Of a stretch of DNA of 64,000 nt, positions 1 to 64,000 are shown one piece after another. The notes under the pieces are model-generated. The model was not told where the DNA came from and did not search any database. It saw only the letters and a list, made by a program, of their open reading frames with translations. The position numbers were made by a program, and so were the translations under genes. The DNA is from Terriglobia bacterium. Lineage in GTDB: Bacteria > Acidobacteriota > Terriglobia > JAIQFV01. The DNA is taken from positions 1 through 64,000 of the forward strand of contig JAIQFY010000016.1 in assembly GCA_020072965.1 (NCBI GenBank). Reading direction: 5' to 3'. The stretch's first letter is position 1; every line of letters starts with the position of its first letter.

Positions 1-121
1 TCCGGTTCCTGTTCGGCCGAAACAACGAACCCCGATGGTCCGGAGATCTTATGCCGTTCCCAACGTGGCCCTTCAAAAGCAAGAGCACCGCTCCGGGTCG
101 CCCAGGAGAAGTTTGTCTTGA

Positions 122-510
122 CTTTTGAGTTGTCATAGATGCCACGGCGGACACGCCTATCTCACCACGGTGTTTCGGACCTATAAGTCGCCGTCGCTCG
201 AGGTGGGGGGCCCGCTGATCATATCCATGCCTTGTGTTCGCTTTCGAAGACACTTTCGGTCGCCGAACTGATCAAGGACGTCAAGAAGGCCTCCTCGAAA
301 TGGATCAAGGCGAAAGGCGGCCTCTATACCAAGTTTTATTGGCAAAGCGGGTACGGGGCGTTCTCGGTGGGTCCCTCGCAGGTGGCGGCCGTCCGACGCT
401 ATATTCGAAACCAGGAGCAACATCATCGGCGGATCACGTTTGAGCAAGAATTTCGACGAATCCTTAAGAAGCACGGGGTCAACTACGATGAACGGTATCT
501 GTGGGACTGA
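122..510 (+). pseudogene. Decayed Y1 (HUH) transposase, RAYT/IS200-like
   Basis: The frame ending at 510 encodes about the last 100 residues of a REP-associated Y1 transposase. It shows ADHIH (the HUH metal-binding histidines), an SSKWIK segment, WQSGYGAFSV, the presumed catalytic tyrosine in RRYIRNQ, and the family's usual ending YDERYLWD. The preceding part (LTTVFRTYKSPSLEVGG) lies in a different frame at about 152-208, so one base is missing in the G run at 205-210. A stop at 119-121 cuts the upstream frame, and no recognisable N-terminus precedes it. Intact members are about 140-170 residues. An internal TTG at 232 could start a 92-residue peptide, but it would lack the HUH pair. Such proteins mobilise palindromic REP units, and REP-like palindromes follow directly. 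The element is judged inactive. Confidence 0.75.
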
Positions 511-571
511 GGAGTTTCAACCAATCACGTCCCTGGTCCTCGAATGGTCTTTCCTCGCTGGCGAATTTAGA

Positions 572-657
572 GAACCCGCCTCGGCGGGTTCGGGTGGCCG
601 ATGGGGGGTGTCGCCCCAGGGCGGTGCCCTGGGCTTTTGAAGATTGCCCTTTCAGGG
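572..657. repeat. REP-like palindrome cluster
   Basis: Three palindromes lie within 90 bases: GAACCCGCC-TC-GGCGGGTTC at 572-591, CCCAGGGC...GCCCTGGG at 615-633, and GCCCTTTCAGGGC at about 645-657. The CCAGGGC/GCCCTGG unit recurs twice in the cluster near 53.6-53.8 kb. The position just after a RAYT-type transposase remnant fits a REP family once moved by that enzyme. Confidence 0.6.
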
Positions 658-732
658 CATGGGCGCCGGACCAGTCACCCGGGGTGTTGGGAATTTGATA
701 CATGTTGGCTCGGCGTTCTTGGCGCTTGCTCC

Positions 733-763
733 GCGAACCCGCCGCGCGGCGGGTTCGCTTTTT
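733..763 (+). terminator. Rho-independent terminator-like hairpin
   Basis: A perfect 26-nt palindrome (GCGAACCCGCCG, two central bases, CGGCGGGTTCGC) is followed by TTTTT on the plus strand. It could end transcription from the transposase side. The stem resembles the nearby REP palindromes, so it may be a repeat unit rather than a dedicated terminator. Confidence 0.45.
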
Positions 764-811
764 ACGCACACCCTTTCCGGAAGCACCATTTTTTCTAAGC
801 TATCTTGATCG

Positions 812-1744
812 TCACGTTGCAGAATCATCCTGGTAAGGTTTTCCAACGCCTCCCTCGAGATAGGCGCGCAAGCTGTCATTCAGATAAAAGGACCAGGAGT
901 TCGAACACACTCCAAAACACTCGAGCGGGGCGAGTCCGGCGTGGGTGAATTTCAGCCGGGAATGAGACTCATCCACGGTCTCGAATTCGAACCGGAGAGT
1001 CGTCCCGACCCAATCCCGCAGATCATTGAACCCTGATTCTTCGGGATGCTTCGAATCGATACAGTTCCATTCCACACACCGGTCCGGTTCCAGCCGCGTG
1101 ATTCTGACCACGGCGTGAAAACCTGCCTTCGGGAATCGAAACGTGGCCTTGCCTCCCGCTCGCTCCTCCATCTCGCAGTCACCCGTCCACCAGCGCCGGA
1201 TGCCTTCCGCCGTGGAGAATTGCTGATAAAGTGTCCGAGCAGGAACTGCATACTTCAGGTTCATAAAAAAGTCGGTGTTCTCTTCAGGTTTTTTTGCCGC
1301 CGTCTTCTCAAATGAGGTGGCGAGCTTGCTCACGATATCCGTCCATCCCCCCTCGTGTTGTCGAACGGCCTCAGGCGTGACAAATCTTTCGTGGGTCAAG
1401 GTGAGCTGGCAGAAGGGGTCAAGATCCTGAAGTTCGACGGTGACCAGCGTGGGCCGGTTGTCCGTTCCTTTGGAAATCCACGTGAATACCAGCTTCGAAG
1501 GGGGCTCAACCACCTGGTATTCCCCGGTGTGATCGTATTCCTTCTTGCCCTCCTTCATGACGATCCGGAACTTGCCTCCGACGCGGACATCCAGCTGCGC
1601 CTCGGCTGTTTGGATTCCGCCCGGGCACATCCATTGCGCCATGCTGTCCGGATCTGTCCAGGCCGCAAACACCTCCTCGCGCGTGGCGCGAATGAGCCTC
1701 CGGACTACGAGCCGTTTTGTGGTTTCAGGGGATGCGGTAGCCAT
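812..1744 (-). CDS. Tandem SRPBCC (AHSA1-like) protein
   Basis: This 310-residue protein has two START-like SRPBCC domains of the AHSA1 type. Domain one is about residues 10-145 (VRRLIRATREEVFAAWTDP, then MAQWMCPGG); domain two is about residues 160-305 (YAVPARTLYQQFSTAEGIRRWW). Most relatives have one domain of about 150 residues, so this is a natural fusion. The family binds hydrophobic ligands in a helix-grip cavity; the ligand cannot be read from sequence. The ATG at 1744 is chosen because AAGGAG precedes it at good spacing; a longer frame upstream overlaps the arsR gene in another frame. It follows arsR by 14 bases on the same strand, the common ArsR-SRPBCC operon arrangement, so the regulator most likely controls it. 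Confidence 0.88.
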   Translation of the reverse strand: MATASPETTKRLVVRRLIRATREEVFAAWTDPDSMAQWMCPGGIQTAEAQLDVRVGGKFRIVMKEGKKEYDHTGEYQVVEPPSKLVFTWISKGTDNRPTLVTVELQDLDPFCQLTLTHERFVTPEAVRQHEGGWTDIVSKLATSFEKTAAKKPEENTDFFMNLKYAVPARTLYQQFSTAEGIRRWWTGDCEMEERAGGKATFRFPKAGFHAVVRITRLEPDRCVEWNCIDSKHPEESGFNDLRDWVGTTLRFEFETVDESHSRLKFTHAGLAPLECFGVCSNSWSFYLNDSLRAYLEGGVGKPYQDDSAT

Positions 1745-1758
1745 AATATTCTCCTTGA

Positions 1759-2100
1759 TCAGTGAGTGTGCCGCTTCTTTTGAGCAAGGTGCTCTTCCAG
1801 CGCATCCAGCCGGATTTCCCAGAACCTGCGGTAATGGTCCAGCCACGCGGTGGCTTGTCGCAGCGGCTTGGCGACGAGCCGGCAATGGTGCACCCGGCCT
1901 TGAACCTTGCGTCTCACGAGGCCCGCTCGTTCCAGCACCATGAGGTGTTTCGAAACGGCGTTCAGCGACACCGGAAATGAGCGCGCAATCTCGGTCACCG
2001 TGGCGGGCCCCTGCCTGAGGCTTTTCAGGATGGCGCGGCGCGTGGGATCGGCCACGGCGGAGAAGACACGATCCAGAGTCGTGTTTCTATATTCAACCAT
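1759..2100 (-). CDS. ArsR-family winged-helix repressor
   Basis: The 113-residue protein opens with MVEYRNTTLDRVFSAVADP and TRRAILKSL, followed by the recognition helix region VSLNAVSKHLMVLERAGLV, all typical of ArsR repressors that precede SRPBCC genes. No metal-binding cysteine pair is visible, so it probably responds to something other than a metal. The ATG at 2100 fits the family N-terminus; a 27-residue extension exists but looks non-coding. No Shine-Dalgarno sequence precedes this ATG. Instead the codon sits in the middle of a perfect palindrome (2087-2114), so the mRNA may be leaderless or very short-leadered, with direct autorepression. The SRPBCC gene follows by 14 bases. Confidence 0.88.
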   Translation of the reverse strand: MVEYRNTTLDRVFSAVADPTRRAILKSLRQGPATVTEIARSFPVSLNAVSKHLMVLERAGLVRRKVQGRVHHCRLVAKPLRQATAWLDHYRRFWEIRLDALEEHLAQKKRHTH

Positions 2101-2114
2101 ATGGTTGAATATAG
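2087..2114. promoter_or_regulatory. Perfect 28-bp palindrome, likely ArsR operator
   Basis: The half-site CTATATTCAACCAT is followed immediately by its exact reverse complement. The arsR start codon (2098-2100, minus strand) is inside it. A perfect palindrome of this length at the start of an ArsR-family gene is best explained as the repressor's own operator. Confidence 0.75.
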
Positions 2115-2141
2115 ACGCCCCGGCACGTCTTGTCAACTGTT

Positions 2142-2157
2142 TTTCAAATGGTTGAAA
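2142..2157. promoter_or_regulatory. Second, weaker ArsR-like site
   Basis: TTTCAA and TTGAAA flank ATGG. The TTCAA/TTGAA arms echo the main operator about 40 bases away. It may be an auxiliary binding site or the -35 side of the arsR promoter region. Confidence 0.35.
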
Positions 2158-2271
2158 GTGTAGGAAGGGCGAAGGGCGCACAGAGTCCGATTTGGCGGAG
2201 GCGATGGGCGCAATCCCTGTGCAAGCTTGAGTTCCCCGAGCGTCCTACGCTCATGGTATACTCCGCCTCCT

Positions 2272-3168
2272 ATGACACTAGACGACTATCGGCGTTTCTA
2301 CGCCGAGGAAATCCGTTTTGCAGCCAATGTCAATTCGCCTGCGCTCGTCGAGGCTTTTGCCCGTGTGCCGCGTGAAAAATTTCTTGGCCCCGGGCCCTGG
2401 CAGATCGCGTTCCCCGACCTGGCGCGAGGCGGAGCCGTCCACACGACCATCGACGACCCTCGCCATCTTTATCACAATGTATTGATCTCCCTCGACGCGG
2501 CGCGCAACCTAAGCAACGGACAACCCGGCTCGCTGGCGCACTGGATCAATGCCCTCAACCTGAAGGCAGGGGATCGCGTCTTTCACATGGGCTGTGGCGT
2601 CGGCTATTACACGGCAATCATGGCCGAAGTGGTGGGAGCGGGCGGCAGTGTCGTGGCTATTGAGGTGGACGCCGGCCTGGCGGCTCGCGCCAGGGAAAAC
2701 CTGGCTGACTATCCCAATGTGACGGTGCACGCCGGGGACGGCGCAACCCTCGACCCAGGCCCCTGCGACGCCATGCTGATTAATGCCGGAGTGACACACC
2801 CACATCCACCCTGGCTTGAGCGGTTACGCCCGGGCGGTCGCATGATCCTCCCCATCACGGTCGCGCGGGGCACCACGGGGCTAGGCCAGGGCATCATGGC
2901 AAAGATCGTCCGCGAGCGCGGCGGCTACACCGCCGATATTGTCACCTTTGTGGCAATCTATTCCTGCTCGAGCGTGCGCGAGCCGGAGTTGGAACCGGTT
3001 TTAGGAAAGGCGATCGCCACGGGAGCCCTGATGAAATTGAAGTCGGTCCGGCGGGATCCTCACGAGCCGACAGAGACGTGCGTGGTCCATGCCCGTGAGG
3101 TGTGCCTCAGTAGCGCTGAAGTGGCGACAGGGCTCGAGGCCGTAGCGCCCGCGGAGGCAGTGGAATAA
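2272..3168 (+). CDS. Protein-L-isoaspartate O-methyltransferase-like protein
   Basis: The 298-residue protein contains the PCMT-type N-terminal helix region (VNSPALVEAFARVPREKF) and an S-adenosylmethionine site, VFHMGCGVGYYTA, at about residues 105-117. This is followed by an acidic strand end (VAIEVDAG) and a G-D pair (HAGDGATL). The family methylates isoaspartyl residues in damaged proteins in the cytoplasm. Compared with PCMT of about 210 residues it has a C-terminal extension of about 80 residues, so a related methyltransferase with another substrate is possible. The ATG at 2272 is chosen because the upstream part of the frame is low-quality sequence. It is divergent from arsR with a 170-base spacer. 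Confidence 0.75.
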   Translation: MTLDDYRRFYAEEIRFAANVNSPALVEAFARVPREKFLGPGPWQIAFPDLARGGAVHTTIDDPRHLYHNVLISLDAARNLSNGQPGSLAHWINALNLKAGDRVFHMGCGVGYYTAIMAEVVGAGGSVVAIEVDAGLAARARENLADYPNVTVHAGDGATLDPGPCDAMLINAGVTHPHPPWLERLRPGGRMILPITVARGTTGLGQGIMAKIVRERGGYTADIVTFVAIYSCSSVREPELEPVLGKAIATGALMKLKSVRRDPHEPTETCVVHAREVCLSSAEVATGLEAVAPAEAVE

Positions 3169-3170
3169 CA

Positions 3171-3222
3171 ATTATTGAGGATGATGAATTACAGGGACGC
3201 ATGACAGAATCTGGCGAAGAGG
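3171..3222. repeat. Interspersed repeat, copy 1
   Basis: A stretch beginning ATTATTGAGGATGATGAATT and continuing through GACGCATGACAG to GCGAAG is repeated with few changes at 46197-46248. It lies directly after the methyltransferase stop. Confidence 0.6.
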
Positions 3223-3240
3223 AGGCCATTGCTGATGTGC

Positions 3241-3713
3241 GGCTCTGCCGCTCACTATTGCGGAAAGGCTCCGCCTTTCCAGCTCACCCAAGCCCTTTCA
3301 TCCCCGTTTGAGTCGCTAAAGCCCGCCGTCCCGCCTCGCGCATACGCGTCAACCTAAAGAGGATTGATTTTAAAGGGGGAGGGGGACGGTTCTGTCGAAT
3401 CCCCCCAGCGGAAGCTGGGGGAAAGTTCAAGTACAGCCCACAAACACAGGCTCCAAAAATATACTACCCCCCCCTCATCCCGCTTCGCGGGATGAGGGGG
3501 GAGATAATGAAAATGGGATCGCTGCTGTAGGCTGTAGCTGAATCATCCCCCGGCTTCCGCCGGGGGAATTATGGACCGCTCGTTACATCGATCTTAGGTT
3601 GACGCGTATGCGCCTCGCGGGACGGCGGGCTTTAGCGATGCATCGAATAAAGAGAATGAAGGCTCAGCACGGTAAGCCAGAGGCTCACTGCAATAGTGGG
3701 CGGCAGAGCCGCG
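3241..3713. repeat. Outer inverted repeat around element copy 1
   Basis: The segment GCGGCTCTGCCGCTCACTAT near 3241 is matched, inverted, by ATAGTGGGCGGCAGAGCCGC near 3694-3713 with one mismatch. These arms enclose the 322-bp inverted-repeat element, so the structure is nested. No protein-coding gene is credible in 3169-3868. Confidence 0.5.
3315..3636 (+). mobile_element. MITE-like element, copy 1
   Basis: The element has 43-bp inverted ends (3315-3357 and 3594-3636). They start GCTAAAGCCCGCCGTCCCGC and end CGCATACGCGTCAACCTAA, matching except for four central bases. The interior holds no gene but has three strong hairpins: CCCCCAGC...GCTGGGGG, CATCCCGC...GCGGGATG and CCCCCGGC...GCCGGGGG. 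Two more copies lie at 12576-12870 (inverted) and 39296-39598. Multiple copies, terminal inverted repeats and no coding capacity suggest a non-autonomous transposable element. No clear target duplication was seen. Confidence 0.7.
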
Positions 3714-3868
3714 AGTCAAAATCCTTCCCAAGTTTGGACTCTTTGCTGTCACTATATTCTCTCATTCTCATTAATTCCCGCTGACTCGCATGGAGCTTTC
3801 ACTTTTGGAAGGACTATCGCGATCTTCGTCCTAGTTCTTGGCTTTGAGACATCAGCCACACTCGCTCT

Positions 3869-4831
3869 TCATTTTCGGCCGCTCTCGCCCGACCCCGCTG
3901 TCGTGACCGGCAATTCCGTGCGCGCGCTCCAATCCTCAAATGATCCGTCATAAAGACTGGGCTCGTATCCCAGGTATCTCGCTACAAAATAAACCACCGT
4001 GGCCTGCTGTCCAATGTGGCAGTAGGAAACAATGTGACTGTCCGGTTTGATGTTAGCGGCCAGGAATGCTGCCCGGAGCTCATCCGGCGTCTTGAGTTTG
4101 TTGGAGTCATCCAAGAGGCTTGAATACGGGACATTCATTGCGCCGGGGATATGACCGGCCCGCCTGATTTTGCCCGCACTGGTTCCGGAATAGTACTCCG
4201 GCGCTCTTGCATCGATGATCGCCACTGAGTGGTTATTCAGATTGGAGCTTACCCAGGCGGCGTCGACGACCACAGAGGGCCTGGGATGGGGGGTCAGCGA
4301 GCCTTGCTGGACCTTGGGGAGCTCTTTGGTGACAGGATGACCTTCGGCGCGCCAGACCGGGAGCCCGCCATCCAGAATCGAGGTCCGATCGCCCAACCCT
4401 AAATAATCGAGTGTAAAAAACACCCTCGTGGTGGGCGACACCCAGTCGGTACCATAGTAAAGAACAATCCGCGAATTGTTGGAGATTCCGAGTCCTTCCA
4501 GCGTTGATTTAAGCTCATCAACCTTTGGAAGCTCGAGCGTGAGGCCCTTCCCGGAGGGGGTTGAAATGTCCATTAAAGAAAGGAATCGCGCGCCTGCTAT
4601 GTGGCCGGCTTCATAACCCTCTTTCGGGCCGATTTGGATGAGCACCAGGGACGGATCTTTTAAATGGTCTGCCAGCCAGGTCGTTGAGACCAGAAGAGAG
4701 CTTCTGTCGGAGGATTCTCTTGAGGATCCTCCTTCATTATTCATGGTGACCGGGGTAGCCGGATCACATTGAGCGAATCCTCTGATCATCCCCATGCTCA
4801 GTAATGTAAAAAACAAGATCGCTTTTCTCAT
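3869..4831 (-). CDS. Exported sulfurtransferase, two rhodanese domains
   Basis: This 320-residue protein resembles thiosulfate/3-mercaptopyruvate sulfurtransferases, which move a sulfane sulfur to a thiophilic acceptor. The N-terminal rhodanese domain (VSTTWLADHLKDPSLVLIQ onward) is the usual inactive one. The C-terminal domain has the active loop SYCHIGQQAT, with the catalytic cysteine at about residue 271. An N-terminal hydrophobic signal (MRKAILFFTLLSMGMIRGFA) implies export to the periplasm. The cleavage point leaves Q-C, but the lipobox is poor, so a lipoprotein is less likely. The ATG at 4831 has AAGGAG eight bases upstream. The next gene upstream on this strand, an ADOP, is transcribed the same way. 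Confidence 0.9.
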   Translation of the reverse strand: MRKAILFFTLLSMGMIRGFAQCDPATPVTMNNEGGSSRESSDRSSLLVSTTWLADHLKDPSLVLIQIGPKEGYEAGHIAGARFLSLMDISTPSGKGLTLELPKVDELKSTLEGLGISNNSRIVLYYGTDWVSPTTRVFFTLDYLGLGDRTSILDGGLPVWRAEGHPVTKELPKVQQGSLTPHPRPSVVVDAAWVSSNLNNHSVAIIDARAPEYYSGTSAGKIRRAGHIPGAMNVPYSSLLDDSNKLKTPDELRAAFLAANIKPDSHIVSYCHIGQQATVVYFVARYLGYEPSLYDGSFEDWSARTELPVTTAGSGESGRK

Positions 4832-4917
4832 GCCATTTCTCCTTGGCAACCCTGGTAAGTAATATCCCGGTCCGGTCATCCGATGGAAAATTTCCCCAGC
4901 AATTACTCTGAATCTTT

Positions 4918-7575
4918 TTATTCATAATGAAGTGCCACCAGGGGATCGACCCGAGTCGCCCGGCGTGCCGGCAGATAACACGCGACCAGAGCTGCGATCA
5001 CCAATAAAGCGGCGGCTGCAACGAAGGTCAGAGGATCTGTGGGAGTCACTTCAAAGAGCAACGATCTGAGAAGGTCAGTCAAAGCCAAGGCCCCCACCAG
5101 TCCCATTCCTACGCCCAGCATAACCACCCAAAAGCCCTGGCCGACCACCATTCTGAGCACATCGGAGGTCTTTGCCCCCAGGGCCATGCGGATGCCGATT
5201 TCATGGACGCGCTGGCTGACCGTAAGGGCCAGGATGCCCCCAATGCCGCCTCCTGCGATCACAAGGGCCAGGGCGGCAAACAGACCGAGAAGATTCGTCA
5301 TCACCCGCGGTGAGGCCAGGGTGTCACTGCGTGCTTGCTCCAGCGTCATCACATTGGTGATGGCCGTCTCGGGGTCGAGTACGTGAATCGTCCGGCGCAG
5401 CTGGGCCGCAAGATTCATCGGATCGCCGTTGGCCCGCACGATCAAACTGCCGACTGCGGGATTCTGAGCCATTGGAAGGTAAAGCTCATCGGCCGCTTCT
5501 TTATTGAGCCCGAACTCCTTCACGTCTCCCACCACACCGATGATATTCATCCAGGTTTTTCCCTTGTCGAAAGAAATCCGTTTGTCGAGGGGGTCTCCGT
5601 CTCTCCAGTGATGATGGGCCAGGGACTGGTTGATGACCGCTACCGCCGGGGCTTTCTCACTGTCCGTTTCCGCAATCGCTCTCCCTTTGACCAGCGGGAT
5701 GCCGAGGGTTTTGAAGTAGTCCGGGGTGACGGCACGGATGGCGGACACGGGATTAACTTCCTCCTGCAGGGAGGGACTTCCCTCCACCAGGAATCGATTT
5801 GATCCCGGACCCCGCGCCAGGATGCCGTCGGGGTCCATGGGAAATCCTGATGAGACCGCAACGGACACCATCCCCGGCTGGGTCTGCACCTTCTGGAGAA
5901 GTCGCCGGGCGTAATCAAGGTACTGCTCCGGTTTCTGGTACTTCGACCAGTTCAGGTTGAACCCCAGGCTCAGCACATTTTGGGGGACGAAGCCCGGATC
6001 CACTCTTTGGAGCTTCATTAAGCTTCGCATCAGGAGCCCTGCGCCCACGAGTAACATAATCGAGAAGGCCACCTGTAAAACAATCAGCACACTCCGCGCC
6101 CGCTTTCGACCCCTCCCCCCGGTCGACTGACTGCTCCCTTCTTTCAATCTCGATGCAATGTCGTCCCGCGAGGAAAACGCCGAGACAGAACCAAAAAAGA
6201 CGCTGGTACCGAAGGCCGCCAGCATGGTGAAGAGCAGGACCGGGCCATCGATGCGGATCTCGCGGGCTCGCGGAGTCAGCCGGGCCGCAAACTCCACCAG
6301 GAGTTTGAGGCTTCCGCTGGCCATCAGCAATCCCAGGCCGGCAGCCAGCAGGCCGATGAGTGAACTCTCGGTGACCAGTTGGCGCAGCAGCCGGCTCATG
6401 TTGGCTCCCAGCGCGGAACGAACCACCAGTTCACGCTCCCGCTTCGCCATGCGGGCGAGCGTCATGTTGGCGACGTTGGCGCACGCGATGAGGAGGACGA
6501 AACCCGCCGCGCCGAGCAGGACCAGCAGCGTCGGCCGGGCCTGATGAGTCAGTTCTTCTCGCAACGAGGAGGTGATCGAGGTATAGCCCGAGTTGGCGGG
6601 ATAAAATTCGGGGTATGCTTTTCCCAGCCGCGACGCGATCGATGCCACGTCGGCGCGGGACTGGTCCAAGCTGACCCCCGGCTTCAGCCGCCCAAAGACC
6701 CGCATCATGCGCTGGTCCCGGTGCTCGGTCATGGCCGGTGATGAGCGATACGGGCACGCGGAGGTCGGCATGTACACATCATTCTCGTTGGGATATTGGG
6801 GGACCGGCGGCAAGACCCCCACAACCGTGTGGACTCTGTCGTTCATCTCGAACGTCTTTCCAACGATATCGGGATCCCCACCCAGGAACCGCTGCCAGTA
6901 CTCATAGCTGAGCACCAGGACGGCGGGCGCGCCGTGCTCTTCATCGGAATCCCGAAAGGTTCTCCCAAGGGTCGGCCGGACTCCAAAGAGATCGAAAAAG
7001 CCCGCGGACACCACCCCCGTTCGGACTCTTCGCGCCTCTCCGTGACCCAGCAGGGTGAAGGTCATGCTGTGATACTCCACGAGTCCACTCAGGGTGCTGT
7101 TTTGGTCGCGGTAGTCCTTGACCTCGGCAACTGAAAACGGGACGTTCGAATCTCCGAGCTTGGGGGCCTCCTGCTGGATCATGACCAGCTGGTTCCCCTG
7201 GGAATACGGCAATGGCTTCAGGAGAATGGCGTGGATGACGCTGTAGATGGCGGTGTTGGCGCCGATGCCGAGGGCCAGGGTGGCGACCGCGACCAGGGTG
7301 AATCCGGGGTTGCTCCGCATCATCCGAAACGCGTATTTCACATCCTGTCGCAACATGGAGAGATGCTCCCGCGGCGCCGTCGTAAAGATTCCCACAAGGG
7401 TCTCCCACCACAGCCGAGCCAGCCCCATCACCCCTCCTTCGCGGTCCACATCATGGCGTTGCTCACAAAAGACGGCCTCCATCTCCCCTCCAAAGTTTTC
7501 CCGAAAATCCATGGGGAAGACACGGAGCAACATGCGAAAAGCACGTTGGGAGAACGATTGATCTTTCGGGCTCAT
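4918..7575 (-). CDS. ADOP-type MacB/FtsX permease 1
   Basis: The 885-residue protein has a short cytoplasmic N-terminal region (about residues 1-70). Two units follow, each made of a MacB-like periplasmic core and FtsX-type membrane helices. The first transmembrane segment carries the family signature [15 protein letters not shown], the FtsX part begins near VLLGAAGFVLLIACANVANM, and the C-terminus RRATRVDPLVALHYE is typical. ADOPs lack an adjacent ATPase; family knowledge suggests efflux or envelope work, with substrate unknown. GGGAG is too close to the ATG at 7581 but well spaced for the ATG at 7575, so the latter is preferred. padR lies nine bases upstream of the longer start, forming a padR-ADOP operon. 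Confidence 0.9.
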   Translation of the reverse strand: MSPKDQSFSQRAFRMLLRVFPMDFRENFGGEMEAVFCEQRHDVDREGGVMGLARLWWETLVGIFTTAPREHLSMLRQDVKYAFRMMRSNPGFTLVAVATLALGIGANTAIYSVIHAILLKPLPYSQGNQLVMIQQEAPKLGDSNVPFSVAEVKDYRDQNSTLSGLVEYHSMTFTLLGHGEARRVRTGVVSAGFFDLFGVRPTLGRTFRDSDEEHGAPAVLVLSYEYWQRFLGGDPDIVGKTFEMNDRVHTVVGVLPPVPQYPNENDVYMPTSACPYRSSPAMTEHRDQRMMRVFGRLKPGVSLDQSRADVASIASRLGKAYPEFYPANSGYTSITSSLREELTHQARPTLLVLLGAAGFVLLIACANVANMTLARMAKRERELVVRSALGANMSRLLRQLVTESSLIGLLAAGLGLLMASGSLKLLVEFAARLTPRAREIRIDGPVLLFTMLAAFGTSVFFGSVSAFSSRDDIASRLKEGSSQSTGGRGRKRARSVLIVLQVAFSIMLLVGAGLLMRSLMKLQRVDPGFVPQNVLSLGFNLNWSKYQKPEQYLDYARRLLQKVQTQPGMVSVAVSSGFPMDPDGILARGPGSNRFLVEGSPSLQEEVNPVSAIRAVTPDYFKTLGIPLVKGRAIAETDSEKAPAVAVINQSLAHHHWRDGDPLDKRISFDKGKTWMNIIGVVGDVKEFGLNKEAADELYLPMAQNPAVGSLIVRANGDPMNLAAQLRRTIHVLDPETAITNVMTLEQARSDTLASPRVMTNLLGLFAALALVIAGGGIGGILALTVSQRVHEIGIRMALGAKTSDVLRMVVGQGFWVVMLGVGMGLVGALALTDLLRSLLFEVTPTDPLTFVAAAALLVIAALVACYLPARRATRVDPLVALHYE

Positions 7576-7590
7576 ATCCATGCTCCCTTC

Positions 7591-7959
7591 TTAGGCAGGT
7601 TTCGGCTTCTTCAACAGGTGTCTTACGCGGGCCATCATGATCAGTTTTTCCATCCGCTCCGCCTCGGAGATCGCGACCTGGCGTCCCCAGTCGGTCAGCT
7701 GGTAATAGCGGCGGCGGGCGTCGTCGTGTTCGCGCGCCGGCCGGCGCCGGCACTCCAGGACCATTCCCTCGGCGAGCAGGCGCTTGATGATCCCGTACAG
7801 TGTTCCGGTACTGAGTTTGACTTCGCCGTGGGTCTGTTCGGCCACGTCCTTCAGGATGGCATAGCCGTGCTTCTCCCCGTCAGCCAGCGACAGCAGCACC
7901 TGAAACATGGCCGCCGTCAAAGGCGAGGGCACCTCGATCGTTTCATCTTTCGGGTTCAT
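7591..7959 (-). CDS. PadR-family regulator 1
   Basis: The 122-residue winged-helix protein has the PadR pattern: MFQVLLSLADGEKHGYAILKDVAEQT, then STGTLYGIIKRLLAEGMV, then RRRYYQLTDWGRQVA. PadR proteins are usually repressors released by small ligands. It begins an operon with ADOP 1, just downstream. A consensus-like promoter lies upstream (8004-8033), overlapped by inverted ACTAT/ATAGT and TATGTCG/CGACATA motifs that are good candidates for its own operator. It differs in sequence and length from the two shorter PadR proteins later in the window. Confidence 0.9.
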   Translation of the reverse strand: MNPKDETIEVPSPLTAAMFQVLLSLADGEKHGYAILKDVAEQTHGEVKLSTGTLYGIIKRLLAEGMVLECRRRPAREHDDARRRYYQLTDWGRQVAISEAERMEKLIMMARVRHLLKKPKPA

Positions 7960-8003
7960 AGACCCTTCTCTCCGGACATCATGGAATTATTATGTCGCCG
8001 CGC

Positions 8004-8033
8004 ACTATATCGACTGACGACATAGTATGTCAA
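8004..8033 (-). promoter_or_regulatory. padR promoter with overlapping inverted repeats
   Basis: On the minus strand TTGACA (8028-8033) and TATAGT (8004-8009) are separated by 18 bases, about 45 bases before the padR start. Inverted ACTAT...ATAGT and TATGTCG...CGACATA pairs overlap the core promoter, as expected for autorepression. Confidence 0.65.
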
Positions 8034-8091
8034 GAGAATAATGCAGGACAGGGTTGCAGGGGAGTTCAGTGACCCGGCCTGTCCCGAGGGG

Positions 8092-8713
8092 CTATTCATA
8101 GCGCCAGGCGACGATCGGATCGACCCGGGGGGCCCGTCGATCCGGGATGTAACTCGCCAGGAGGGCAAAGCCAGCGAGCAAGAGAGAGACTGCGCCGAAG
8201 ACCCAAGGATCGGTCGGCCGGACGGCATAAAGCAGAGCGGACAGGTACCGCATCACTCCCACCGCACCTGCAATTCCCACAACCACACGCGCCAGTGGCC
8301 CACACCATGCTTCCCCGGACCATCAGCTGAAGCACGTCACGGGACTGTGCACTCCACACCACGCGGACCCCGGAAATTCGCTCCGGCTCATTCCCTTCGG
8401 AGAGGTTGTAACCGCTCCCAGCGGAGTCGAACTGCGCCATGTCTTCAAACACGCGAGTTTGTCGCCGCCAATCGAAATAGTTCGGCGCCGAGACGAGGTT
8501 GGTGTCGTCGTGCAAAGTGGTCCGCCACACAGGGACCAAGTGGTCCGGATCAGGATAGGGCAAGGGTCTCAACAGAACCGCATTGACGACGCTGAAAATC
8601 GCGGCATTCGCACCGATGCCCAATGCCAATGTCAGGACCGCGATCGCGGTAAATCCCGGATTTTTCAGGAGCATCCGTAGAGCAAACCGGAGATCTTTAA
8701 CCAGAAAATCCAT
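8092..8713 (-). pseudogene. ADOP permease remnant with large internal deletion
   Basis: A normal ADOP start (ATG at 8713, GGAGGGAG upstream) encodes [14 protein letters not shown], the [15 protein letters not shown] membrane segment and about 140 residues up to PERISGVRV. The sequence then jumps straight to the last FtsX unit ([16 protein letters not shown]). It continues in another frame as [15 protein letters not shown] and the C-terminus [13 protein letters not shown], ending at 8092. About three quarters of the gene are missing and the reading frame is broken after the junction. It lies just upstream of padR 1, so a second ADOP once neighboured the operon. Confidence 0.85.
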
Positions 8714-9059
8714 CGGTCTCCCTCCCACGCCTGTGTGCGCCGGTTCGAAGAATATTGAGCCCAAGATTAGTGAACGACTAAAGTCATTACTACTAAGGTT
8801 CGGTGTCGAACTACTGGAGAGCACCTTCTCTGCCAATTCACCGGGGTCGTTTTCCGATTGAATTCTAATGGGTTGTGGCAAGGGGGAGAATCGTATCGCT
8901 AGACCCGGGTGTCCGAAAGCGAAATCTCATCATCCCAGAACCGGACAGTCTGTGGAGGGGGAGATGTGATCCTGCCTGTCGCGATGGCATCGTTTTCCCG
9001 TTCCCCGGTATTTGACTTCTGTCTTTCTTCCATGATAAAAGCTGAGTTAAGGAGGAGTT
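8714..9059. other. Intergenic region
   Basis: No credible gene is present. It separates the minus-strand ADOP remnant from the plus-strand thioredoxin-like gene and contains that gene's probable promoter near 9012-9039. Confidence 0.6.
9012..9039 (+). promoter_or_regulatory. Possible sigma-70 promoter
   Basis: TTGACT and GATAAA are separated by 16 bases, about 20 bases before the start of the thioredoxin-like gene and just ahead of its strong ribosome site. The -10 match is weak. Confidence 0.4.
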
Positions 9060-9452
9060 ATGGGTGGGCCGAAACCGGTTCAGGTCGAAGTGCTCATCCA
9101 CACGCCCACAGTTTTTCTCAATTGCCGGCATTGCGAGTTCGTCTTGCAGCAGACCGGCTCAACCCGAAGTGTCCGCCAGGAGCAGATCGATTCATCCCTC
9201 CCTGATGATTTGAAAAAACAATACCAGGATGTTTCAGAGTGGGTGATCCGGACAGCCAAGGCATTTGAGGATCGCGTTGTTTTCAAAATCATTGATGTGG
9301 GCTCGATCGAAGGCTTTCTCAAATCACTCCGCTACGGGGTGCACAGGTACCCGGCAATCATTGTCAACTGCAAGGACAAAATAACCGGCTGCGATTTGAA
9401 TCGCGCCAATCCGGTGATTGGCCGGCAAGTCGCTGCCCGGTTCGGCCATTAA
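9060..9452 (+). CDS. Small thioredoxin-fold protein with CxxC
   Basis: The 130-residue protein begins with a short strand region and then FLNCRHCEFV, a CxxC pair at residues 22 and 25. Later YPAIIVN supplies the cis-proline strand expected of a thioredoxin fold. Two more cysteines follow (NCKDKITGC). No signal peptide is visible, so a cytoplasmic redox role is likely. The start is secure: AAGGAGGAG lies just before the ATG. The sequence does not match any named thioredoxin or glutaredoxin that can be assigned by eye, so the partner and reaction stay open. The CstA-type transporter gene begins 127 bases downstream on the same strand. Confidence 0.8.
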   Translation: MGGPKPVQVEVLIHTPTVFLNCRHCEFVLQQTGSTRSVRQEQIDSSLPDDLKKQYQDVSEWVIRTAKAFEDRVVFKIIDVGSIEGFLKSLRYGVHRYPAIIVNCKDKITGCDLNRANPVIGRQVAARFGH

Positions 9453-9579
9453 TCGCAAGCCGGCTGCATTTCAGACCGGTACTCTTCTGCAACAAACATA
9501 AGTTTCCAACCCTCCGGCCCTCCGCTCCGGTGCATGGTTGCGAGACGTAACTCACCATTCCAAAATTTGGAGGCTCGTG

Positions 9580-11625
9580 ATGAAAATCTGGACGGCGATT
9601 CTGATCCTCATCGCAATACCGGTCGTGGTGGCCGGGGGCGTTCCTCTCTTAGGCAAATCGATGAATGCCGCGATCATAGCGTTGTTGGGCGGGTTTATGA
9701 TCTATCTCGCCTACAACCTCTATGCGCGGCGCATCGATCGCGATATCATCAAGCCCGATGCCAAGAAAGCGACGCCTGCGAAGATGTACATGGACGGCGT
9801 CGATTTCATGCCCACCAGCCGGGGTGTGCTTTACGGCTATCACTTCAAATCCATCGCGGCGGCCGGACCCATCGTCGGCGTCATCACGGCCGTCAACCTG
9901 TGGGGATGGTTTCCTTCCATCCTCTGGCTCATTATCGGGGTGACCTTCCTGGGTTGGGCCAGCGATTATTCCGCCATTATGGTGGCGGTGCGCAACGACG
10001 GCAACTCGCTGTCGGCCATTGCCCACCGGTTGATTGCCCCCCGGGCCCGCGTCATTCTCTTCGTCTTCATTTTCTTCTATCTGCTGCTTCTGGCGGGGGC
10101 CTTTGTCGGCATCCTGGCAGGTATCCTCGATCCCCGCGCCGACGTTCCGTTCGGCATCCTGATGCTGGCGATCATGGGACTGCTGGCCGGACAGATGCTT
10201 TACCGCTGGAAGATGGACCTCATCCTGGTCACGCTGGTGGCTGTGGTCATTACGCTGGGCTCGATGGCCATTGGCGCTTGGGGTGCATTGCCCAAGCAAG
10301 GGACCGGTCCGAACGGCAAGCCCGCCACCGCCCTGGCATTTGTGGGGCCCATCAACTCCGCCGTCAATCGCCTGGACAACGCCATCAACCGGATCACCGG
10401 CGGCCAGGCCATGTACAAGGTGGTGGACCCCACCGGCGCGGATCCACGGCTGGGCGCCATGATGATTGACGATCAGGGCAAAGTCACTCCCAAGTACAAG
10501 GACCCGAGCGGCGAGATCCGCATGCTCCCGTCGTTCGTCTTCTGGTGCCTGTTCCTGTTCGGATTCTGTTACCTGGGGACGCTGCTGCCAATCTGGCGAT
10601 TTGCTCAGCCGGTGAATTACATCGGCTTCTGGGTGACCTCCCTCACCATTGTGCTTTCTGCACTGGGGGCGCTGCTGGGAGGGGCGCTCGGCCTGTTCGG
10701 GTACGTCGACAAGCTCCAGGCGGTGACATTCACCACGAAGGTCTTTACCACCTGGATGCCCATGACCAAAGCCGCGGGGCAGACCCTAGCGGCGATTCAG
10801 CCGTTCTGGCCCATGCTCTTTGTGACCATCGCATGTGGGGCCATTTCCGGCTGGCACGTGCTGATTGGATCGGTGGGGACGGCGCGCCAGCTCGAATATG
10901 AGACTGACGCCTTGCCGGTAGGAGGCGGGGCGATGTTCAGCGAGAACGCACTGGCCATGTTGTCGCTCATTGCCGTCTCCATAGCGGGCGGCGTGGGGGG
11001 CGGGGCTTTCGCTTCCGGCGTGGGCAAACTACTCAACCTCGTTTCCTTTGGGGCGATTCCTCAGGCCTATGGGACCGCACTCGGGTTCGGAACTTTCGTG
11101 ATTATCGTGTTGACGGTCGTCCAGCTTGTCTTCCGGCTGATGCGGGTGACACTGGGAGAGTGGCTGGGCGAGTGGTGGGTGGGATTCAAGAACCCGCACG
11201 TCACCGCGATCGTTTCCATGCTGCTGGCCCTGTTGCTGGTGCTGAGCGGAACGTGGATCTACCTGTGGCAATTGTTCGGTGCGTCGAACCAGTTGATGGC
11301 GGCCCTCAGCCTGCTGATCGTGACACTGTGGCTGCGTTCGACCGGACGTAATCCGGCTTACGCGATGTATCCGATGCTGTTTATGTATGTCACCACGATG
11401 GCAGCGACTTTGGTGACGGCTTACAACCTGTATGCCAGCGTGCTGTCGAATCCCAATGTCGCAAAGGAGCCGATCAATACTGTCGGCGCCATTGCTATGA
11501 TCGCGGTCGCCGCACTGCTCTTTATCGCCGCCCTTTTCATCGCCTGGGACGCCTGGAAGGCGTGGCGCCGTATGAGCGCTTCACCAACAGCGGCGGCTCC
11601 TGCGCCTGCTCTTGCGTCGAAGTAA
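9580..11625 (+). CDS. CstA-family carbon-starvation transporter
   Basis: The 681-residue integral membrane protein matches the CstA family: KSIAAAGPIVGVITAV, LGWASDYSAIMVAVRNDGNS, and WHVLIGSVGTARQLEYE with a downstream glycine-rich helix. The C-terminal half has the conserved LWQLFGASNQLMAALSLLI. About 15-17 membrane segments are visible. A hydrophilic insert of about 80 residues near residues 230-310 is longer than expected. CstA proteins take up pyruvate or peptides under nutrient limitation; which substrate applies here cannot be told. The ATG at 9580 follows GGAGG with good spacing; a 14-residue upstream extension is unlikely. Confidence 0.92.
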   Translation: MKIWTAILILIAIPVVVAGGVPLLGKSMNAAIIALLGGFMIYLAYNLYARRIDRDIIKPDAKKATPAKMYMDGVDFMPTSRGVLYGYHFKSIAAAGPIVGVITAVNLWGWFPSILWLIIGVTFLGWASDYSAIMVAVRNDGNSLSAIAHRLIAPRARVILFVFIFFYLLLLAGAFVGILAGILDPRADVPFGILMLAIMGLLAGQMLYRWKMDLILVTLVAVVITLGSMAIGAWGALPKQGTGPNGKPATALAFVGPINSAVNRLDNAINRITGGQAMYKVVDPTGADPRLGAMMIDDQGKVTPKYKDPSGEIRMLPSFVFWCLFLFGFCYLGTLLPIWRFAQPVNYIGFWVTSLTIVLSALGALLGGALGLFGYVDKLQAVTFTTKVFTTWMPMTKAAGQTLAAIQPFWPMLFVTIACGAISGWHVLIGSVGTARQLEYETDALPVGGGAMFSENALAMLSLIAVSIAGGVGGGAFASGVGKLLNLVSFGAIPQAYGTALGFGTFVIIVLTVVQLVFRLMRVTLGEWLGEWWVGFKNPHVTAIVSMLLALLLVLSGTWIYLWQLFGASNQLMAALSLLIVTLWLRSTGRNPAYAMYPMLFMYVTTMAATLVTAYNLYASVLSNPNVAKEPINTVGAIAMIAVAALLFIAALFIAWDAWKAWRRMSASPTAAAPAPALASK

Positions 11626-11651
11626 GGGGGGAGGTTCTTTCGGGGACTTCC

Positions 11652-12305
11652 TTACAACAGCTCGGCCATCTGATGTAGCTTCTCGAAGATTTGTTGCGAC
11701 GGGAGCTTTTCCAGACCGTCGAGGTGCCACTGCACTTCCAGATGAGGGGTGGCGCTATGGACGGCCAGCCGCACCATCGTGCAACCCGGAAGTGTCGCCA
11801 GACCGAGCAGCCTGGGGGTGGCCTCTGCTGCCCCCACACCCTGCGCATAGGCGGTCAAAGCTGATCCGGGGCCGGTTTCGATCTGCGACCACGCCCAGTG
11901 CTTGCGCCGCACCTCGGCGCGGGCGTCACGGGTCGACCACGCCCCTTCATCCATTACTTCAAGCTCGAACCTCGGCGCGTCACTCGAATCGATGCGAACG
12001 ATGAGCAGGTCGCGACGTCCGCGAGCGCGAAAGAACCATCGGATAAACGGGACATCTCGCGGTTCAAGCACAATGAAGATTTCCAAGTGGTGAAACGGGG
12101 CCTTTGGTTTTTGTACCTTCAGCTCCACTGCGGAGGAACCCAGCCACCGCAGTGTCGCTTTTTCACCGGCCAGACGCAGCCCGTCCTGCAGCCAGCGCAA
12201 TATCCGCTCTCCTTTTCGGATGTTGAGCTGAGTGCCAACCGCAAACCAGCCCAGAAAGAGGATCACCGCAAGGATGAACACGCTCAGGCCGACGGTGTTA
12301 GACAT
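11652..12305 (-). CDS. Membrane-anchored protein of unknown function
   Basis: The 217-residue protein has a single N-terminal transmembrane segment (VGLSVFILAVILFLGWFAV) and then a soluble domain of about 190 residues. Most of that domain is probably cytoplasmic, because a positively charged stretch (IRKGERILRWLQDG) follows the membrane helix. I do not recognise a catalytic motif. Coding character is supported by the signal-anchor, balanced composition and lack of disruption. It converges on the CstA gene, their stops being 26 bases apart. The ribosome site is weak (GGGG about ten bases before the ATG). Confidence 0.7.
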   Translation of the reverse strand: MSNTVGLSVFILAVILFLGWFAVGTQLNIRKGERILRWLQDGLRLAGEKATLRWLGSSAVELKVQKPKAPFHHLEIFIVLEPRDVPFIRWFFRARGRRDLLIVRIDSSDAPRFELEVMDEGAWSTRDARAEVRRKHWAWSQIETGPGSALTAYAQGVGAAEATPRLLGLATLPGCTMVRLAVHSATPHLEVQWHLDGLEKLPSQQIFEKLHQMAELL

Positions 12306-13269
12306 AAAGGGTGTTCCCCGCAGAAAGAAGATTTGGTAATGGAGCTACCGGCAGCGGTTTGTTTGCCTTGTGCTTTGGCGTCCCCATAGTATTACAACGA
12401 GACTGCATTGGGGAAGGAGGAATGGGCATATCAGTCGTTAAAGCCACTTATTGAGGACGATCAAGTAAGTGATGGGCGACAGGAGCTCTAGGAATGCGAT
12501 TGACTTTGCCGCCCGTTATGCCAGATTTCGAGATCGATTCCCTTTTAAAGCCGCGCAGCGGCGAAATACAGTAGTCCCGTGAGGCGTATCCGCATCAACC
12601 TAAGACCGGAGTAACGAGCGGTCCATAATCCCCCCAGCGGAAGCCGGGGGATGATTCAGCTACAGCCTACAGCAGCGATTCCATTTTCATTATCTCCCCT
12701 CCTCCCGTCCCGCGAAGCGGGACGGGAGGAGGGAATTCTATTCTTGGAGCCTGTGTTTGTGGGCTGTACTTGAACCTTCCCCCAGCTTCCGCTGGGAGGA
12801 TTCGACAGAACCGTCCCCCTCCCCCTTTAAAATCAGTCCTCTTTGGGTTGACGCCTATGCGCGAGGCGGGGCGCGAGGCGGGGCGTGAGCCCCAGGAAGA
12901 GCACCCTCATCGACCAAGCAGCCCCCCTTGGCGGGCGGCATAGCGCTTTTGTTCCATGAGACCGCATTAAAAATGGAGTTGTAGGGCGATCATTCGTTAA
13001 TGACACGTATTGAATATATCCCACATCTCTCCACCGGCAGTTTCTTATTGAACTTGTGTCCGGTAAGTTTTAATCTTTCTTCCGGCTAGCCGACCCCCCA
13101 CATCGGCCCCTCGAAACAAAAAAGCGGCGACCGGCTTGCCAACTGAGGCATTCGATTACACGATCCCATTCCGCGAACTGAACGGTAAAGAAGAAGTGCG
13201 AAAGTAGAGATCATTGGGGTGGAGCATTCCGCGCATTTCCTCTTAATGTTAGGCGGCACGGAGGCATAG
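12306..13269. other. Intergenic region with MITE-like copy 2
   Basis: Apart from the inverted-repeat element at 12576-12870 no gene is convincing. The right end (13248-13254, GTTAGGC) is a possible first cassette boundary of the attC array that follows, though no full attC precedes it. Confidence 0.55.
12576..12870 (-). mobile_element. MITE-like element, copy 2 (inverted)
   Basis: This is the reverse orientation of the element at 3315. It contains the same hairpins and the same internal blocks (TACAGCCTACAGCAGCGATT, AGCCTGTGTTTGTGGGCTGT), with ends GGCGTATCCGCATCAACC and GGTTGACGCCTATGCGC. It has diverged from copies 1 and 3 mainly at the ends. Confidence 0.7.
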
Positions 13270-13650
13270 ATGCTTGTTCAATCATGCATACCGGTCATAC
13301 CCAGCGCCGATCTGGAGAAGAGTTTGCGCTTCTGGGTGGACGGGCTTGGGTTGTTTATGGATCGTGCCATGCGACGGGATGGTCGCCTCGTCGGATGCAT
13401 GGTTCATAACGAGCGGCTGTATTTCTGGCTCAATCAACGCGCTGGTTCTCCGATCAAGCCGGAGAATTACGAGGGCATACGACTCTACTGGGCGCCGGAT
13501 GACATTAAGGCGCTCAGAGACCGCCTTTTGCAACACGGTTATTCAGTGTCCGAGATAGTGAATCGCGACTACGGACAGACCGAATTCTCTGTCACGGATG
13601 ATGACGGCTACTCCCATTGCTTTGGAGTAGCGACCAATACGAACGGCTAG
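13270..13650 (+). CDS. VOC-family (glyoxalase/bleomycin-resistance fold) protein
   Basis: The 126-residue protein has the paired beta-alpha-beta-beta-beta layout of VOC proteins: CIPVIPSADLEKSLRFWVDGLGL, then DIKALRDRLLQHGYSV and TEFSVTDDDGYSHCFGV. The family includes glyoxalases, dioxygenases and drug-binding proteins; the metal-site residues are not complete enough to choose. Short VOC genes are common cargo of integron cassettes. Here the gene starts 15 bases after a GTTAGGC boundary and is followed 20 bases later by a good attC site, so it is a complete cassette. Confidence 0.82.
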   Translation: MLVQSCIPVIPSADLEKSLRFWVDGLGLFMDRAMRRDGRLVGCMVHNERLYFWLNQRAGSPIKPENYEGIRLYWAPDDIKALRDRLLQHGYSVSEIVNRDYGQTEFSVTDDDGYSHCFGVATNTNG

Positions 13651-13670
13651 CCTACGACCACAAACGAGCC

Positions 13671-13728
13671 GCCTAACCCTTCGTTCCAGCGGACTGCCTT
13701 CGGCAGCCGCTGAACTCATACGTTAGGT
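13671..13728 (+). other. attC site 1
   Basis: Core sites GCCTAAC (13671-13677) and GTTAGGT (13722-13728) fit the R'' (RYYYAAC) and R' (GTTRRRY) consensus. Between them TTCCAGCGG pairs with CCGCTGAA leaving one unpaired C, the extrahelical base typical of folded attC. The short TGCC-TTC-GGCA centre forms the terminal loop. Confidence 0.85.
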
Positions 13729-13739
13729 TGACCCATGAG

Positions 13740-14054
13740 CTAGGAGGAGGAAAGGATTCGACCGAGCGCTCGTTTCGGAGTTCCCAAGGCGAGTAAGGAG
13801 CGAACAAGGAGGTCGAGAGAGACGGACGGGTCACCAGCCTCCATCTTTGCGACCCTGGACTGGCTGGACTTGAGAAGCCTGGCGGCTTGTTGTTGGGTGA
13901 GTCTCTTCTCCCGTCGGCGCCGCTGAAACGTCTTACTTAGAGCGAGCTTCACTTCAATGTAGGCGGTTTCTTCATTGGAAAGACCCAGAAATTCCTGAAC
14001 GGTGCCGACTTTCCAGCCCTTCCGTTCGAGGCGCTTTCTCTTTGTTGTCTCCAT
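13740..14054 (-). CDS. XRE-family antitoxin (HigA-like)
   Basis: The 104-residue protein carries a helix-turn-helix: EKRLTQQQAARLLKSSQSRVAKMEAG. Its N-terminal half is basic and helical. It directly follows a RelE/HigB-like toxin gene (15-base gap), so the pair is in toxin-first order, as in higBA. The antitoxin should neutralise the toxin and bind the palindrome upstream of it. Both genes run opposite to the attC orientation and end just after attC 1. Reversed toxin-antitoxin cassettes with their own promoter are known in sedentary integrons and are thought to stabilise arrays. Confidence 0.85.
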   Translation of the reverse strand: METTKRKRLERKGWKVGTVQEFLGLSNEETAYIEVKLALSKTFQRRRREKRLTQQQAARLLKSSQSRVAKMEAGDPSVSLDLLVRSLLALGTPKRALGRILSSS

Positions 14055-14069
14055 GGGTGTTTCTCTCCA

Positions 14070-14399
14070 TCATTCCTCATACTGGCGGAGCCTGCGCTTG
14101 CAGGCATCGATTATGGAACGAGGCGTGGAGTGAGTCTTCTTCTGAAACACATCCAGAATGAGGATCGCATCGTTATCAATTCTGTAAAGGATCCGCCAAG
14201 TCATGTTTTCATCGTTGATTCGCAGTTCATGGCAACGGGGCCCAATCGAAGCCATGGGTCGGGACGCGGGCATGGTTAGGTGCTCGCCATTCTGGAGCTG
14301 CCTCAACAAGAAGCCCGCCTCCAGCCGTGCCAGTCTGGAAAAGAGTGGTGTCTTGATTTCTCCCTGCAACCACACCAGCGGCTTGGTTGGGTGCTCCAT
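14070..14399 (-). CDS. RelE/ParE-superfamily toxin (HigB/Gp49-like)
   Basis: The 109-residue protein starts MEHPTKPLVWLQGEIKTPP-like and contains ARLEAGFLLRQLQNGE, then RCHELRINDENMTWRILYRI, DAILILDVFQKKT and a basic C-terminus. This is the pattern of the phage Gp49/HigB branch of RelE-like mRNA interferases. The ATG at 14399 is preferred over the one 15 codons upstream, because the family N-terminus starts here. A consensus promoter places transcription start almost at this ATG, so the message may be leaderless. The antitoxin gene follows on the same strand. Confidence 0.85.
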   Translation of the reverse strand: MEHPTKPLVWLQGEIKTPLFSRLARLEAGFLLRQLQNGEHLTMPASRPMASIGPRCHELRINDENMTWRILYRIDNDAILILDVFQKKTHSTPRSIIDACKRRLRQYEE

Positions 14400-14408
14400 G
14401 CCAGAACG

Positions 14409-14437
14409 AGAATATGTCACAACTGACATATTGTCAA
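14409..14437 (-). promoter_or_regulatory. Toxin-antitoxin promoter and palindromic operator
   Basis: On the minus strand TTGACA (14432-14437) and TATTCT (14409-14414) are 17 bases apart. The spacer holds the perfect inverted repeat ATATGTCA-GTTG-TGACATAT (14412-14431), so a bound antitoxin would block polymerase. Only nine bases lie between the -10 box and the toxin ATG. Confidence 0.8.
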
Positions 14438-14872
14438 GTTGCAAAGTTCAACGGGGGGCAACCTGGACCGAGATGGTACGCGAACACAATCTTTATCGGA
14501 GGAGCTGGCGAGAACACATTGATTCGTTTTGGCCCTTGGCAGCGAGGACGGAAACCACAAAAGGACCATCTCGCCGTGGGGATATACCGCAACGGGAAAA
14601 GTATTAGAGAATATTCCACGGGGGAAATGGAGAGGTTAGGGAGCGGGGTGTCCGCGAGCGTTTCCCACTACACCATCTTTCAGCGATATCTTGGTTTCCG
14701 ATGGCTGAAGGGAAACAGCTATGTATACGAGGTCGAAGGAGTAAGCGGAAAGGTCTTCACCATCGAGTTGGAGAGTGGATCACTCACAGAGAAGCCTGCC
14801 GAACCATCGGCTCGAGGCGATGCGGAAAACCGCGCCCCTCAGCCCCGTCGTCAGGCCGACAAAAGGAGATGA
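14414..14872 (+). CDS. Small protein of unknown function
   Basis: This frame encodes up to 152 residues from the ATG at 14414 (another ATG exists at 14387). The middle part looks protein-like: WYANTIFIGGAGENTLIRFG, KDHLAVGIYRNGKSI, YTIFQRYLGFRWLKGNSYVYEVEG. The C-terminal 25 residues are rich in E, R and P and may be read-through of cassette border DNA. The start overlaps the toxin promoter on the other strand, so the N-terminus is doubtful and may have been lost by cassette rearrangement. Its stop is one base from the next ATG, suggesting translational coupling. I do not recognise the family. Confidence 0.45.
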   Translation: MSQLTYCQVAKFNGGQPGPRWYANTIFIGGAGENTLIRFGPWQRGRKPQKDHLAVGIYRNGKSIREYSTGEMERLGSGVSASVSHYTIFQRYLGFRWLKGNSYVYEVEGVSGKVFTIELESGSLTEKPAEPSARGDAENRAPQPRRQADKRR

Positions 14873-14873
14873 C

Positions 14874-15635
14874 ATGAACAGATCGTGGGTTATGGTAGGC
14901 GTTGCAGTGCTCATGATGTGCGGCGCGGCTTGGGGGCAACAGACCTACCTCTATGACGACCGCCCCAAGATCGCAGTGAACGGAGAAGCGGTCGTGAATG
15001 TAAAGCCGGACAAGATCGTGATCAGCCTTGGGATCGAGACATCGGATGCCAACATCATTGTCGCCAAGCAGAGGAACAACGAGATCCTGAAGAAGGCTAC
15101 GGCGGTGATGAAGGAATTGGGCGTAGCGGAAAAGGAGATACAGACGGACTACTTGTCCATTGAGCCGAGATGGAAGAACGAATACCGCAATGAAGGCTTC
15201 ATCGGATACTTCGTCCGAAATACCATTGTAGTGACGGTCACAGACCTGGCGAAAGTCGAAGAACTGGTCACCAGGGTTCTGCAGGCCGGAGTCAACTACA
15301 TTCACGGCGTTGATTTTCAGACTACCGAGTTCAAGAAATACCGTGAGCAGGCGCGCGAACTTGCACTCAAGGCCGCCAAGGAGAAGGCAGATAAGATGGC
15401 GGCTGTCCTTGGTCAGTCAGTCGGCGCACCTATTAACATCGGCGAGAGCTACAGTGGGTCGCCTTGGTGGTACTGGTCAAGTTGGTCCGGATGGGGATAC
15501 GGTCGAGGCCAGAGCATGTCCCAAAACGTCGTTCAGAACGTGCAAGGTGGCTCAGGAGAAATGAGCGAAACCATCGCTCTCGGAAAGATATCAATCCGGG
15601 CAAATGTTGGAGTGACGTTTGAACTCAAGAAATGA
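14874..15635 (+). CDS. Exported SIMPL-domain (DUF541) protein
   Basis: The 253-residue protein has a signal peptide (VMVGVAVLMMCGAAWGQ) followed by a SIMPL domain. Visible marks are VNGEAVVNVKPDKIVISLGIE, the segment IQTDYLSIEPRW, and the C-terminal hydrophobic strand ISIRANVGVTFEL. A tryptophan- and glycine-rich insert (PWWYWSSWSGWGYGRG) lies at about residues 196-212. SIMPL proteins such as YggE are periplasmic or outer-membrane linked and are tied to oxidative stress tolerance by an unclear mechanism. AAGGAG six bases before the ATG fixes the start. It sits among integron cassettes. Confidence 0.88.
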   Translation: MNRSWVMVGVAVLMMCGAAWGQQTYLYDDRPKIAVNGEAVVNVKPDKIVISLGIETSDANIIVAKQRNNEILKKATAVMKELGVAEKEIQTDYLSIEPRWKNEYRNEGFIGYFVRNTIVVTVTDLAKVEELVTRVLQAGVNYIHGVDFQTTEFKKYREQARELALKAAKEKADKMAAVLGQSVGAPINIGESYSGSPWWYWSSWSGWGYGRGQSMSQNVVQNVQGGSGEMSETIALGKISIRANVGVTFELKK

Positions 15636-15642
15636 CTGTCGA

Positions 15643-15690
15643 ACCAAGGGCTGCAGCGGACCTGCTACACGATTCGCGTTCCGCAAACGC
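15643..15690 (+). other. Partial attC-like sequence
   Basis: GTCGAAC followed by GGGCTGCAGCGGACCTGC resembles the left half of an attC site (R''-like core and L'' box) just after the SIMPL stop. No matching right half with GTTRRRY was found, so it is probably a decayed site. Confidence 0.3.
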
Positions 15691-15768
15691 GCAGAATCCT
15701 GTCGTTCGTTCGTAATCGGGACAATCAGGAGGGGACGTTAGTGAGGCTTCAAGGAAAGGTAGCCGTCA

Positions 15769-16186
15769 TTGCGAACCGAGAGCGAAGTTCTATCGCAGAT
15801 TGCCAAATGGGCTCAAGGAAACGACTTGATCCGAGCTGCAATTTTGACTGGCTCACGAGTTGATCCTAAGACGAAAACTGACTTTCTCTCTGACTACGAC
15901 ATTTCTCTACGGAAAGGGGTTTAAGCGCTATCTCGATGCAGAAACGTGGTCAGAACTCGAATCCACATATGCGGGTTCGGAGATCGAAGAGAACTGGGAA
16001 GCATTCTTCCGAATGGTTAATCTGTTCAGAAAGCTCGCAATAGAAGTTGGTACGCAGCTTGGATACGAGTATCATATTCATACGGATGAAGACGTAACAA
16101 AGTACTGTTCAAGCATCAGAGAGATTGGAAATATGGGTGACGCTAACAATCGCATTCAGGCGGACGCTTGTACCTCGCGCCGCTGA
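15769..16186 (+). pseudogene. ANT(6)-like aminoglycoside nucleotidyltransferase, internally deleted
   Basis: A TTG at 15769 opens RTESEVLSQIAKWAQGNDLI, then RAAILTGSRVDPKTKTDFLS and DYDI. This is the nucleotidyltransferase active site (GSR ... DYD) and N-terminus of streptomycin adenylyltransferases. At about 15910-15922 the sequence jumps, in another frame, to KGFKRYLDAETWSELESTY, then NLFRKLAIEVGTQLGYEY and TDEDVTKYCSSIRE. These belong to the C-terminal domain of the same family. About half of the usual ~280-290 residues is missing and the frame is broken, so the gene is dead. The end runs into attC 2, placing it as a former resistance cassette. Confidence 0.75.
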
Positions 16187-16201
16187 TGCTGGGCGTTAGA
16201 C
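16141..16201 (+). other. attC site 2
   Basis: The right core is GTTAGAC (16195-16201); the left core CGCTAAC (16141-area) keeps CTAAC but has lost the first consensus bases. GCATTCAGGCGG pairs with CCGCTGATGC leaving two extrahelical bases. The fold is attC-like with a slightly damaged left core. Confidence 0.75.
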
Positions 16202-16206
16202 GGACC

Positions 16207-16440
16207 ATGAAGGGACTGGGCCGGGGGATGAGCAACAACGCGACCGGCGCGACGTTCACTCGGGAGCCTGACGAAACCCGGCTTGCGCTCCCTTCGATCT
16301 CCGTGATCATCCCTGCATTCAACGAGGCGCGCTACCTTCCTGAGACGCGAGAGCGCCTCCGTATCGCCGAACGTCATCTCACGACTTGAGCCGATGCTAT
16401 GGTGGAGATCGTCGTCGTCGATAACTCGAGAACTCACGTC
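16207..16440 (+). pseudogene. Truncated family 2 glycosyltransferase
   Basis: From the ATG at 16207 the frame encodes LPSISVIIPAFNEARYLPET, the first strand of a GT2 domain. An in-frame TGA lies at 16387-16389. The same frame then resumes with EIVVVDNS, the next GT2 strand, after which family similarity stops. Only about 70 of 230 or more residues remain. The fragment follows attC 2 and seems to be fused to a different cassette gene. Confidence 0.6.
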
Positions 16441-16447
16441 GCGCGCG

Positions 16448-16759
16448 GTGTGGTTCGTCAGTGGTGGACTCGCGCTCGCGGGGGCGATGAACTTGGCGAA
16501 CTACGCGTACGGAGCAACTGCTCGGGGCCTGCGCTGGCTCACTTTCGGTTCCAATGCCGTCATGGGAGCGTTCGGAGCGTTCGCGGGTGCGGTTGACCGC
16601 GCAGAGGTCTGGCAGTTCACGCTGGTCCTTGGCCTGTTCCTGAGTGCTTCGGTGCTGTCGCGCACCGGCACGGCGCTGAAGACACCCGGAAGGAGCAGTG
16701 CGGTCCAACCTGCGCGTTTACACAGCCGGCGCAAGTGCAAAAGTGTGCCGGACTGGTGA
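16448..16759 (+). CDS. Small membrane protein of unknown function (cassette)
   Basis: From a GTG at 16448 this frame encodes about 103 residues with three hydrophobic segments: FVSGGLALAGAMNLANYAYG, WLTFGSNAVMGAFGAFAGAV and FTLVLGLFLSASVL. An ATG at 16394 in the same frame would add 18 residues that overlap the glycosyltransferase fragment and look non-coding. The last ~20 residues and the stop lie inside attC 3, common in cassettes. No family is recognised, and no clear ribosome site precedes the GTG, so the true N-terminus may have been lost in the fusion. Confidence 0.5.
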   Translation: MWFVSGGLALAGAMNLANYAYGATARGLRWLTFGSNAVMGAFGAFAGAVDRAEVWQFTLVLGLFLSASVLSRTGTALKTPGRSSAVQPARLHSRRKCKSVPDW

Positions 16760-16776
16760 CGCGCCAGACGTTAGAC
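16703..16776 (+). other. attC site 3
   Basis: Core sites GTCCAAC (16703-16709) and GTTAGAC (16770-16776) both match consensus. CAGCCGGC pairs with GCCGGACTG leaving one unpaired base, and the site length (74 bp) is normal. Confidence 0.75.
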
Positions 16777-16792
16777 CGCGAGGGGGGAACGC

Positions 16793-17167
16793 TTGAGACT
16801 TCGGCCGATCGTGCGACGCGTCCTCTTGGCTAGCGCCACGCTGCTCTTAATTGCAATGGCCTGGATGACGCTTTCGGGCGGGCTCCGCCAACTCCCTCGA
16901 TCTCGCACGCTGAGTCAGCGAGTCGAGACCACGGTGCAGCTCGCGTGCGGGCTTCTCAGCGCCCTGAGCGTGCTCACATGTTTCCGGTGGCGCCGATGGG
17001 GTCCCGCGGTCCGTGGCGCTTGGGCCATCTCCCTGACGGCAGCGGCTGGCGTCTCCTCGCTTGTCTGGGGTCCGCCATCGTTGATTATCGGCCTCGTCTT
17101 CGCCGCAGGAGCGCTGCTGCTGGCAGTGGCGATCATCTGGCTGTTACGGCTTGGACTCGCGGCCTAA
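16793..17167 (+). CDS. Small integral membrane protein (cassette)
   Basis: Starting at TTG 16793, with GAGGGGGG just upstream, the frame gives a 124-residue protein with about four transmembrane segments: VLLASATLLLIAMAWM, ACGLLSALSVLTCF, AISLTAAAGVSSLVW, and GLVFAAGALLLAVAIIWLL. Basic residues cluster at the N-terminus and between helices 2 and 3. It resembles the many small membrane proteins of unknown function carried by integron cassettes. It begins 17 bases after attC 3 and ends in an attC-like core (GCCTAAC), so it is a separate cassette. Confidence 0.65.
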   Translation: MRLRPIVRRVLLASATLLLIAMAWMTLSGGLRQLPRSRTLSQRVETTVQLACGLLSALSVLTCFRWRRWGPAVRGAWAISLTAAAGVSSLVWGPPSLIIGLVFAAGALLLAVAIIWLLRLGLAA

Positions 17168-17220
17168 CCAGCGCTTGCGGTGGGCGGGCCCTTGAGGCTC
17201 TAGGGTCGCTTGGCTGGTGA
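17162..17220 (+). other. Partial attC site 4
   Basis: GCCTAAC at 17162-17168 is a perfect left core and is followed by attC-like sequence (GCTTGCGGTGGGCGGGC), but no GTTRRRY right core was found before the amidohydrolase gene. The site seems truncated. Confidence 0.4.
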
Positions 17221-17320
17221 GCTGACCTGAGGTATTGCAGGTGTTGTGTGGTTGGCGGGCCAGTCGCCCGCCCCTAAGGCGCGATTCGTAAGATCACAAA
17301 ATCATTCTTAGGAGGGAAAG

Positions 17321-18331
17321 ATGCGAACCCTCATCACAGTGCTCATCATTGAACTCACCGCCACGGTCATCATGGCCCAGCAGCCACCCCCGCCGGTTAT
17401 CGATATGCATTTGCACGCCCTGCCGGCGAATTCCCAGGGTCCGCCACCGCTGGCCCTGTGTGTCCCCTTTCGCGACATCCCGATGCGCGACGCAAAGGAC
17501 GAATGGCCCCGTGTGTTCGGCGCATTTCTGAAGAATCCACAGTGCCCGGATCCGATGTGGTCGCCGACCTCGGATGAGGAGGTCATGACGCAGACACTCG
17601 AGATTCTCAAGCGTCGCAACATCATTGGGGTCGCCAGTGGCCCCCTCGAACTCGTGCGACGGTGGCGGGCGGCGGCGCCAGACCGCGTGATCCCCGGCTT
17701 GATGTTTCAGCTAGGCCCGCAACAGCTATCGCCGGATGCCATCCGGGACCTGCATGAGCGAGGAGAGATCGCGGTCCTTGGCGAAGTGACCAACCAGTAC
17801 ATCGGCATTTCACCGAGCGATTCCGCTTTCGAGCCCTATCTCGCTCTCGCCGAGCAACGTGACATCCCCGTTGGGATCCATATTGGACCAGGTCCACCGG
17901 GGGCGCCCTACCTCGGGACCGACCGTTATCGGGCGGCGTTGCATAGCCCCCTGCTGCTGGAGGAGGCGCTCCTTCGTCATCCCAAGCTGCGCCTCTATGT
18001 GATGCATGCCGGCTGGCCGATGATCGACGATCTCCTCGCGCTATTGTGGACTCATCCTCAAGTGTACGTTGATGTCGGAGTCATCAGCTACGCTCTTCCT
18101 CGCGCGGAGTTCGATCGGTTTCTGCAACGTATTGTGGAAGCAGGCTTCAGCAAGCGAGTCATGTTCGGTTCGGACCAGATGGTGTGGCCCGCGGCGATCG
18201 AGCGAGCCATCGAGGCAATTGAATCTGCGCCATTCCTGACCGCCGCGCAGCGACGTGACATCTTGTACAACAACGCTGCTCGATTTCTGCGGTTCAGTGA
18301 CACGGAGATCGCGAAACATCATGGGCGGTGA
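17321..18331 (+). CDS. Exported amidohydrolase-family metal hydrolase
   Basis: The 336-residue protein has a signal peptide (LITVLIIELTATVIMAQ) and then a TIM-barrel metal hydrolase of the amidohydrolase-2 type. Visible metal-site elements are DMHLH (strand 1), GIHIGPG, YVMHAGWP, and FGSDQ with the catalytic aspartate. The family hydrolyses or decarboxylates small ring or amide substrates; the substrate is unknown. GGAGG lies before the ATG. The gene is much longer than usual cassette cargo, yet it is followed seven bases later by a well-formed attC, so it seems to be the last cassette of the array. Confidence 0.88.
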   Translation: MRTLITVLIIELTATVIMAQQPPPPVIDMHLHALPANSQGPPPLALCVPFRDIPMRDAKDEWPRVFGAFLKNPQCPDPMWSPTSDEEVMTQTLEILKRRNIIGVASGPLELVRRWRAAAPDRVIPGLMFQLGPQQLSPDAIRDLHERGEIAVLGEVTNQYIGISPSDSAFEPYLALAEQRDIPVGIHIGPGPPGAPYLGTDRYRAALHSPLLLEEALLRHPKLRLYVMHAGWPMIDDLLALLWTHPQVYVDVGVISYALPRAEFDRFLQRIVEAGFSKRVMFGSDQMVWPAAIERAIEAIESAPFLTAAQRRDILYNNAARFLRFSDTEIAKHHGR

Positions 18332-18337
18332 GCAGCG

Positions 18338-18406
18338 GTCTAACCTCGCGATGGAGCCGACGGCGCATCGGCCCTCTTGCACTGCGGCTCATCGCAGACG
18401 TTGGCT
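18338..18406 (+). other. attC site 5
   Basis: The left core GTCTAAC (18338-18344) is perfect. GATGGAGCCG pairs with CGGCTCATC leaving a single extrahelical G. The right core reads GTTGGCT, one base off the usual GTTRRRY. It ends the recognisable cassette array. Confidence 0.75.
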
Positions 18407-18636
18407 GGGCCGCTTGCGAGATGAGGCTCATTCAAATGCAGCCAGAAAACACTCGTCTATCTCCAATCAGAGGCCCGCATGAGCCTGCGCTTGAAAACAA
18501 ATCGCAGTTGTTTGACGCGTTAGATTCTTGCTACGGCTTCACAGAACAGGCCAAAACGTCCAACCCCCTCGCTCGAGTTCCTGATTTCAAATGACGCTCC
18601 CTCGTAGTATCATAGCTTCAAGGGGTCTTGCCGCGA

Positions 18637-18975
18637 GTGAAAGCCGCGGAAGGGCCTTTGAGTTGGAAAGTGAGTGATCCTGTGGGAGAGCGGGAACCGG
18701 GGCGTTTGGGCGGATTTCGAGCCAGGATCCGTGAGTTCTTTTACGGAATGACCGGGCTGGAGTTTGAACGCCAGGGGCTCGAGATGCGCGGGGCGCTGGA
18801 GACGATCTTCATGGCCGTCACGCTCGGCGACATGCTGGGACTTCCCATCATCCCGCCGATTTACTCGCTTCGAATCCTGCCGTACGTTGTTCCCGGCATA
18901 GAGACCTGGAAACGTCGTATGGCGCGCGAACGCGAATTTTCGGATAGCGAAGAATTTCACCTCCACGGCGCCTGA
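18637..18975 (+). CDS. Small membrane protein A of an ATPase cluster
   Basis: The ~112-residue protein has a charged N-terminus, RIREFFYGMTGLEFERQ, then a hydrophobic hairpin-like stretch MAVTLGDMLGLPIIPPIYSL and the conserved end LRILPYVVPGIETWKRRM. It is a clear paralogue of the next gene (shared LGIPxxPPxYSLRxLPYVVPxIxTWKRRMxRE). Starts at TTG 18628, GTG 18637 or a later GTG are possible; GTG 18637 has AGGGG upstream. Two ArsA/Get3-like ATPase genes follow, so it is probably a membrane partner or client of those ATPases. I know no named family for it. Confidence 0.72.
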   Translation: MKAAEGPLSWKVSDPVGEREPGRLGGFRARIREFFYGMTGLEFERQGLEMRGALETIFMAVTLGDMLGLPIIPPIYSLRILPYVVPGIETWKRRMAREREFSDSEEFHLHGA

Positions 18976-19013
18976 GCGCTGGCGTCAAAATCGAAATATC
19001 AAAAGAGGAAAAA

Positions 19014-19319
19014 ATGCCGGAAGAAAAAGAGAAGGCCAAGGAAACAGAGAAGGTAAAAGAAAAAGAGAAAGCTGGATTCTTTCATAAGATGAAAGAGGTC
19101 ATGTATGGGATGGCCGCGCATGATATGTCGCGGTATGCGCTGCGCACCCGCTCCAGCATGGAGCACCTCTTCATCCTCATCACCATGGGCGACCTGATTG
19201 GCATTCCCATCCTGCCTCCCTATTACTCACTGCGGTTGCTCCCCTATGTCGTTCCCAACATAGCCACCTGGAAACGGCGCATGCTTCGCGAGAAGGACGT
19301 TTCGGACGCCATGTTCTGA
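19014..19319 (+). CDS. Small membrane protein B of an ATPase cluster
   Basis: The 101-residue protein starts with a very charged K/E-rich segment (residues 2-25, likely a helix) and continues as a paralogue of the preceding gene: FILITMGDLIGIPILPPYYS, then LRLLPYVVPNIATWKRRMLR. The hydrophobic PP-containing stretch could be a re-entrant loop or two short membrane helices. AGAGGAAAAA precedes the ATG. Two diverged copies side by side, followed by two diverged ATPases, suggest a two-by-two heteromeric complex. Confidence 0.8.
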   Translation: MPEEKEKAKETEKVKEKEKAGFFHKMKEVMYGMAAHDMSRYALRTRSSMEHLFILITMGDLIGIPILPPYYSLRLLPYVVPNIATWKRRMLREKDVSDAMF

Positions 19320-19416
19320 GCGGGTCAGCCATCCATCACCGGCCTTTTCAAGTGATCGTCATGCCTTACCCATCGCTTACCTGTCAAATCATAAAATTCA
19401 AATCGAGCGGATCACA

Positions 19417-20391
19417 ATGTCATTAAAAGAGACTTTCGAACGCAACAAGGAACGTCGCTATATCATGTTCGGCGGAAAGGGCGGCCTCGGCAAGACCACC
19501 TTCTCGGCGGCAACCGCTTACTGGCTGGCGAAGCAGGGTCACAAGGTGCTTGTCTTTTCAGTGGACCCGCAAGCCTCCTTGAGCGACATCTTTCAACAGG
19601 ACATCTTCGGCAAGGGCGCGGTCAAGATCATGGACAACCTTTACGCCCAGGAGATTGACGCCGATTCCCACATCCGGGAATACCAGAACGAGATCCGCAA
19701 GAAGATCCTCGACATGTATGGCTTCGAGCAGATTCCTGAAGAAATCGAAAACTACATCCAGGCGGCCTCCGCCGAACCCGCCATGGAAGAGTCCGCCATC
19801 TTCGACGCAGTGGTGGATATCGTGGTCAAAGGCGACTATGACTATTACATCTACGACCTGGTGCCGCTGGGGCACGCGCTCTACTATCTCTCGATGGCCA
19901 AAGTTTATGATGAGTGGATCAACCGCATCACCAAGCTGCGGGAGGAGATGCGTGAATATGAGGAGATGGTGGCACGGATCAAACGGGAGAAGGTGGCCGA
20001 AGAGGACCAGATCCTTCACGAGCTTCAATACATCAAGAAACGAATCAATCTGTCTTCAGCCATTCTGACCGACCGGGACAAGACCGCCTTCTTCTTCGTC
20101 CTCGTGCCCGAGGAAATGATTATCATTGATACCAAGAATGCCGCGGAACTCTTTGCCAAGTTCGACGTGCCGATCGTGGGCTATGTCGTCAATCGCGTCC
20201 TCCCGGAGGAACTGGCCACCCAGGATATTCCGCCTTACCTCAAGAATCGGATCAAGATGCAGGCGCACTACCTGGACAAAAGCCGCCAGACCTTCGGCGA
20301 CAAAGTAGTCGGCTACGTGCCGGAACTGGAACGCGATGTGACCGGCCTCCCAATGATCGAAAAACTTGCCAAAATCATGTATGGAGACTGA
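19417..20391 (+). CDS. ArsA/Get3-like ATPase 1
   Basis: The 324-residue SIMIBI-class ATPase has a deviant Walker A, GGKGGLGKTTFS, at residues 19-30. The signature lysine typical of ArsA, Get3 and MinD is present (K21). Switch I keeps its aspartate (VDPQAS, D50) but lacks the usual histidine. The family's DTAPTGH switch II motif reads DLVPLGH (147-153). A long charged helical region follows at about residues 175-205, where Get3 and ArsA place the client- or metal-binding subdomain. No ArsA metal cysteine triad is evident. It lies 97 bases after membrane protein B and 13 bases before ATPase 2, in one apparent operon. Confidence 0.85.
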   Translation: MSLKETFERNKERRYIMFGGKGGLGKTTFSAATAYWLAKQGHKVLVFSVDPQASLSDIFQQDIFGKGAVKIMDNLYAQEIDADSHIREYQNEIRKKILDMYGFEQIPEEIENYIQAASAEPAMEESAIFDAVVDIVVKGDYDYYIYDLVPLGHALYYLSMAKVYDEWINRITKLREEMREYEEMVARIKREKVAEEDQILHELQYIKKRINLSSAILTDRDKTAFFFVLVPEEMIIIDTKNAAELFAKFDVPIVGYVVNRVLPEELATQDIPPYLKNRIKMQAHYLDKSRQTFGDKVVGYVPELERDVTGLPMIEKLAKIMYGD

Positions 20392-20404
20392 AAGGGACAT
20401 AGCG

Positions 20405-21409
20405 ATGCACGATATTCAGGAATCATTGACCGATTACATTCAGAAACACCCCTCCCTGAAATACATCTTCTATGGCGGAAAAGGCGGGGTCGGCAAGACG
20501 GTGATGGCGGGGGCGAGTGCCCTGTGGTTTGCAGGACAGGGCCGGCGGACCTTGCTCGCTTCAACCAATCCCGTGCATAGCCTTTCGGGCCTCCTGGGTC
20601 AGGACGTTTACGGCAAGCCGACCGCCGTTAATGGAACCTCGAATCTCTGGGCTTATGAGATTGACACCCACGAAACGATTGGTCGACTGAAACTCGATAT
20701 CAAGCAAAAGATCCAGTGGTTTTTGAAGTTCGCTGAGATTTCGACGCAGGCCGACGCCTTCGTCGAAAGCGCCACCATGAATCCGGCGTTCGAAGAATCG
20801 GCCATGTTTGAGAACATGGTCGACCTCATGTTCAAAGACGAATACGACGTTTACGTTTTTGACACGGCCCCTACGGCCAACGCGCGCCGGCTGCTCGGGA
20901 TGAGCAAGGTGTACTCGCTGTGGGTCAACAAAATGCTCAAGTCGCGCGGAGAGGCTCAGTCACTTCGCCAGCTGCTTTCGTTTACTAAGAAAAAAGAAGA
21001 AGACCCGTTGATGGACTATCTCGTTTCGTTTCGCGACCGGATGGGACACGCGCGGGAGCTTCTGACCGACCCCGAAAAGACCTCTTTCTTCTTTGTGACC
21101 CTGCCCGAAGCCTTGCCCATCGCGGTGATCAAGCGGTTCATCAACTGGTTTCACGATTTTGGAATTCCTGTGGGCGGCGTGATCGTCAACATGCTCATCC
21201 AGAAAGCACAGGTCCAGCCCGGCGCCCCCGAGTTCGTGAAGAACCGCGTTAAAATGCAACAGTCGTACATGGACGAGATCTGGCGCGACTTCGATGGCAG
21301 TGTGCGCGCGCTGATTCCCCTCTTTGACAACGAAGTGCGCGGCGTTGAATCGCTCAGCCGGGTCTTCGATCAGAACTGGCAGAATTGGGACCAGGTAGCA
21401 CAGCCGTAG
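20405..21409 (+). CDS. ArsA/Get3-like ATPase 2
   Basis: The 334-residue protein is homologous to the preceding ATPase but clearly diverged. Walker A is GGKGGVGKTVMAG (24-36). Switch I reads STNPVHS, with asparagine (N55) where ArsA and Get3 have the catalytic aspartate of STDPAH. Switch II reads DTAPTANARRLL (153-164). A charged region with KKKEEDPLMDYL follows at about residues 195-206. In yeast Get3 the matching D-to-N change blocks hydrolysis, so this subunit may bind ATP without hydrolysing it while its partner turns over. The ATG at 20405, after AAAGGG, is preferred over one 13 codons upstream that overlaps ATPase 1. Confidence 0.85.
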   Translation: MHDIQESLTDYIQKHPSLKYIFYGGKGGVGKTVMAGASALWFAGQGRRTLLASTNPVHSLSGLLGQDVYGKPTAVNGTSNLWAYEIDTHETIGRLKLDIKQKIQWFLKFAEISTQADAFVESATMNPAFEESAMFENMVDLMFKDEYDVYVFDTAPTANARRLLGMSKVYSLWVNKMLKSRGEAQSLRQLLSFTKKKEEDPLMDYLVSFRDRMGHARELLTDPEKTSFFFVTLPEALPIAVIKRFINWFHDFGIPVGGVIVNMLIQKAQVQPGAPEFVKNRVKMQQSYMDEIWRDFDGSVRALIPLFDNEVRGVESLSRVFDQNWQNWDQVAQP

Positions 21410-21559
21410 GCGCTGGGATTGCGGATTTCGGATTTCGGATTGAGGAATGTGGAATAGGAGTGGGGCGCGGATTCATCGGCATCGGGCATGACACGGCTTG
21501 GAATCATTGACCCTGGAGTGCTGCCCTCAGAAACCTCGCTCCGAGAGGGCCTGCTGCCC

Positions 21560-21800
21560 CCGGGACGCTCCAAGTCCCAACTCCGTGAGGAGTGGCATCT
21601 TTGTAGTAACGGCAAGGCTCCCGCTCGTAGAAGTGGAACCCCGTGAGGGGTGGCATCTCGGGGCGTTAAAGTTTGGGCCGCACGGTATTGACCTGAAGAA
21701 TTGATTTCTGCAACTCAGATGTCGCCCCTGACGGGGTTCATGGGGGAACGGCGTCTGAGGATTCGGCTACACAGAGGCCACTCCTCACGGAGTTGGGGAT
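21560..21800. repeat. Palindromic repeat cluster (CCGTGAGG family)
   Basis: ACTCCGTGAGGAGT (21580-21593) and ACCCCGTGAGGGGT (21638-21651), each followed by GGCATCT, face two inverted units, GCCCCTGACGGGGT (21724-21737) and ACTCCTCACGGAGT (21780-21793). The head-to-head layout is like a bacterial interspersed mosaic element. No gene is credible in 21410-21902. Confidence 0.7.
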
Positions 21801-21902
21801 TGCTCAACCGTCAGGAGCCCGCACCTCCGATAAAGAAGGCAGCGCGTCCCTCCTTCGTAAGGGTGTAAATAATCCTGTCCCGGCTTGCCTTCGGCGGCAG
21901 GA

Positions 21903-22622
21903 TTAATGTTTGCCGACCTCGAGCGACCGGCCCTTGCCCTGGGAGAGGATGTAGGCTTCCACGGCTCGCAACTTTTCATCGTCCTGAGGCAGCGGCTTCC
22001 CTTTTTCGGGATTCTCGATGCACCAGTTGATCATATCCCGCAGCAACGCCACCTTTTTCAATTGCACCTGGAACTTGGGATAAGTTTCGGGGTGCGTATT
22101 GGACGAGTCGGGATGGCACATGTCGCAGGAAATACCGATGGTGCCGCCGAGCCCTGTTGAGCTATGGAACAACCGGTATCCCTCATCAACCATCTTCTTC
22201 AACTCGAGATTCCAGATCAATTTGTCGCGATCCGTAAACTTCACCGGCTGTTTCTCAGGCGCTGAAGCGGCCGGTATAGTTTGCTGCTCCGCACCCGTCA
22301 CGGGATGGGAGGCCATCGCCAGGGCTTCCTCCTGTCTCCAGGACCCAACGCGTTGCGGATTCCTTTCCATCCACGCGGCCAAAATCACGCGGGCCATTTT
22401 CAGTGACTGTTCCCGATTGTTGGGATCATGTGAGGACGGGACATCGAGGCCGGCGTTGGCCACGCCGTCACACGGGGTCACCTGGACATGCTGGACCCTA
22501 TCCGTCCGATCCTGCGGCGTGCCCGCCGAAGCCCGCTGGGAGAAAAGGAACATCGCTACCGTTGATATCAGCACACTCGCCAGGATTCCCCAAAGGAGTT
22601 TCCTTTCCCTATTTGTTTGCAT
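21903..22622 (-). CDS. Membrane-anchored monohaem cytochrome c
   Basis: The 239-residue protein has an N-terminal anchor (LLWGILASVLISTVAMFLF) and a periplasmic domain with one haem-binding CDMCH. A helix follows containing LRDMINWCIENP and a C-terminal DDEKLRAVEAYI typical of class I or Sox-like cytochromes. Residues 40-110 are low in structure. It should carry electrons in the periplasm. AAGGAG lies eight bases before the ATG. It is transcribed in the same direction as a phosphoesterase and a di-haem peroxidase upstream, with gaps of 66-90 bases, so the three probably form one operon. A mono-haem photosynthetic-type role is not supported. Confidence 0.85.
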   Translation of the reverse strand: MQTNRERKLLWGILASVLISTVAMFLFSQRASAGTPQDRTDRVQHVQVTPCDGVANAGLDVPSSHDPNNREQSLKMARVILAAWMERNPQRVGSWRQEEALAMASHPVTGAEQQTIPAASAPEKQPVKFTDRDKLIWNLELKKMVDEGYRLFHSSTGLGGTIGISCDMCHPDSSNTHPETYPKFQVQLKKVALLRDMINWCIENPEKGKPLPQDDEKLRAVEAYILSQGKGRSLEVGKH

Positions 22623-22712
22623 ACCCGCTTCTCCTTATCTGCTGACCATCTCTTGGATTTCTGCCTTTCCAATCGTAGAGTCAAGGTCTAGCGGTTTCCC
22701 GCCCCTGCTCCT

Positions 22713-23864
22713 TCAATACGTCGAATCCACAGCGAGTGGCGGTTGATCCACCTTTCCGCCGCTGTCCAGGTAGCGGGCGGTAATCGTGACCGGATTCCGC
22801 GACCAGAGATTGTAGCGCGCATTCACTTCACCGCTCTTGAGCACATCCATGGAGCCGTCCCCGCAGCCGTCGAATTCATCAAAGGGATCGGCACGGTTCA
22901 TTTGGACCGTCAGTTTCGGGAGGCCGTGCGGCGCATAGGGCCACGGCCACGCCGTGGAGAGCATTCCGTGAAAGGAAATATTCCCGATGCGGTTGGACAA
23001 CATCTGGTGGGTGTGACCGTGGATGACGGTGACGGTCTTGAATGGCGCCAAAAGCGCTTGAACCTGTTCCGCGTCGTCGGTCCAGAAATTCCACGCCTTG
23101 TAATACTTGTAAAGCGGGGAATGGGAAAAGACGACCAGCGGAGTGGTTTTTGGGACTGCCGCCAGGTCGTTCTTGAGCCACTCGCGCTGCGCTTCCCCGA
23201 CCGTGAACGGCCGGCCGTGCGGATTGTCGAGTTGCGCCATGGCCTGCATGCGCTGGAGTGGGGTCAGGTTCGGCTTGGTCCAGTAGTCTTCAACGACGAC
23301 GCTTTGAAGGACGACGAAATGAACGCCCTTGTGATCAAAGGAGTAGGTTTCTTTGCCGAACAACTCCCGCCATTTTTCACCCATGTCGAAATACCAATCA
23401 TGCTCGCCCACCATCATATAGCGTTTGGGTTTCAGCTCATCCAGGATCTGTTTTCCCAGCGCCAGCTCGCCAGGTGCGCCCAGTTGCGCCAGATCTCCAC
23501 CAAAAAGAACGAAGTCAGGCTGAGGATCCAGGGCATTGACATCGGCCACGGCTTTTATAGCCGCCCGAACAAAGCGCTCGTTGAGCTTCTTTTCATAAAG
23601 GTGGGAATCGGAAACATAGGCGATGGTGAACGACTTCGGCGCCTCGGGAGCCGCCGCGGCGCCGCCCGACGCCCCGCCCTCCCCTCCAAAATCAAATTCG
23701 ATCGGTTGAAAGGAGTGGGCTGCAATCTTTCCCGTGGCAGCCACTGTAGCGGCGGCAATGCCGGCCACTCGCAAGAAGCCGCGACGCGAGAGCGAGGTGA
23801 GCTGCTTCAGGTAGCTTTCTCGCGCAGTCAAGTATTCCTGATGCTGTGCTTCTTTTGGTCCCAT
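22713..23864 (-). CDS. Tat-exported metallophosphoesterase
   Basis: The 383-residue protein begins with a twin-arginine signal, SRRGFLRVAGIAAA, at about residues 26-39, followed by a glycine/alanine linker. The calcineurin-like metal motifs are all visible: SDSHLY (D-x-H), FGGDLAQLG, GEHDWYF (in place of GNHD), FSHSPLY and HGHTHQ. The fold binds two metal ions and hydrolyses phosphoesters in the periplasm. Tat export implies folding with its metals in the cytoplasm. Its position between a cytochrome c and a di-haem peroxidase is odd for a phosphatase, so a redox-linked or haem-handling role is worth considering. AAGGAGG precedes the ATG. Confidence 0.88.
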   Translation of the reverse strand: MGPKEAQHQEYLTARESYLKQLTSLSRRGFLRVAGIAAATVAATGKIAAHSFQPIEFDFGGEGGASGGAAAAPEAPKSFTIAYVSDSHLYEKKLNERFVRAAIKAVADVNALDPQPDFVLFGGDLAQLGAPGELALGKQILDELKPKRYMMVGEHDWYFDMGEKWRELFGKETYSFDHKGVHFVVLQSVVVEDYWTKPNLTPLQRMQAMAQLDNPHGRPFTVGEAQREWLKNDLAAVPKTTPLVVFSHSPLYKYYKAWNFWTDDAEQVQALLAPFKTVTVIHGHTHQMLSNRIGNISFHGMLSTAWPWPYAPHGLPKLTVQMNRADPFDEFDGCGDGSMDVLKSGEVNARYNLWSRNPVTITARYLDSGGKVDQPPLAVDSTY

Positions 23865-23930
23865 GGTTCCTCCTTGGCTTTTAGACTCGTCGGTTCGTCC
23901 CGGGATCTCGGTTCGATGGATCCCTCTCGC

Positions 23931-25136
23931 TCACTTCTTCTGCTCGGCAACCCTTGACTTGGCTTCCCGAGCGATGTCATCGCTCGTGAGTGCCTTCATA
24001 AATTCCACTAGATCACCCTTCTCTTCGGCTGTCAGGTTAAGCTTGACAATCCCGCCATCGAGATTGGGATTGGGCTCGCCCCCCTTGTCGTAGAAGTCAA
24101 CGACATCGGCCAGGGTCGCCTGGCTGCCGTCATGCAGGTAGGGAGGGGTCAGCGCCACGTTGCGCAGCCCCGGCGTCTTGAACGCGCCGATATCCTTCGG
24201 CTGCCGGCTCACCAGGAAGCGGCCCAGTTCGGCGTAGGCCTCATCATGAGCCAGCGTGGAGAGACTGCCTCCGGAGAGGGTGGCTGCCTTCCGGGCGAGC
24301 GCGTCGAAGGATTTGGCGTTCATGGCCACGCCGATGTTGTGAAACTTGTTGTCAGTAAAGAACGGGGAGGTCGAATTGAATGCGTGACAGGAGATGCACC
24401 GCCCCTTGTTCTGGAAAAGGTTCCAACCCCGCTTGGCAGAGTCCGACAGGGCCGTCTGGTCACCTGCCACAAACCGGTCGAACGATGAATCGCCTGCTAC
24501 GAGCGTCCGCTCGAAAGCGGCAATCGCCTGAACCGCGCGATCGATCGTAATCTCACCCCCGAAAACATCTTTGAAGGCCTTGACGTATTCGGGAACCCCT
24601 TTCAACTTGCTCACCACGGCATCGTGCGATGGCATGCCCATCTCAACAGGATTGGTGAGAGGCTGCTTGGCTTGCTCTTCCAGGGTCGGGGCCCTCCCAT
24701 CCCAGAATTGAAACTCATTGAAAACTGCATTGAGCACGGTGGGCGAATTTCGGGCGCCCTTCTGGTGCTTGATCCCTACCGCCACCCTCTCTTCGTCAGC
24801 AAATGCAAACGCGGCATCGTGGCAGGTGGAACAGGCCACCGTGTTGTCAGCCGAAAGCCTTTTGTCGAAATAGAGTTTTCGCCCCAACTCCACCTTGGCG
24901 GAAGTCATCGGATTCTCAGCAGGCACCAGGATTGACCACAGATCGCCTGGAATCCCGAGAGGAAATTTTGGCTGGAAGGAGGTCGACTCCGCTGCTTGTG
25001 CAAAAAGCATGCCGGCCCCGCTGAATGCCCCGCCAGGCCCGAACAATCCAGGGGCGCTGCCGAGCACCAGGCCAACCATCCACACACCGATAAGACCAAG
25101 AGAGGCGATCCATCTCAGGTTTTCTTGACGAGGCAT
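23931..25136 (-). CDS. Di-haem cytochrome c peroxidase / MauG-like protein
   Basis: The 401-residue periplasmic protein has a hydrophobic leader. The N-terminal domain contains CSTCH with the nearby ELGRKLYFDKRLSADNTVAC; the C-terminal domain contains CISCH. The conserved FKTPGLRNVALTPPYLHDGS stretch and DVVDFYDKGG are family hallmarks. Members reduce hydrogen peroxide with electrons from a small cytochrome or, like MauG, oxidise protein side chains. The nearby monohaem cytochrome is a natural electron donor. GGAGG precedes the ATG. It is the first gene of the minus-strand operon and faces an ECF sigma factor gene across a 257-base spacer. Confidence 0.92.
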   Translation of the reverse strand: MPRQENLRWIASLGLIGVWMVGLVLGSAPGLFGPGGAFSGAGMLFAQAAESTSFQPKFPLGIPGDLWSILVPAENPMTSAKVELGRKLYFDKRLSADNTVACSTCHDAAFAFADEERVAVGIKHQKGARNSPTVLNAVFNEFQFWDGRAPTLEEQAKQPLTNPVEMGMPSHDAVVSKLKGVPEYVKAFKDVFGGEITIDRAVQAIAAFERTLVAGDSSFDRFVAGDQTALSDSAKRGWNLFQNKGRCISCHAFNSTSPFFTDNKFHNIGVAMNAKSFDALARKAATLSGGSLSTLAHDEAYAELGRFLVSRQPKDIGAFKTPGLRNVALTPPYLHDGSQATLADVVDFYDKGGEPNPNLDGGIVKLNLTAEEKGDLVEFMKALTSDDIAREAKSRVAEQKK

Positions 25137-25393
25137 TCACACCTCCGTAAGATAGCAGACCCGTGTCGCGTCATAGTTTACACACCACTGAAAATGAGCC
25201 ACGAAGCAAGACCTTGGGTCAAGGTAATCGGAAGGATTCTCTTCAATTGCCCAACTCGTACCACTGTTCACGCGGGTTGTTCATTAGCATAACAAATGGG
25301 ACACCCCTTTTATTCCATTGAACTGAGGTTATTGATTGAGGGAATTTCCTGCCTTGACATTGGGTTATTCCTACAGCAGGTCCTGGACATCTG

Positions 25394-26008
25394 ATGAGGA
25401 CGGTTTTTAGAAAAAGATGGAAGAACCAGAATGCCGGGATCGAGCCTGCGGAATCCCAGGACTTCGGGGTGCAAATATTGGAGCACCTTGAGAGCCTCTT
25501 CGGGTATGCCATCGCTTTGACGAAGGACATTGCGTCGGCGCAGGATTTGGTTCAGGAAACCGTTCTGCGCGCCATTAAGAATGCAGAAAGCTGGCAGGCA
25601 CACAGCAACCTGAAGGCGTGGCTGTTTACTATCCAGCGAAACGCCTGGATTAATGAGTGTCATCGTCGGCAGCATGCCGTGGAATTCTCTTCTTTGAGCA
25701 TATCGGTGGAGGACCTTTGGGGTTCGCCTAAGTTGAGGGGGGATCTTCCCAATGGCGACATGTCTTCAGAACACGCCTGGTTACGGCACGAGGTTCAAGC
25801 CGCAGTGGAAGCGTTGTCGCCGGGGCATCGTGAGGTCGTGCTGCTGAGAGATTTCGAAGGTTTTGATTACAAGGAGATTGCCAAGATCGTGGGGGTTCCA
25901 ATCGGCACCGTGATGTCGCGGCTCAACCGCGCCCGGTCGGAGTTGCGAAAGCGACTCCAACATTTGAATCAAAGGAAGGGCGGACCCGTGTCGAATGAGC
26001 GATTGTGA
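25394..26008 (+). CDS. ECF-type RNA polymerase sigma factor
   Basis: The 204-residue protein has sigma region 2 (LFGYAIALTKDIASAQDLVQ, then LKAWLFTIQRNAWINE) and region 4 (LSPGHREVVLLRDFEGFDYK, then GVPIGTVMSRLNRARSELRK), with no region 1 or 3. Such factors are held inactive by a membrane anti-sigma factor encoded next door. Its stop overlaps the anti-sigma start by 14 bases, so the two are translationally coupled. Divergent orientation to the cytochrome/peroxidase operon suggests that operon is among its targets, though no matching promoter pair could be identified with confidence. Confidence 0.92.
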   Translation: MRTVFRKRWKNQNAGIEPAESQDFGVQILEHLESLFGYAIALTKDIASAQDLVQETVLRAIKNAESWQAHSNLKAWLFTIQRNAWINECHRRQHAVEFSSLSISVEDLWGSPKLRGDLPNGDMSSEHAWLRHEVQAAVEALSPGHREVVLLRDFEGFDYKEIAKIVGVPIGTVMSRLNRARSELRKRLQHLNQRKGGPVSNERL

Positions 26009-26831
26009 TCAGGCTCGACAACAATTTGCTTATTTACTTGATGGAGAACTGCAGGGCGCTGAACTGGAGGAGTTTGAAACGCATCTTGCCGGTTGCACCA
26101 GCTGCCGCCAGGCGTTGGACGAGGAGCGCGACTTTATCGATATCGTTCGCTCCGCCAAGCCCACGCACCGGCTGCCCGACGGGCTTCGCACCCGATTGAA
26201 TGATCGGCTCCAAAGTGAAAATCTCCCTCGCCCGCATGTCGGAACTCTTCTTCGACCCCGTGTGGTCGTGGCGGCGCTACTGGTAATCATCGCGGTCGCC
26301 TTTTCCATCTATCGGCTTCAAACTGCCTCCGCCGCCGACTTTGAACGATTCGCCTCCGAGACCCATCTGAAAAGGCTGAGCGGGCAGTTGCCGATGGAGA
26401 TTTCGAGTGAATCGCCACAGGCGGTTTCCGACTGGTATATCGGCAAGGTCCCTTTCCGGCTCTCCCTGCCGAATTACCAGACCGATCCCGGCGAGCAGAA
26501 ACCGTACGAACTCCAAGGAGCGCGCCTCGTTGAGTTTAGAAACGAATTTGCTGCCTATATCGGTTACGCGATGGGGGGACGCCCTATTTCTCTCATCGTC
26601 ACCACCGAACAGCTGGCGACTCCCAGGGGGGGTGAGGAGATCAAATCGCATGGCCTGACCTTCCACTTTCGCACCGTCCAGGGCCTGAAGGTCCTCACCT
26701 GGGAGGATAAGGGGCTGACTTATGCCCAGGTCTCCGATCTTGAGGGCCGGGGCCAGCAATCCTGTATCATCTGCCATCCCGGACCCAGCAACCGCCATCT
26801 GTTTGATGAGCTGAAGGACAAGGGCAACTGA
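25995..26831 (+). CDS. Anti-sigma factor with zinc finger and C-terminal CxxCH
   Basis: This 278-residue membrane protein opens with a ZAS-type domain: HLAGCTSC (H-x3-C-x2-C) at about residues 31-38 follows a helical start. The single membrane segment VVVAALLVIIAVAFSIY lies at about 93-109. The periplasmic part (about 115-278) includes WYIGKVPFRLSLPNY and GYAMGGRPISLIVTTEQ. It ends unusually with QQSCIICHPGPSNRHLF, a CxxCH c-type haem motif at about residues 257-261. Ordinary anti-sigma factors lack this. With cytochrome genes next door, a haem- or redox-sensing trigger for sigma release is a reasonable inference. Confidence 0.88.
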   Translation: MSDCDQARQQFAYLLDGELQGAELEEFETHLAGCTSCRQALDEERDFIDIVRSAKPTHRLPDGLRTRLNDRLQSENLPRPHVGTLLRPRVVVAALLVIIAVAFSIYRLQTASAADFERFASETHLKRLSGQLPMEISSESPQAVSDWYIGKVPFRLSLPNYQTDPGEQKPYELQGARLVEFRNEFAAYIGYAMGGRPISLIVTTEQLATPRGGEEIKSHGLTFHFRTVQGLKVLTWEDKGLTYAQVSDLEGRGQQSCIICHPGPSNRHLFDELKDKGN

Positions 26832-26973
26832 AAGCTTCGCTCTGATTCCATTCCAAGCAGGGAAGACACTGAAAGGGCGTGGGTCCGTGGGATTTCAGAA
26901 TGCCCGTCTAACCGCAAAGACCGCCATGGAGGCGCGAAGGTCGCAAAGAAATATCTGGTACCGATTACTTGAC

Positions 26974-27005
26974 GGTACCCCTCGAGGCGGACTCAAGGGG
27001 TATCC
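26974..27005. repeat. Short hairpin
   Basis: GGTACCCCT and AGGGGTATCC form a strong stem around a 12-base loop, about 145 bases after the anti-sigma stop. There is no T-run, so a terminator role is uncertain. Confidence 0.3.
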
Positions 27006-27063
27006 TGCATTTGAGCAACGGGCCGACAGGGCCTGACCCGCCAGGCTCATTGATTTCTGAATT

Positions 27064-27468
27064 TTACCCTCTTACCCAATTCTCCACTTTAAGATCGTGA
27101 ATTCGCCGAAACTCTCTGGTGTTGTTGGTCACCAGAATGAGATCTCGCGATCGAGCCTGTGCGGCAATGAGCATATCCATCGGTCCAATGACGGATCCCC
27201 GTCTTTCCAGGTCCGCGCGAATCTTGCCGTAGTCGCCGGCCGCCGCCTGATCGAAATCGAGGATCTCGAAGGGGGTTAGAAATTCGATCAGCGCGATTCT
27301 ATTTCTCTCGGGAAAAGCGCTTTTTGCTGCTCCAAACTGAAGTTCCGCCAAGGTAATCGTCGATATCCCGATTTCCTCGAGGTCAGCTCCTAGCATTCTT
27401 TGCAGGAGGGAAACAGGACGTCTCCGGATGACATCAATGCAAATGTTGGTGTCGAAGAGGTACTTCAC
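27064..27468 (-). CDS. vapC: PIN-domain ribonuclease toxin
   Basis: The 134-residue protein shows the VapC pattern. FDTNICID holds the first active-site aspartate (D6), STITLAELQFG the conserved glutamate, and GPMDMLIAAQAR the next aspartate. It ends with the usual LVTNNTREFRRI segment. VapC toxins cut tRNA or rRNA when freed from VapB. The start overlaps the upstream antitoxin stop by four bases, as in most vapBC pairs. All catalytic residues seem intact. Confidence 0.93.
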   Translation of the reverse strand: MKYLFDTNICIDVIRRRPVSLLQRMLGADLEEIGISTITLAELQFGAAKSAFPERNRIALIEFLTPFEILDFDQAAAGDYGKIRADLERRGSVIGPMDMLIAAQARSRDLILVTNNTREFRRIHDLKVENWVRG

Positions 27469-27698
27469 TTCATCCGCCGTCTCTTCTCGAAGGCTCCCTG
27501 GTAACGCCCCGATCCCATAAAATCACCGCTGAATCGTTCCAAGCTCTCGAGGAAGGGTCTCCATGGATCGCTCTTCGGAATGAGCACGACAACACCACTA
27601 ATCTTCTTGATGAACACCTCCTTCCCGGCAAACGCAAATTCCTTAGGCAAGCGGACCGCCTGGCTGCGTCCGTTCCTGAATAGTTTTGCGGTTTCCAT
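27465..27698 (-). CDS. vapB: VapB-type antitoxin
   Basis: The 77-residue protein has an AbrB/SpoVT-like DNA-binding N-terminus (ETAKLFRNGRSQAVRLPKEF) and a C-terminal tail that should wrap the toxin (PFLESLERFSGDFMGSGRYQ). The ATG at 27698 is chosen because GGAGG lies seven bases upstream; another ATG two codons earlier is too close to it. It overlaps vapC by four bases. A 28-bp palindromic operator just upstream supports autoregulation. Confidence 0.92.
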   Translation of the reverse strand: METAKLFRNGRSQAVRLPKEFAFAGKEVFIKKISGVVVLIPKSDPWRPFLESLERFSGDFMGSGRYQGAFEKRRRMK

Positions 27699-27711
27699 GG
27701 GCACACCTCCG

Positions 27712-27739
27712 GATGATATATATCATAGTATATATCATC
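27712..27739. promoter_or_regulatory. vapBC operator palindrome
   Basis: GATGATATATA and TATATATCATC are perfect inverted arms separated by six bases, starting 14 bases before the vapB ATG. The site is probably bound by the VapBC complex. Confidence 0.75.
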
Positions 27740-27928
27740 CCGGGTTCCCCGTCAAACCTCCGAACCCGCCAATTCTCGCGTGGGGACCGACACCCATCCA
27801 CTGCAGCGGATGGGCGGGAATTATTGTGTAAGGGGGATATAAAGAGAGGGGTAATGATCGCTCAATGAACGAGGCGGGTAAACTCGTTGATGCCCATCTT
27901 CCTGTGCTATTCCAACCCCGCCATCAAG

Positions 27929-30379
27929 CTATTCACAGCGCAACACCGCGATGGGATCGATCTTTGTTGCGCGGCGCGCAGGTATAAGAGATGCGAGGGC
28001 GGAGACCAGGATGAGCACTGCGCACACTAGCCCCAGGATAACCTTGTCGGTCGGGCTGACAGCATACAGGAAACCGCTCATGAATCTTAATCCGGCCCAG
28101 GTTCCCAACAATCCCAGGGAGACGCCTGCAAACGCCATTCTCAAGCCGGACCGCAGGAACAAATTCAATACGGCGCCCGGCTGTGCCCCTATGGCGATAC
28201 GGATTCCGATTTCCCGCGTCCGCTGACTCACCGCATAGGAGATGACTCCGTACAATCCGGTGATGCTGATGACCAGGGCCAGCCCCGAAAACAGTGTTAG
28301 CAGCAGCGTGATCATTCGAGGTTGCGCCACGGAAGTCTCCACAACCTGTTTGTAGGCCTGGAAGTGCGTGATGGGCACGTCCCGGTCCAGGCCCCAGATC
28401 AGCTTCGGCATGACAGTGGAAAGCAAAACAGGATCGTTCTCAGTCCGTGTAATCAGGAACGCCTGCAGACCGATCCGGTGACCCCACGGTATCATTGAGC
28501 CCTGGATTTGCGGAGTGAACATATAGAGCTCGGGCAGGGGGGGCGATTCGAGAGCGATCTCGCGGGTATCCCCCACCACACCGATGATGGTGAACCACCA
28601 CGGGAAGTTCTGGTCGTCCAGGCGGCTCCATTTGATCCGCTTCCCGATCGGATCTTCATTGGCGAAGAATTGTCTGGCGATGGTTTCATTGATGATCGTC
28701 ACCAGCGGTGACTGCGACGTATCCTGATCCGTGAAAGTGCGTCCCCGCAGCAGCGGAATTTGAAGAGTCTTGAAGTAGTCCGCAGTGACAAAGCGCTGTT
28801 CGTTGGCGATGTAGGTCCCGTGGGGAGGCTCCGGATGCCCTTCGATCGAAAAGCTGATTCCGCCTCGTCCTGCCAGCGGCAGGACGTTCGTCAATGCCGC
28901 GAACCTTACTCCGGGCAATCCCTCGATCTTTTTCATTAGCTCGTCCTGGAAACGGGCAATCTGTCCCCCTTGCGTGTAACGGGTCTCAGGAAGAAAGAGA
29001 TCGGCCGTGAGGACGCCGCCGGCGTCAAATCCCGGATTCACCTGTTCGAGTCGCCACAGACTCTTGATCAACAATCCCGCACCAGCCAACAGGGTCAAGG
29101 TGACGGCGACCTGCCCGACCTGCATCCAGTAGAGAAAATGCCTTCCCCCCGGAGAGACATGGGCATCGGAGAACTTCAAGGATTCATTGATTTCAGTGCG
29201 GGTCGCTAGCCACGAGGGAGCCAAGCCGAAAATCACCACGGTCAACAGGGACAGGATCACGGTGAAACCCAGAACACTGGCGTCCATTTCGACCCCGCGG
29301 ATCTCCAGCAGAAGGTCGGGCGGAAGCAGGCGGGGAAGGGCTTCAACCAGCAGTTTGGAGAGCGCGATGCCTGCGCAAGCTCCCATCGTGGCCAGCACCG
29401 TGCTCTCCGTCAAGAGCTGGCGCACGAGTCTGTGTCGGGGAGCACCCAATGCCGCTCGCATCACCATTTCTTTTTTCCGGGCAGTGCCGCTGGCCAGCAG
29501 GAGATTGGCAACATTGGCGCACGCAATCAGTAACACAAAGCCCACCGCACCCATCAGGATCATAAGGGCGGGCCGGATCCGGCCGGCGAGTTGTTCTCTC
29601 ATCGATAGAACCCGGATGCCTGATCCCGTGTTCCACTGGACTGATTCCGTCTCCAGCCGGCGGGCAATGCCGTCCATCTCGGCCTGGGCCTGACCCAGCG
29701 AGACCCCCGGCTTTAACCGCGCCACAGCGAGATAGCCGTGGTCACGATGATTGGAGAGTTCTTGCGGTTCCAGCTTCAGCGGAACCCACAACTGCGCAGG
29801 GTCGCCAGGCTCTGGAAGATAGAAACCTCCCGGCAGGACTCCGATGACCGTGTACGGGACTTCGTCCAGGTGGATGACCTGCCCGATAATGTTCGGGGAG
29901 GCACCCAGTCGACGCCATAAGCTGTCGCTCAGCACAACCACGTGACGTTGTTCGGTCTCGTCTTCTGTCAAGAAACCGCGGCCCAGCACCGGCGAGACGC
30001 CAAGCAGCGAGAACACATTCGCCGAGGTTTTCAACCCGCTGACGTTATCGGGATTGCCCGATCCGGTTAAGTTGATTTGATCAGGTTCCAGCAACGCCAT
30101 CTGCTCAAACACGTGGTTCTGCTCTCGCCACGCCATGAAATTGCCAACGGCGATAAAGCGACGATCCCACCGGGGAACGACCTTGGTCTCCCAGAGTTGC
30201 ATGACGGCCTCGGGTTGTCGATAGGGCAAGGGACGCAGCAGGACAGCCCGTACTACGCTGAAGATTCCTGTATTGGCGCCAATTCCCAACCCCAATGTCA
30301 GCACCGACACCAGAGTGAAGGCCGGATTCTTGGCCAGCACCCGGAAACCAAATTTGATGTCCTGCCAGAGGGTATCCAT
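27929..30379 (-). CDS. ADOP-type MacB/FtsX permease 2
   Basis: The 816-residue protein starts directly with the first membrane unit (MDTLWQDIKFGFRVLAKNP, TLGLGIGANTGIFSVV) and lacks the ~70-residue cytoplasmic N-terminal region of ADOP 1, 4, 5 and 6. Two MacB-core/FtsX units follow; the first FtsX helix is MGAVGFVLLIACANVANLLL, and the C-terminus is RRATKIDPIAVLRCE. AGGTGA precedes the ATG. No padR is adjacent; vapBC lies downstream and a gene-poor spacer upstream. The short N-terminus forms a group with ADOP 3 and 7 and the remnant. Confidence 0.9.
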   Translation of the reverse strand: MDTLWQDIKFGFRVLAKNPAFTLVSVLTLGLGIGANTGIFSVVRAVLLRPLPYRQPEAVMQLWETKVVPRWDRRFIAVGNFMAWREQNHVFEQMALLEPDQINLTGSGNPDNVSGLKTSANVFSLLGVSPVLGRGFLTEDETEQRHVVVLSDSLWRRLGASPNIIGQVIHLDEVPYTVIGVLPGGFYLPEPGDPAQLWVPLKLEPQELSNHRDHGYLAVARLKPGVSLGQAQAEMDGIARRLETESVQWNTGSGIRVLSMREQLAGRIRPALMILMGAVGFVLLIACANVANLLLASGTARKKEMVMRAALGAPRHRLVRQLLTESTVLATMGACAGIALSKLLVEALPRLLPPDLLLEIRGVEMDASVLGFTVILSLLTVVIFGLAPSWLATRTEINESLKFSDAHVSPGGRHFLYWMQVGQVAVTLTLLAGAGLLIKSLWRLEQVNPGFDAGGVLTADLFLPETRYTQGGQIARFQDELMKKIEGLPGVRFAALTNVLPLAGRGGISFSIEGHPEPPHGTYIANEQRFVTADYFKTLQIPLLRGRTFTDQDTSQSPLVTIINETIARQFFANEDPIGKRIKWSRLDDQNFPWWFTIIGVVGDTREIALESPPLPELYMFTPQIQGSMIPWGHRIGLQAFLITRTENDPVLLSTVMPKLIWGLDRDVPITHFQAYKQVVETSVAQPRMITLLLTLFSGLALVISITGLYGVISYAVSQRTREIGIRIAIGAQPGAVLNLFLRSGLRMAFAGVSLGLLGTWAGLRFMSGFLYAVSPTDKVILGLVCAVLILVSALASLIPARRATKIDPIAVLRCE

Positions 30380-30801
30380 CGATTCACCTCACGCCGCCAG
30401 GCGCCTTTGACAATGTCAGCCGGAAAATAATAAAGAAACACACCCGTCTTACCCCATTAGAGTAGGAAGCCGGCAAAACGTTGCTTCTCTAGAATACGAA
30501 AGTGATCTGTCTTTGGAGTGTGGCCCCCGCGAAGGGACCGCCTTCATGATTTGTAGCCAGTGAATTTTGAGGGGCTGTCCACCCTAGGGACAGTTCCTTC
30601 TTGGAATTTGGCTTATCTGGAGTGTTGCCCGGCGGGGAGCAGCCGCTTTGTGGAGTTCGAGACAGCAAGAGACGAACGGAATACAGGATGGATCGGAGAA
30701 AGCGGACCGCCGCGGCGGTCCGCACAACAAGGTTGAGGGACTGTCCTTCGAAGTTCGGCACCAACATTTTACACAGAGGGCCGGCTATGCGCTGTCGCTT
30801 T
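30380..30801. other. Intergenic region
   Basis: Nothing gene-like or repeated is seen in these 420 bases between ADOP 2 and the FG-GAP protein. The far end may contain the lost C-terminal part of the FG-GAP gene. Confidence 0.5.
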
Positions 30802-33800
30802 CTACCTTCGCAACTTCCCCACACCCATGGGCGATCCGTCATCATCGAAGAAGCTTAGCGTGGTGTTGACTGACCCACTGGTGCCTAACAAAATGAACTG
30901 TGTCTTGTATCCGCCCCCATCGACAATTTGAGGAAAGATGACGGGCGAAGGAGCCAACTGGCCATAGTCCGCAATCGGAAACGTCGTCATGAGAAAATCA
31001 CCACGGGCATTCGTGAGCGATCGCAACGTGAGCGCCACAAACGGCGAGGTAGACGACAAATCCAGTACCCCGGTGAAACCGTCCAGGAAAGATGGGATGA
31101 ATTCACTGATGAACTTGGCATCGTGGCCGTTCCCCACCAAATCCAGTCCCGTAGTCCCATTGCCGACCGCCGTGGTCCCATCCATCTGATAGGCCGTCAG
31201 ATACAAGTGCACCGGCGAGGCGTTAACGGCCGCGATGGCCACGCCCGTGTTGTGTCCTGCGGAGCGGTCAATGAAGATCCGGGCATGAGTCGAGGGAATT
31301 GCCGAGGGGATGCCCGATTCGCTCACAACGGAGCTCGTGCCTGATGGACCGCCCCCGCTCAAAGAGTAACTAAATACACCAGCGCCGACGGGGGTCGACG
31401 ATCCGGAATCCGGGATCACCTGGACCGATCCGACATTCACTCCCGCAGGGGTTCCATCGGTCAACAGGGTGTAGAACCCATTCGGTTCGATCTGGTAAAT
31501 GAATTCTGATTGGGCTTGTGAGCCGGCGACCGATCGTGTAGTCAACTCACTCCCTCTGTTATCGAAGGTTTTAACCGTGCCGGTTTGCACCGACCCGGAG
31601 GTGTTCAACAGAAAGAAGGACGACCGGTACCCACCCCCATCCGCAAACTGCGGAAAATAGATCGGAGCATAATTCGGGGCCTGGGTCAGATCCGCGACCG
31701 GTGTGGTAGTGAGCAGGGTTTCTCCGCGCTGGTTGGTTGTCAATCGTAGGGCGACGATCGACAGGGGTTGGTCGCTCTCGAAATCGAGGGATCCGAACTG
31801 GGTTACGGAGGGAAAATCAGAGGGAAGATTGAAATCCGCAGCCCACTGATTCAATTCATTAATGAACAGGGCCCGGTGCACCCCATGTCCGAGCAACCCT
31901 TGACCTGCCGCCACGGTTCTTCCGCTCCGATCACGAAGCGTGAGTGTGATGTTGGCTTGCGCGGTTCCCTGATTCACTACCGCGAATCCAGTATTGGTGC
32001 TGATCGTCCCGACTTCCTGATGATCCGTTTTCGCAGTGACTCCCGTCCGGTAGTCAATAAAGATGCGTGCTCTTTTTGTCGGGGGAGAGGCGGGAACGCC
32101 CGCCTCCGTCGCAACGACATTGTTTTGCTCAAAACTGAACACGGCAATTCCGTAAGGCGAAGGACCGGAATTAGAACCTACGGTCGCGTATCCAGCCTTT
32201 ACCGTGCCTGACGCTCCCGCAGTCGATGCGGTGCCGGATCCCCCACTCTGGATGGGGATAGAAACGCTTGTGTTGGTTTGTGTCTGGACTATAACGATGA
32301 TGGCGGTCGCTGGAACGTAATACTGCGAAATGCCTCCCGCCGTGAGATAGTTCACCTGGACTGTCCCATTGGCGTTCGCGGTTGCGATCGTAGGGGCGGA
32401 CCAGTCGGCAACATCGTCGCCATTGTTCCAAACGGGACCATTAGGATTCGACCCGCTGGTGCACGACATCAGGTAGGCGGCAGATGCTTCGCCTCCGAAG
32501 GCGGTGGTGATGTAATAGGTTCCCGGGAGGGAGGGGGCGGTCAGATTCACAGGAATGTTCCGGTTCAGCCCCGAAACGGGCGTTGTGAATCCACCCGGGT
32601 CCACGAAGCTTGTTGAATGAGTCCCCCAGTTCGGGGTGACTCCCATCGCCATGGTCGTATTTGCCGGCCATGCCGAATTAAGCTGGACCGTGACCTGGCC
32701 CGACAACGATGTCCCTGCCGCGACCGTTACCGTCCGGTTTGACGGCGATAGGGTTTGTCCTGCGAGGGATCCTCCCACGAGCACCAGCGACGAGGTGGCT
32801 CCCGGATCATTTCCAGTGGAGCCGTAAATTGCCGTGGCGGTGTAATCGGCATCCATCCCAAAGGTGATGGTGGCACTGGTTGAATAGTCCGCCCCATTGC
32901 GCTGCCATTTCTGGAAGTTGTTTCCACTGGCTGTTGCCGGGGCGGTCAACGTCACTTGGGTGTTGGGATTGTATGTGCGGGTGAACCGAGTGCCTCCGGT
33001 TCCCAGACCGCTGTTGTCAATGGGAGTCACCGTGACCGTGACCCCGTAATCCGGGTTCACGGAAGACACGGTCAAACTCTTTGTCGCGACGGTGCAAGAA
33101 CTCGATCTCACATTGAGCAGAATGGCGGCACCACTATAAGCCACCGCCAGGTCGGGTTTTCCGTCTCCGTCGAGATCACCGGCGGTGATGGATTGCGGGA
33201 TGGTGAACGTTATCCCGTAATCTATTGGAGATTGAAACGTTCCGTTGCCATTGCCAGTCAGCAGCGATACCGTTCTTAGAAGATAATTCAGCACAGCCAG
33301 GTCCACCCGACCATCTCCGTTAAAGTCGAGTGCGGCGATGCCAGCCGGGGCTTGTCCCACAGGGTAGTCCACCTTGGCCCGAAATGTTCCATCCCCATTG
33401 CCCCGCAGGATTGAAATGGTGTCGTCGCTTGAGTTGACAACCGCCAAATCAATCTTTCCATCGCCATCAAAATCACCCGCGGCCAAGGTCAGGGGGTAGC
33501 TTCCAACAGCGTAAGGGACGTCGGTTCGAAGCGTCCCATCCCCATTCCCCAGGAGGATCGAGACATCATTGGAATCCTCATTGACGGTGGCGAGATCCAG
33601 CTTCCCATCCCGATTGAAATCTCGTGCGACCACGGCTATGGGACCGCTCCCGGAGACGGAATAAGTCACTGCCGTTTGGAACGTCCCATTCCCATTTCCA
33701 AGCAAAATCGACACAATAGAGGAAGTTGGCGCCGGCCTGTAGCTCGCCACGGCCAGATCCACCTTCCCGTCGCCATTGAAATCACCTAAATCAACAGAGA

Positions 33801-35922
33801 ACGGTCCATAACGCACACTGTAGCTCACCCCTGTCTGAAATGTGCCGTCCCCATTGCCCAAAAAGACCCTGACGTCATCCCTGGTAGGCACGACCACGTC
33901 GAGCTTTCCATCCCCGTTGAGGTCTCCGATGGAAACGGATTGCGGCTCTGTCCCGGCGTCATATTTCGTGACCGGTCCGAAGGTGCCGTCCCCGTTCCCC
34001 ATTGAAACAGCCAAACCGGCAATCCCGGCCATGGCCAGGTCCGCCTTCCCATCTCCATTGAGGTCTCCTACCGCCACGGCATAGATGGTCGAACCCGAGT
34101 TGTTATGATTCGTCGACTCTACAGTGACACTGGGCTTCAAGACGAAGGCAGGCATGCTGCAGCCGCCTGCCAACGTCGTGAAGGTTCCGTCCAAACCATT
34201 GGTTATTCCGGAGCTGTTCGAAGCAACGATGCGATAATGATAGAGCGTGTTCGGCATCAGCGAACTCAACTCCGCTGCAATGTAAAGTGAATTGCTCAGG
34301 CCGCTAATCGATCGGGACGGCGTTGTGCTCCCGTAGGAGGCTGTCGTTCCGTACTGGAAGTAGGCTGTGGTGTCCAGACGGTTTGGATTCACGGTCCCGC
34401 TAAAGGTCGCGGAATTGGCGGTCACATTTGCGACCGCATTGCTGGTGGCAAATGGGACACCCGCAACATCCACCTGATAAGCACGGCTCGCCTGGCAGCC
34501 GTTCGAATCGGTGACGGCGATCGTGAATATGAAATTTATCCCACTCACCACCGGTGTCCCCGATATAACTCCTGAAGTGGATAGAACCAGCCCCTGAGGC
34601 AATGCCCCTGCGACGACTGAAAAAGTATAAGGCCCGGTCCCGCCGGTGGCAGAAAGGGCCTGGCTGTACGCAACCCCCTGCGAAGCACTGGGGATCGTAT
34701 CGGGTGAAAGCGTGATAGAACCGCAGGAAGAGATGCAGGTGTTGAGCAGGACCGAAACCGTATTCGAACCGGAATTCGTCACAACGAGGTCCTTCTTCCC
34801 GTCGCCGTTGACGTCCACGGCCAGAATGCCAATGGGAAGGACGCCCACGCCGAAATGAGTAGGCGCTTTGAAAGTACCGTCGCCGTTGCCCTGCAAGACC
34901 AAGGCCTCATTGGTGTTATTGTCGGTCACTGCAAGATCCAAAAAGCCATCTCCGTTGAAGTCTGCCGCCACCACTGACTTGAGTTTACTTCCAGCCGGAT
35001 AACTAACCACCGGTTGAAAGATCACACTCCCTCCGCCAAGAAGAATCGAAACGGTTCCAGTAGAGTAATTGGCAACAGCAATATCCAATCTTCCGTCTCC
35101 ATTGAAATCCCCTGTTGCAAGAGCAACAGGATCGCCTCCTACCAGAAAATCAAATTGAGGGAGTGTATAAAAGGAACCGTCCCCTCTCCCCCCGAGGATA
35201 CTAACCTTGCTTGTATACGTAGAAATCGCCAGGTCCAGTTTGCCGTCCCCAGTGAAATCTCCAGCGACGATGGACTTACCGTAGGGACTGATGGATGTTG
35301 TTCGGAACGTCCTGTCCCCGTTCGCGAAGATCAGGGCAACATTGGAATGACTGACAAACGCCAAATCCAGCTTTCCGTCTCCATTGAATTCTCCTGTCGC
35401 CACGGAATCCCCTTCGGGTGCCATGGGGGAGATGACTGCATCCGTGAACGTCCCATTGCCGTTCCCGAGTAAAATAGAGACTTTTTCAGATGTCCCACTG
35501 GCGAATGCAATGTCCGCCTTCCCATCTCCATCGAAATCCCCTGCGGCCACAGACAGGGGACCGGAATTACGCAGACCCGGGATGGGTGTCGTCACAGCCG
35601 CTTGAAAGGTCCCATCGCCGTTTCCCAAAAGGATCGAAAAGGACTTCGAACCCTTGTTCGCGACCACGAGGTCCACTTTTCCGTCACCGTTAAAATCGCC
35701 TGAGGCGACGGCGGTCGGCGAGGTGTCCACAGGGTAGACGGATTGCACTCCAAAGCCGGGTGAGAGACAGGCTGCCAGGGGGGACGGGGTGGTGAGGGAT
35801 CCTGTTCTATCTGAAGCGCGCAGAAGAAAGGGTTGAAGTCCCACGGCAACGAAGAGAATGCTTATCATTACATTGAAAATGAACACAGTTCTAGTGGGAT
35901 TCTGTTGGGGAAAGAAACGCAT
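30802..35922 (-). CDS. Large FG-GAP/VCBS repeat surface protein
   Basis: The 1,706-residue protein has an N-terminal membrane/signal segment ([17 protein letters not shown]). A block of FG-GAP/VCBS repeats follows (about residues 50-400, with recurring [11 protein letters not shown] calcium-binding motifs). Next come a putative Ig-like module ([23 protein letters not shown]), a fibronectin-like module, and a second FG-GAP block (about 620-990). [19 protein letters not shown] module is then followed by repeated C-terminal units with ARIFIDxxxG and IFPQxxDGGGY motifs. Proteins like this fold into beta-propellers and act outside the cell in adhesion or binding. The last C-terminal unit stops mid-domain ([14 protein letters not shown]), unlike the preceding one, so the tail may be truncated. 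GGAGG precedes the ATG at 35922. Confidence 0.9.
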
Positions 35923-36425
35923 TGAAAGCCTCCAAAAAGCCGATTCCAGATTCACTGCTCCTAGGAACCGGTCTCAGCAAATCAAGCCAATGGAACCACA
36001 ACCGACCATTGGTCATTAGTGACCCACATCACTCAACTCGGCCGATCAATCCTTCTTCAGGGAAAGAAGCCATCGAATGAGAGTCCCGTGCCAGCCAGAT
36101 CCGCAGGATGTCTTGAAAAAACGAATGTCGACAGCATTGGAAATCAAATGAAGGCCTCGATGCTCGGGCCTGAGGAGAAGACATTTCCACAGCATTAGAG
36201 AAAAAAATGGCTTACTTTCAACCGGATCTTAAAAGGGACAGAGGGGGCCGAAGGAACAAATACAAGGGATGACTAAGTAAAGCACTCCTCACTTCCGACA
36301 GTTATTATAGCCCCGCACTTCCTCCAGAGGCAAGGCTCCAATCAATCCCGGTTACCAGCTCACAACTTCTGTCCTGCATTACCTTTATTTTGGAGTATGG
36401 CCCGCTGCGGCTGACCAATCTTTCC
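35923..36425. other. Intergenic region
   Basis: About 500 bases between two minus-strand genes. No gene, terminator or known repeat unit was recognised. It must hold the promoter of the FG-GAP gene. Confidence 0.5.
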
Positions 36426-38864
36426 TTATTGATGGTGGAGAACCTGCATGGGATCGACTCGAGAGGCTTTATGGGCCGGATACCAGGATGCGGCCAGCGT
36501 GATGGCGATCGCCAGCAGCGAGCTTGCCAGATAGACGCTCGGGTCATGAGCCTTCACGCCAAACAGCCAACTTGACATCAGGCGCATGACCCCCAGCGCC
36601 ACTCCAAAACCGATGGCGACCCCGATCAGTGAGAGGCGGAGCGAATCGCCAAGCACGAGGGATTGGATTTCGCGGGGCCGGGCGCCCAACGCTACACGGA
36701 TCCCCATCTCACGCGAGCGGCGGCTCACCAGGAAGGATACGACGCTGAATAGGCCGGTGGACGCCAGAAAGAGGCCCAGAATTCCCAGGCCCGCCAGCAA
36801 CATCGTCGCCGACCAATCGTCGAACAAAGCCACCCGCATGTGCTCGTGGAGAGTCCTGGCCTCCACAATCGGAACTTTCCCAGCCGCGTTGCGAGCTTCG
36901 CGAATAACGGGTTCGGACATGGATCGGGGGTCTCCGTTCATTTCGATGAAGAGAGCAGCCTCCGCCGAGTACCTTTGTGGAAATGGGAAGAAGAGGTAGG
37001 GTTGAGTCTCTTCATGGATCGTGAGATACCGGCCATCCTCGACGATCCCGATGATCTGATAATCCCGGTCTCGAATCCGCAGCCACCGGCCCAGCGGTTC
37101 TGAGCCCGGCCAATAACGTTTCGCCATCGCCTCATTGATGATAATGCTGCGGGTGCTGGTGGGTGAATCCTGAGGGCCAAAATCGCGGCCGTGCAGAATT
37201 CGCGTTCCCAGCGTGGAGAAGAAGTTCAGGCCGACAATGTTATAGCGAACCTTGACTCCTTTTTCCGGATCAGGGGAAACATAGCCCGGAATTTCCACTC
37301 TCTCCTTCTCACCGGCTTCATTTGAATCCAGAAGCGGCCGACGCGCGATGCTCGCTTGCCGCACCCCCGGCACGGCGCGGACTCGTTCCTGGATCCTCTC
37401 AAAAAGTGCCATCGATTGTGCAGCGTTGTACCCGAAAAATTCCGGCAAGCCCACATCCACGATCAGGATGTTTTTGTTGGGATCAAAACCCGGCCTTATT
37501 TGAAGGGTCAACAGCAGACTCTTGACCAGCAGTCCGGCCGCAATCAGCAGGACGACCGAGAGGGCAATTTCCGCGATGGTCAAGCTGTTCTTTAAAGAGA
37601 AAAATCGGAGTCGCCCCGTCGAGGGGAGAGTATCTCCCTTTAGGACCGGTGCCACTTCGCAGCGCGTGGCCTGCCAGCCGGGGATGAGTCCGAACAGCAG
37701 TATGGTGAACAAGGACGCAAAGGTGGTGAACAATACCACGCGGGTATCGATCCGAATGTCGGGACCCGAGGCAAGGTATGAAGGGGGAATGATCGCAATC
37801 ACGGCTTGCATGAACCATTGGAGCAACAGCAGGCCCGCGGCGCCTCCCAGGATTGCCAGAAGAACTCCTTCGGTCAGCCATTGTCGTAGGAGTCTTGCCC
37901 GGGACGCTCCCACCGCGAGCCGGACCGCGATCTCCCGGTGGCGTCCTTCCTGTTGAGCAAGAATTAAATTGGCCACATTGGCGCAGGCGATAAGAAGAAC
38001 GAGCCCAACCATCGCCAGAATAAAGATGCTGAGCGGCATCACTTTTCGGAGGCGCTCTCCCTCCGTCCGGCCGCTGAATTCGTGGCCCTTATTGGTCTCC
38101 GGATAAGCCGCCTCCAAACGCTGCCCTACCAACCTCAACTGGGCCGCAATCTCCTCTCTCGCCACCCCGGGTTTGGTACGGCCACATAGAGTAAACCAGC
38201 GCGATCCGCGCGATTCAAACTCCTGGCGGGCGCCGGACATCATCACACTCCACGTGCGGGGAGTGATCCAAAGGTCGATCGATCCCGTGCGGTCCAATCC
38301 GCGAAACTCGCGGGGCGCCACACCCATCAGCGGAAGACTTTGGCCGTCCACGGAAATGGATTGGCCAATGATCGTGGAGTTTCCGTTGAAGTACTTCAGC
38401 CAGGCCGCGTGGCTGATGACCACGCCCGGTTCACCTTCTTCGCTCGATTTCAGGTCGGTTGAAAAGGTCCTGCCGACGGCTGGCTTGACCCCGAGAACCG
38501 AGAAGTAATTTTCCGAGACGACACTCACGAACACGAATCCATCAGCCTCGTCAGTCTTGATGAAAGCGCCGCGATTCCCAAAGGCGAAGAGGTCAGTAAA
38601 CACCGTGTTCTGATTCCGAAGATCAAGAAAGTCCGAATAAGAACACAGGTGATCTTCCCCCCGGGCATCACGGGAGGAGATCTCGACCAGTTCGGCGGGG
38701 TTCTTCACGGGCAGCGGCCGCAGGAAGAATCCGTCGACGATACTGAAAACGGCGGAATTGGCGCCGATCCCAAGGGCTAACGAGAGAATCGCGACCAAAG
38801 TTACACCAGGATGTTTGCTGAGAACACGGAGTCCAAAGCGAATATCTTGCAGGAAAGCCCCCAT
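36426..38864 (-). CDS. ADOP-type MacB/FtsX permease 3
   Basis: The 812-residue protein begins MGAFLQDIRFGLRVLSKHPG with the first membrane segment [20 protein letters not shown]. Two MacB-core/FtsX units follow (first FtsX helices near LAMVGLVLLIACANVANLIL) and the C-terminus is ASRVDPMQVLHHQ, slightly different from the usual RYE end. The ATG at 38864 has GGGGAGG six bases upstream. It has no adjacent padR and lies downstream of a MITE-like element copy. Substrate unknown; the short N-terminus groups it with ADOP 2 and 7. Confidence 0.9.
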   Translation of the reverse strand: MGAFLQDIRFGLRVLSKHPGVTLVAILSLALGIGANSAVFSIVDGFFLRPLPVKNPAELVEISSRDARGEDHLCSYSDFLDLRNQNTVFTDLFAFGNRGAFIKTDEADGFVFVSVVSENYFSVLGVKPAVGRTFSTDLKSSEEGEPGVVISHAAWLKYFNGNSTIIGQSISVDGQSLPLMGVAPREFRGLDRTGSIDLWITPRTWSVMMSGARQEFESRGSRWFTLCGRTKPGVAREEIAAQLRLVGQRLEAAYPETNKGHEFSGRTEGERLRKVMPLSIFILAMVGLVLLIACANVANLILAQQEGRHREIAVRLAVGASRARLLRQWLTEGVLLAILGGAAGLLLLQWFMQAVIAIIPPSYLASGPDIRIDTRVVLFTTFASLFTILLFGLIPGWQATRCEVAPVLKGDTLPSTGRLRFFSLKNSLTIAEIALSVVLLIAAGLLVKSLLLTLQIRPGFDPNKNILIVDVGLPEFFGYNAAQSMALFERIQERVRAVPGVRQASIARRPLLDSNEAGEKERVEIPGYVSPDPEKGVKVRYNIVGLNFFSTLGTRILHGRDFGPQDSPTSTRSIIINEAMAKRYWPGSEPLGRWLRIRDRDYQIIGIVEDGRYLTIHEETQPYLFFPFPQRYSAEAALFIEMNGDPRSMSEPVIREARNAAGKVPIVEARTLHEHMRVALFDDWSATMLLAGLGILGLFLASTGLFSVVSFLVSRRSREMGIRVALGARPREIQSLVLGDSLRLSLIGVAIGFGVALGVMRLMSSWLFGVKAHDPSVYLASSLLAIAITLAASWYPAHKASRVDPMQVLHHQ

Positions 38865-39295
38865 CACTCGCCTCCCCAATGAAAGAAAATCAGTGGAACT
38901 CCCAGTGAGTCAAAAAGCCTCTTTAATTCAAGACGCGTTCAGTGAACCGAAGGTTTCGAAATAATGAATCCGTATTTACCTCCGCAAGGGGAGGATACCG
39001 TGGCAAACGATTCGATAACAAGTGGAAGGGAAGCTCTCTGCCATATGCTCTGTCTAATTTTGGCCCGAATTTTGATTTTAAGGGCGTCAACCGGGCGTTA
39101 GGTTCTTCCATAAAAATCCATTGCGATTGAACGAAGGAAGTATGAAACTGTTCCGCCATAAGAGGGCCTAAACTGAATGGGACGGACGACTGACTCGGTT
39201 CCATCGGTCGATGAGTTAAGAGCAAGGAGTCTGCCCTTTTAATTTGAAATTTCCAATTTGAGATCAGGAACTTTCCCCTGAGTTAACATACGTAA
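38865..39295. other. Intergenic region
   Basis: No credible gene. Near its end (39241-39266) is an AT-rich unit, AATTTGAAATTTCCAATTTG followed by AGATC, that recurs at 42662-42687 and 58191-58213. Confidence 0.5.
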
Positions 39296-39598
39296 TCCCG
39301 CTTCGCGCATATGCGTCAACCTAAAGAGGATTGATTTTAAAGGGGGAGGGGGACGGTTCTGTCGAATCCCCCCCAGCGGAAGCTGGGGGAAAGTTCAAGT
39401 CCAGCCCACAAACACAGGCTCCAAAAATAAACTACACCCCCCCCCCCATCCCGCGAAGCAGGATGGGGGAGGTAAGATAAGATAATGAAAATGGGATCGC
39501 TGCTGTAGGTTGTAGCTGAATCATCCCCCGCTTCCGCCGGGGGGATTATGGACGTTCGTTACTCCGGTCTTAGGTTGACGCGGATGCGCTTCGCGGGA
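39296..39598 (+). mobile_element. MITE-like element, copy 3
   Basis: This is the same orientation as copy 1, with the same internal blocks and hairpins. The ends match as inverted repeats (TCCCGC...CGCATATGCGTCAACC and GGTTGACGCGGATGCGC...GCGGGA). It lies between two ADOP genes. Sequence similarity to copy 1 is very high through the interior. Confidence 0.72.
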
Positions 39599-39892
39599 CC
39601 TCCAAAATGCTCCTACACCGGGAATTCAATTGGCGAATCATGCCGTCCTGAAACAGCGGCGAAAACGTTGAAGCTTCCACCCCGAGACCTTTGCCACCGT
39701 TTTCCCCTGAGGTACTTATCAAATTTCATCCCCCCAATATGACCTTCAACTTCGGTATTCGGGCTTACTGCACTCTCCCTCGGAATTTAGAGTTGCAGCC
39801 AGCGAGGGTTAATCAGGGATACTGGCTGGATTGTAGAAAGCGGTCCACCACGGCGAATCGCACTCCATGCCCCTGAGATCTGATTGTACTTC

Positions 39893-42526
39893 TCACTCAT
39901 ATCGCAGAGCGATTATGGGATCCACTTTCGTGGCCCGCCGCGCCGGAATGTAACACGCAAAAACACTCATGCAAGCAAGCAGAATGAATACAGCCGCAAA
40001 GGTAAGCGGGTCAACAAGACTGACGCCAAACAGCAGCCCCCGCAGCAGCGGCGTCAGCACCAGCGAGACCGTGAATCCTGCGGCCAGGCCCCAGGCAATC
40101 GGCGGGATCCCCTGGCGAAACACCATCTTCAGAATACCGAGGGGTTGAGCCCCCAATGTCATCCGAACGCCGATTTCGCCCGTGCGCTGCGAGACCGTGT
40201 AAGCGGTGACGCTATAAACTCCAATGCAGGCCAGCAGCAGGGCCAGCCCCGCAAGCCCTCCCGATAAGAAGGTAACGAACCGGGTTTGGGAGCGGGCCTG
40301 CGCAACATACTCCGACAAAACAGCAACTTTCGACACCGCCGCGTTCTTGTTCAGCCTGGCGACTTCCAGGCGGGCAGCCGATGCCAGCCCAGCCGGTGGA
40401 CGGGAAGTGCGCACGACCACGAACATGGGCCGCGGCGCCAAGGGAAATGGAAAGTAGATCTGTGGGCGCACTGAAACCGTGAGTGAGTGATATTGAACGT
40501 GCTTCACGACTCCGATGACGACGGCCCATTCCCGCTCGAATGCGTACGGACCCTTGGGCGAATCCTCAACACTCAATTTCTTTCCGATGGGGTCCTGGCC
40601 CGGCCATGTTTGCTGCGCCAGTCCATCGTCAATGATTACGACCGGCTGATGTGAAGCGTCATCCGAATCCGTAAAATCGCGGCCTTCAAGAAGAGTGGCC
40701 CCGATCGTGTTGAAGTAGCCCGGCAGAATCGAGCGGTGATCCGCCATCAGGGTGTTCTGTTGGTCCGGTGGAGTTCCTTCGGGCCAATAGTAGCTGTACC
40801 AGTTCGGGTAGCTGTCATCCAACGGGAGGTGAGACACCGCCGAGGCCGATTGAACATCCGGCAACGCGGAAAGGTTTTGTTGCAATTGATGGAGGAAATT
40901 GTAGTTCATCTCGGAGACCTGGAAGCTGAGAACGTTGTCGGCGCGAAAACCCGGATCGACATTCAAAGTGTTGACGAATGTGCGAAGCATTAAACCCGTG
41001 CCGATCAACAACGCAAAACTGAGTGCGAGCTCGGTGGCGATCAGAATATTCCTGGAGCGTCCGTGGCTGAAGCTCAGGGTGCGACCTCCTTCCTTGAGCC
41101 CTTCTAAGAGATCAATGCGGGTCGCTCCAAACGCCGGCGCCAGTCCGACAAGGATCCCGGTCAGAATTGCGACAGCCAGAGTGAATCCCAGAACCTCGGA
41201 ATCCAAATGAATGAAAACCAGACGAGCGAGCGATTGCGGGCGCAACCCGAGGAGACCCTTGAGCACGGCCCAGCCCACCGCGACGGCCGCGCCCCCGCCC
41301 AGGCACCCGAGTAAAATACTCTCCGTCAAGAGCTGTCGAATAAGTCGCCCTCGGGTTCCGCCTAACGCGGCCCGAAGGGTCATCTCGCGTTCCCGCCGGG
41401 ATGCCCGCGCCAGCAGCAGATTGGCGGCGTTCGCGCATGCGATTAACAGTACCAGTCCCACTGCCCCAAACAGCACCAGGAGCGCAGTGCGGATGCTTCG
41501 CACGTTATCATCCTGCAACGAGACGACGCGCAGCCGGAGATTCTGTTCGCCAAAATCCTTATCCAGTCGGCGAAGTTGAGCGGCGATACCATCCACTTCG
41601 GTTTGCGCCTGCACGATGTTTGTATGTGCGACGATGCGACCGATCATTCGAATGAAGCCGGAACTGCCGGTCTTCCTCAGATCGTTGGGCAGGGGGATAT
41701 ACAAATCGACGTTGGACGGGACGCTCGAGTCCTCCGGGAAGATCAGCCTAAAATCCCGGGGAAGCACACCGATCACGGTGGCGGAACCGCCGGCCGCACG
41801 TATCGTCTGGCCGATTAGTTTTGGGTTCGCACCATAACGGCGGTTCCAAAGGCCGTACGAAATGACCGCGACGGTCGCCGGGCCGGTCTGTTGCTCGTCC
41901 GCAGTGAAGAATCGACCCGCCTCAGGCCGCGTGCAAAGGAGCGGGAGGAAGTTGGCAGTCACCTGGGCCAGTTTGATCTGCTCGGGCTCGCCATCCCCGA
42001 CCAGCGTGCCATTGGTAACCCAGATACCTCCGATCTGTTCGAACAGGCGGCTTCGCTCGCGGATTTGAAACACCTCAGTCCCCGTGGCGGGGGTGCGGGT
42101 TTCGTTGCCAAGACCCGTCCAGATTATGGCGAGCCGGTTTGCGTCGGGATACGGCAGCGGTTTCAACAGCACCGCCTGAACGACACTAAAGATCGCCGTG
42201 TTCGCGCCGATTCCAAGCGCCAGGGTCAGGACGGCCACGGCAGTGAAACCGGGGGATTTGAACAGCAGCCGCAGGCCATAGCGCACATCCTGGAACAGGG
42301 TTTCAAGGAACACGGTGCCGCGGGCGTCGCGACATTCCTCTTTCACCCGGTCGAGCCCGCCGAAATCAAGTCGCGCGCGGCGACGTGCTTCCTCGGGCCT
42401 CAGCCCGGACCGGGTGTAGCGTTCGACCTGCCGCTCAAAATGAAACCCTAATTCGTCGTCCATCTCTGCTTCCACGGCATTCCGCCGGAACAGCCCGCGA
42501 AGCAGGAACAAGAGATGATGAAACAC
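39893..42526 (-). CDS. ADOP-type MacB/FtsX permease 4
   Basis: The 877-residue protein starts at a GTG (42526) with GGAGG five bases upstream. Its ~85-residue cytoplasmic N-terminal domain (RNAVEAEMDDELGFHFERQV, RLDFGGLDRVKEECRDARG) is the ADOP prefix region. Two MacB/FtsX units follow, with [20 protein letters not shown] and FGAVGLVLLIACANAANLLL, ending RRATKVDPIIALRYE. ADOP 5 lies upstream on the same strand across a 433-base spacer full of palindromes, and padR 2 lies beyond it. Regulation by padR 2 is possible but not certain, given the spacer. Confidence 0.92.
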   Translation of the reverse strand: MFHHLLFLLRGLFRRNAVEAEMDDELGFHFERQVERYTRSGLRPEEARRRARLDFGGLDRVKEECRDARGTVFLETLFQDVRYGLRLLFKSPGFTAVAVLTLALGIGANTAIFSVVQAVLLKPLPYPDANRLAIIWTGLGNETRTPATGTEVFQIRERSRLFEQIGGIWVTNGTLVGDGEPEQIKLAQVTANFLPLLCTRPEAGRFFTADEQQTGPATVAVISYGLWNRRYGANPKLIGQTIRAAGGSATVIGVLPRDFRLIFPEDSSVPSNVDLYIPLPNDLRKTGSSGFIRMIGRIVAHTNIVQAQTEVDGIAAQLRRLDKDFGEQNLRLRVVSLQDDNVRSIRTALLVLFGAVGLVLLIACANAANLLLARASRREREMTLRAALGGTRGRLIRQLLTESILLGCLGGGAAVAVGWAVLKGLLGLRPQSLARLVFIHLDSEVLGFTLAVAILTGILVGLAPAFGATRIDLLEGLKEGGRTLSFSHGRSRNILIATELALSFALLIGTGLMLRTFVNTLNVDPGFRADNVLSFQVSEMNYNFLHQLQQNLSALPDVQSASAVSHLPLDDSYPNWYSYYWPEGTPPDQQNTLMADHRSILPGYFNTIGATLLEGRDFTDSDDASHQPVVIIDDGLAQQTWPGQDPIGKKLSVEDSPKGPYAFEREWAVVIGVVKHVQYHSLTVSVRPQIYFPFPLAPRPMFVVVRTSRPPAGLASAARLEVARLNKNAAVSKVAVLSEYVAQARSQTRFVTFLSGGLAGLALLLACIGVYSVTAYTVSQRTGEIGVRMTLGAQPLGILKMVFRQGIPPIAWGLAAGFTVSLVLTPLLRGLLFGVSLVDPLTFAAVFILLACMSVFACYIPARRATKVDPIIALRYE

Positions 42527-42661
42527 AGTGCCCTCCTTGCATCTCAAGAACGCCGGGTCGATGGCCGGCGTTGGTCTCCAATGAGTCCCTAATTGGGACC
42601 TGCCATGTTTGATTCCAGATCTTATCCAGGGTTCTAAATGTAAGCGGTCGCAAAGCAATCC

Positions 42662-42687
42662 GAGATCTCAAATTTGAAATTTCAAAA
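42662..42687. repeat. AT-rich repeat unit (second of three)
   Basis: GAGATCTCAAATTTGAAATTTC is the inverted match of the units at 39241-39266 and 58191-58213. Function unknown. Confidence 0.45.
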
Positions 42688-42719
42688 CCTGCAATCCCTT
42701 CGGGAGAAGCTCTGAACCC

Positions 42720-42935
42720 GCCGGGTACCGCAGGTATGCCGCGGCGGGGTGCCGTAGGCATCTCGGGTGCCGCAGGCATGCGTTTTGGGCATGCCTGCGA
42801 ACCATACTGACTGAAGCCCTGCCTTCCCCCATCTTCTCCTAAGTGCGCCAATTCTTGACAATCCTGCCATTGATTCGCATGCATGCAAAAAGCGCATGCG
42901 TGCGGCACCCCTGCAAAAAGCACATGCCTGCGGCA
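42720..42935. repeat. GCAGGCATG palindromic repeats
   Basis: Several units of GCCGCAGGCATGC paired with GCATGCCTGCG occur here, including a ~70-base segment (42841-42910) that recurs near 61200-61270 and 61549-61622. The ADOP 4-ADOP 5 spacer contains no gene. Confidence 0.6.
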
Positions 42936-42959
42936 CCCAGACAACTTCAAACCTGTCGC

Positions 42960-45596
42960 TCATTCATAGCGCAGTGCTTCCGTGGGATTCAACCGGGTAG
43001 CCTTTCGCACCGGCATCCACGACGCCCAGACCGAGACCACCATCATGAGTGCACTGACGGAGAGCAACGTCGCCGGATCGGTAGGTTTTACCTCGAAAAG
43101 GAGAGTTTGCAAGAGGCGAGTCAAGGCCAGTGCCACCGCCAGTCCGACCAGTAAACCCGCGGCCGAGAGCATGAGGGCTTCCTTCATCACCAGGGCGGCA
43201 ATCTGGAGACGCCCCGCGCCGAGCGCCACGCGAATTCCAATTTCCTGGGTCCTCTGTTCGACGGAGTAGGAAATCACGCCGTACACACCCATGCTGGCGA
43301 GCCCCAGCGCCAGGCCCGCAAAAATCAGCAGCAACAACATTTGAAAACGCGGCTGCGAGACTGAATTGCTCAGCACGCTGTCCATGGTCTCGACACCCGA
43401 GACCGCCTGCTCCGGGTCCACATGCCGTACCGTTCGCACCGCGGACTCCGTGATCTGACGCACATCGCCCCGGGCGCGCACCACCAGGGAGGCAAAATAC
43501 ATGGGTGCCTGGGAGTTGGAGAGATAGATGGTAGGCACGGGTGCCTCTTCGAGTCCGGCCTGCCGTGCGTCGGCCACTACTCCCACGACCCGAGCGGGAT
43601 TGGGAACGGTCCAGCAGACGCTATAGGGCTTGCCCACCGGATCCTCGCCGTCCAGGTAGCGGTTCACAAATGCCTGGTTGACCATCATCACGCTGGGCGA
43701 CCCAAAGTGATCCTGCTCGCCGAAATCACGCCCTGCAACCAAGCGCATCCCCATCGCCCGGAGGTATCCGGCATTGATGATCAGGAACTGCGCCGAGAGG
43801 GATCGGGCGGGAACCGGCTCTTCAGTCGAATTGCCCGGGGCGAAGCAGGATGCGGAGATCTGACCGCGCAATGGAAGAAAATGGACACTGCCGGCTGCTT
43901 CCACACCCGGCGTCGTCCTTAATTCGGCGAGCAGGTTGTCAACGTACTGCGAGCGTTTCTGTGGAGTGTCGTATTTCCCCGGCGAGACAAAAATTCGCAT
44001 AGAGACGACGTGTTCCGGATCGAATCCAGGGTCCACCGATGTCAACCGCTGAAAGCTTCGCCACATCAGACCTGCGCCGATGGAAAGCAGGATCGCCAGA
44101 GAGATCTCCACCACCACCAGCGCCCGCCGCAACATGCGGTTGCTGCTGCCCAGGCTCTGCAAGGTGCCCTGCTTGAGCCCGCTCTGCGCCTCCACCCTTG
44201 AGAGTCGAAGCGAAGGGATGAGTGCGAATAGCGCTACCGTCAGAACCGAGACCAGCAACGCAAAGACGAACACTCCCCCATCGATCGTGACCGGTTCGCT
44301 GCGGGGGAGCGGCGAGCTCTGAGGGATGATGGACAGCAGTCCCTCCAGGCCGAATCGTGCGAATACCATCCCTGCGGCCAGACCTGCGAGCGCCAGTAAG
44401 AGACCCTCGGCCAGAAGTTGCTGCACGATGCGTCCGCGAGTTGCGCCCAGTGCCTGGCGCAAGGCAATCTCCCGACAACGGCCGGTGCCGCGCATGAGGA
44501 GCAGGTTGGCTACATTGGCGCAAGCGATCAACAGCAGGAATCCCACCGCAGCCAGCAGCACCAGGAGAGGACGCCGCAGGTCGCCGGTCACATCCCGCAG
44601 AAGCGGCGCAACCTCTGCACTCCAGTTCCGGTTAAAATCCGGCCGCAACGCCGCCGCGATCCCGGCGGCCGCCTCGATATCTTGCTGGGCCTGCGGCAGG
44701 CTCACACCCGGCTTGAGCCGCGCCAGCACCGTCAGGTAACGGCCCCTCCTCCACTCGGCGGAGCGGGTGATGCTCAGCGGTGTCCAGACTTGGGCCCGCG
44801 CATTCGGGACAGTGAACCCGGGCGGCATTACCCCGATAATGAGGCGAGGGACCGCGTTGACCGTGACTGTTTTGCCCAAGATGTTGGGATCGCCTCCAAA
44901 GCGCTCACGCCACAATCCATAACTGATGATGGCATTGCGGTCGTGGCCCGGCGCTTCGTCTTCGGCCATAAAAGTTCGCCCGAGATAGGCCGGAACTCCA
45001 AGAATGGAAAAGTAGGGGGCAGACACCGAGAGTCCGGGAAGCGCCACCGGGTCGCCCGCGCCGACGATGTTGACCTCCGTTCCCATCACGGCGGCCATGT
45101 CTTCAAAACTGCGGGCCTGCTCGCGCCAGTCCAGAAAATTGAACGGATTGACCACGTTGCGGTGGTAGCCATTGCTGGGGGACGCCTCCCATAGACGCAC
45201 TAAACGGTCGGGCTGCGGAAATGGGAGCGGCCGGATCAGCATGGCGTTGACTACGCTGAATATGGCGCTATTCGCGCCGATACCGAGAGCGAGCGTGAGG
45301 ACCGCCACGGCCGTGAAGCCGGGAGATTTCTTGAGTATCCGAAAACCATACCGCACATCCTGGAACAGGTTGTCGATGAGGTTCACTCCGCGCGCCTCGC
45401 GGCACTCCTCCCGGACTCGCTCAAGCCCGCCGAAATCGAGCCGGGCCCGGCGCCTTGCTTCCTCCCGCGTCAGGCCGGTCTGAATGTATTTCTCGACCTG
45501 ACGCTCAAAATGAAAGTGCAGTTCGTCATCCATTTCCGTCTCGACTCTGTCGCGTCGAAACAGCGACCGGACACGAATCAGAAGATCGCTCAACAT
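42960..45596 (-). CDS. ADOP-type MacB/FtsX permease 5
   Basis: The 878-residue protein has the cytoplasmic prefix (RDRVETEMDDELHFHFERQV, ARLDFGGLERVREECREARG). Two MacB/FtsX units follow, with [20 protein letters not shown] and LAAVGFLLLIACANVANLLL, ending VRKATRLNPTEALRYE. GGAGGG precedes the ATG at 45596. padR 2 is about 100 bases upstream in the same direction, so this is a padR-ADOP operon. It is closest in layout to ADOP 4 just downstream, suggesting tandem duplication. Confidence 0.92.
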   Translation of the reverse strand: MLSDLLIRVRSLFRRDRVETEMDDELHFHFERQVEKYIQTGLTREEARRRARLDFGGLERVREECREARGVNLIDNLFQDVRYGFRILKKSPGFTAVAVLTLALGIGANSAIFSVVNAMLIRPLPFPQPDRLVRLWEASPSNGYHRNVVNPFNFLDWREQARSFEDMAAVMGTEVNIVGAGDPVALPGLSVSAPYFSILGVPAYLGRTFMAEDEAPGHDRNAIISYGLWRERFGGDPNILGKTVTVNAVPRLIIGVMPPGFTVPNARAQVWTPLSITRSAEWRRGRYLTVLARLKPGVSLPQAQQDIEAAAGIAAALRPDFNRNWSAEVAPLLRDVTGDLRRPLLVLLAAVGFLLLIACANVANLLLMRGTGRCREIALRQALGATRGRIVQQLLAEGLLLALAGLAAGMVFARFGLEGLLSIIPQSSPLPRSEPVTIDGGVFVFALLVSVLTVALFALIPSLRLSRVEAQSGLKQGTLQSLGSSNRMLRRALVVVEISLAILLSIGAGLMWRSFQRLTSVDPGFDPEHVVSMRIFVSPGKYDTPQKRSQYVDNLLAELRTTPGVEAAGSVHFLPLRGQISASCFAPGNSTEEPVPARSLSAQFLIINAGYLRAMGMRLVAGRDFGEQDHFGSPSVMMVNQAFVNRYLDGEDPVGKPYSVCWTVPNPARVVGVVADARQAGLEEAPVPTIYLSNSQAPMYFASLVVRARGDVRQITESAVRTVRHVDPEQAVSGVETMDSVLSNSVSQPRFQMLLLLIFAGLALGLASMGVYGVISYSVEQRTQEIGIRVALGAGRLQIAALVMKEALMLSAAGLLVGLAVALALTRLLQTLLFEVKPTDPATLLSVSALMMVVSVWASWMPVRKATRLNPTEALRYE

Positions 45597-45698
45597 GTCG
45601 CCCTCCCTGTGGGCTGCAGCAAGAATCTTTAATTTGGGTGTGAATTGACCAAATTCTTCACGAGTCCATCTTCCGAAATCTATTGGACCTCGAAATTC

Positions 45699-46031
45699 TC
45701 AAGCGGTTTCCAGCACTTGGCCGACGGCTGCGGTCAGCTTCTTCCAGGCGCTCTCCCCGGCCTCGAGTTGTTGATGTCCCTTTCGTGTCAGTTCGTAATA
45801 CTTCGCCCGGCGGTTGTTTTCTGACGCCCCCCACCGCGCCTTGATCCAGCCGCGGCGTTCCAATCGGTGCAGGGCCGGATACAACGAGCCTTGCTGAACC
45901 TGGAGGACCTTGCTGGAGATCTGATGGATGCGCTCCGAAATCGCCCAGCCGTGCTGGGGCTCGAGCGCCAGCGTTTTCAGGATGAGCAGGTCCAGGGTTC
46001 CCTGCGGAAGATCGATTCGTTTAACGATCAT
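45699..46031 (-). CDS. PadR-family regulator 2 (ADOP-associated type)
   Basis: The 110-residue protein shows LPQGTLDLLILKTLALEPQH, then QGSLYPALHRLERRGWI and NNRRAKYYELTRKGHQQLEA, the short PadR type that accompanies ADOPs. It should repress its own gene and the following permease. The ATG at 46031 is preceded by AAGGGG. Upstream, a long imperfect palindrome (46045-46084) overlaps a promoter with the same layout as the one before padR 3. Confidence 0.93.
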   Translation of the reverse strand: MIVKRIDLPQGTLDLLILKTLALEPQHGWAISERIHQISSKVLQVQQGSLYPALHRLERRGWIKARWGASENNRRAKYYELTRKGHQQLEAGESAWKKLTAAVGQVLETA

Positions 46032-46044
46032 CTCATTCCCCTTT

Positions 46045-46087
46045 CACTTCGACAGGAGAGGATACACATCCTCCTGTAGAAGTGCAA
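46045..46087 (-). promoter_or_regulatory. padR 2 promoter inside an operator palindrome
   Basis: On the minus strand TTGCAC (46082-46087) and TATCCT (46059-46064) are 17 bases apart. The arms CACTTC and GAAGTG with ACAGGAG and CTCCTGT between them form an imperfect palindrome of about 40 bases around the spacer. The layout is shared with padR 3. Confidence 0.65.
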
Positions 46088-46196
46088 GGGGAAAAGAATT
46101 CGTAGGGTCAGTGGGGATTGAATGGGGAAAGATCGAAGCAACCTATTCCCTGCGACCCGAGGAGAGACTGAAAAAACGGCCCGATCATCGTTCGAG

Positions 46197-46248
46197 ATTA
46201 TTGAGGATGATGAATTATTGTGACGCATGACAGCATCCTGCGAAGTGG
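46197..46248. repeat. Interspersed repeat, copy 2
   Basis: This matches 3171-3222 closely (ATTATTGAGGATGATGAATT, GACGCATGACAG). It lies about 165 bases upstream of padR 2. Confidence 0.6.
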
Positions 46249-46377
46249 TACGCTTTGGTAGCCGTGATCCCGTCCGACGCGGCGGACGGGATCACGGGCT
46301 CTTGCGACCGGCAACGAAAACCCCGCCCCGATGACAGGGCGAAAGTGGCGCCAAGATGGGAAAAGAACCGGATTAGG

Positions 46378-46670
46378 CCCGGAGGGCCGTCAGAGTGTAG
46401 CCCCATCCGATGCTCCGCGTTTTTCGCGGGGCAAGGGTGGGGGAAGGACGAGAAAAAGACGGCAGAGCCCCGCTTGCGGGGCGACAGATTAGGCACACGC
46501 GCAAATATAACGTTTGTTCGAAATGAAATTTCCAAACGCGGGCCTCCGAGATGAAAGAACATTGGGCTACAGTCCTTCCGCCCTCCGGGCCTGAACCAAA
46601 TTCTTCTCCCGCGTCCCTACCCCACCCTTGCCCCGCCAAGAGCGCGGGGCGTCGGATGGGGCTTCCATGA
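46378..46670. repeat. GGCCCGGAGGGCC repeat pair, inverted
   Basis: Two copies of a ~110-base unit face each other. One (46378-46500) reads GGCCCGGAGGGCC, TGTAGCCCCATC and GCGGGGCAAGGGTGGGG; the other (46565-46670) is its inverse. Further copies are near 50017-50130, 53349-53475 and 54070-54245. No gene is credible in 46032-47227. Confidence 0.6.
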
Positions 46671-47227
46671 GAAGGCATTCAATGTCAAGGCCAACGTGGT
46701 GGCCTGGCGCCGACCGCCGCGGCGGGTTTGCCCTCCGGGCCTAGAAATCATGGAAATGAAAAATGCGAACAGGCCGTTGCTCAAACACGATAGCACCCGT
46801 GAGGCCCCGATGACTCATCGGGGAGGCCTACAATATAACCGCATGATTCTGCGTTGTAGGCCGTCCGCCTCGGCGGACTGACCCGGCGAAATGATTTGAG
46901 CAACAGCCCGCGAAGACATGACCCCAGCAACCAGCCCTACAGGTACTGCTCACTGGCCCCTGGTAGCGCCTTGAACTGGGTGCCATTCAAGCCTGGCCCG
47001 AATGGCGAATTGAGTGGTGTTAAAAATAAATCTGAGCGGGGTGGGCTGAATTCGTGCAAATTCTCGCCTATTCAGGTGAGCAAAAAACAAATTCACCTGG
47101 CCTCTTTTCATTATGAAGAATGGGGCGAAAGGGACTGACACCGGTCTTGGGTCCGGTATTCAGGGACTTCAGACTGAGGTGTCCGTCCCTTTCAATTGAT
47201 TCAACCATCGAAAAAGGAGAAAAGCGC

Positions 47228-47833
47228 ATGTCTAGAAGCACATTTCTGCGAATAGTCACCGGTTCGTTGCTGACGTTGGTCTTGATGCTCTCTATCGCCG
47301 TCAGCGGCCGCGCATCCGACGATGTGCGGATCCTCAAGATACGCGATGACTGTGATCCTGCCACTTTCAACCTCGTCCTGAATGACCCCAATGCCTGTAT
47401 CGGCAACGGAGATACCACATTCGCCGAGTTCATCCAGGAACTCACAGCAGATATGAAGGTGGACGATTGGAGATACACCCCCGATAGATCCAAGGTCAGG
47501 CCCGGCGATGCAATTGTTCTGGATAACCGGGGCGGTGAGACTCATACATTTACCAAGGTCGCGGAGTTCGGTGGCGGTTTCGTCCCTCAACTCAACACGC
47601 TGGCAGGAAATCTCGCCCCTCGGCCGGAGTGTGCCCAAGATCTCGGGAATGGGAACCTCGCCCCACAGCCGCCCAGCGCGACTAATGTGTTCGTGAAAGC
47701 CGGGACCACCAGGCAGGGTCCCGTCGCTGGAAGTGCAGATCTCCCAGAGGGAGAGACTAAGTTCCAGTGCTGTATTCATCCCTGGATGCACGTCACGGTA
47801 ACAGTGCGGGAAAAGCGGAATGAGAGCCATTGA
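47228..47833 (+). CDS. Exported cupredoxin (blue copper-like) protein
   Basis: The 201-residue protein has a signal peptide (GSLLTLVLMLSIAVSGRASD) and a cupredoxin domain. VRPGDAIVLDNRGGETHTFT supplies the first histidine ligand, and FQCCIHPWMHVTVTV supplies cysteine, histidine and methionine. This Cys-His-Met spacing fits a mononuclear copper site for electron transfer. An insert of about 60 residues, rich in proline and asparagine, separates the two ligand regions. AAGGAG precedes the ATG. It stands alone between repeat-rich spacers, so its redox partner is unknown. Confidence 0.88.
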   Translation: MSRSTFLRIVTGSLLTLVLMLSIAVSGRASDDVRILKIRDDCDPATFNLVLNDPNACIGNGDTTFAEFIQELTADMKVDDWRYTPDRSKVRPGDAIVLDNRGGETHTFTKVAEFGGGFVPQLNTLAGNLAPRPECAQDLGNGNLAPQPPSATNVFVKAGTTRQGPVAGSADLPEGETKFQCCIHPWMHVTVTVREKRNESH

Positions 47834-47897
47834 CCGAATACCCGGAAGGAAAGTAAATGGAAATTCGGGACGGTCCGGGATCTTAGATTGGGCAGAA

Positions 47898-47954
47898 ATG
47901 ACGGACCATGGGAGCAGATAGCGTGAAGGAAGAATTCCCCCAGCATTCCGCTGG
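47898..47954. repeat. Direct repeat flanking a beta-propeller gene, left copy
   Basis: ATGACGGACC, GGGAGCAGAT and GAAGGAAGA followed by a C run and TTCCGC recur in the same order and orientation at 49773-49825, on the other side of the 48324-49724 gene. The rest of 47834-48323 shows no gene. Confidence 0.6.
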
Positions 47955-48323
47955 TGCTCAAGTCCGCCAAGCCGAGCATCATCTTGATTCCCCATCTTAC
48001 GGCTCTGTGGTACTATTACGCTACATTGGATATCACACGTTGAGCTGGATCCGGGCTCCTCGGGATAGAGGGCAGCATCGGTTACAGCGAAAGCTCCTCC
48101 TTATCACCCCGTGGGCCTCTATGGGGCAGAGTTTCATCGCCATGATACTGCTTGGTATGACCAGCTTGGCGTAAGCAGCGGGAGAACCCTCCGAACGCGG
48201 CGGATAATCGTCGCCTGTCCGCAGCAAGATGCGCTTCGTAAGGGAGAGTAGAGGAGGGAGTAGTTCAGATCGGCTCGAATTACATTCACCAAGAACACAC
48301 GAACATAGGACAAGGGGGAATCT

Positions 48324-49724
48324 ATGAACATCAACTTTCGAAAAGTTTTATTGGTCACAGGAACACTCGTGATGGCGATCGTACTGACATCACCTGTCAG
48401 CGCACAGTTTTACAGGGAAACAAAACTAGTTTCCGATATTTCCGGTACGGCCGCGATTACGGACCCGCAGTTGATTAACCCCTGGGGCGTGTCGCACAGT
48501 GCCACCAGTCCATTTTGGGTTTCCGACGCCGGCGCGAATGTGGCCACTCTCTACTCCGTCAACCCCACGACCGGCGTGGTGACGAAGGTCGCGCTGACCG
48601 TCAATATCCCAGCCCCCCCTTCGGGCAATTTATTTAACGGCACCCTTGATTTCGTTGTTTCTTCGGGTGGTGCCTCTGGCCCGGCGGCTTTCATCTTTGC
48701 GGGACTGAACGGAACGATTTCCGGCTGGAACCCGGGTGTGCCCCCTCCGCCCCCCTCGACTCAAGCGACCCTGGCAGCCACCGGTGCTCCTCCCCCCGCT
48801 GTCTATACGGGAATTGCCGCAGGAGTGCGGGGCGCCGGTCAGTTCCTCTATGCCGCGAATGTCGCGGCGGGACGGATTGACGTATTTGACAAGAATTTCG
48901 CCCAGACCATCGTTCCGGGCACCTTCACCGACCCCAGTCTTCCTGCCGGGAACACCCCGTTCAATATCGTCAACCTCGGCGGCAGCCTGTTTGTCAGCTA
49001 TAGCGGGCCGACCGGTGTGGTCAATGTCTTCGACACGGATGGAAATTTCGTCAAGCGGTTTGCCACCGGCGGAACACTTATCAGTCCATGGGGCATGGTT
49101 GTCGCGCCACCTGATTTCGGCGCGTTCAGCAATGCCCTGCTGGTCGGGAACTTCAATCATGGCGACCCAGCCAACGGCCCCGGGCATATCAACGCCTTCA
49201 ATGCGAGTACCGGCGAATTCCTCGGACTCCTGAAGGGTACCGATGGCGCCCCGCTCGCAATCGACGGTCTCTGGTCGTTGATCTTCGGCAACGGGGGGAA
49301 CGCCGGTAACCCCAAAGTGCTGTTTTTCTCCGCCGGCATCGAGAATGAGGCTCATGGCCTATTTGGCAGCCTTGCCACGTGTCATGGGCCGATCATCAGC
49401 AGTGCTTCGGCCACGCCAAGCGTTCTCTGGCCGCCCAACCACAAACTGGTCCCCGTCGCGATCAACTACACGGTCAGTGACGACTGCGACGCGGCCCCTG
49501 TTTGTTCGCTCAGTGTCAGCAGCAACGAGGGGGACGGAGGCGGAAGTGGCAATACTTCACCTGATTCGCAGGTCGTGAACGCCCATGCCGTCGACTTGCG
49601 TGCTGAGCGCGCGGGGACCGGCGGTGGGCGCGTCTACACTGTCACAATCAACTGCATAGACTCGTTGCCTCTCTCCTCGAGCAAGGCTGTGACGGTGACT
49701 GTTCCACACGACCAGGGACGATGA
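48324..49724 (+). CDS. TIGR03118-like exported beta-propeller protein
   Basis: The 466-residue protein has a signal peptide (VLLVTGTLVMAIVLTSPVSA). A region with the TIGR03118 pattern follows: TDPQLINPWGVSHSATSPFW, then FIFAGLNGTISGWNPG and FDTDGNFVKRFATGGTLISP. Repeated blades of this kind are probably a beta-propeller. The last ~110 residues form a separate module (SVLWPPNHKLVPVAINYTVS, DDCDAAPVCSL) found in secreted multi-domain proteins. Function is unknown; extracellular binding is likely. AAGGGGG precedes the ATG. Direct repeats on both sides suggest it may have moved as a unit. Confidence 0.85.
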   Translation: MNINFRKVLLVTGTLVMAIVLTSPVSAQFYRETKLVSDISGTAAITDPQLINPWGVSHSATSPFWVSDAGANVATLYSVNPTTGVVTKVALTVNIPAPPSGNLFNGTLDFVVSSGGASGPAAFIFAGLNGTISGWNPGVPPPPPSTQATLAATGAPPPAVYTGIAAGVRGAGQFLYAANVAAGRIDVFDKNFAQTIVPGTFTDPSLPAGNTPFNIVNLGGSLFVSYSGPTGVVNVFDTDGNFVKRFATGGTLISPWGMVVAPPDFGAFSNALLVGNFNHGDPANGPGHINAFNASTGEFLGLLKGTDGAPLAIDGLWSLIFGNGGNAGNPKVLFFSAGIENEAHGLFGSLATCHGPIISSASATPSVLWPPNHKLVPVAINYTVSDDCDAAPVCSLSVSSNEGDGGGSGNTSPDSQVVNAHAVDLRAERAGTGGGRVYTVTINCIDSLPLSSSKAVTVTVPHDQGR

Positions 49725-49772
49725 CGATTTCGACGGAGAGTCCGATTTAAGACAATTGAATATTTTGGACCG

Positions 49773-49825
49773 ATGACGGACCCAGGGAGCAGATGGTGTG
49801 AGGAAGAGTCCCCCCTTCCGCCTGG
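49773..49825. repeat. Direct repeat flanking a beta-propeller gene, right copy
   Basis: This is the match to 47898-47954. Similarity runs for about 55 bases with a few substitutions and a small gap. Confidence 0.6.
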
Positions 49826-49861
49826 GCGGATGCGGGGACCGTTCAGATACGACCTACACAA

Positions 49862-50130
49862 CAGGCCCTCCCCGAGACGAAGATCCCACCGATCCCGCTT
49901 GCGGGATCGGTGGGATAGGTCCTAAAGCGAATGAGCCTCTTGTGGTAGGCAGGAATTGAATCATCCCCCAGCTTCCGCTGGGGGGATTCGGATCAAAAAG
50001 AGTCAGGCACCGACATTCTCCGGGCCTGAACCAAATTCTCTTTCCTCGTCTTTACCCCACCCTCGCTCTCCGCCTACGGCGGACGGAGCGTCGGATGGGG
50101 CTACAGGCTGGCGGCCCTCCGGGCCAAAAG
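49862..50130. repeat. MITE-like fragment and GGCCCGGAGGGCC unit
   Basis: 49880-49990 resembles the right half of the MITE-like element: a GATCCCGC...GCGGGATC hairpin, then GGTAGGCAGG, GAATCATCCCCC and AGCTTCCGCT. A GGCCCGGAGGGCC-family unit (minus orientation) follows at 50017-50130. No gene is seen in 49725-50404. Confidence 0.5.
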
Positions 50131-50275
50131 GGACAAAAACCTTGCTCCGGGCTTAAAGGGACAGAAGCCCTGCTCAAATGGCATCCACCCATGGGAATCG
50201 AATCTTCCCCCGGCACTGCTCACGGTCTTCAACTTCGGAGTTCGGAATAAAGATATTGTCAGGATACCGGCACCC

Positions 50276-50325
50276 CAAAATAAAAAAGGACACTCACCTG
50301 TCCGGCCGGAAACAGGTGAATGCCC
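50276..50325 (-). terminator. Rho-independent terminator after the response regulator
   Basis: On the minus strand GGCATTCACCTGT and ACAGGTGAGTGTCC form a long stem with a GC-rich loop, followed by TTTTTTATTTT. It lies about 80 bases after the response regulator stop. Confidence 0.75.
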
Positions 50326-50404
50326 CTCTTCTCTTTCTGCTAATAATTTATTTATGAGGCGTCGGCCGCGGGTGGAATTCTGAAAAGGCGTTTCCAGCCC
50401 CTGA

Positions 50405-50995
50405 TCAAGAGTCCCCGCCCGGAAGCCCTTCCTTCGAATGATCAATCTGAAATTCCACAACGGCCTTACAGGCGGGACACTTCGCACTGAGCCTGCCGCC
50501 ATCCAGTCCGATCGCGGCCAGTTTGAAAGAGCCCTGGCAGCTCGTGCACAAAAGCAACAGATTTCCCCCGACGTCCCTCGACACCCAAGCCCACTCCGTC
50601 TTGGTCTCAGAGGGCTTCGCTCTAAGGGGAGGCGCCGTCAGGAGTTCAATGATCTTGAAACACAGCTGGTCGATCGTAAAGTCCCCTTTGTGCAAAAAGG
50701 CATCGGCAAATATTTCGGGCAACAACTCATCTCTCTTGAAGCTGGAACTGATTACGATCACTGGAATACCTGGAAATCGTCGGCGAACCTCCGTCAGAAA
50801 CTCGTATCCCGACATCCGGGGCATGTGCAAGTCCGAGATGATCACATCGGGCAATGGCTCTACCAGGAGCTTTAATGCCTCTGAGCCATCTTCTGCCGTC
50901 AAAACCCTGTAACCCTCCGAGATCAAAATAGTGGACATGGCATCCCGGAAAGACACGGAGTCATCGACGATAAGTAGGCGTAAATGCGAGGACAT
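50405..50995 (-). CDS. Response regulator with C-terminal zinc ribbon
   Basis: The 196-residue protein has a receiver domain (residues 5-120) with the acidic pair D11-D12, phosphoacceptor D55 (VIISDLHMP), switch S83 and K103 (FLHKGD). The C-terminal ~60 residues carry CTSC and CPAC, a zinc-ribbon pattern, instead of a usual DNA-binding output. No histidine kinase lies nearby. Output may be protein or nucleic acid binding through the ribbon. AAGGA is found 12 bases upstream of the ATG. Two Crp/Fnr-family regulators follow upstream on the same strand, making this a small regulatory island. Confidence 0.88.
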   Translation of the reverse strand: MSSHLRLLIVDDSVSFRDAMSTILISEGYRVLTAEDGSEALKLLVEPLPDVIISDLHMPRMSGYEFLTEVRRRFPGIPVIVISSSFKRDELLPEIFADAFLHKGDFTIDQLCFKIIELLTAPPLRAKPSETKTEWAWVSRDVGGNLLLLCTSCQGSFKLAAIGLDGGRLSAKCPACKAVVEFQIDHSKEGLPGGDS

Positions 50996-51337
50996 CTTGG
51001 GGGTTCCTTCGGTTCAGCGATTCGCCGGGGGGATTTCACTGTTCGAATTTCGCTGAACCCGCTGGTCGGGTTACTGCCCAGACTCCAGTTCCGACAAATA
51101 CCGGCTCGGCCTTTAACCAAAGGCGCTTTCTTCATTCAGGCAGTCAGGCCGCTACCCATCCTGGCCTCACTTCCCTGTGCCTCTCCTGATCGGCCCGTGA
51201 AGGTCTTCACAATATATTGCACAATAAGCTTAGCAGGCCCGGAGGTGCATATCTGTTCAATATTGCTCAAACCGCATCTTTATTCATACGACGGCTACAC
51301 GAGCCGCGGGCGGGTGGGTCGTGAATGATGTGGGGGC

Positions 51338-51991
51338 CTAATCGTGAAGGACGATGTTGAGGAGCGAGTTGTGGACTTTTAATCCCCCGTTGTATTCAAT
51401 GAACCCCAGCTTCCTGAATTTGTTCATGAAATAACTGACCCTCGACCGGGTGGTCCCGATCATGTCCGCCAGGGTCTCCTGACTGACCTTAGGAATCAAC
51501 ACCTCAGACGTATCGACCTTGCCGAACTGAGCCAGCAACAGCAGGATCCGGGCCAGCCGTCTTTCGCTGGAATTGAATAGTTGATCAACGAGGTCTTCTT
51601 GAATTCGAATGTTGCGCGTCAACAGGTAATGAATGAAAACCTCGGAGAACTTGTTCTCCCTTTGAAGCATGCGCAGCATCGACTCCTTGGGGATGCGCAC
51701 AATGGCGGATTCTTCAATGGCGGTGGCCGTCTCCATGCGCTTATGCTGCCCATTCAGGCAGGCCTCGCCAAAAAATCCTTCCTCGCCCAGGAGGGCGATC
51801 ACGGCTTCCTTCCCACGGGGCGAGAAAACCGTCAGCTTCACTTTCCCCTTCTGGACATAGAAAACGGCATCCCCGGGATCACCCTGAGAGAAGATCACTT
51901 CCTTCCGCCGGTAAGGCGTAACACTTTTTCCTTCACCCACTTCGGCAAGAAATGCCTTTGCATTAAAAGCCCTGCTTCGTTTGAGACCCAT
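51338..51991 (-). CDS. Crp/Fnr-family regulator 1
   Basis: The 217-residue protein has a cyclic-nucleotide-binding-like domain (SQGDPGDAVFYVQKGKVKLT, LLGEEGFFGEACLNGQ), a dimerisation helix and a winged helix (SQETLADMIGTTRSRVSYFM, NKFRKLGFIEYNGGLKVHN). The FNR iron-sulfur cysteines are absent. The phosphate-binding cassette has GEAC in place of GELA-R, so cAMP binding is doubtful. AAGGAGG precedes the ATG at 51991. It is a close paralogue of the next gene upstream. Confidence 0.9.
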   Translation of the reverse strand: MGLKRSRAFNAKAFLAEVGEGKSVTPYRRKEVIFSQGDPGDAVFYVQKGKVKLTVFSPRGKEAVIALLGEEGFFGEACLNGQHKRMETATAIEESAIVRIPKESMLRMLQRENKFSEVFIHYLLTRNIRIQEDLVDQLFNSSERRLARILLLLAQFGKVDTSEVLIPKVSQETLADMIGTTRSRVSYFMNKFRKLGFIEYNGGLKVHNSLLNIVLHD

Positions 51992-52218
51992 TTGCCCGCC
52001 TCCTTTCCACCCTTCAGGGCGAAAGTCTCTTGCCTTTTCTGAGTTTCCGCGCGGCCTTGTCATCCACCTTCGCTGCGGGCTCGGCCCGAACAACTCTCCC
52101 CGCGAAGGTCCGTTGAGGGACGATCTACGATGGCGTACGTTTTTAGCGTAGCAGGCTCAAAATCAAAAATCTGTTCAATATAGCACACTTAGCGAATGTG
52201 TCGTGCGGATGCTGTCAG

Positions 52219-52904
52219 TCAACGGTTCGGGGGGTGGGACTTACGCGCTGCGGGATCGTGAAGAAGAATGTTGATGATTGAGCCGTGAACTTTCAAGCCA
52301 CCGTTGTAATCAATGAACCCCATCTTTCTGAATTTATTCATGAAGTAAGTGACCCTCGATCGAGTGGTCCCGATCATTTCCGCCAGCATCTCATGGCTGA
52401 TCTTTGGAATCACCAGATCATACTTTTCACCGTTACCAAGGTGCGAAAGAAACAACAAGGCCCGGGCCAGTCGCTTCTCGCTGGAATTAAACAGGAGATC
52501 GGCCAGATTTTCTTGAATTCGAGCATTGCGGGACACCAGGTAGTGAATGAAGATCCCTGAGAACTCCGGCTTGGTGTTGAGCATACGCAACATCGATTCC
52601 CTGGGGAGTCGTATGATTTCTGAACTCTCGAGGGCACTCGCCGTTGCGATGTGACTGGTTTGTCCGACCAGGCATCCCTCTCCAAAAAAGTCGTCCTTCC
52701 CCAGTAGCCCTACGACTCCCTCCTTCCCATCACCAGAGATGACCGTCAGTTTCACTTTCCCTTTTTGAATATAATAAACCGCATCTCCGGGGTCTCCCTG
52801 CGCAAAAATGATTTGCTCCGCCGGCATTCCAATACACTCTTCTCGTCACCGAATTCGATGAGGAATGTATTCGTATTGAAAGTCGACTTCCGGTCCCGTG
52901 GCAT
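52219..52904 (-). pseudogene. Crp/Fnr-family regulator 2 with N-terminal frameshift
   Basis: From 52827 to 52219 the frame is a clear paralogue of the preceding regulator: IIFAQGDPGDAVYYIQKGKV, the GEGCLVGQ cassette, and ISHEMLAEMIGTTRSRVTYF. A normal N-terminus exists in another frame: an ATG at 52904 with AAGGGGG seven bases upstream, then STFNTNTFLIEFGDEKSVLE, matching AFNAKAFLAEVGEGKSV of the paralogue. The two frames join at about 52831-52835, where one base seems missing. It may be a true pseudogene, a sequencing error or programmed frameshifting. Alternatively, translation could restart at the ATG at 52827, giving a 202-residue protein lacking its first strand. Confidence 0.8.
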
Positions 52905-53530
52905 TGCCGACCCCCTTTGACATTGCCTGCCGCGGTACTTTTGGCTCTTCCAAAATGCTCCGCTATCTTAACTTGAATGCGGCGGGGTAGAAATTCGCAG
53001 GAGCGAAACGATAGCAGCCGAATACCATCCCCACTAACTACCGCCGTGGTTAAGGTGATCTGTAAGTTTCGTTGAAGTATGCCACAGAATTCTTACGTTT
53101 AAGAATTCTCAATGCAAACGGTCCAAGATCAATGAAGGCGACACAATTCCCCCCCGCAAGGAACTCCAAAAACCCCTTGCAAGCAGGAAATATGCCGTCC
53201 CTTGTATGAGACAGATTGTACAAAGGTGGTGGTGGAGGGTCAACATCTTTTAGCCCGAATTCCGAAGTTGAACGCCGTGATCAGCCTTGGGGGAAGGCTC
53301 GATTCCCAATGGCGGAGGCAGTTCGAGTAAGGCAGCTGTCCCTTCAGGCCCGGAGGGCCCTCAGCATGTAGCCCCACCTGAAGCTCCTCGTTCTTTGTCG
53401 TAGCGGAGCGGAGACCCCGTGCATTTAGCGGGGCAGAGCGAGGGTGGGGTAAGAATGCGGAAAAGAGCCACAGCCCCGCTTGCGGTCCGCCTCAGGCGGA
53501 TTTGGCCCATGGCGTGAGCCATTGAAAACA
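52905..53530. other. Intergenic region with a GGCCCGGAGGGCC unit
   Basis: No gene is seen. A repeat unit of the family described at 46378 lies at 53349-53475 (plus orientation). Confidence 0.5.
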
Positions 53531-53540
53531 GGGACAGCCA

Positions 53541-53863
53541 CGAATGGCACTAAGTTAAGACCGCTGCGGGAACAGGGGCTCCATCCCTGAAAGGGATGTC
53601 TATATCAGCCCAGGGCATCGCCCTGGGTTAGTGTTCCCTCTTGGATTGGTCAAGAACCCTGAAGGGGTTCTCTAAGAATCGAAGAATCTAAGTGACCCCG
53701 CCCGGCGGGGTCAGACAACAGGCTATGTCTTGTGGAACCCTTTCAGGGTTCGGGGGATTGAACAGGGGTGTTGAACCCAGGGCGTTGCCCTGGGCTGATG
53801 AAGGAATCCCTTTCAGGGATTTGACTAATTCAGACTGACAGGGCCTTAACTTAGTGCCATTCG
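53541..53863. repeat. BIME-like palindrome cluster with inverted ends
   Basis: A perfect 19-bp inverted repeat (CGAATGGCACTAAGTTAAG at 53541-53559 and its inverse at 53845-53863) encloses at least seven palindromes. They include CCCAGGGC...GCCCTGGG twice, ATCCCTGAAAGGGAT, AACCCTGAAGGGGTT, GACCCCGCCCGGCGGGGTC and AACCCTTTCAGGGTT. The internal units match the REP palindromes beside the transposase remnant at the window start. Confidence 0.75.
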
Positions 53864-53928
53864 GGACAGACACCTCTCTCTGAGGACCCTCCCCATAATG
53901 CTCAAAGGCAGGTGTCTGTCCCTTTTTT
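53863..53928 (+). repeat. GGGACAGACACC inverted repeat, copy 1
   Basis: GGGACAGACACC and GGTGTCTGTCCC are 12-bp perfect arms around a 36-base loop, followed by TTTTTT. A second copy is at 59668-59727. It could work as a terminator. Confidence 0.6.
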
Positions 53929-54069
53929 CTGGCGCTGGCCATGGGGAGCGCATCGGCGAAAAGCAATCGAGCTCCGCAAGGAGCGAAGATTTCTTGTCTC
54001 TGGCCTTTTCAAGGAGAGAAAACTCTACAATCCTGCGCATAAAGTGAAAAATCTCTCGCCCCTGACGGG

Positions 54070-54245
54070 GCTCTGAATTCTTTTTCCCGCATGCTTACCC
54101 CACCCTCGCTCCGTCCCGCCCAGAACGCGGGACGGAGCTTTCCGCCACGGCGGATCTTCGACTGGTGGGGCTATTCGCCCAGGCGGACCCTCCGGGCCAA
54201 ACAAGTCGGGCGACCTGTCGCGGCGCAAGGGCCCTCCGGGCCTAG
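54070..54245. repeat. GGCCCGGAGGGCC repeat unit (minus orientation)
   Basis: CCCCACCCTCGCTCC, GGTGGGGCTA and CCTCCGGGCC match the other copies. It ends about 70 bases after the ADOP 6 stop, on the opposite side. Confidence 0.5.
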
Positions 54246-54314
54246 AGCAGCTGGTGTGTCGCTCAAAAAGCATGAACCGCTGGTATTCGCAACCGCGTAA
54301 ACGATCACATCCCG

Positions 54315-57047
54315 CTACTCGTACCTCAGTGCCTCCATCGGATTTATCCGGGTTGCGCGGCGGGCCGGCAGGTAGCCGGCGGAGAGGGCCATCAGCGCCA
54401 GGAAGAACGCGATGGCTGCAAAGGCGAGCGGGTCCTTCGGGCTTATGCCGAAGAGCAGAACCGAACTCAGCCCGAATGGGAGCGTTGTCAGCACATGCGA
54501 AACCAGGGCCGCTGCAGCCAGGCCGATTCCCGTGGCGAAGCCCACCAGCTTCATGATGCGTCCCAGGATCAACCCGAGAACGGAAATCGGTGTGGCGCCG
54601 AGGGCGATGCGAATCCCAACCTCACGGGTCCGCTGGGTGACGGCGTAAGCAATGGTCCCGTAGATGCCGACGCTCGCCAGGAACATGGCGAGGCTTCCGA
54701 CGCAAAGCGCAAACAATGTCGCAATTTTCGAAGGAAGCCGCTGAAACCAGAGCGCATCATCCATGCTGTGCACCGACGCCAGCGAAGTGAGGTTCTTGTC
54801 AATGGATGCGGCCGTCCCCAGGATCAGCGGAATGGAGGAAGTGGCTTCCCCCCTTGTCCGAACGAACACATCAGCGAGGGGCGCATCCGGCGCGGCCGGT
54901 AGATACAGATAAAATGGTTCCACGCGTCCCAAGGCAACTGTGCATGCGTCCCGCGCCACGCCGATCACTTCCATGGGGGCTCGCGTCTTACCCACCAAAA
55001 CGATTTTTCCCAGTGGATTCTCGTCGGGCCAGAGGTGCCGCGCCGTCGATTCTGTGATGATCAGGACCGACATATGCCGGGCCAGATCCGCCGCAGTGAA
55101 ATCGCGTCCTTGAACCAGGTCGATCCCGAAGACCGAAAGAAACCCGGGTGATATGTGGTTATCAAAGGCGCGCTCCGTGGATCCTTCAGCGACCGAAATC
55201 GTGTTGGTGCCGGCGCCCAACAGCGGCACGTGGTCGGCAAAGGCAACTCCTGTCACTGCGGGAAGCGCGGAGAGCTTCTCAGCAAGCTGTTCACGTAAGG
55301 CGGCCGCATGCTCCCCGTCAAACCCGAGATTCTCGATGCCGGAGAATTCAATGTCGACGACATGATGTGTCTCCAGTCCGGGAAGGGCGGCCTGCCCACG
55401 CACCATCCCCCGCGCCAGCAGGCCGGCATTGACCAGCAGCACCAGGCTGAACAGCACCTGCGCCGTGATCAGCGCATCGCGCCCGCTGACCCGCAACCAG
55501 CGCCGGTTCGTTGTCCACTGCGCGACGTGATCTTGCAGCGCATCGCGAAAATCAACGCGCGAGGAGGCAACCGCTGCCATTACGCTGAACAGGACGCCCG
55601 CCACGACCGACACCGCAAAAGTGCCTGCGAGCACCCGGAGATCCGGCGTGAACCGGAATGTGAACACATAAAGGTCGGTGAACCTGAAAATGATGCGTTC
55701 TTGAATCTCCATCCAAATGAAGTCGCACAGCCATGGAGAGACCATCAGCGCCAGGGAGCCCGCGGCCAGGCCGAGCAGCACGCCCTCTGTCAGCAGTTGT
55801 CTCACCAGCCTGCCGCGACTTGCCCCCAGCGCGGCTCGTACGGCCAGTTCCTTGCGACGAGCCGCGGAACGGGCAAGGAACAAATTGGCAAGATTGGCGC
55901 AAGCAATCAGCAGGACCATGCTGAAGCACCCCATGAGCAGTAAGGAGAGGGCCCGGAATTGAGGATTGTTGGGCTCGATAAAATACGCCGGGGGATCGCC
56001 CTTTACGGCTGCGGTGAGGGGTTCCAATCGCTCTCGTGTTTCGAGCTGCTGCACCAGGACCGTCAGCCCGGCCTGGGCCCGCTGAGGTCGGATGCCGGGC
56101 TTCAGCCGGCCCACCAGCCGGAACCGGGGCTCCTCTGAATGTGCAGCCCGGTCGCGGCCCGGCTCGACCATCGCCTCCATCCGCAACGGAACCCACAGGT
56201 CAGGCGGCACAGGAGGCAGGCCGGTTCCGACGAAATCGGCGGGCGCGATCCCTATGATCGTGACGTGCGTGCCATACAACAGCACAGTCTGCCCCAGCAC
56301 CCCGGGGTCCGCCTGAAAGCGGCGCTGCCACGAGGAGAAACTGAGGACGGCGACCGGGTTTCCACCGGGTGATTCCTGCGGGGTGAATGTTCGGCCTGCA
56401 ATCGCTTCGATACCGAGCACAGAAAAGTAATTCTCGGACACCAGCTTGGTGAGGATCTGCCGGGGCTCTCCGTGCCTGGCCCGGTCGAGGTCGGGGAGTT
56501 GGGCCAGGACGGTACTGTATTCGGCCTCCGCCACCACCCCCTCAAACACCGCGTTGTGCTCACTGAGATGCCGGAATTCAGCGTTTGAGAAGGCCGTGCC
56601 CGTGCCCCCTTTGCGCGCCTCTCGCTTGAGAACAACCAGGCCATTCGGATCTTTGACAGGAAGTGACCGCAGGGCGAGCGCGTTGTACGCCGTAATCACC
56701 AGCGTCGTGCCGATGACGCCGACGGCCAACGTCAGGATAGTCGTGAGGGCGAAAGACGGGCTGTGTCGAAGGGAGCGGCCAGCGTAACGAAAATCCAGGA
56801 TCAGTTCTTCGAGATACCGTACCCGCCGCGTGTCGCGGCACTCCTCTTTCCGCTGTTCCACGCCGCCCATGGCTCGCATCGCGGCGTGGCGCGCCTCTTC
56901 AGCGGACATGCCCCGGGAGAGGTACTCCTCGGTTTTCAGCTCGATGTGATAGTGGAGTTCGTCGTCCAGTTCCTGTTCGACCTGGCGCCGGCGGAAAAGC
57001 GAACGCAACCTCAATGGCACGGTGTACCACCAGTGTTCTAATCGCAT
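54315..57047 (-). CDS. ADOP-type MacB/FtsX permease 6
   Basis: The 910-residue protein has the cytoplasmic prefix (RRQVEQELDDELHYHIELKT, AMGGVEQRKEECRDTRRV) and two MacB/FtsX units. The first helix is less canonical (TLAVGVIGTTLVITAYNALA in place of [16 protein letters not shown]), marking it as the most diverged ADOP here. FtsX helices begin near MGCFSMVLLIACANLANLFL; the C-terminus is RRATRINPMEALRYE. GGGGGAG precedes the ATG. padR 3 is 27 bases upstream, a padR-ADOP operon. Confidence 0.92.
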   Translation of the reverse strand: MRLEHWWYTVPLRLRSLFRRRQVEQELDDELHYHIELKTEEYLSRGMSAEEARHAAMRAMGGVEQRKEECRDTRRVRYLEELILDFRYAGRSLRHSPSFALTTILTLAVGVIGTTLVITAYNALALRSLPVKDPNGLVVLKREARKGGTGTAFSNAEFRHLSEHNAVFEGVVAEAEYSTVLAQLPDLDRARHGEPRQILTKLVSENYFSVLGIEAIAGRTFTPQESPGGNPVAVLSFSSWQRRFQADPGVLGQTVLLYGTHVTIIGIAPADFVGTGLPPVPPDLWVPLRMEAMVEPGRDRAAHSEEPRFRLVGRLKPGIRPQRAQAGLTVLVQQLETRERLEPLTAAVKGDPPAYFIEPNNPQFRALSLLLMGCFSMVLLIACANLANLFLARSAARRKELAVRAALGASRGRLVRQLLTEGVLLGLAAGSLALMVSPWLCDFIWMEIQERIIFRFTDLYVFTFRFTPDLRVLAGTFAVSVVAGVLFSVMAAVASSRVDFRDALQDHVAQWTTNRRWLRVSGRDALITAQVLFSLVLLVNAGLLARGMVRGQAALPGLETHHVVDIEFSGIENLGFDGEHAAALREQLAEKLSALPAVTGVAFADHVPLLGAGTNTISVAEGSTERAFDNHISPGFLSVFGIDLVQGRDFTAADLARHMSVLIITESTARHLWPDENPLGKIVLVGKTRAPMEVIGVARDACTVALGRVEPFYLYLPAAPDAPLADVFVRTRGEATSSIPLILGTAASIDKNLTSLASVHSMDDALWFQRLPSKIATLFALCVGSLAMFLASVGIYGTIAYAVTQRTREVGIRIALGATPISVLGLILGRIMKLVGFATGIGLAAAALVSHVLTTLPFGLSSVLLFGISPKDPLAFAAIAFFLALMALSAGYLPARRATRINPMEALRYE

Positions 57048-57074
57048 GAGGACTCCCCCGGGCGCCGACTGCGC

Positions 57075-57410
57075 TTACACCTGCTTCATTTTCACCACCA
57101 TCGAGATGGCGGCAGAGAGGCGGTTCCATTGGTGCGCTTCGCGCTCGAGCTGCCTTCGGCCGAGGCGGGTGAGGGAATAATACTTGGCGCGCCGGTTGTT
57201 CTCGCTGGCCTTCCACTCGGAATCGATCCAGCCCTCCTGCTCCAGCTTGTGCAGGGCGGGATAGAGCGATCCATCGCTGACCTGCAAGACGTCTCGCGAC
57301 ACCTGCTTGAGACGCTGGCTGATCGCAAACCCGTTGAGGGGCTCCAGAGCGAGGATCTTCAAGAGAAGCAAGTCCAGGGTACCCTGGACCAGATCGGGCG
57401 GTTTGCTCAT
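57075..57410 (-). CDS. PadR-family regulator 3 (ADOP-associated type)
   Basis: The 111-residue protein reads LVQGTLDLLLLKILALEPLN, then DGSLYPALHKLEQEGWIDSE and NNRRAKYYSLTRLGRRQLER, the same short PadR type as padR 2. The ATG at 57410 has GAGGAGAG upstream; an upstream in-frame ATG is less likely. It is followed by ADOP 6. Its promoter region (57423-57463) has inverted TTACCGAG/CTCGGTAA arms. Confidence 0.93.
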   Translation of the reverse strand: MSKPPDLVQGTLDLLLLKILALEPLNGFAISQRLKQVSRDVLQVSDGSLYPALHKLEQEGWIDSEWKASENNRRAKYYSLTRLGRRQLEREAHQWNRLSAAISMVVKMKQV

Positions 57411-57422
57411 ACACTCTCCTCG

Positions 57423-57463
57423 GTTACCGAGCGCAGGATACATGAACTCCCCTCGGTAAGCAA
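57423..57463 (-). promoter_or_regulatory. padR 3 promoter inside an operator palindrome
   Basis: On the minus strand TTGCTT (57458-57463) and TATCCT (57435-57440) are 17 bases apart. TTACCGAG and CTCGGTAA form inverted arms around the core. Compare with padR 2, where the same -10 box and spacing occur. Confidence 0.65.
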
Positions 57464-57681
57464 GGGGAATGGGAATCCGGTGGGGCGGGGCACTCCGGTG
57501 GAGAGAGGTATCCTGCTCGCATCCTTTCCATTATCCAAATCGGCAGCGGTAGCATCAGGAGAGAATGAAGTGTCGAAAAAGGGGGCCTGTCCGGGGAAAG
57601 GATTCGCTTCAATCGCCCTGATTCGGCGGATGGAACAGGGGAGGATGCGACTCCATTTTTTTCGCTTCGGGATCCGCAATC

Positions 57682-57984
57682 TCAGACCTTGGCGGAAAGC
57701 TGCCGTTTGATGGCCTGGATGGCCGGCTCATGGCGCCGGTAAAACGTCCACTGCTTGATCCGCTTGGATTTGAGAAAGCCGGCATGCGACAGGATCTTCA
57801 GATGTTCACTCGCGGTGGGCTGGCTCACGCCGAGCTTTTGCGCAATCAACACGCCGCACACCCCGTCTTTCACCAGATCGCCATCCCGCTGCGGTGGAAA
57901 GTTAGCTGCCGGCTCCTTGAGCCACTCCAGAATCTGGAGCCGCCGCCGGTTCGCCAGGGCTCGCAGGATGAGTTCAAATTTCAT
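57682..57984 (-). CDS. ArsR-family regulator 2
   Basis: The 100-residue protein begins MKFELILRALANRRRLQILE and has a longer loop (FPPQRDGDLVKDGVCGVLIA) before the recognition helix VSQPTASEHLKILSHAGFL. This is the ArsR branch in which a single cysteine lies in the GVC motif; no CxxC metal pair is visible. The ATG at 57984 is preferred; a TTG five codons upstream is possible. No gene in the same direction follows closely enough to name a target. Confidence 0.85.
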   Translation of the reverse strand: MKFELILRALANRRRLQILEWLKEPAANFPPQRDGDLVKDGVCGVLIAQKLGVSQPTASEHLKILSHAGFLKSKRIKQWTFYRRHEPAIQAIKRQLSAKV

Positions 57985-58606
57985 ATCAGTACTGTCCAAT
58001 TAAGACCCGAAGAGATTCCACAGCTTAGGAATTGGTTTCCATCCAGTTTCGCCGGCCGATTCGAAGAACCCTTGCGAAATCGGGGTGTTGTCGAAAATCT
58101 GGACGCTGAGACTGTGGAAAGTTTGGGCGGCCGGACAACAGCACGCGACGATCCCGGCGGCCGAGGTCTTGCTCCGTTCGGTTCACAAGATCTGAAATTT
58201 CAAATTTGAGATCGGGAACTGACCGGAGATGGAACAGACGAACAGCCCCGGCGAAGGGGGCCAAAACGGCGCTGCGACCTTCAACTCGCGTCCCGGATCA
58301 CTCCACCGGGAAAACAGAGAGGAGATCGTGAAGGCTTCCCCGGGCTCAGTTCAGAGAGCAGCTCCCACTTCGGGAGTCAGATTCAAGGGAACGCAGGAAA
58401 AATTGACATCGAAAAATCTTATCCCACCTCCATCCACCCGGTCATCCAAACAGTGAGAGCGCGATGCCCGATACTTTACTGGAAAGTTCAAATTTCATAT
58501 AGACAATTAGCCAACTGCCTAAGTATAATGCCTTCCCCCGGGACAACGCAACATCAAAAACGCCGCGGCGGGATGATTCCCAAAAGCAGCAGAAAGCAGA
58601 GCCTCC
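57985..58606. other. Intergenic region
   Basis: No gene is convincing. An AT-rich repeat unit (TCTGAAATTTCAAATTTGAG, 58191-58210) matches those near 39.2 and 42.7 kb. The region separates divergent arsR and dehydratase genes. Confidence 0.5.
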
Positions 58607-59566
58607 ATGACCCCACGGGCGATAGAACAGGAAGAAATCCGCAGCGTGGAGCACTTGATTCGACCGCACATTCGCCGCACACCAGCAATGGAAATCTCCG
58701 GAGCGGAAGTGGGTTTGGCGCCCAATCCGGTGGTTCTCAAGCTCGAGCTCTTTCAACACACCGGATCCTTCAAGGTGCGCGGAGCTTTTACCAACATGCT
58801 GCGGCGCGAGGTCCCTCCGGCAGGAGTTGTTGCCGCCTCGGGAGGAAATCATGGCGTGGCGGTGGCTTACGCCGCGATGAAGCTCGGCAAGCCGGCAAGG
58901 ATCTTTGTTCCCGAGGTGGCTTCGCCCTCAAAACAGAAGCTCATCCGGGCCCTCGGGGCCGATCTGGTGGTGACGGGGGAGCGTTACGCCGATGCGCTGG
59001 CCGCCAGTGAAGAGTGGGTGAAGAATTCGGGGGCCCTGGCGATCCACGCCTATGACCAACGCGAGACGCTGCTGGGACAGGGCACGCTGGGGCTGGAGTT
59101 TCAGCAGCAGGATTCGAGCCTTGATTCACTCCTCGTGGCGGTCGGGGGTGGCGGGCTGATCGGTGGTATCGCTGCATGGTATGCGGGGGGCATCAAGCTG
59201 ATCGCGGTGGAACCGGAGGAAGCGCCTACCCTGGAGTGGGCCCTCAAGGCGGGCCGTCCGGTGGATGCCCCGGCCGGAGGCATTGCCGCCGACTCGCTCG
59301 CCCCGAAGCGAGTCGGTGAACTCATGTTCCCGATCGCCCAGAAGTACGTCCAGAGCGTCGTGCTCGTCTCCGATGAATCCATTGTGCGGGCGCAGCAGGT
59401 GCTCTGGGATCATGTGAGGATCGTCGCGGAACCCGGCGGCGCTGCCGTGCTCGCGGCATTGGTGTCCGGCCGATACTCGCCTGAGCCCGGAGAACGGGTC
59501 GGGATGGTCATTTGCGGCGGAAACACGGATGCCGTTCGATTCCCATCGCCCGGTGGTGCCCGCTGA
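58607..59566 (+). CDS. Threonine/serine dehydratase-like PLP enzyme
   Basis: The 319-residue protein is a fold-type II PLP enzyme. The cofactor lysine is K56 in HTGSFKVRGA, the substrate loop is SGGNHG (about 79-84), and a glycine-rich phosphate cup VGGGGLIGG lies near 158. There is no C-terminal ACT domain, so it is probably the catabolic, short type. It would convert threonine or serine to 2-oxobutyrate or pyruvate plus ammonia through reactive enamines. A RidA gene lies 187 bases downstream in the same direction and would hydrolyse those intermediates. The start is the ATG at 58607; no strong ribosome site precedes it. Confidence 0.88.
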   Translation: MTPRAIEQEEIRSVEHLIRPHIRRTPAMEISGAEVGLAPNPVVLKLELFQHTGSFKVRGAFTNMLRREVPPAGVVAASGGNHGVAVAYAAMKLGKPARIFVPEVASPSKQKLIRALGADLVVTGERYADALAASEEWVKNSGALAIHAYDQRETLLGQGTLGLEFQQQDSSLDSLLVAVGGGGLIGGIAAWYAGGIKLIAVEPEEAPTLEWALKAGRPVDAPAGGIAADSLAPKRVGELMFPIAQKYVQSVVLVSDESIVRAQQVLWDHVRIVAEPGGAAVLAALVSGRYSPEPGERVGMVICGGNTDAVRFPSPGGAR

Positions 59567-59667
59567 TCATGCACCAGGAGAGGTTCACAGCCCATTGAGG
59601 CGAGGAGACCGCACCAGCACATAAGGGCGCGCGACCCGAAAACCCCTTCGAAGTTTCTGGAGGGTTA

Positions 59668-59734
59668 GGGACAGACACCTTCTCTTAAGCAACTTCGTAG
59701 AATGGCAGCAAAGCAGGTGTCTGTCCCTCTTTTT
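59668..59734 (+). repeat. GGGACAGACACC inverted repeat, copy 2
   Basis: The same 12-bp arms as at 53863 (here 59668-59679 and 59716-59727) with a different loop, followed by a T-rich run. It lies between the dehydratase and RidA genes and may terminate the former. Confidence 0.6.
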
Positions 59735-59753
59735 AAAGTAGCAGGAGGACACC

Positions 59754-60209
59754 ATGTCGGTTTACGAGAAGCTGAAAGAGATGAATATTACGCTTCCCCC
59801 GCTTTCAGCGCCTGTGGCGGCCTTTGTGCCGTTTGTGCAGGCCGGAAATCTTTTGTTTCTTTCCGGTCATATTGCGAAAAAAGATGGAAAGCCGTGGAGT
59901 GGAAAGGTAGGCTCTGAAATCACGGTGGCCGAAGCGCAGCTAGCAGCCCGCGCCGTCGCGATCGATCTGATAGGGACCTTGCAGGCGGCTACGGGAGATT
60001 TGGGCCGCATCCGGCGAATTGTCAAGCTGATGGTTCTGGTGAACAGCGCCCCCGCATTCACCGAACAGCACCTGGTGGCGGATGGGGCCTCCGAATTGAT
60101 CGGACAGCTCTTCGGAGATACGGGCGACCATGCCCGGAGCGCGTTCGGCGCTTCACAGATTCCTTTTGGTTCCTCCGTAGAGATCGAGATGATCGCCGAA
60201 GTCAGGTAA
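59754..60209 (+). CDS. RidA-family imine/enamine deaminase
   Basis: The 151-residue protein belongs to the RidA/YjgF family, long subgroup: FVQAGNLLFLSGHIAKKDGK, then AQLAARAVAIDLIGTLQA, RIVKLMVLVNSAPAFTEQHL, and HARSAFGASQIPFGSSVEIE. It hydrolyses 2-aminoacrylate and related imines made by PLP dehydratases, protecting other PLP enzymes. AGGAGG precedes the ATG. The conserved arginine seen in canonical RidA (in the ARSAFG stretch) is present. Confidence 0.92.
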   Translation: MSVYEKLKEMNITLPPLSAPVAAFVPFVQAGNLLFLSGHIAKKDGKPWSGKVGSEITVAEAQLAARAVAIDLIGTLQAATGDLGRIRRIVKLMVLVNSAPAFTEQHLVADGASELIGQLFGDTGDHARSAFGASQIPFGSSVEIEMIAEVR

Positions 60210-60375
60210 TCGATCCGTGATCAGGCGGGGCGGCTACCTCATTCTGCTATCTGCGAACGATGTCGCCGCCATGGGGATCGAGAGTCTTGATGCGCGGCTT
60301 TGCCGCTTCCGCCGCAGGCGGACGGAAAGGCTCGGCCTTTCCGAGGGGGCCCATTCTTTTCCCCTATTTCTTAGG

Positions 60376-60411
60376 CTGGGGCCCGCACCGATGGATCGGG
60401 GCGGGCCCCAG
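60376..60411. repeat. Strong GC-rich hairpin
   Basis: CTGGGGCCCGC and GCGGGCCCCAG are perfect 11-bp arms with a 14-base loop. It lies in the gene-poor gap between RidA and DinB, next to GC-rich units (GGAAAGGCTCGGCCTTTCC) similar to those near 3270. No gene is seen in 60210-60554. Confidence 0.5.
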
Positions 60412-60554
60412 CATCCTATTGAAGAAAGAAACAAAGGACTGGTGACGGTGAGCCAAAGGCTTACCGTCCGCCGCGGCGGAGCTGCAAAGCGGCTTACTCT
60501 TTTCGAATCTCTTCGGAACCTGAAGAAAAAAACTCTTTGTGAGCCTTTGAGCCG

Positions 60555-61091
60555 TCAGCTTCTTTGTGCAGCCAGGCGGGCCTGAATTTCGCGCGTGAGA
60601 TGCGGCACGAGGCCCACCATCCGCTCGATGAGCATCAGTTGTCCCCGGTGGTGCATTTCATGTTCCTTGACCGAAAGAACCATTTCGAAGCGGCTCTTGA
60701 AGGGAGGAGTCATCCCCCGGCGCATCTCGACGCGCTCGGCCAGGAAGCTTTCCGTCAATCCTTCGAGCCAACCCGACCATTTCTCGCCGGAACTGCGGAG
60801 CATCTCAAGCACCTCCTCCTTGCTTCGAGGCTTCTTCTCTTCGGCCGTCAACCGCTCGTGCAGCGATGGAAAGCCGAATCCTTCGATCGAACTTCGGTGT
60901 TCCTGGGCGTGAATTTGATACTGGGCACTGTATGCTAGCGAAATATGTGCCAGCAACTCAGCGACGCTGCGCGCGGCTGGGGCAGGTCGAAAACCATATT
61001 TCTCTTCAGGAATGTCCTGAGCGATGGTTATCGTATTCTTGCGGACGGTTCGAAAACTCTCGGCTAACTCTTTGGGTCCATAATAATTCAC
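60555..61091 (-). CDS. DinB-family metal-binding helical protein
   Basis: The 178-residue protein is a four-helix DinB/YfiT-like protein: SVAELLAHISLAYSAQYQ holds the first histidine and VKEHEMHHRGQLMLIERM the HxxxH-type pair. Members bind a divalent metal and often transfer thiols, but the function of most is unknown. A GTG at 61091 with AAGGAG seven bases upstream is chosen; the 68-residue upstream extension looks non-coding. It stands alone. Confidence 0.85.
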   Translation of the reverse strand: MNYYGPKELAESFRTVRKNTITIAQDIPEEKYGFRPAPAARSVAELLAHISLAYSAQYQIHAQEHRSSIEGFGFPSLHERLTAEEKKPRSKEEVLEMLRSSGEKWSGWLEGLTESFLAERVEMRRGMTPPFKSRFEMVLSVKEHEMHHRGQLMLIERMVGLVPHLTREIQARLAAQRS

Positions 61092-61199
61092 GCGATTTCT
61101 CCTTGGGTCAACTGACCTGAGTTTTACTTGCGATGGGATGGGCTTGAAGTATAACACGCAGAGGGTGCCGCAGGCATACCCTCTTTGCATCCCTGCGTT

Positions 61200-61622
61200 T
61201 CCCACCAAGAACCTTCCTTCATTGACCGCCATCATTCGCAGGCATGAAAAGAACCCATGCCTGCAGCACCTCGGCTCCCCTTCATCGAGGGACATCGCTG
61301 CGCCAAGGCGCCGCGGCTAAAGCCCAACGGTGGCCGCCTTGCGGCCTACGTTGGGAATCCGGACCCACCATGTTTTCACAACCCCGATGGGGTTGTGGCC
61401 GGGGGGCGACGTTGACCCAGCGTAAGCCGCAAGGCGGCTAACACTGGGCTCCATTTCGCTGCGCCGTTGGCGCAGGCACAGCAAGCCATACAGAATTCCC
61501 TTCACTCCCATTCATCGGGGTTGCTTGGGAATACATTTGCCCATCCTCCTTCCCATCAGAAACCTCTCTTGATCGACCGGCATCGTTCGCAGGCATGAAA
61601 TAAGCCCATGCCTGCGGCACAC
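61200..61622. repeat. GCAGGCATG repeats and REP-like palindromes
   Basis: Two copies (61200-61270 and 61549-61622) of the unit seen at 42841 contain TTCGCAGGCATG paired with CATGCCTGC. Between them lie palindromes: CCCAACG...CGTTGGG (61323-61355), ACAACCCCGATGGGGTTGT (61378-61396), and CCCAGCGTAAGCCGC paired with GGCGGCTAACACTGGG. No gene is seen in 61092-61706. Confidence 0.6.
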
Positions 61623-61706
61623 CGGGCAAGAAAATCTGAACCCCGTCAGGACTCTCTACGTATCTAAAGCAACACGCTGACGGCATTCCATCGCGGGGGA
61701 GATTTC

Positions 61707-64000
61707 ATGCAGAATCTGTGGCAGGACCTTCGGCACAGTGTTCGTCTGATTTTTCGCAATCCTGGCTTTGCGGCCCTGGCGGTCCTCGTGCTGGCTTTGG
61801 GAATCGGGGCCAACACCGCCATCTTCACGTTGATCAACAACCTCATCCTGCGGCCGATGCCCTTTGAAAAGCCGGAGCAACTGGTGGGTTGTTTCAGCAA
61901 GGACACGCAGACTCCCAACACCTTCCGCGAGTTTTCTTATCCCAACTACGTCGACATCCGGGACAGCAACGGGGTGTTCACGGACTTGACCGCGCATTCG
62001 GTCGCCATTGTCGGCATCACGGAAGGAGACGCCACGCGCCGGGTGTTTTCGGAGATCGTTGCGGCCAATTACTTCACTACCCTGGGGGTGAGTCTTTGGA
62101 AAGGAGGCCCGTTTACTCCGGCCGAAGAAAAGCCCGGGGCTGCCATCCCGGTGGTCATCGTCAGCTACGAATATTGGCGGCGGGCGGGACAGGACCCGGA
62201 TTTCGTCGGCAAGAGCCTGTGGATCAATGGCCGCGCCCACACCATCATCGGCATTGCCCGAGAGGGTTTTACGGGTAGGACGATGGTTGCGTCGTCGGGG
62301 GTGTGGCTGCCGCTGGGAATGTATGAAACCGCGGTCAACGACTTTGAAGGGGTGAGGCGCCCGCTGGCGGATCGCAGCAACTACAGTGTGTTTCTGGTGG
62401 GACGTTTGAAGCCCGGCATCACCAACGCCCAGGCCGACAGTCAACTGGCCCTGCTTTCCGCACAACTCGAAAAAACCTATCCGCAGGAAAATGCCCATCA
62501 GACCATTATCACGCACCGCCTCAGCCGGTTTTCCATCAGCACCGACCCGCAGGATGAAACCGAATTGAGAGGGCTTTCCATCTTGCTGGCTGCACTGGCC
62601 GCCCTGGTCCTCCTGATTGCATGTTTTAACCTGGCCAACATGATGCTCGCGCGCGGGACCTCCCGGCGGAAAGAATTTGCCATTCGGCTGGCACTGGGCT
62701 GCAGTCGTCGTCGCATTCTTGCCCAGTTGCTCACCGAGGGTTTCCTTCTCTCCCTGCTGGGGGCCGCTGTGGGCTTGTTGTTCGCCGTTTGGGCCACCCG
62801 TCTTCTGGTGTACTCCTTGAACTCCATCTCCCCCATCACCATTCTTCTCCACACCACCCCCGACATCCGCGTGTTTGCCGCCATGCTCGGATTCTGTCTA
62901 TTCAGCACCGTCATCTTCAGTTTCGGACCCGCGTTGAAAGCCGCGCGGCCGGATGTAGTGGGTTCTCTTAAAGAGTGCACAGGAGAGGAGGCAGGCGCGG
63001 GACGCGGGCACCGTATTTTTTCATCGCGCAATCTGCTGGTCGTGGGACAGCTCGCCTTATCGTTGATGCTGTTGACCATCGCGGGACTGTTCGTGCGCGG
63101 GGCGCTTAAGGCCGGCCATGTGAATCCGGGATACAGCCTGGACAATGGCGTTGTCGTTGAGCTCGATGCCGGGCTCGTGGGGTACGATGAAGCCCGGGGG
63201 CGGCAGCTCTACCGCCGTGTCGAGGAAAGGCTGGCGGCTCTCCCGGGGGTTGAATCGGTCAGTGCGGCGGCGACCGTCCCGTTTGGCATGATTTCATTAG
63301 GTCGCAGTGTTCTGAAGGCGGAAGACGCTGCGCGCACCCGGGCGGAGGATCGCAACCAGGTCAAAACCGTCTCCGCCCGCTTCAACATCATTGGAGCCGA
63401 TTACCTCCACTCCCTGGGCGTGCCCCTGCTTCGCGGGAGAACCTTCTCTGCGGTGGAAGAAGAACCGGGATCAAAGACGCCGGTCGCCCTCGTTGACGAG
63501 GCGCTCGCGAAAAAACTCTGGCCGGGCGAAGATCCACTGGGCAAGCGTATCGCGTTCCAGAGTGAGGACATGCGAAAGGAGAACCCCGTGATGGAGGTAG
63601 TGGGTGTGGTGCCCACGCTCACGGACTCCTTGCTGGGCGTTAAAAACGGTCCGCATGTTTATGTCCCCTTCGGACAGCTTTACCAATCCAACATTAATTT
63701 CCACCTCAGATTGTTGGCGCCCAGCCCGAGTGCTGAAGCTTCCCTCATGCGCGACATTCGGCGCGAAATTCACCTCGCGGACGAACATCTTCCGATCCTG
63801 AGCTTGAAAACAATGCGCACCCAGCTGGATCAGAGCATGGACATGTGGCTGTTCAGCACAGGGGCTAGAATGTTCTCGCTGCTGGGTGGACTGGCCCTGT
63901 TTCTGGCCGTTGTCGGAGTCTATGGTCTGAAAGCCTATACCGTCGCTCGCCGCACGCGCGAGATTGGCATTCGAATGGCGCTGGGCGCCACCATGCAGGA
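61707..64000 (+). CDS. ADOP-type MacB/FtsX permease 7 (partial, runs off the window)
   Basis: The ATG at 61707, after GGGGGAG, opens a frame of at least 764 residues that continues past the window end. It starts MQNLWQDLRHSVRLIFRNPG, with [20 protein letters not shown] and FtsX helices near LLAALAALVLLIACFNLANM. The second unit is entered at LLVVGQLALSLMLLTIAGLF, and the sequence reaches RTREIGIRMALGATM near the end. The short N-terminus places it with ADOP 2 and 3. It is the only plus-strand ADOP here. Repeats of the GCAGGCATG family lie 85 bases upstream. Confidence 0.9.
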   Translation, partial: MQNLWQDLRHSVRLIFRNPGFAALAVLVLALGIGANTAIFTLINNLILRPMPFEKPEQLVGCFSKDTQTPNTFREFSYPNYVDIRDSNGVFTDLTAHSVAIVGITEGDATRRVFSEIVAANYFTTLGVSLWKGGPFTPAEEKPGAAIPVVIVSYEYWRRAGQDPDFVGKSLWINGRAHTIIGIAREGFTGRTMVASSGVWLPLGMYETAVNDFEGVRRPLADRSNYSVFLVGRLKPGITNAQADSQLALLSAQLEKTYPQENAHQTIITHRLSRFSISTDPQDETELRGLSILLAALAALVLLIACFNLANMMLARGTSRRKEFAIRLALGCSRRRILAQLLTEGFLLSLLGAAVGLLFAVWATRLLVYSLNSISPITILLHTTPDIRVFAAMLGFCLFSTVIFSFGPALKAARPDVVGSLKECTGEEAGAGRGHRIFSSRNLLVVGQLALSLMLLTIAGLFVRGALKAGHVNPGYSLDNGVVVELDAGLVGYDEARGRQLYRRVEERLAALPGVESVSAAATVPFGMISLGRSVLKAEDAARTRAEDRNQVKTVSARFNIIGADYLHSLGVPLLRGRTFSAVEEEPGSKTPVALVDEALAKKLWPGEDPLGKRIAFQSEDMRKENPVMEVVGVVPTLTDSLLGVKNGPHVYVPFGQLYQSNINFHLRLLAPSPSAEASLMRDIRREIHLADEHLPILSLKTMRTQLDQSMDMWLFSTGARMFSLLGGLALFLAVVGVYGLKAYTVARRTREIGIRMALGATMQ

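Follow-up and report, generated by a model that had tools for sequence, protein, structure and literature searches.

We propose that two small CstX-like proteins (S1 and S2) and two ATPases of the ArsA/Get3 family (A1 and A2), encoded side by side in an acidobacterial genome, belong with a CstA-family permease to one CstA-centred system, an assignment that we hold with high confidence. Considering the partnership of this cassette with CstA, the system is probably an ATP-dependent version of the CstA pyruvate/peptide-type transporter. Sequence comparison establishes which genes make up the set, that they are syntenic and co-occur, the family of the ATPases and the conserved loss of the catalytic aspartate in A2. 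The window, i.e. the whole stretch of DNA that was analysed, comprises 64,000 nucleotides of a Terriglobia bacterium contig (JAIQFY010000016.1).

In the window, the cassette consists of four intact ORFs running in one direction on the forward strand and separated by gaps of 38, 97 and 13 nt: S1 (starting at 18637 with GTG or at 18628 with TTG, and ending at 18975), S2 (19014-19319, the more conserved paralogue, with an alignment of 70 relatives), A1 (19417-20391; PF02374, 2.8e-74) and A2 (20405-21409; PF02374, 3.8e-67). An earlier note, made from the letters of this DNA, had described two paralogous small proteins sharing an LPYVVPxIxTWKRRM motif and two diverged ArsA/Get3-like ATPases. Both descriptions were borne out: S1 and S2 share 50% identity across 80 aa (E 1e-32), A1 and A2 are 34% identical (E 9e-63), and both ATPases match PF02374. 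The single operon that it proposed holds for S1-S2-A1-A2 and not for the wider set, in which CstA and a thioredoxin-fold protein (T) lie 7 kb upstream and a further protein (U) is encoded on the opposite strand. A1 and A2 are the sole two strong ArsA-family members in the 5.9-Mb genome.

When a genome collection was scanned with A1, 80 loci with 67-85% identity were recovered, distributed among Chloroflexota, Acidobacteriota, Rokubacteria, Gemmatimonadota, Myxococcota and other delta-type lineages, Pseudomonadota, Bacteroidota and others. Almost all loci whose contig extends far enough preserve S1-S2-A1-A2 in this order, and gene order is largely kept even in deep relatives at 43% identity. 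The four-gene arrangement is not due to chance, since some 80 genomes from many phyla share it, order included. A third small paralogue was found in fifteen loci, mostly after A2 (L064:8050-8289, L089:8012-8263 and other Chloroflexota loci), so that three small proteins go with the two ATPases. No relative of S2 was found in the plasmid collection.

The CstA-family permease of the window (9538-11625, forward strand; PF02554, 3e-91) has 695 aa and about 14 hydrophobic segments. It lies 7 kb upstream of the cassette on the same strand, and 0.7-0.9 kb from S1 in relatives of the same class. Clustering of the ORFs neighbouring the cassette in relatives recovered CstA and T as a recurrent upstream pair. 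Indeed, CstA adjoins the cassette in nearly every sufficiently long locus, down to 38-40% CstA identity. The neighbourhood analysis across relatives that the earlier note had suggested thus brought out CstA as the key partner, a gene outside the coordinates of that note. Conserved flanking genes beyond CstA, T and U look lineage-specific by eye. The window also contains many large FtsX/MacB-like ABC permease genes, recognised by eye (4918-7581, 8096-8881, 27929-30379, 36426-38879, 39893-42658, 42960-45596 and, on the reverse strand, 54315-57047), as well as consecutive reverse-strand genes for a SoxA/TsdA-type cytochrome c, a metallophosphoesterase and a MauG-type di-haem peroxidase (21903-25136).

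Co-occurrence leads to the same partner. Among 297 Acidobacteriota genomes, a strong S2 and a CstA hit above 200 bits single out the same 12, and this CstA subtype is present in 12 of 12 A1/S2-positive genomes and in none of the 285 others. For the 201 Chloroflexota genomes, it was found in all 23 A1-positive genomes (71% identity or more) and in 1 of the 178 others; beyond these 23, a divergent A1 (43-44%) is present in two genomes, and another has an A2-like gene alone, at the edge of a contig. Taken together, the CstA subtype occurs in 35/35 genomes with A1 and in 1/463 without it (Fisher p ~5e-53, with CstA-subtype cut-offs picked after the scores were seen and with related genomes that are not independent). 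The pairwise distances of A1, A2, S1, S2 and CstA are also correlated (r 0.65-0.85, Mantel p 0.001), as is expected from co-function and from block transfer alike. The patchy distribution of these genes and their high identity across phyla do suggest block transfer, and the genes might travel together without any joint function. However, we consider this very unlikely in view of the gene order maintained in some 80 genomes, and largely so at 43% identity, and of the CstA subtype being present in just one of the 463 genomes that lack A1.

A1 (324 aa) and A2 (334 aa) each contain one PF02374 domain, and both are placed in the TRC40/Get3/ArsA family by this domain and by TIGR00345, which they match over its cut-off (239 bits for A1, cut-off 135). 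In A1, the switch-I aspartate (SVDPQAS) is kept in 90 of 90 sequences and switch II reads DLVPLGH, again in 90 of 90. In A2, an asparagine replaces the catalytic switch-I aspartate (STNPVHS) in 89 of 89 sequences, and switch II is DTAPTAN in every row covering the motif. Get3 with the equivalent change, D57N, still binds nucleotide but is impaired in hydrolysis (PMC6633398), and A2 is predicted to be hydrolysis-impaired as well. That the switch-I aspartate is replaceable solely by asparagine in single-domain homologues had been noted, and not interpreted, by Castillo & Saier (PMC2963123). Judged by these motifs, the degeneration of the two ATPases is complementary, A1 having a rewritten switch II and A2 having lost the catalytic aspartate. 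As neither protein keeps both canonical motifs, this suggests an obligate asymmetric heterodimer. The only PADLOC match was a 43-residue P-loop stretch of A1.

The family name also recalls arsenic resistance, where ArsA energizes ArsB, and CstA could in principle have been recruited by an ArsA for the efflux of arsenicals or other toxic anions. However, A1 and A2 reach 99.5 and 106 bits against the ArsA equivalog TIGR04291, whose cut-off is 650. Moreover, the ORFs of the window contain by eye no ars efflux gene, in agreement with the earlier note, and no ars gene is present in any cst operon (Castillo & Saier 2010, PMC2963123), so that we give this reading almost no credence.

The closest solved structures to A1 and A2 are the archaeal Get3 homologues 3ug6/3zq6, and the ATPases could be chaperones devoted to bringing S1/S2, or CstA, to the membrane; clients and ATPases would then be adjacent genes. 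The earlier note had likewise thought of tail-anchored protein insertion. Several features disfavour this reading. The zinc CxxC located at the Get3 dimer interface is absent from 90/90 A1 and 90/90 A2. The insert to which clients bind in Get3 is rich in charge here (charged fraction 0.48 for A1 and 0.40 for A2, against 0.19 for archaeal Get3; mean hydropathy -1.3, -0.7 and +0.07, respectively). In TRC40, the residues L190 and I193 are needed for client binding (PMC6633398). Furthermore, S1/S2 carry their hydrophobic stretch internally, with a basic tail behind it, so these are not classic tail-anchored proteins, and most CstA homologues manage without such ATPases. We therefore regard a targeting function as improbable.

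S1 (112-115 aa) and S2 (101 aa) each possess one borderline hydrophobic segment, which is weak (best 19-residue Kyte-Doolittle 1.65-1.69) and broken by a GIPILPP turn. The membrane location given to them in the earlier note is consequently a prediction, based on this single segment. The AF2 model of S2 is a helical hairpin of low confidence (pTM 0.36). The same note had matched the small proteins to no known family by eye; the profile search returned one named family, NF041419 (cory-CC-star), in a weak match to S2 (34.0 bits, E 2e-8) and S1 (28.9 bits, E 8e-7) that stays below the curated cut-off of 80 bits. To our knowledge, this family has no known function. Three of four single-copy relatives tested score above its cut-off. 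The C-terminal Cys-Cys is absent from S1, which ends mostly in GL/GV, and from S2, which ends mostly in MF/LG; on these alignments, S1/S2 have lost the CC tail of their single-copy relatives. The CC tail had raised the idea of a homology with YbdD, which received no support (hhalign probability below 1%), and the PF04328 profile (YbdD/YjiX, KCU-star) gave no match to S1/S2 at E up to 1. PHROGs gave no match for S1, S2, U or T.

The single-copy form was found in five Acidobacteriota loci, where a lone small protein with a Cys-Cys end accompanies a lone ATPase whose motifs are canonical (STDPAHS and DTAPTGH/DTAPSGH). CstA lies alongside in three of the five, in the layout CstA, small protein, one ATPase; in one single-copy locus (L117), two CstA-like genes (6627-8204 and 9756-11219) flank the small protein and the ATPase. 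The ATPase tree resolves A1 and A2 as two groups, both well supported and both with the deep Chloroflexota pairs L159/L160 in basal position; long branches leave the placement of the single-copy rows unsure. These deep pairs already have the asparagine in A2 (SLNPVHS) and the aspartate in A1 (STDPQAS). On this phylogeny, the A1 and A2 clades arose before the phylum-level spread, and the two-by-two form can be considered a defined ancient subtype.

Two further proteins accompany the system. T (9060-9452, forward strand), located beside CstA, is a thioredoxin-fold protein of about 130 aa with a CxxC motif (AF2 pLDDT 87), and Foldseek ranks mostly thioredoxins at the top (probability 1.00, best E 2e-3). 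C22, C25 and P98 are invariant in the alignment, P98 being at the cis-Pro position. The motif is CxxC in 35 loci, including the window copy, and TGAxxC in 7 of 42, mostly Rokubacteria (TGA at the first Cys in L083, L087, L094, L096, L097, L098 and L099). L099 has two T genes (from 4597 onward), a UxxC and a CxxC form, in the interval separating CstA from the small proteins. SelB is present in 10/10 genomes tested, including genomes with the Cys form of T, and its presence is only permissive for Sec in T; in a SECIS search by folding at the T genes, the energies of the UGA and Cys forms overlap. In its TGA form, T is a candidate selenoprotein family linked to CstA systems. Of 12 related Acidobacteriota genomes that have the system, 8 lack T, which makes it accessory and not universal. 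The possibility that T replaces the lost CC tail is weakened, as these 8 genomes with CC-less S1/S2 lack it.

U (11652-12305, reverse strand) has 217 aa with one N-terminal TM and belongs to no known family (no Pfam match, and no NCBIfam match above cut-off). Copies occur in 61 loci; in most of these, U is encoded on the opposite strand and fills the gap from CstA to S1. Both deepest two-by-two loci contain U; Rokubacteria and delta-type loci are without it. Castillo & Saier (2010, PMC2963123) described an archaeal protein of about 210 aa, CstY, to which U is similar in size and topology. U may correspond to CstY.

Considering all these elements, we think it likely that the role of A1/A2 is to energize or to gate CstA. 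In the more specific model, which we judge an even bet, S1-S2-A1-A2 would be the ATPase and coupling half of the CstA system. CstA would be the permease, for pyruvate or a peptide-like substrate by homology to the distant E. coli CstA, with S1/S2 as CstX-type small proteins next to it, at the membrane surface or within the membrane. A1 and A2 would form an obligate SIMIBI-class heterodimer docked on CstA via S1/S2; both subunits would bind ATP, efficient hydrolysis would take place at the A1 site only, and closing and opening of the dimer would drive transport by CstA. Energization is favoured by the adjacency of CstA across phyla, the co-occurrence, the correlated distances, the single-copy loci combining CstA, small protein and ATPase, the asparagine of A2 in 89/89 sequences, the need of E. 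coli CstA for YbdD and the proposal made independently in 2010. Against it, neither E. coli CstA nor BtsT, the latter annotated as a pyruvate:H+ symporter, needs an ArsA-type ATPase to function, which means that the fold does not depend on ATP, and conserved neighbours can be regulators or assembly factors. Other counter-points are the 7-kb gap between CstA and the cassette in the window and the correlated trees, also expected from inheritance as one block.

A stronger version, in which ATP-driven uptake by CstA would have turned a proton symporter into a primary pump, with one catalytic and one structural site, S1/S2 for coupling and a Sec/Cys thioredoxin for tuning, is put forward tentatively and seems to us rather less probable. 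Slightly less probable still is that A1/A2 gate CstA as an ATP-dependent switch, perhaps redox-tuned by T, which would open an H+-driven permease solely in the right energy or redox state. The H+ symport performed by CstA/BtsT relatives without an ATPase (PMC5847655), the predicted impaired hydrolysis of A2 and the (Sec/Cys)xxC protein T of many loci are in line with such a switch; the lack of T in 8/12 Acidobacteriota genomes with the system is not, and sequence does not separate gating from energization.

With a catalytic residue invariably lost from one ATPase paralogue and not from the other, a heterodimer with one active site is predicted, which sharpens the 2010 proposal. A permease family that normally works alone would have gained a dedicated ATPase pair and, if energization is true, an ArsA-type ATPase would power metabolite uptake and not metalloid efflux. 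The system also gives hints on the function of S1, S2, U and T, all of which are without informative annotation.

As regards known systems, the closest are the CstA-CstX-ArsA operons of Castillo & Saier (2010, PMC2963123), who reported 26 ArsA-CstA associations, 24 with CstX, with correlated trees, and suggested that CstA is energized by ArsA, CstX acting as a linker. Two of their organisms had adjacent ArsA genes, and one of these (Par) also had two CstX. These operons likewise have CstA, a one-TMS protein of about 90 aa (CstX, which S1/S2 resemble in size and topology), a single-domain ArsA homologue of about 330 aa and no ars genes. In the open-access literature, we found no later paper naming both CstX and CstA, and the literature found holds no experiment on any member of the system, ATP-coupled CstA transport included. 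In E. coli, pyruvate uptake by CstA depends on a small protein, YbdD (PMC5847655), and CstA-YbdD and BtsT-YjiX(-YjiA) share with our system the permease family and a small partner; unlike it, they have no ArsA-type ATPase, and YbdD/YjiX show no detectable homology to S1/S2. The E. coli btsT-yjiX-yjiA locus (L162), with a permease, a CC-ending small protein and a P-loop GTPase gene, has a parallel layout with another NTPase. YbdD (L161:4683-4877) and YjiX (L162:1880-2080) match the KCU-star selenoprotein family below cut-off, indicating that terminal Cys/Sec pairs recur in CstA partners. NF041419 is matched above cut-off by three of the four single-copy relatives tested, whereas S1/S2 have only 28.9-34.0 bits and no terminal CC. 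Get3/TRC40 and ArsA share the fold, the P-loop and TIGR00345 above cut-off, but A1/A2 lack the zinc CxxC, have a charged insert and no Get/Ars partners, and would be separate heteromeric subunits. The mycobacterial Rv3679/Rv3680 (BagA/BagB, 6bs3) are likewise two adjacent Get3-like ATPases, solved in one entry; the similarity is however marginal (at most 36.5 bits to the 6bs3 chains), and the BagA/BagB models are far below cut-off. Of the reading in the earlier note, a conserved heteromeric two-by-two module tied to the membrane and unrelated to arsenic is supported; the complex, which the note thought possibly undescribed, is of a kind already published by Castillo & Saier. Compared with the 2010 operons, which were given no interpretation on these points, the two-by-two form is here the rule in a large clade, with fixed complementary motif changes in A1/A2, S1/S2 without CC tail, and T and U as companions. 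The new elements are thus the two-by-two form itself, the complementary degeneration of the ATPases, the loss of the CC tail and the redox and one-TM accessory proteins.
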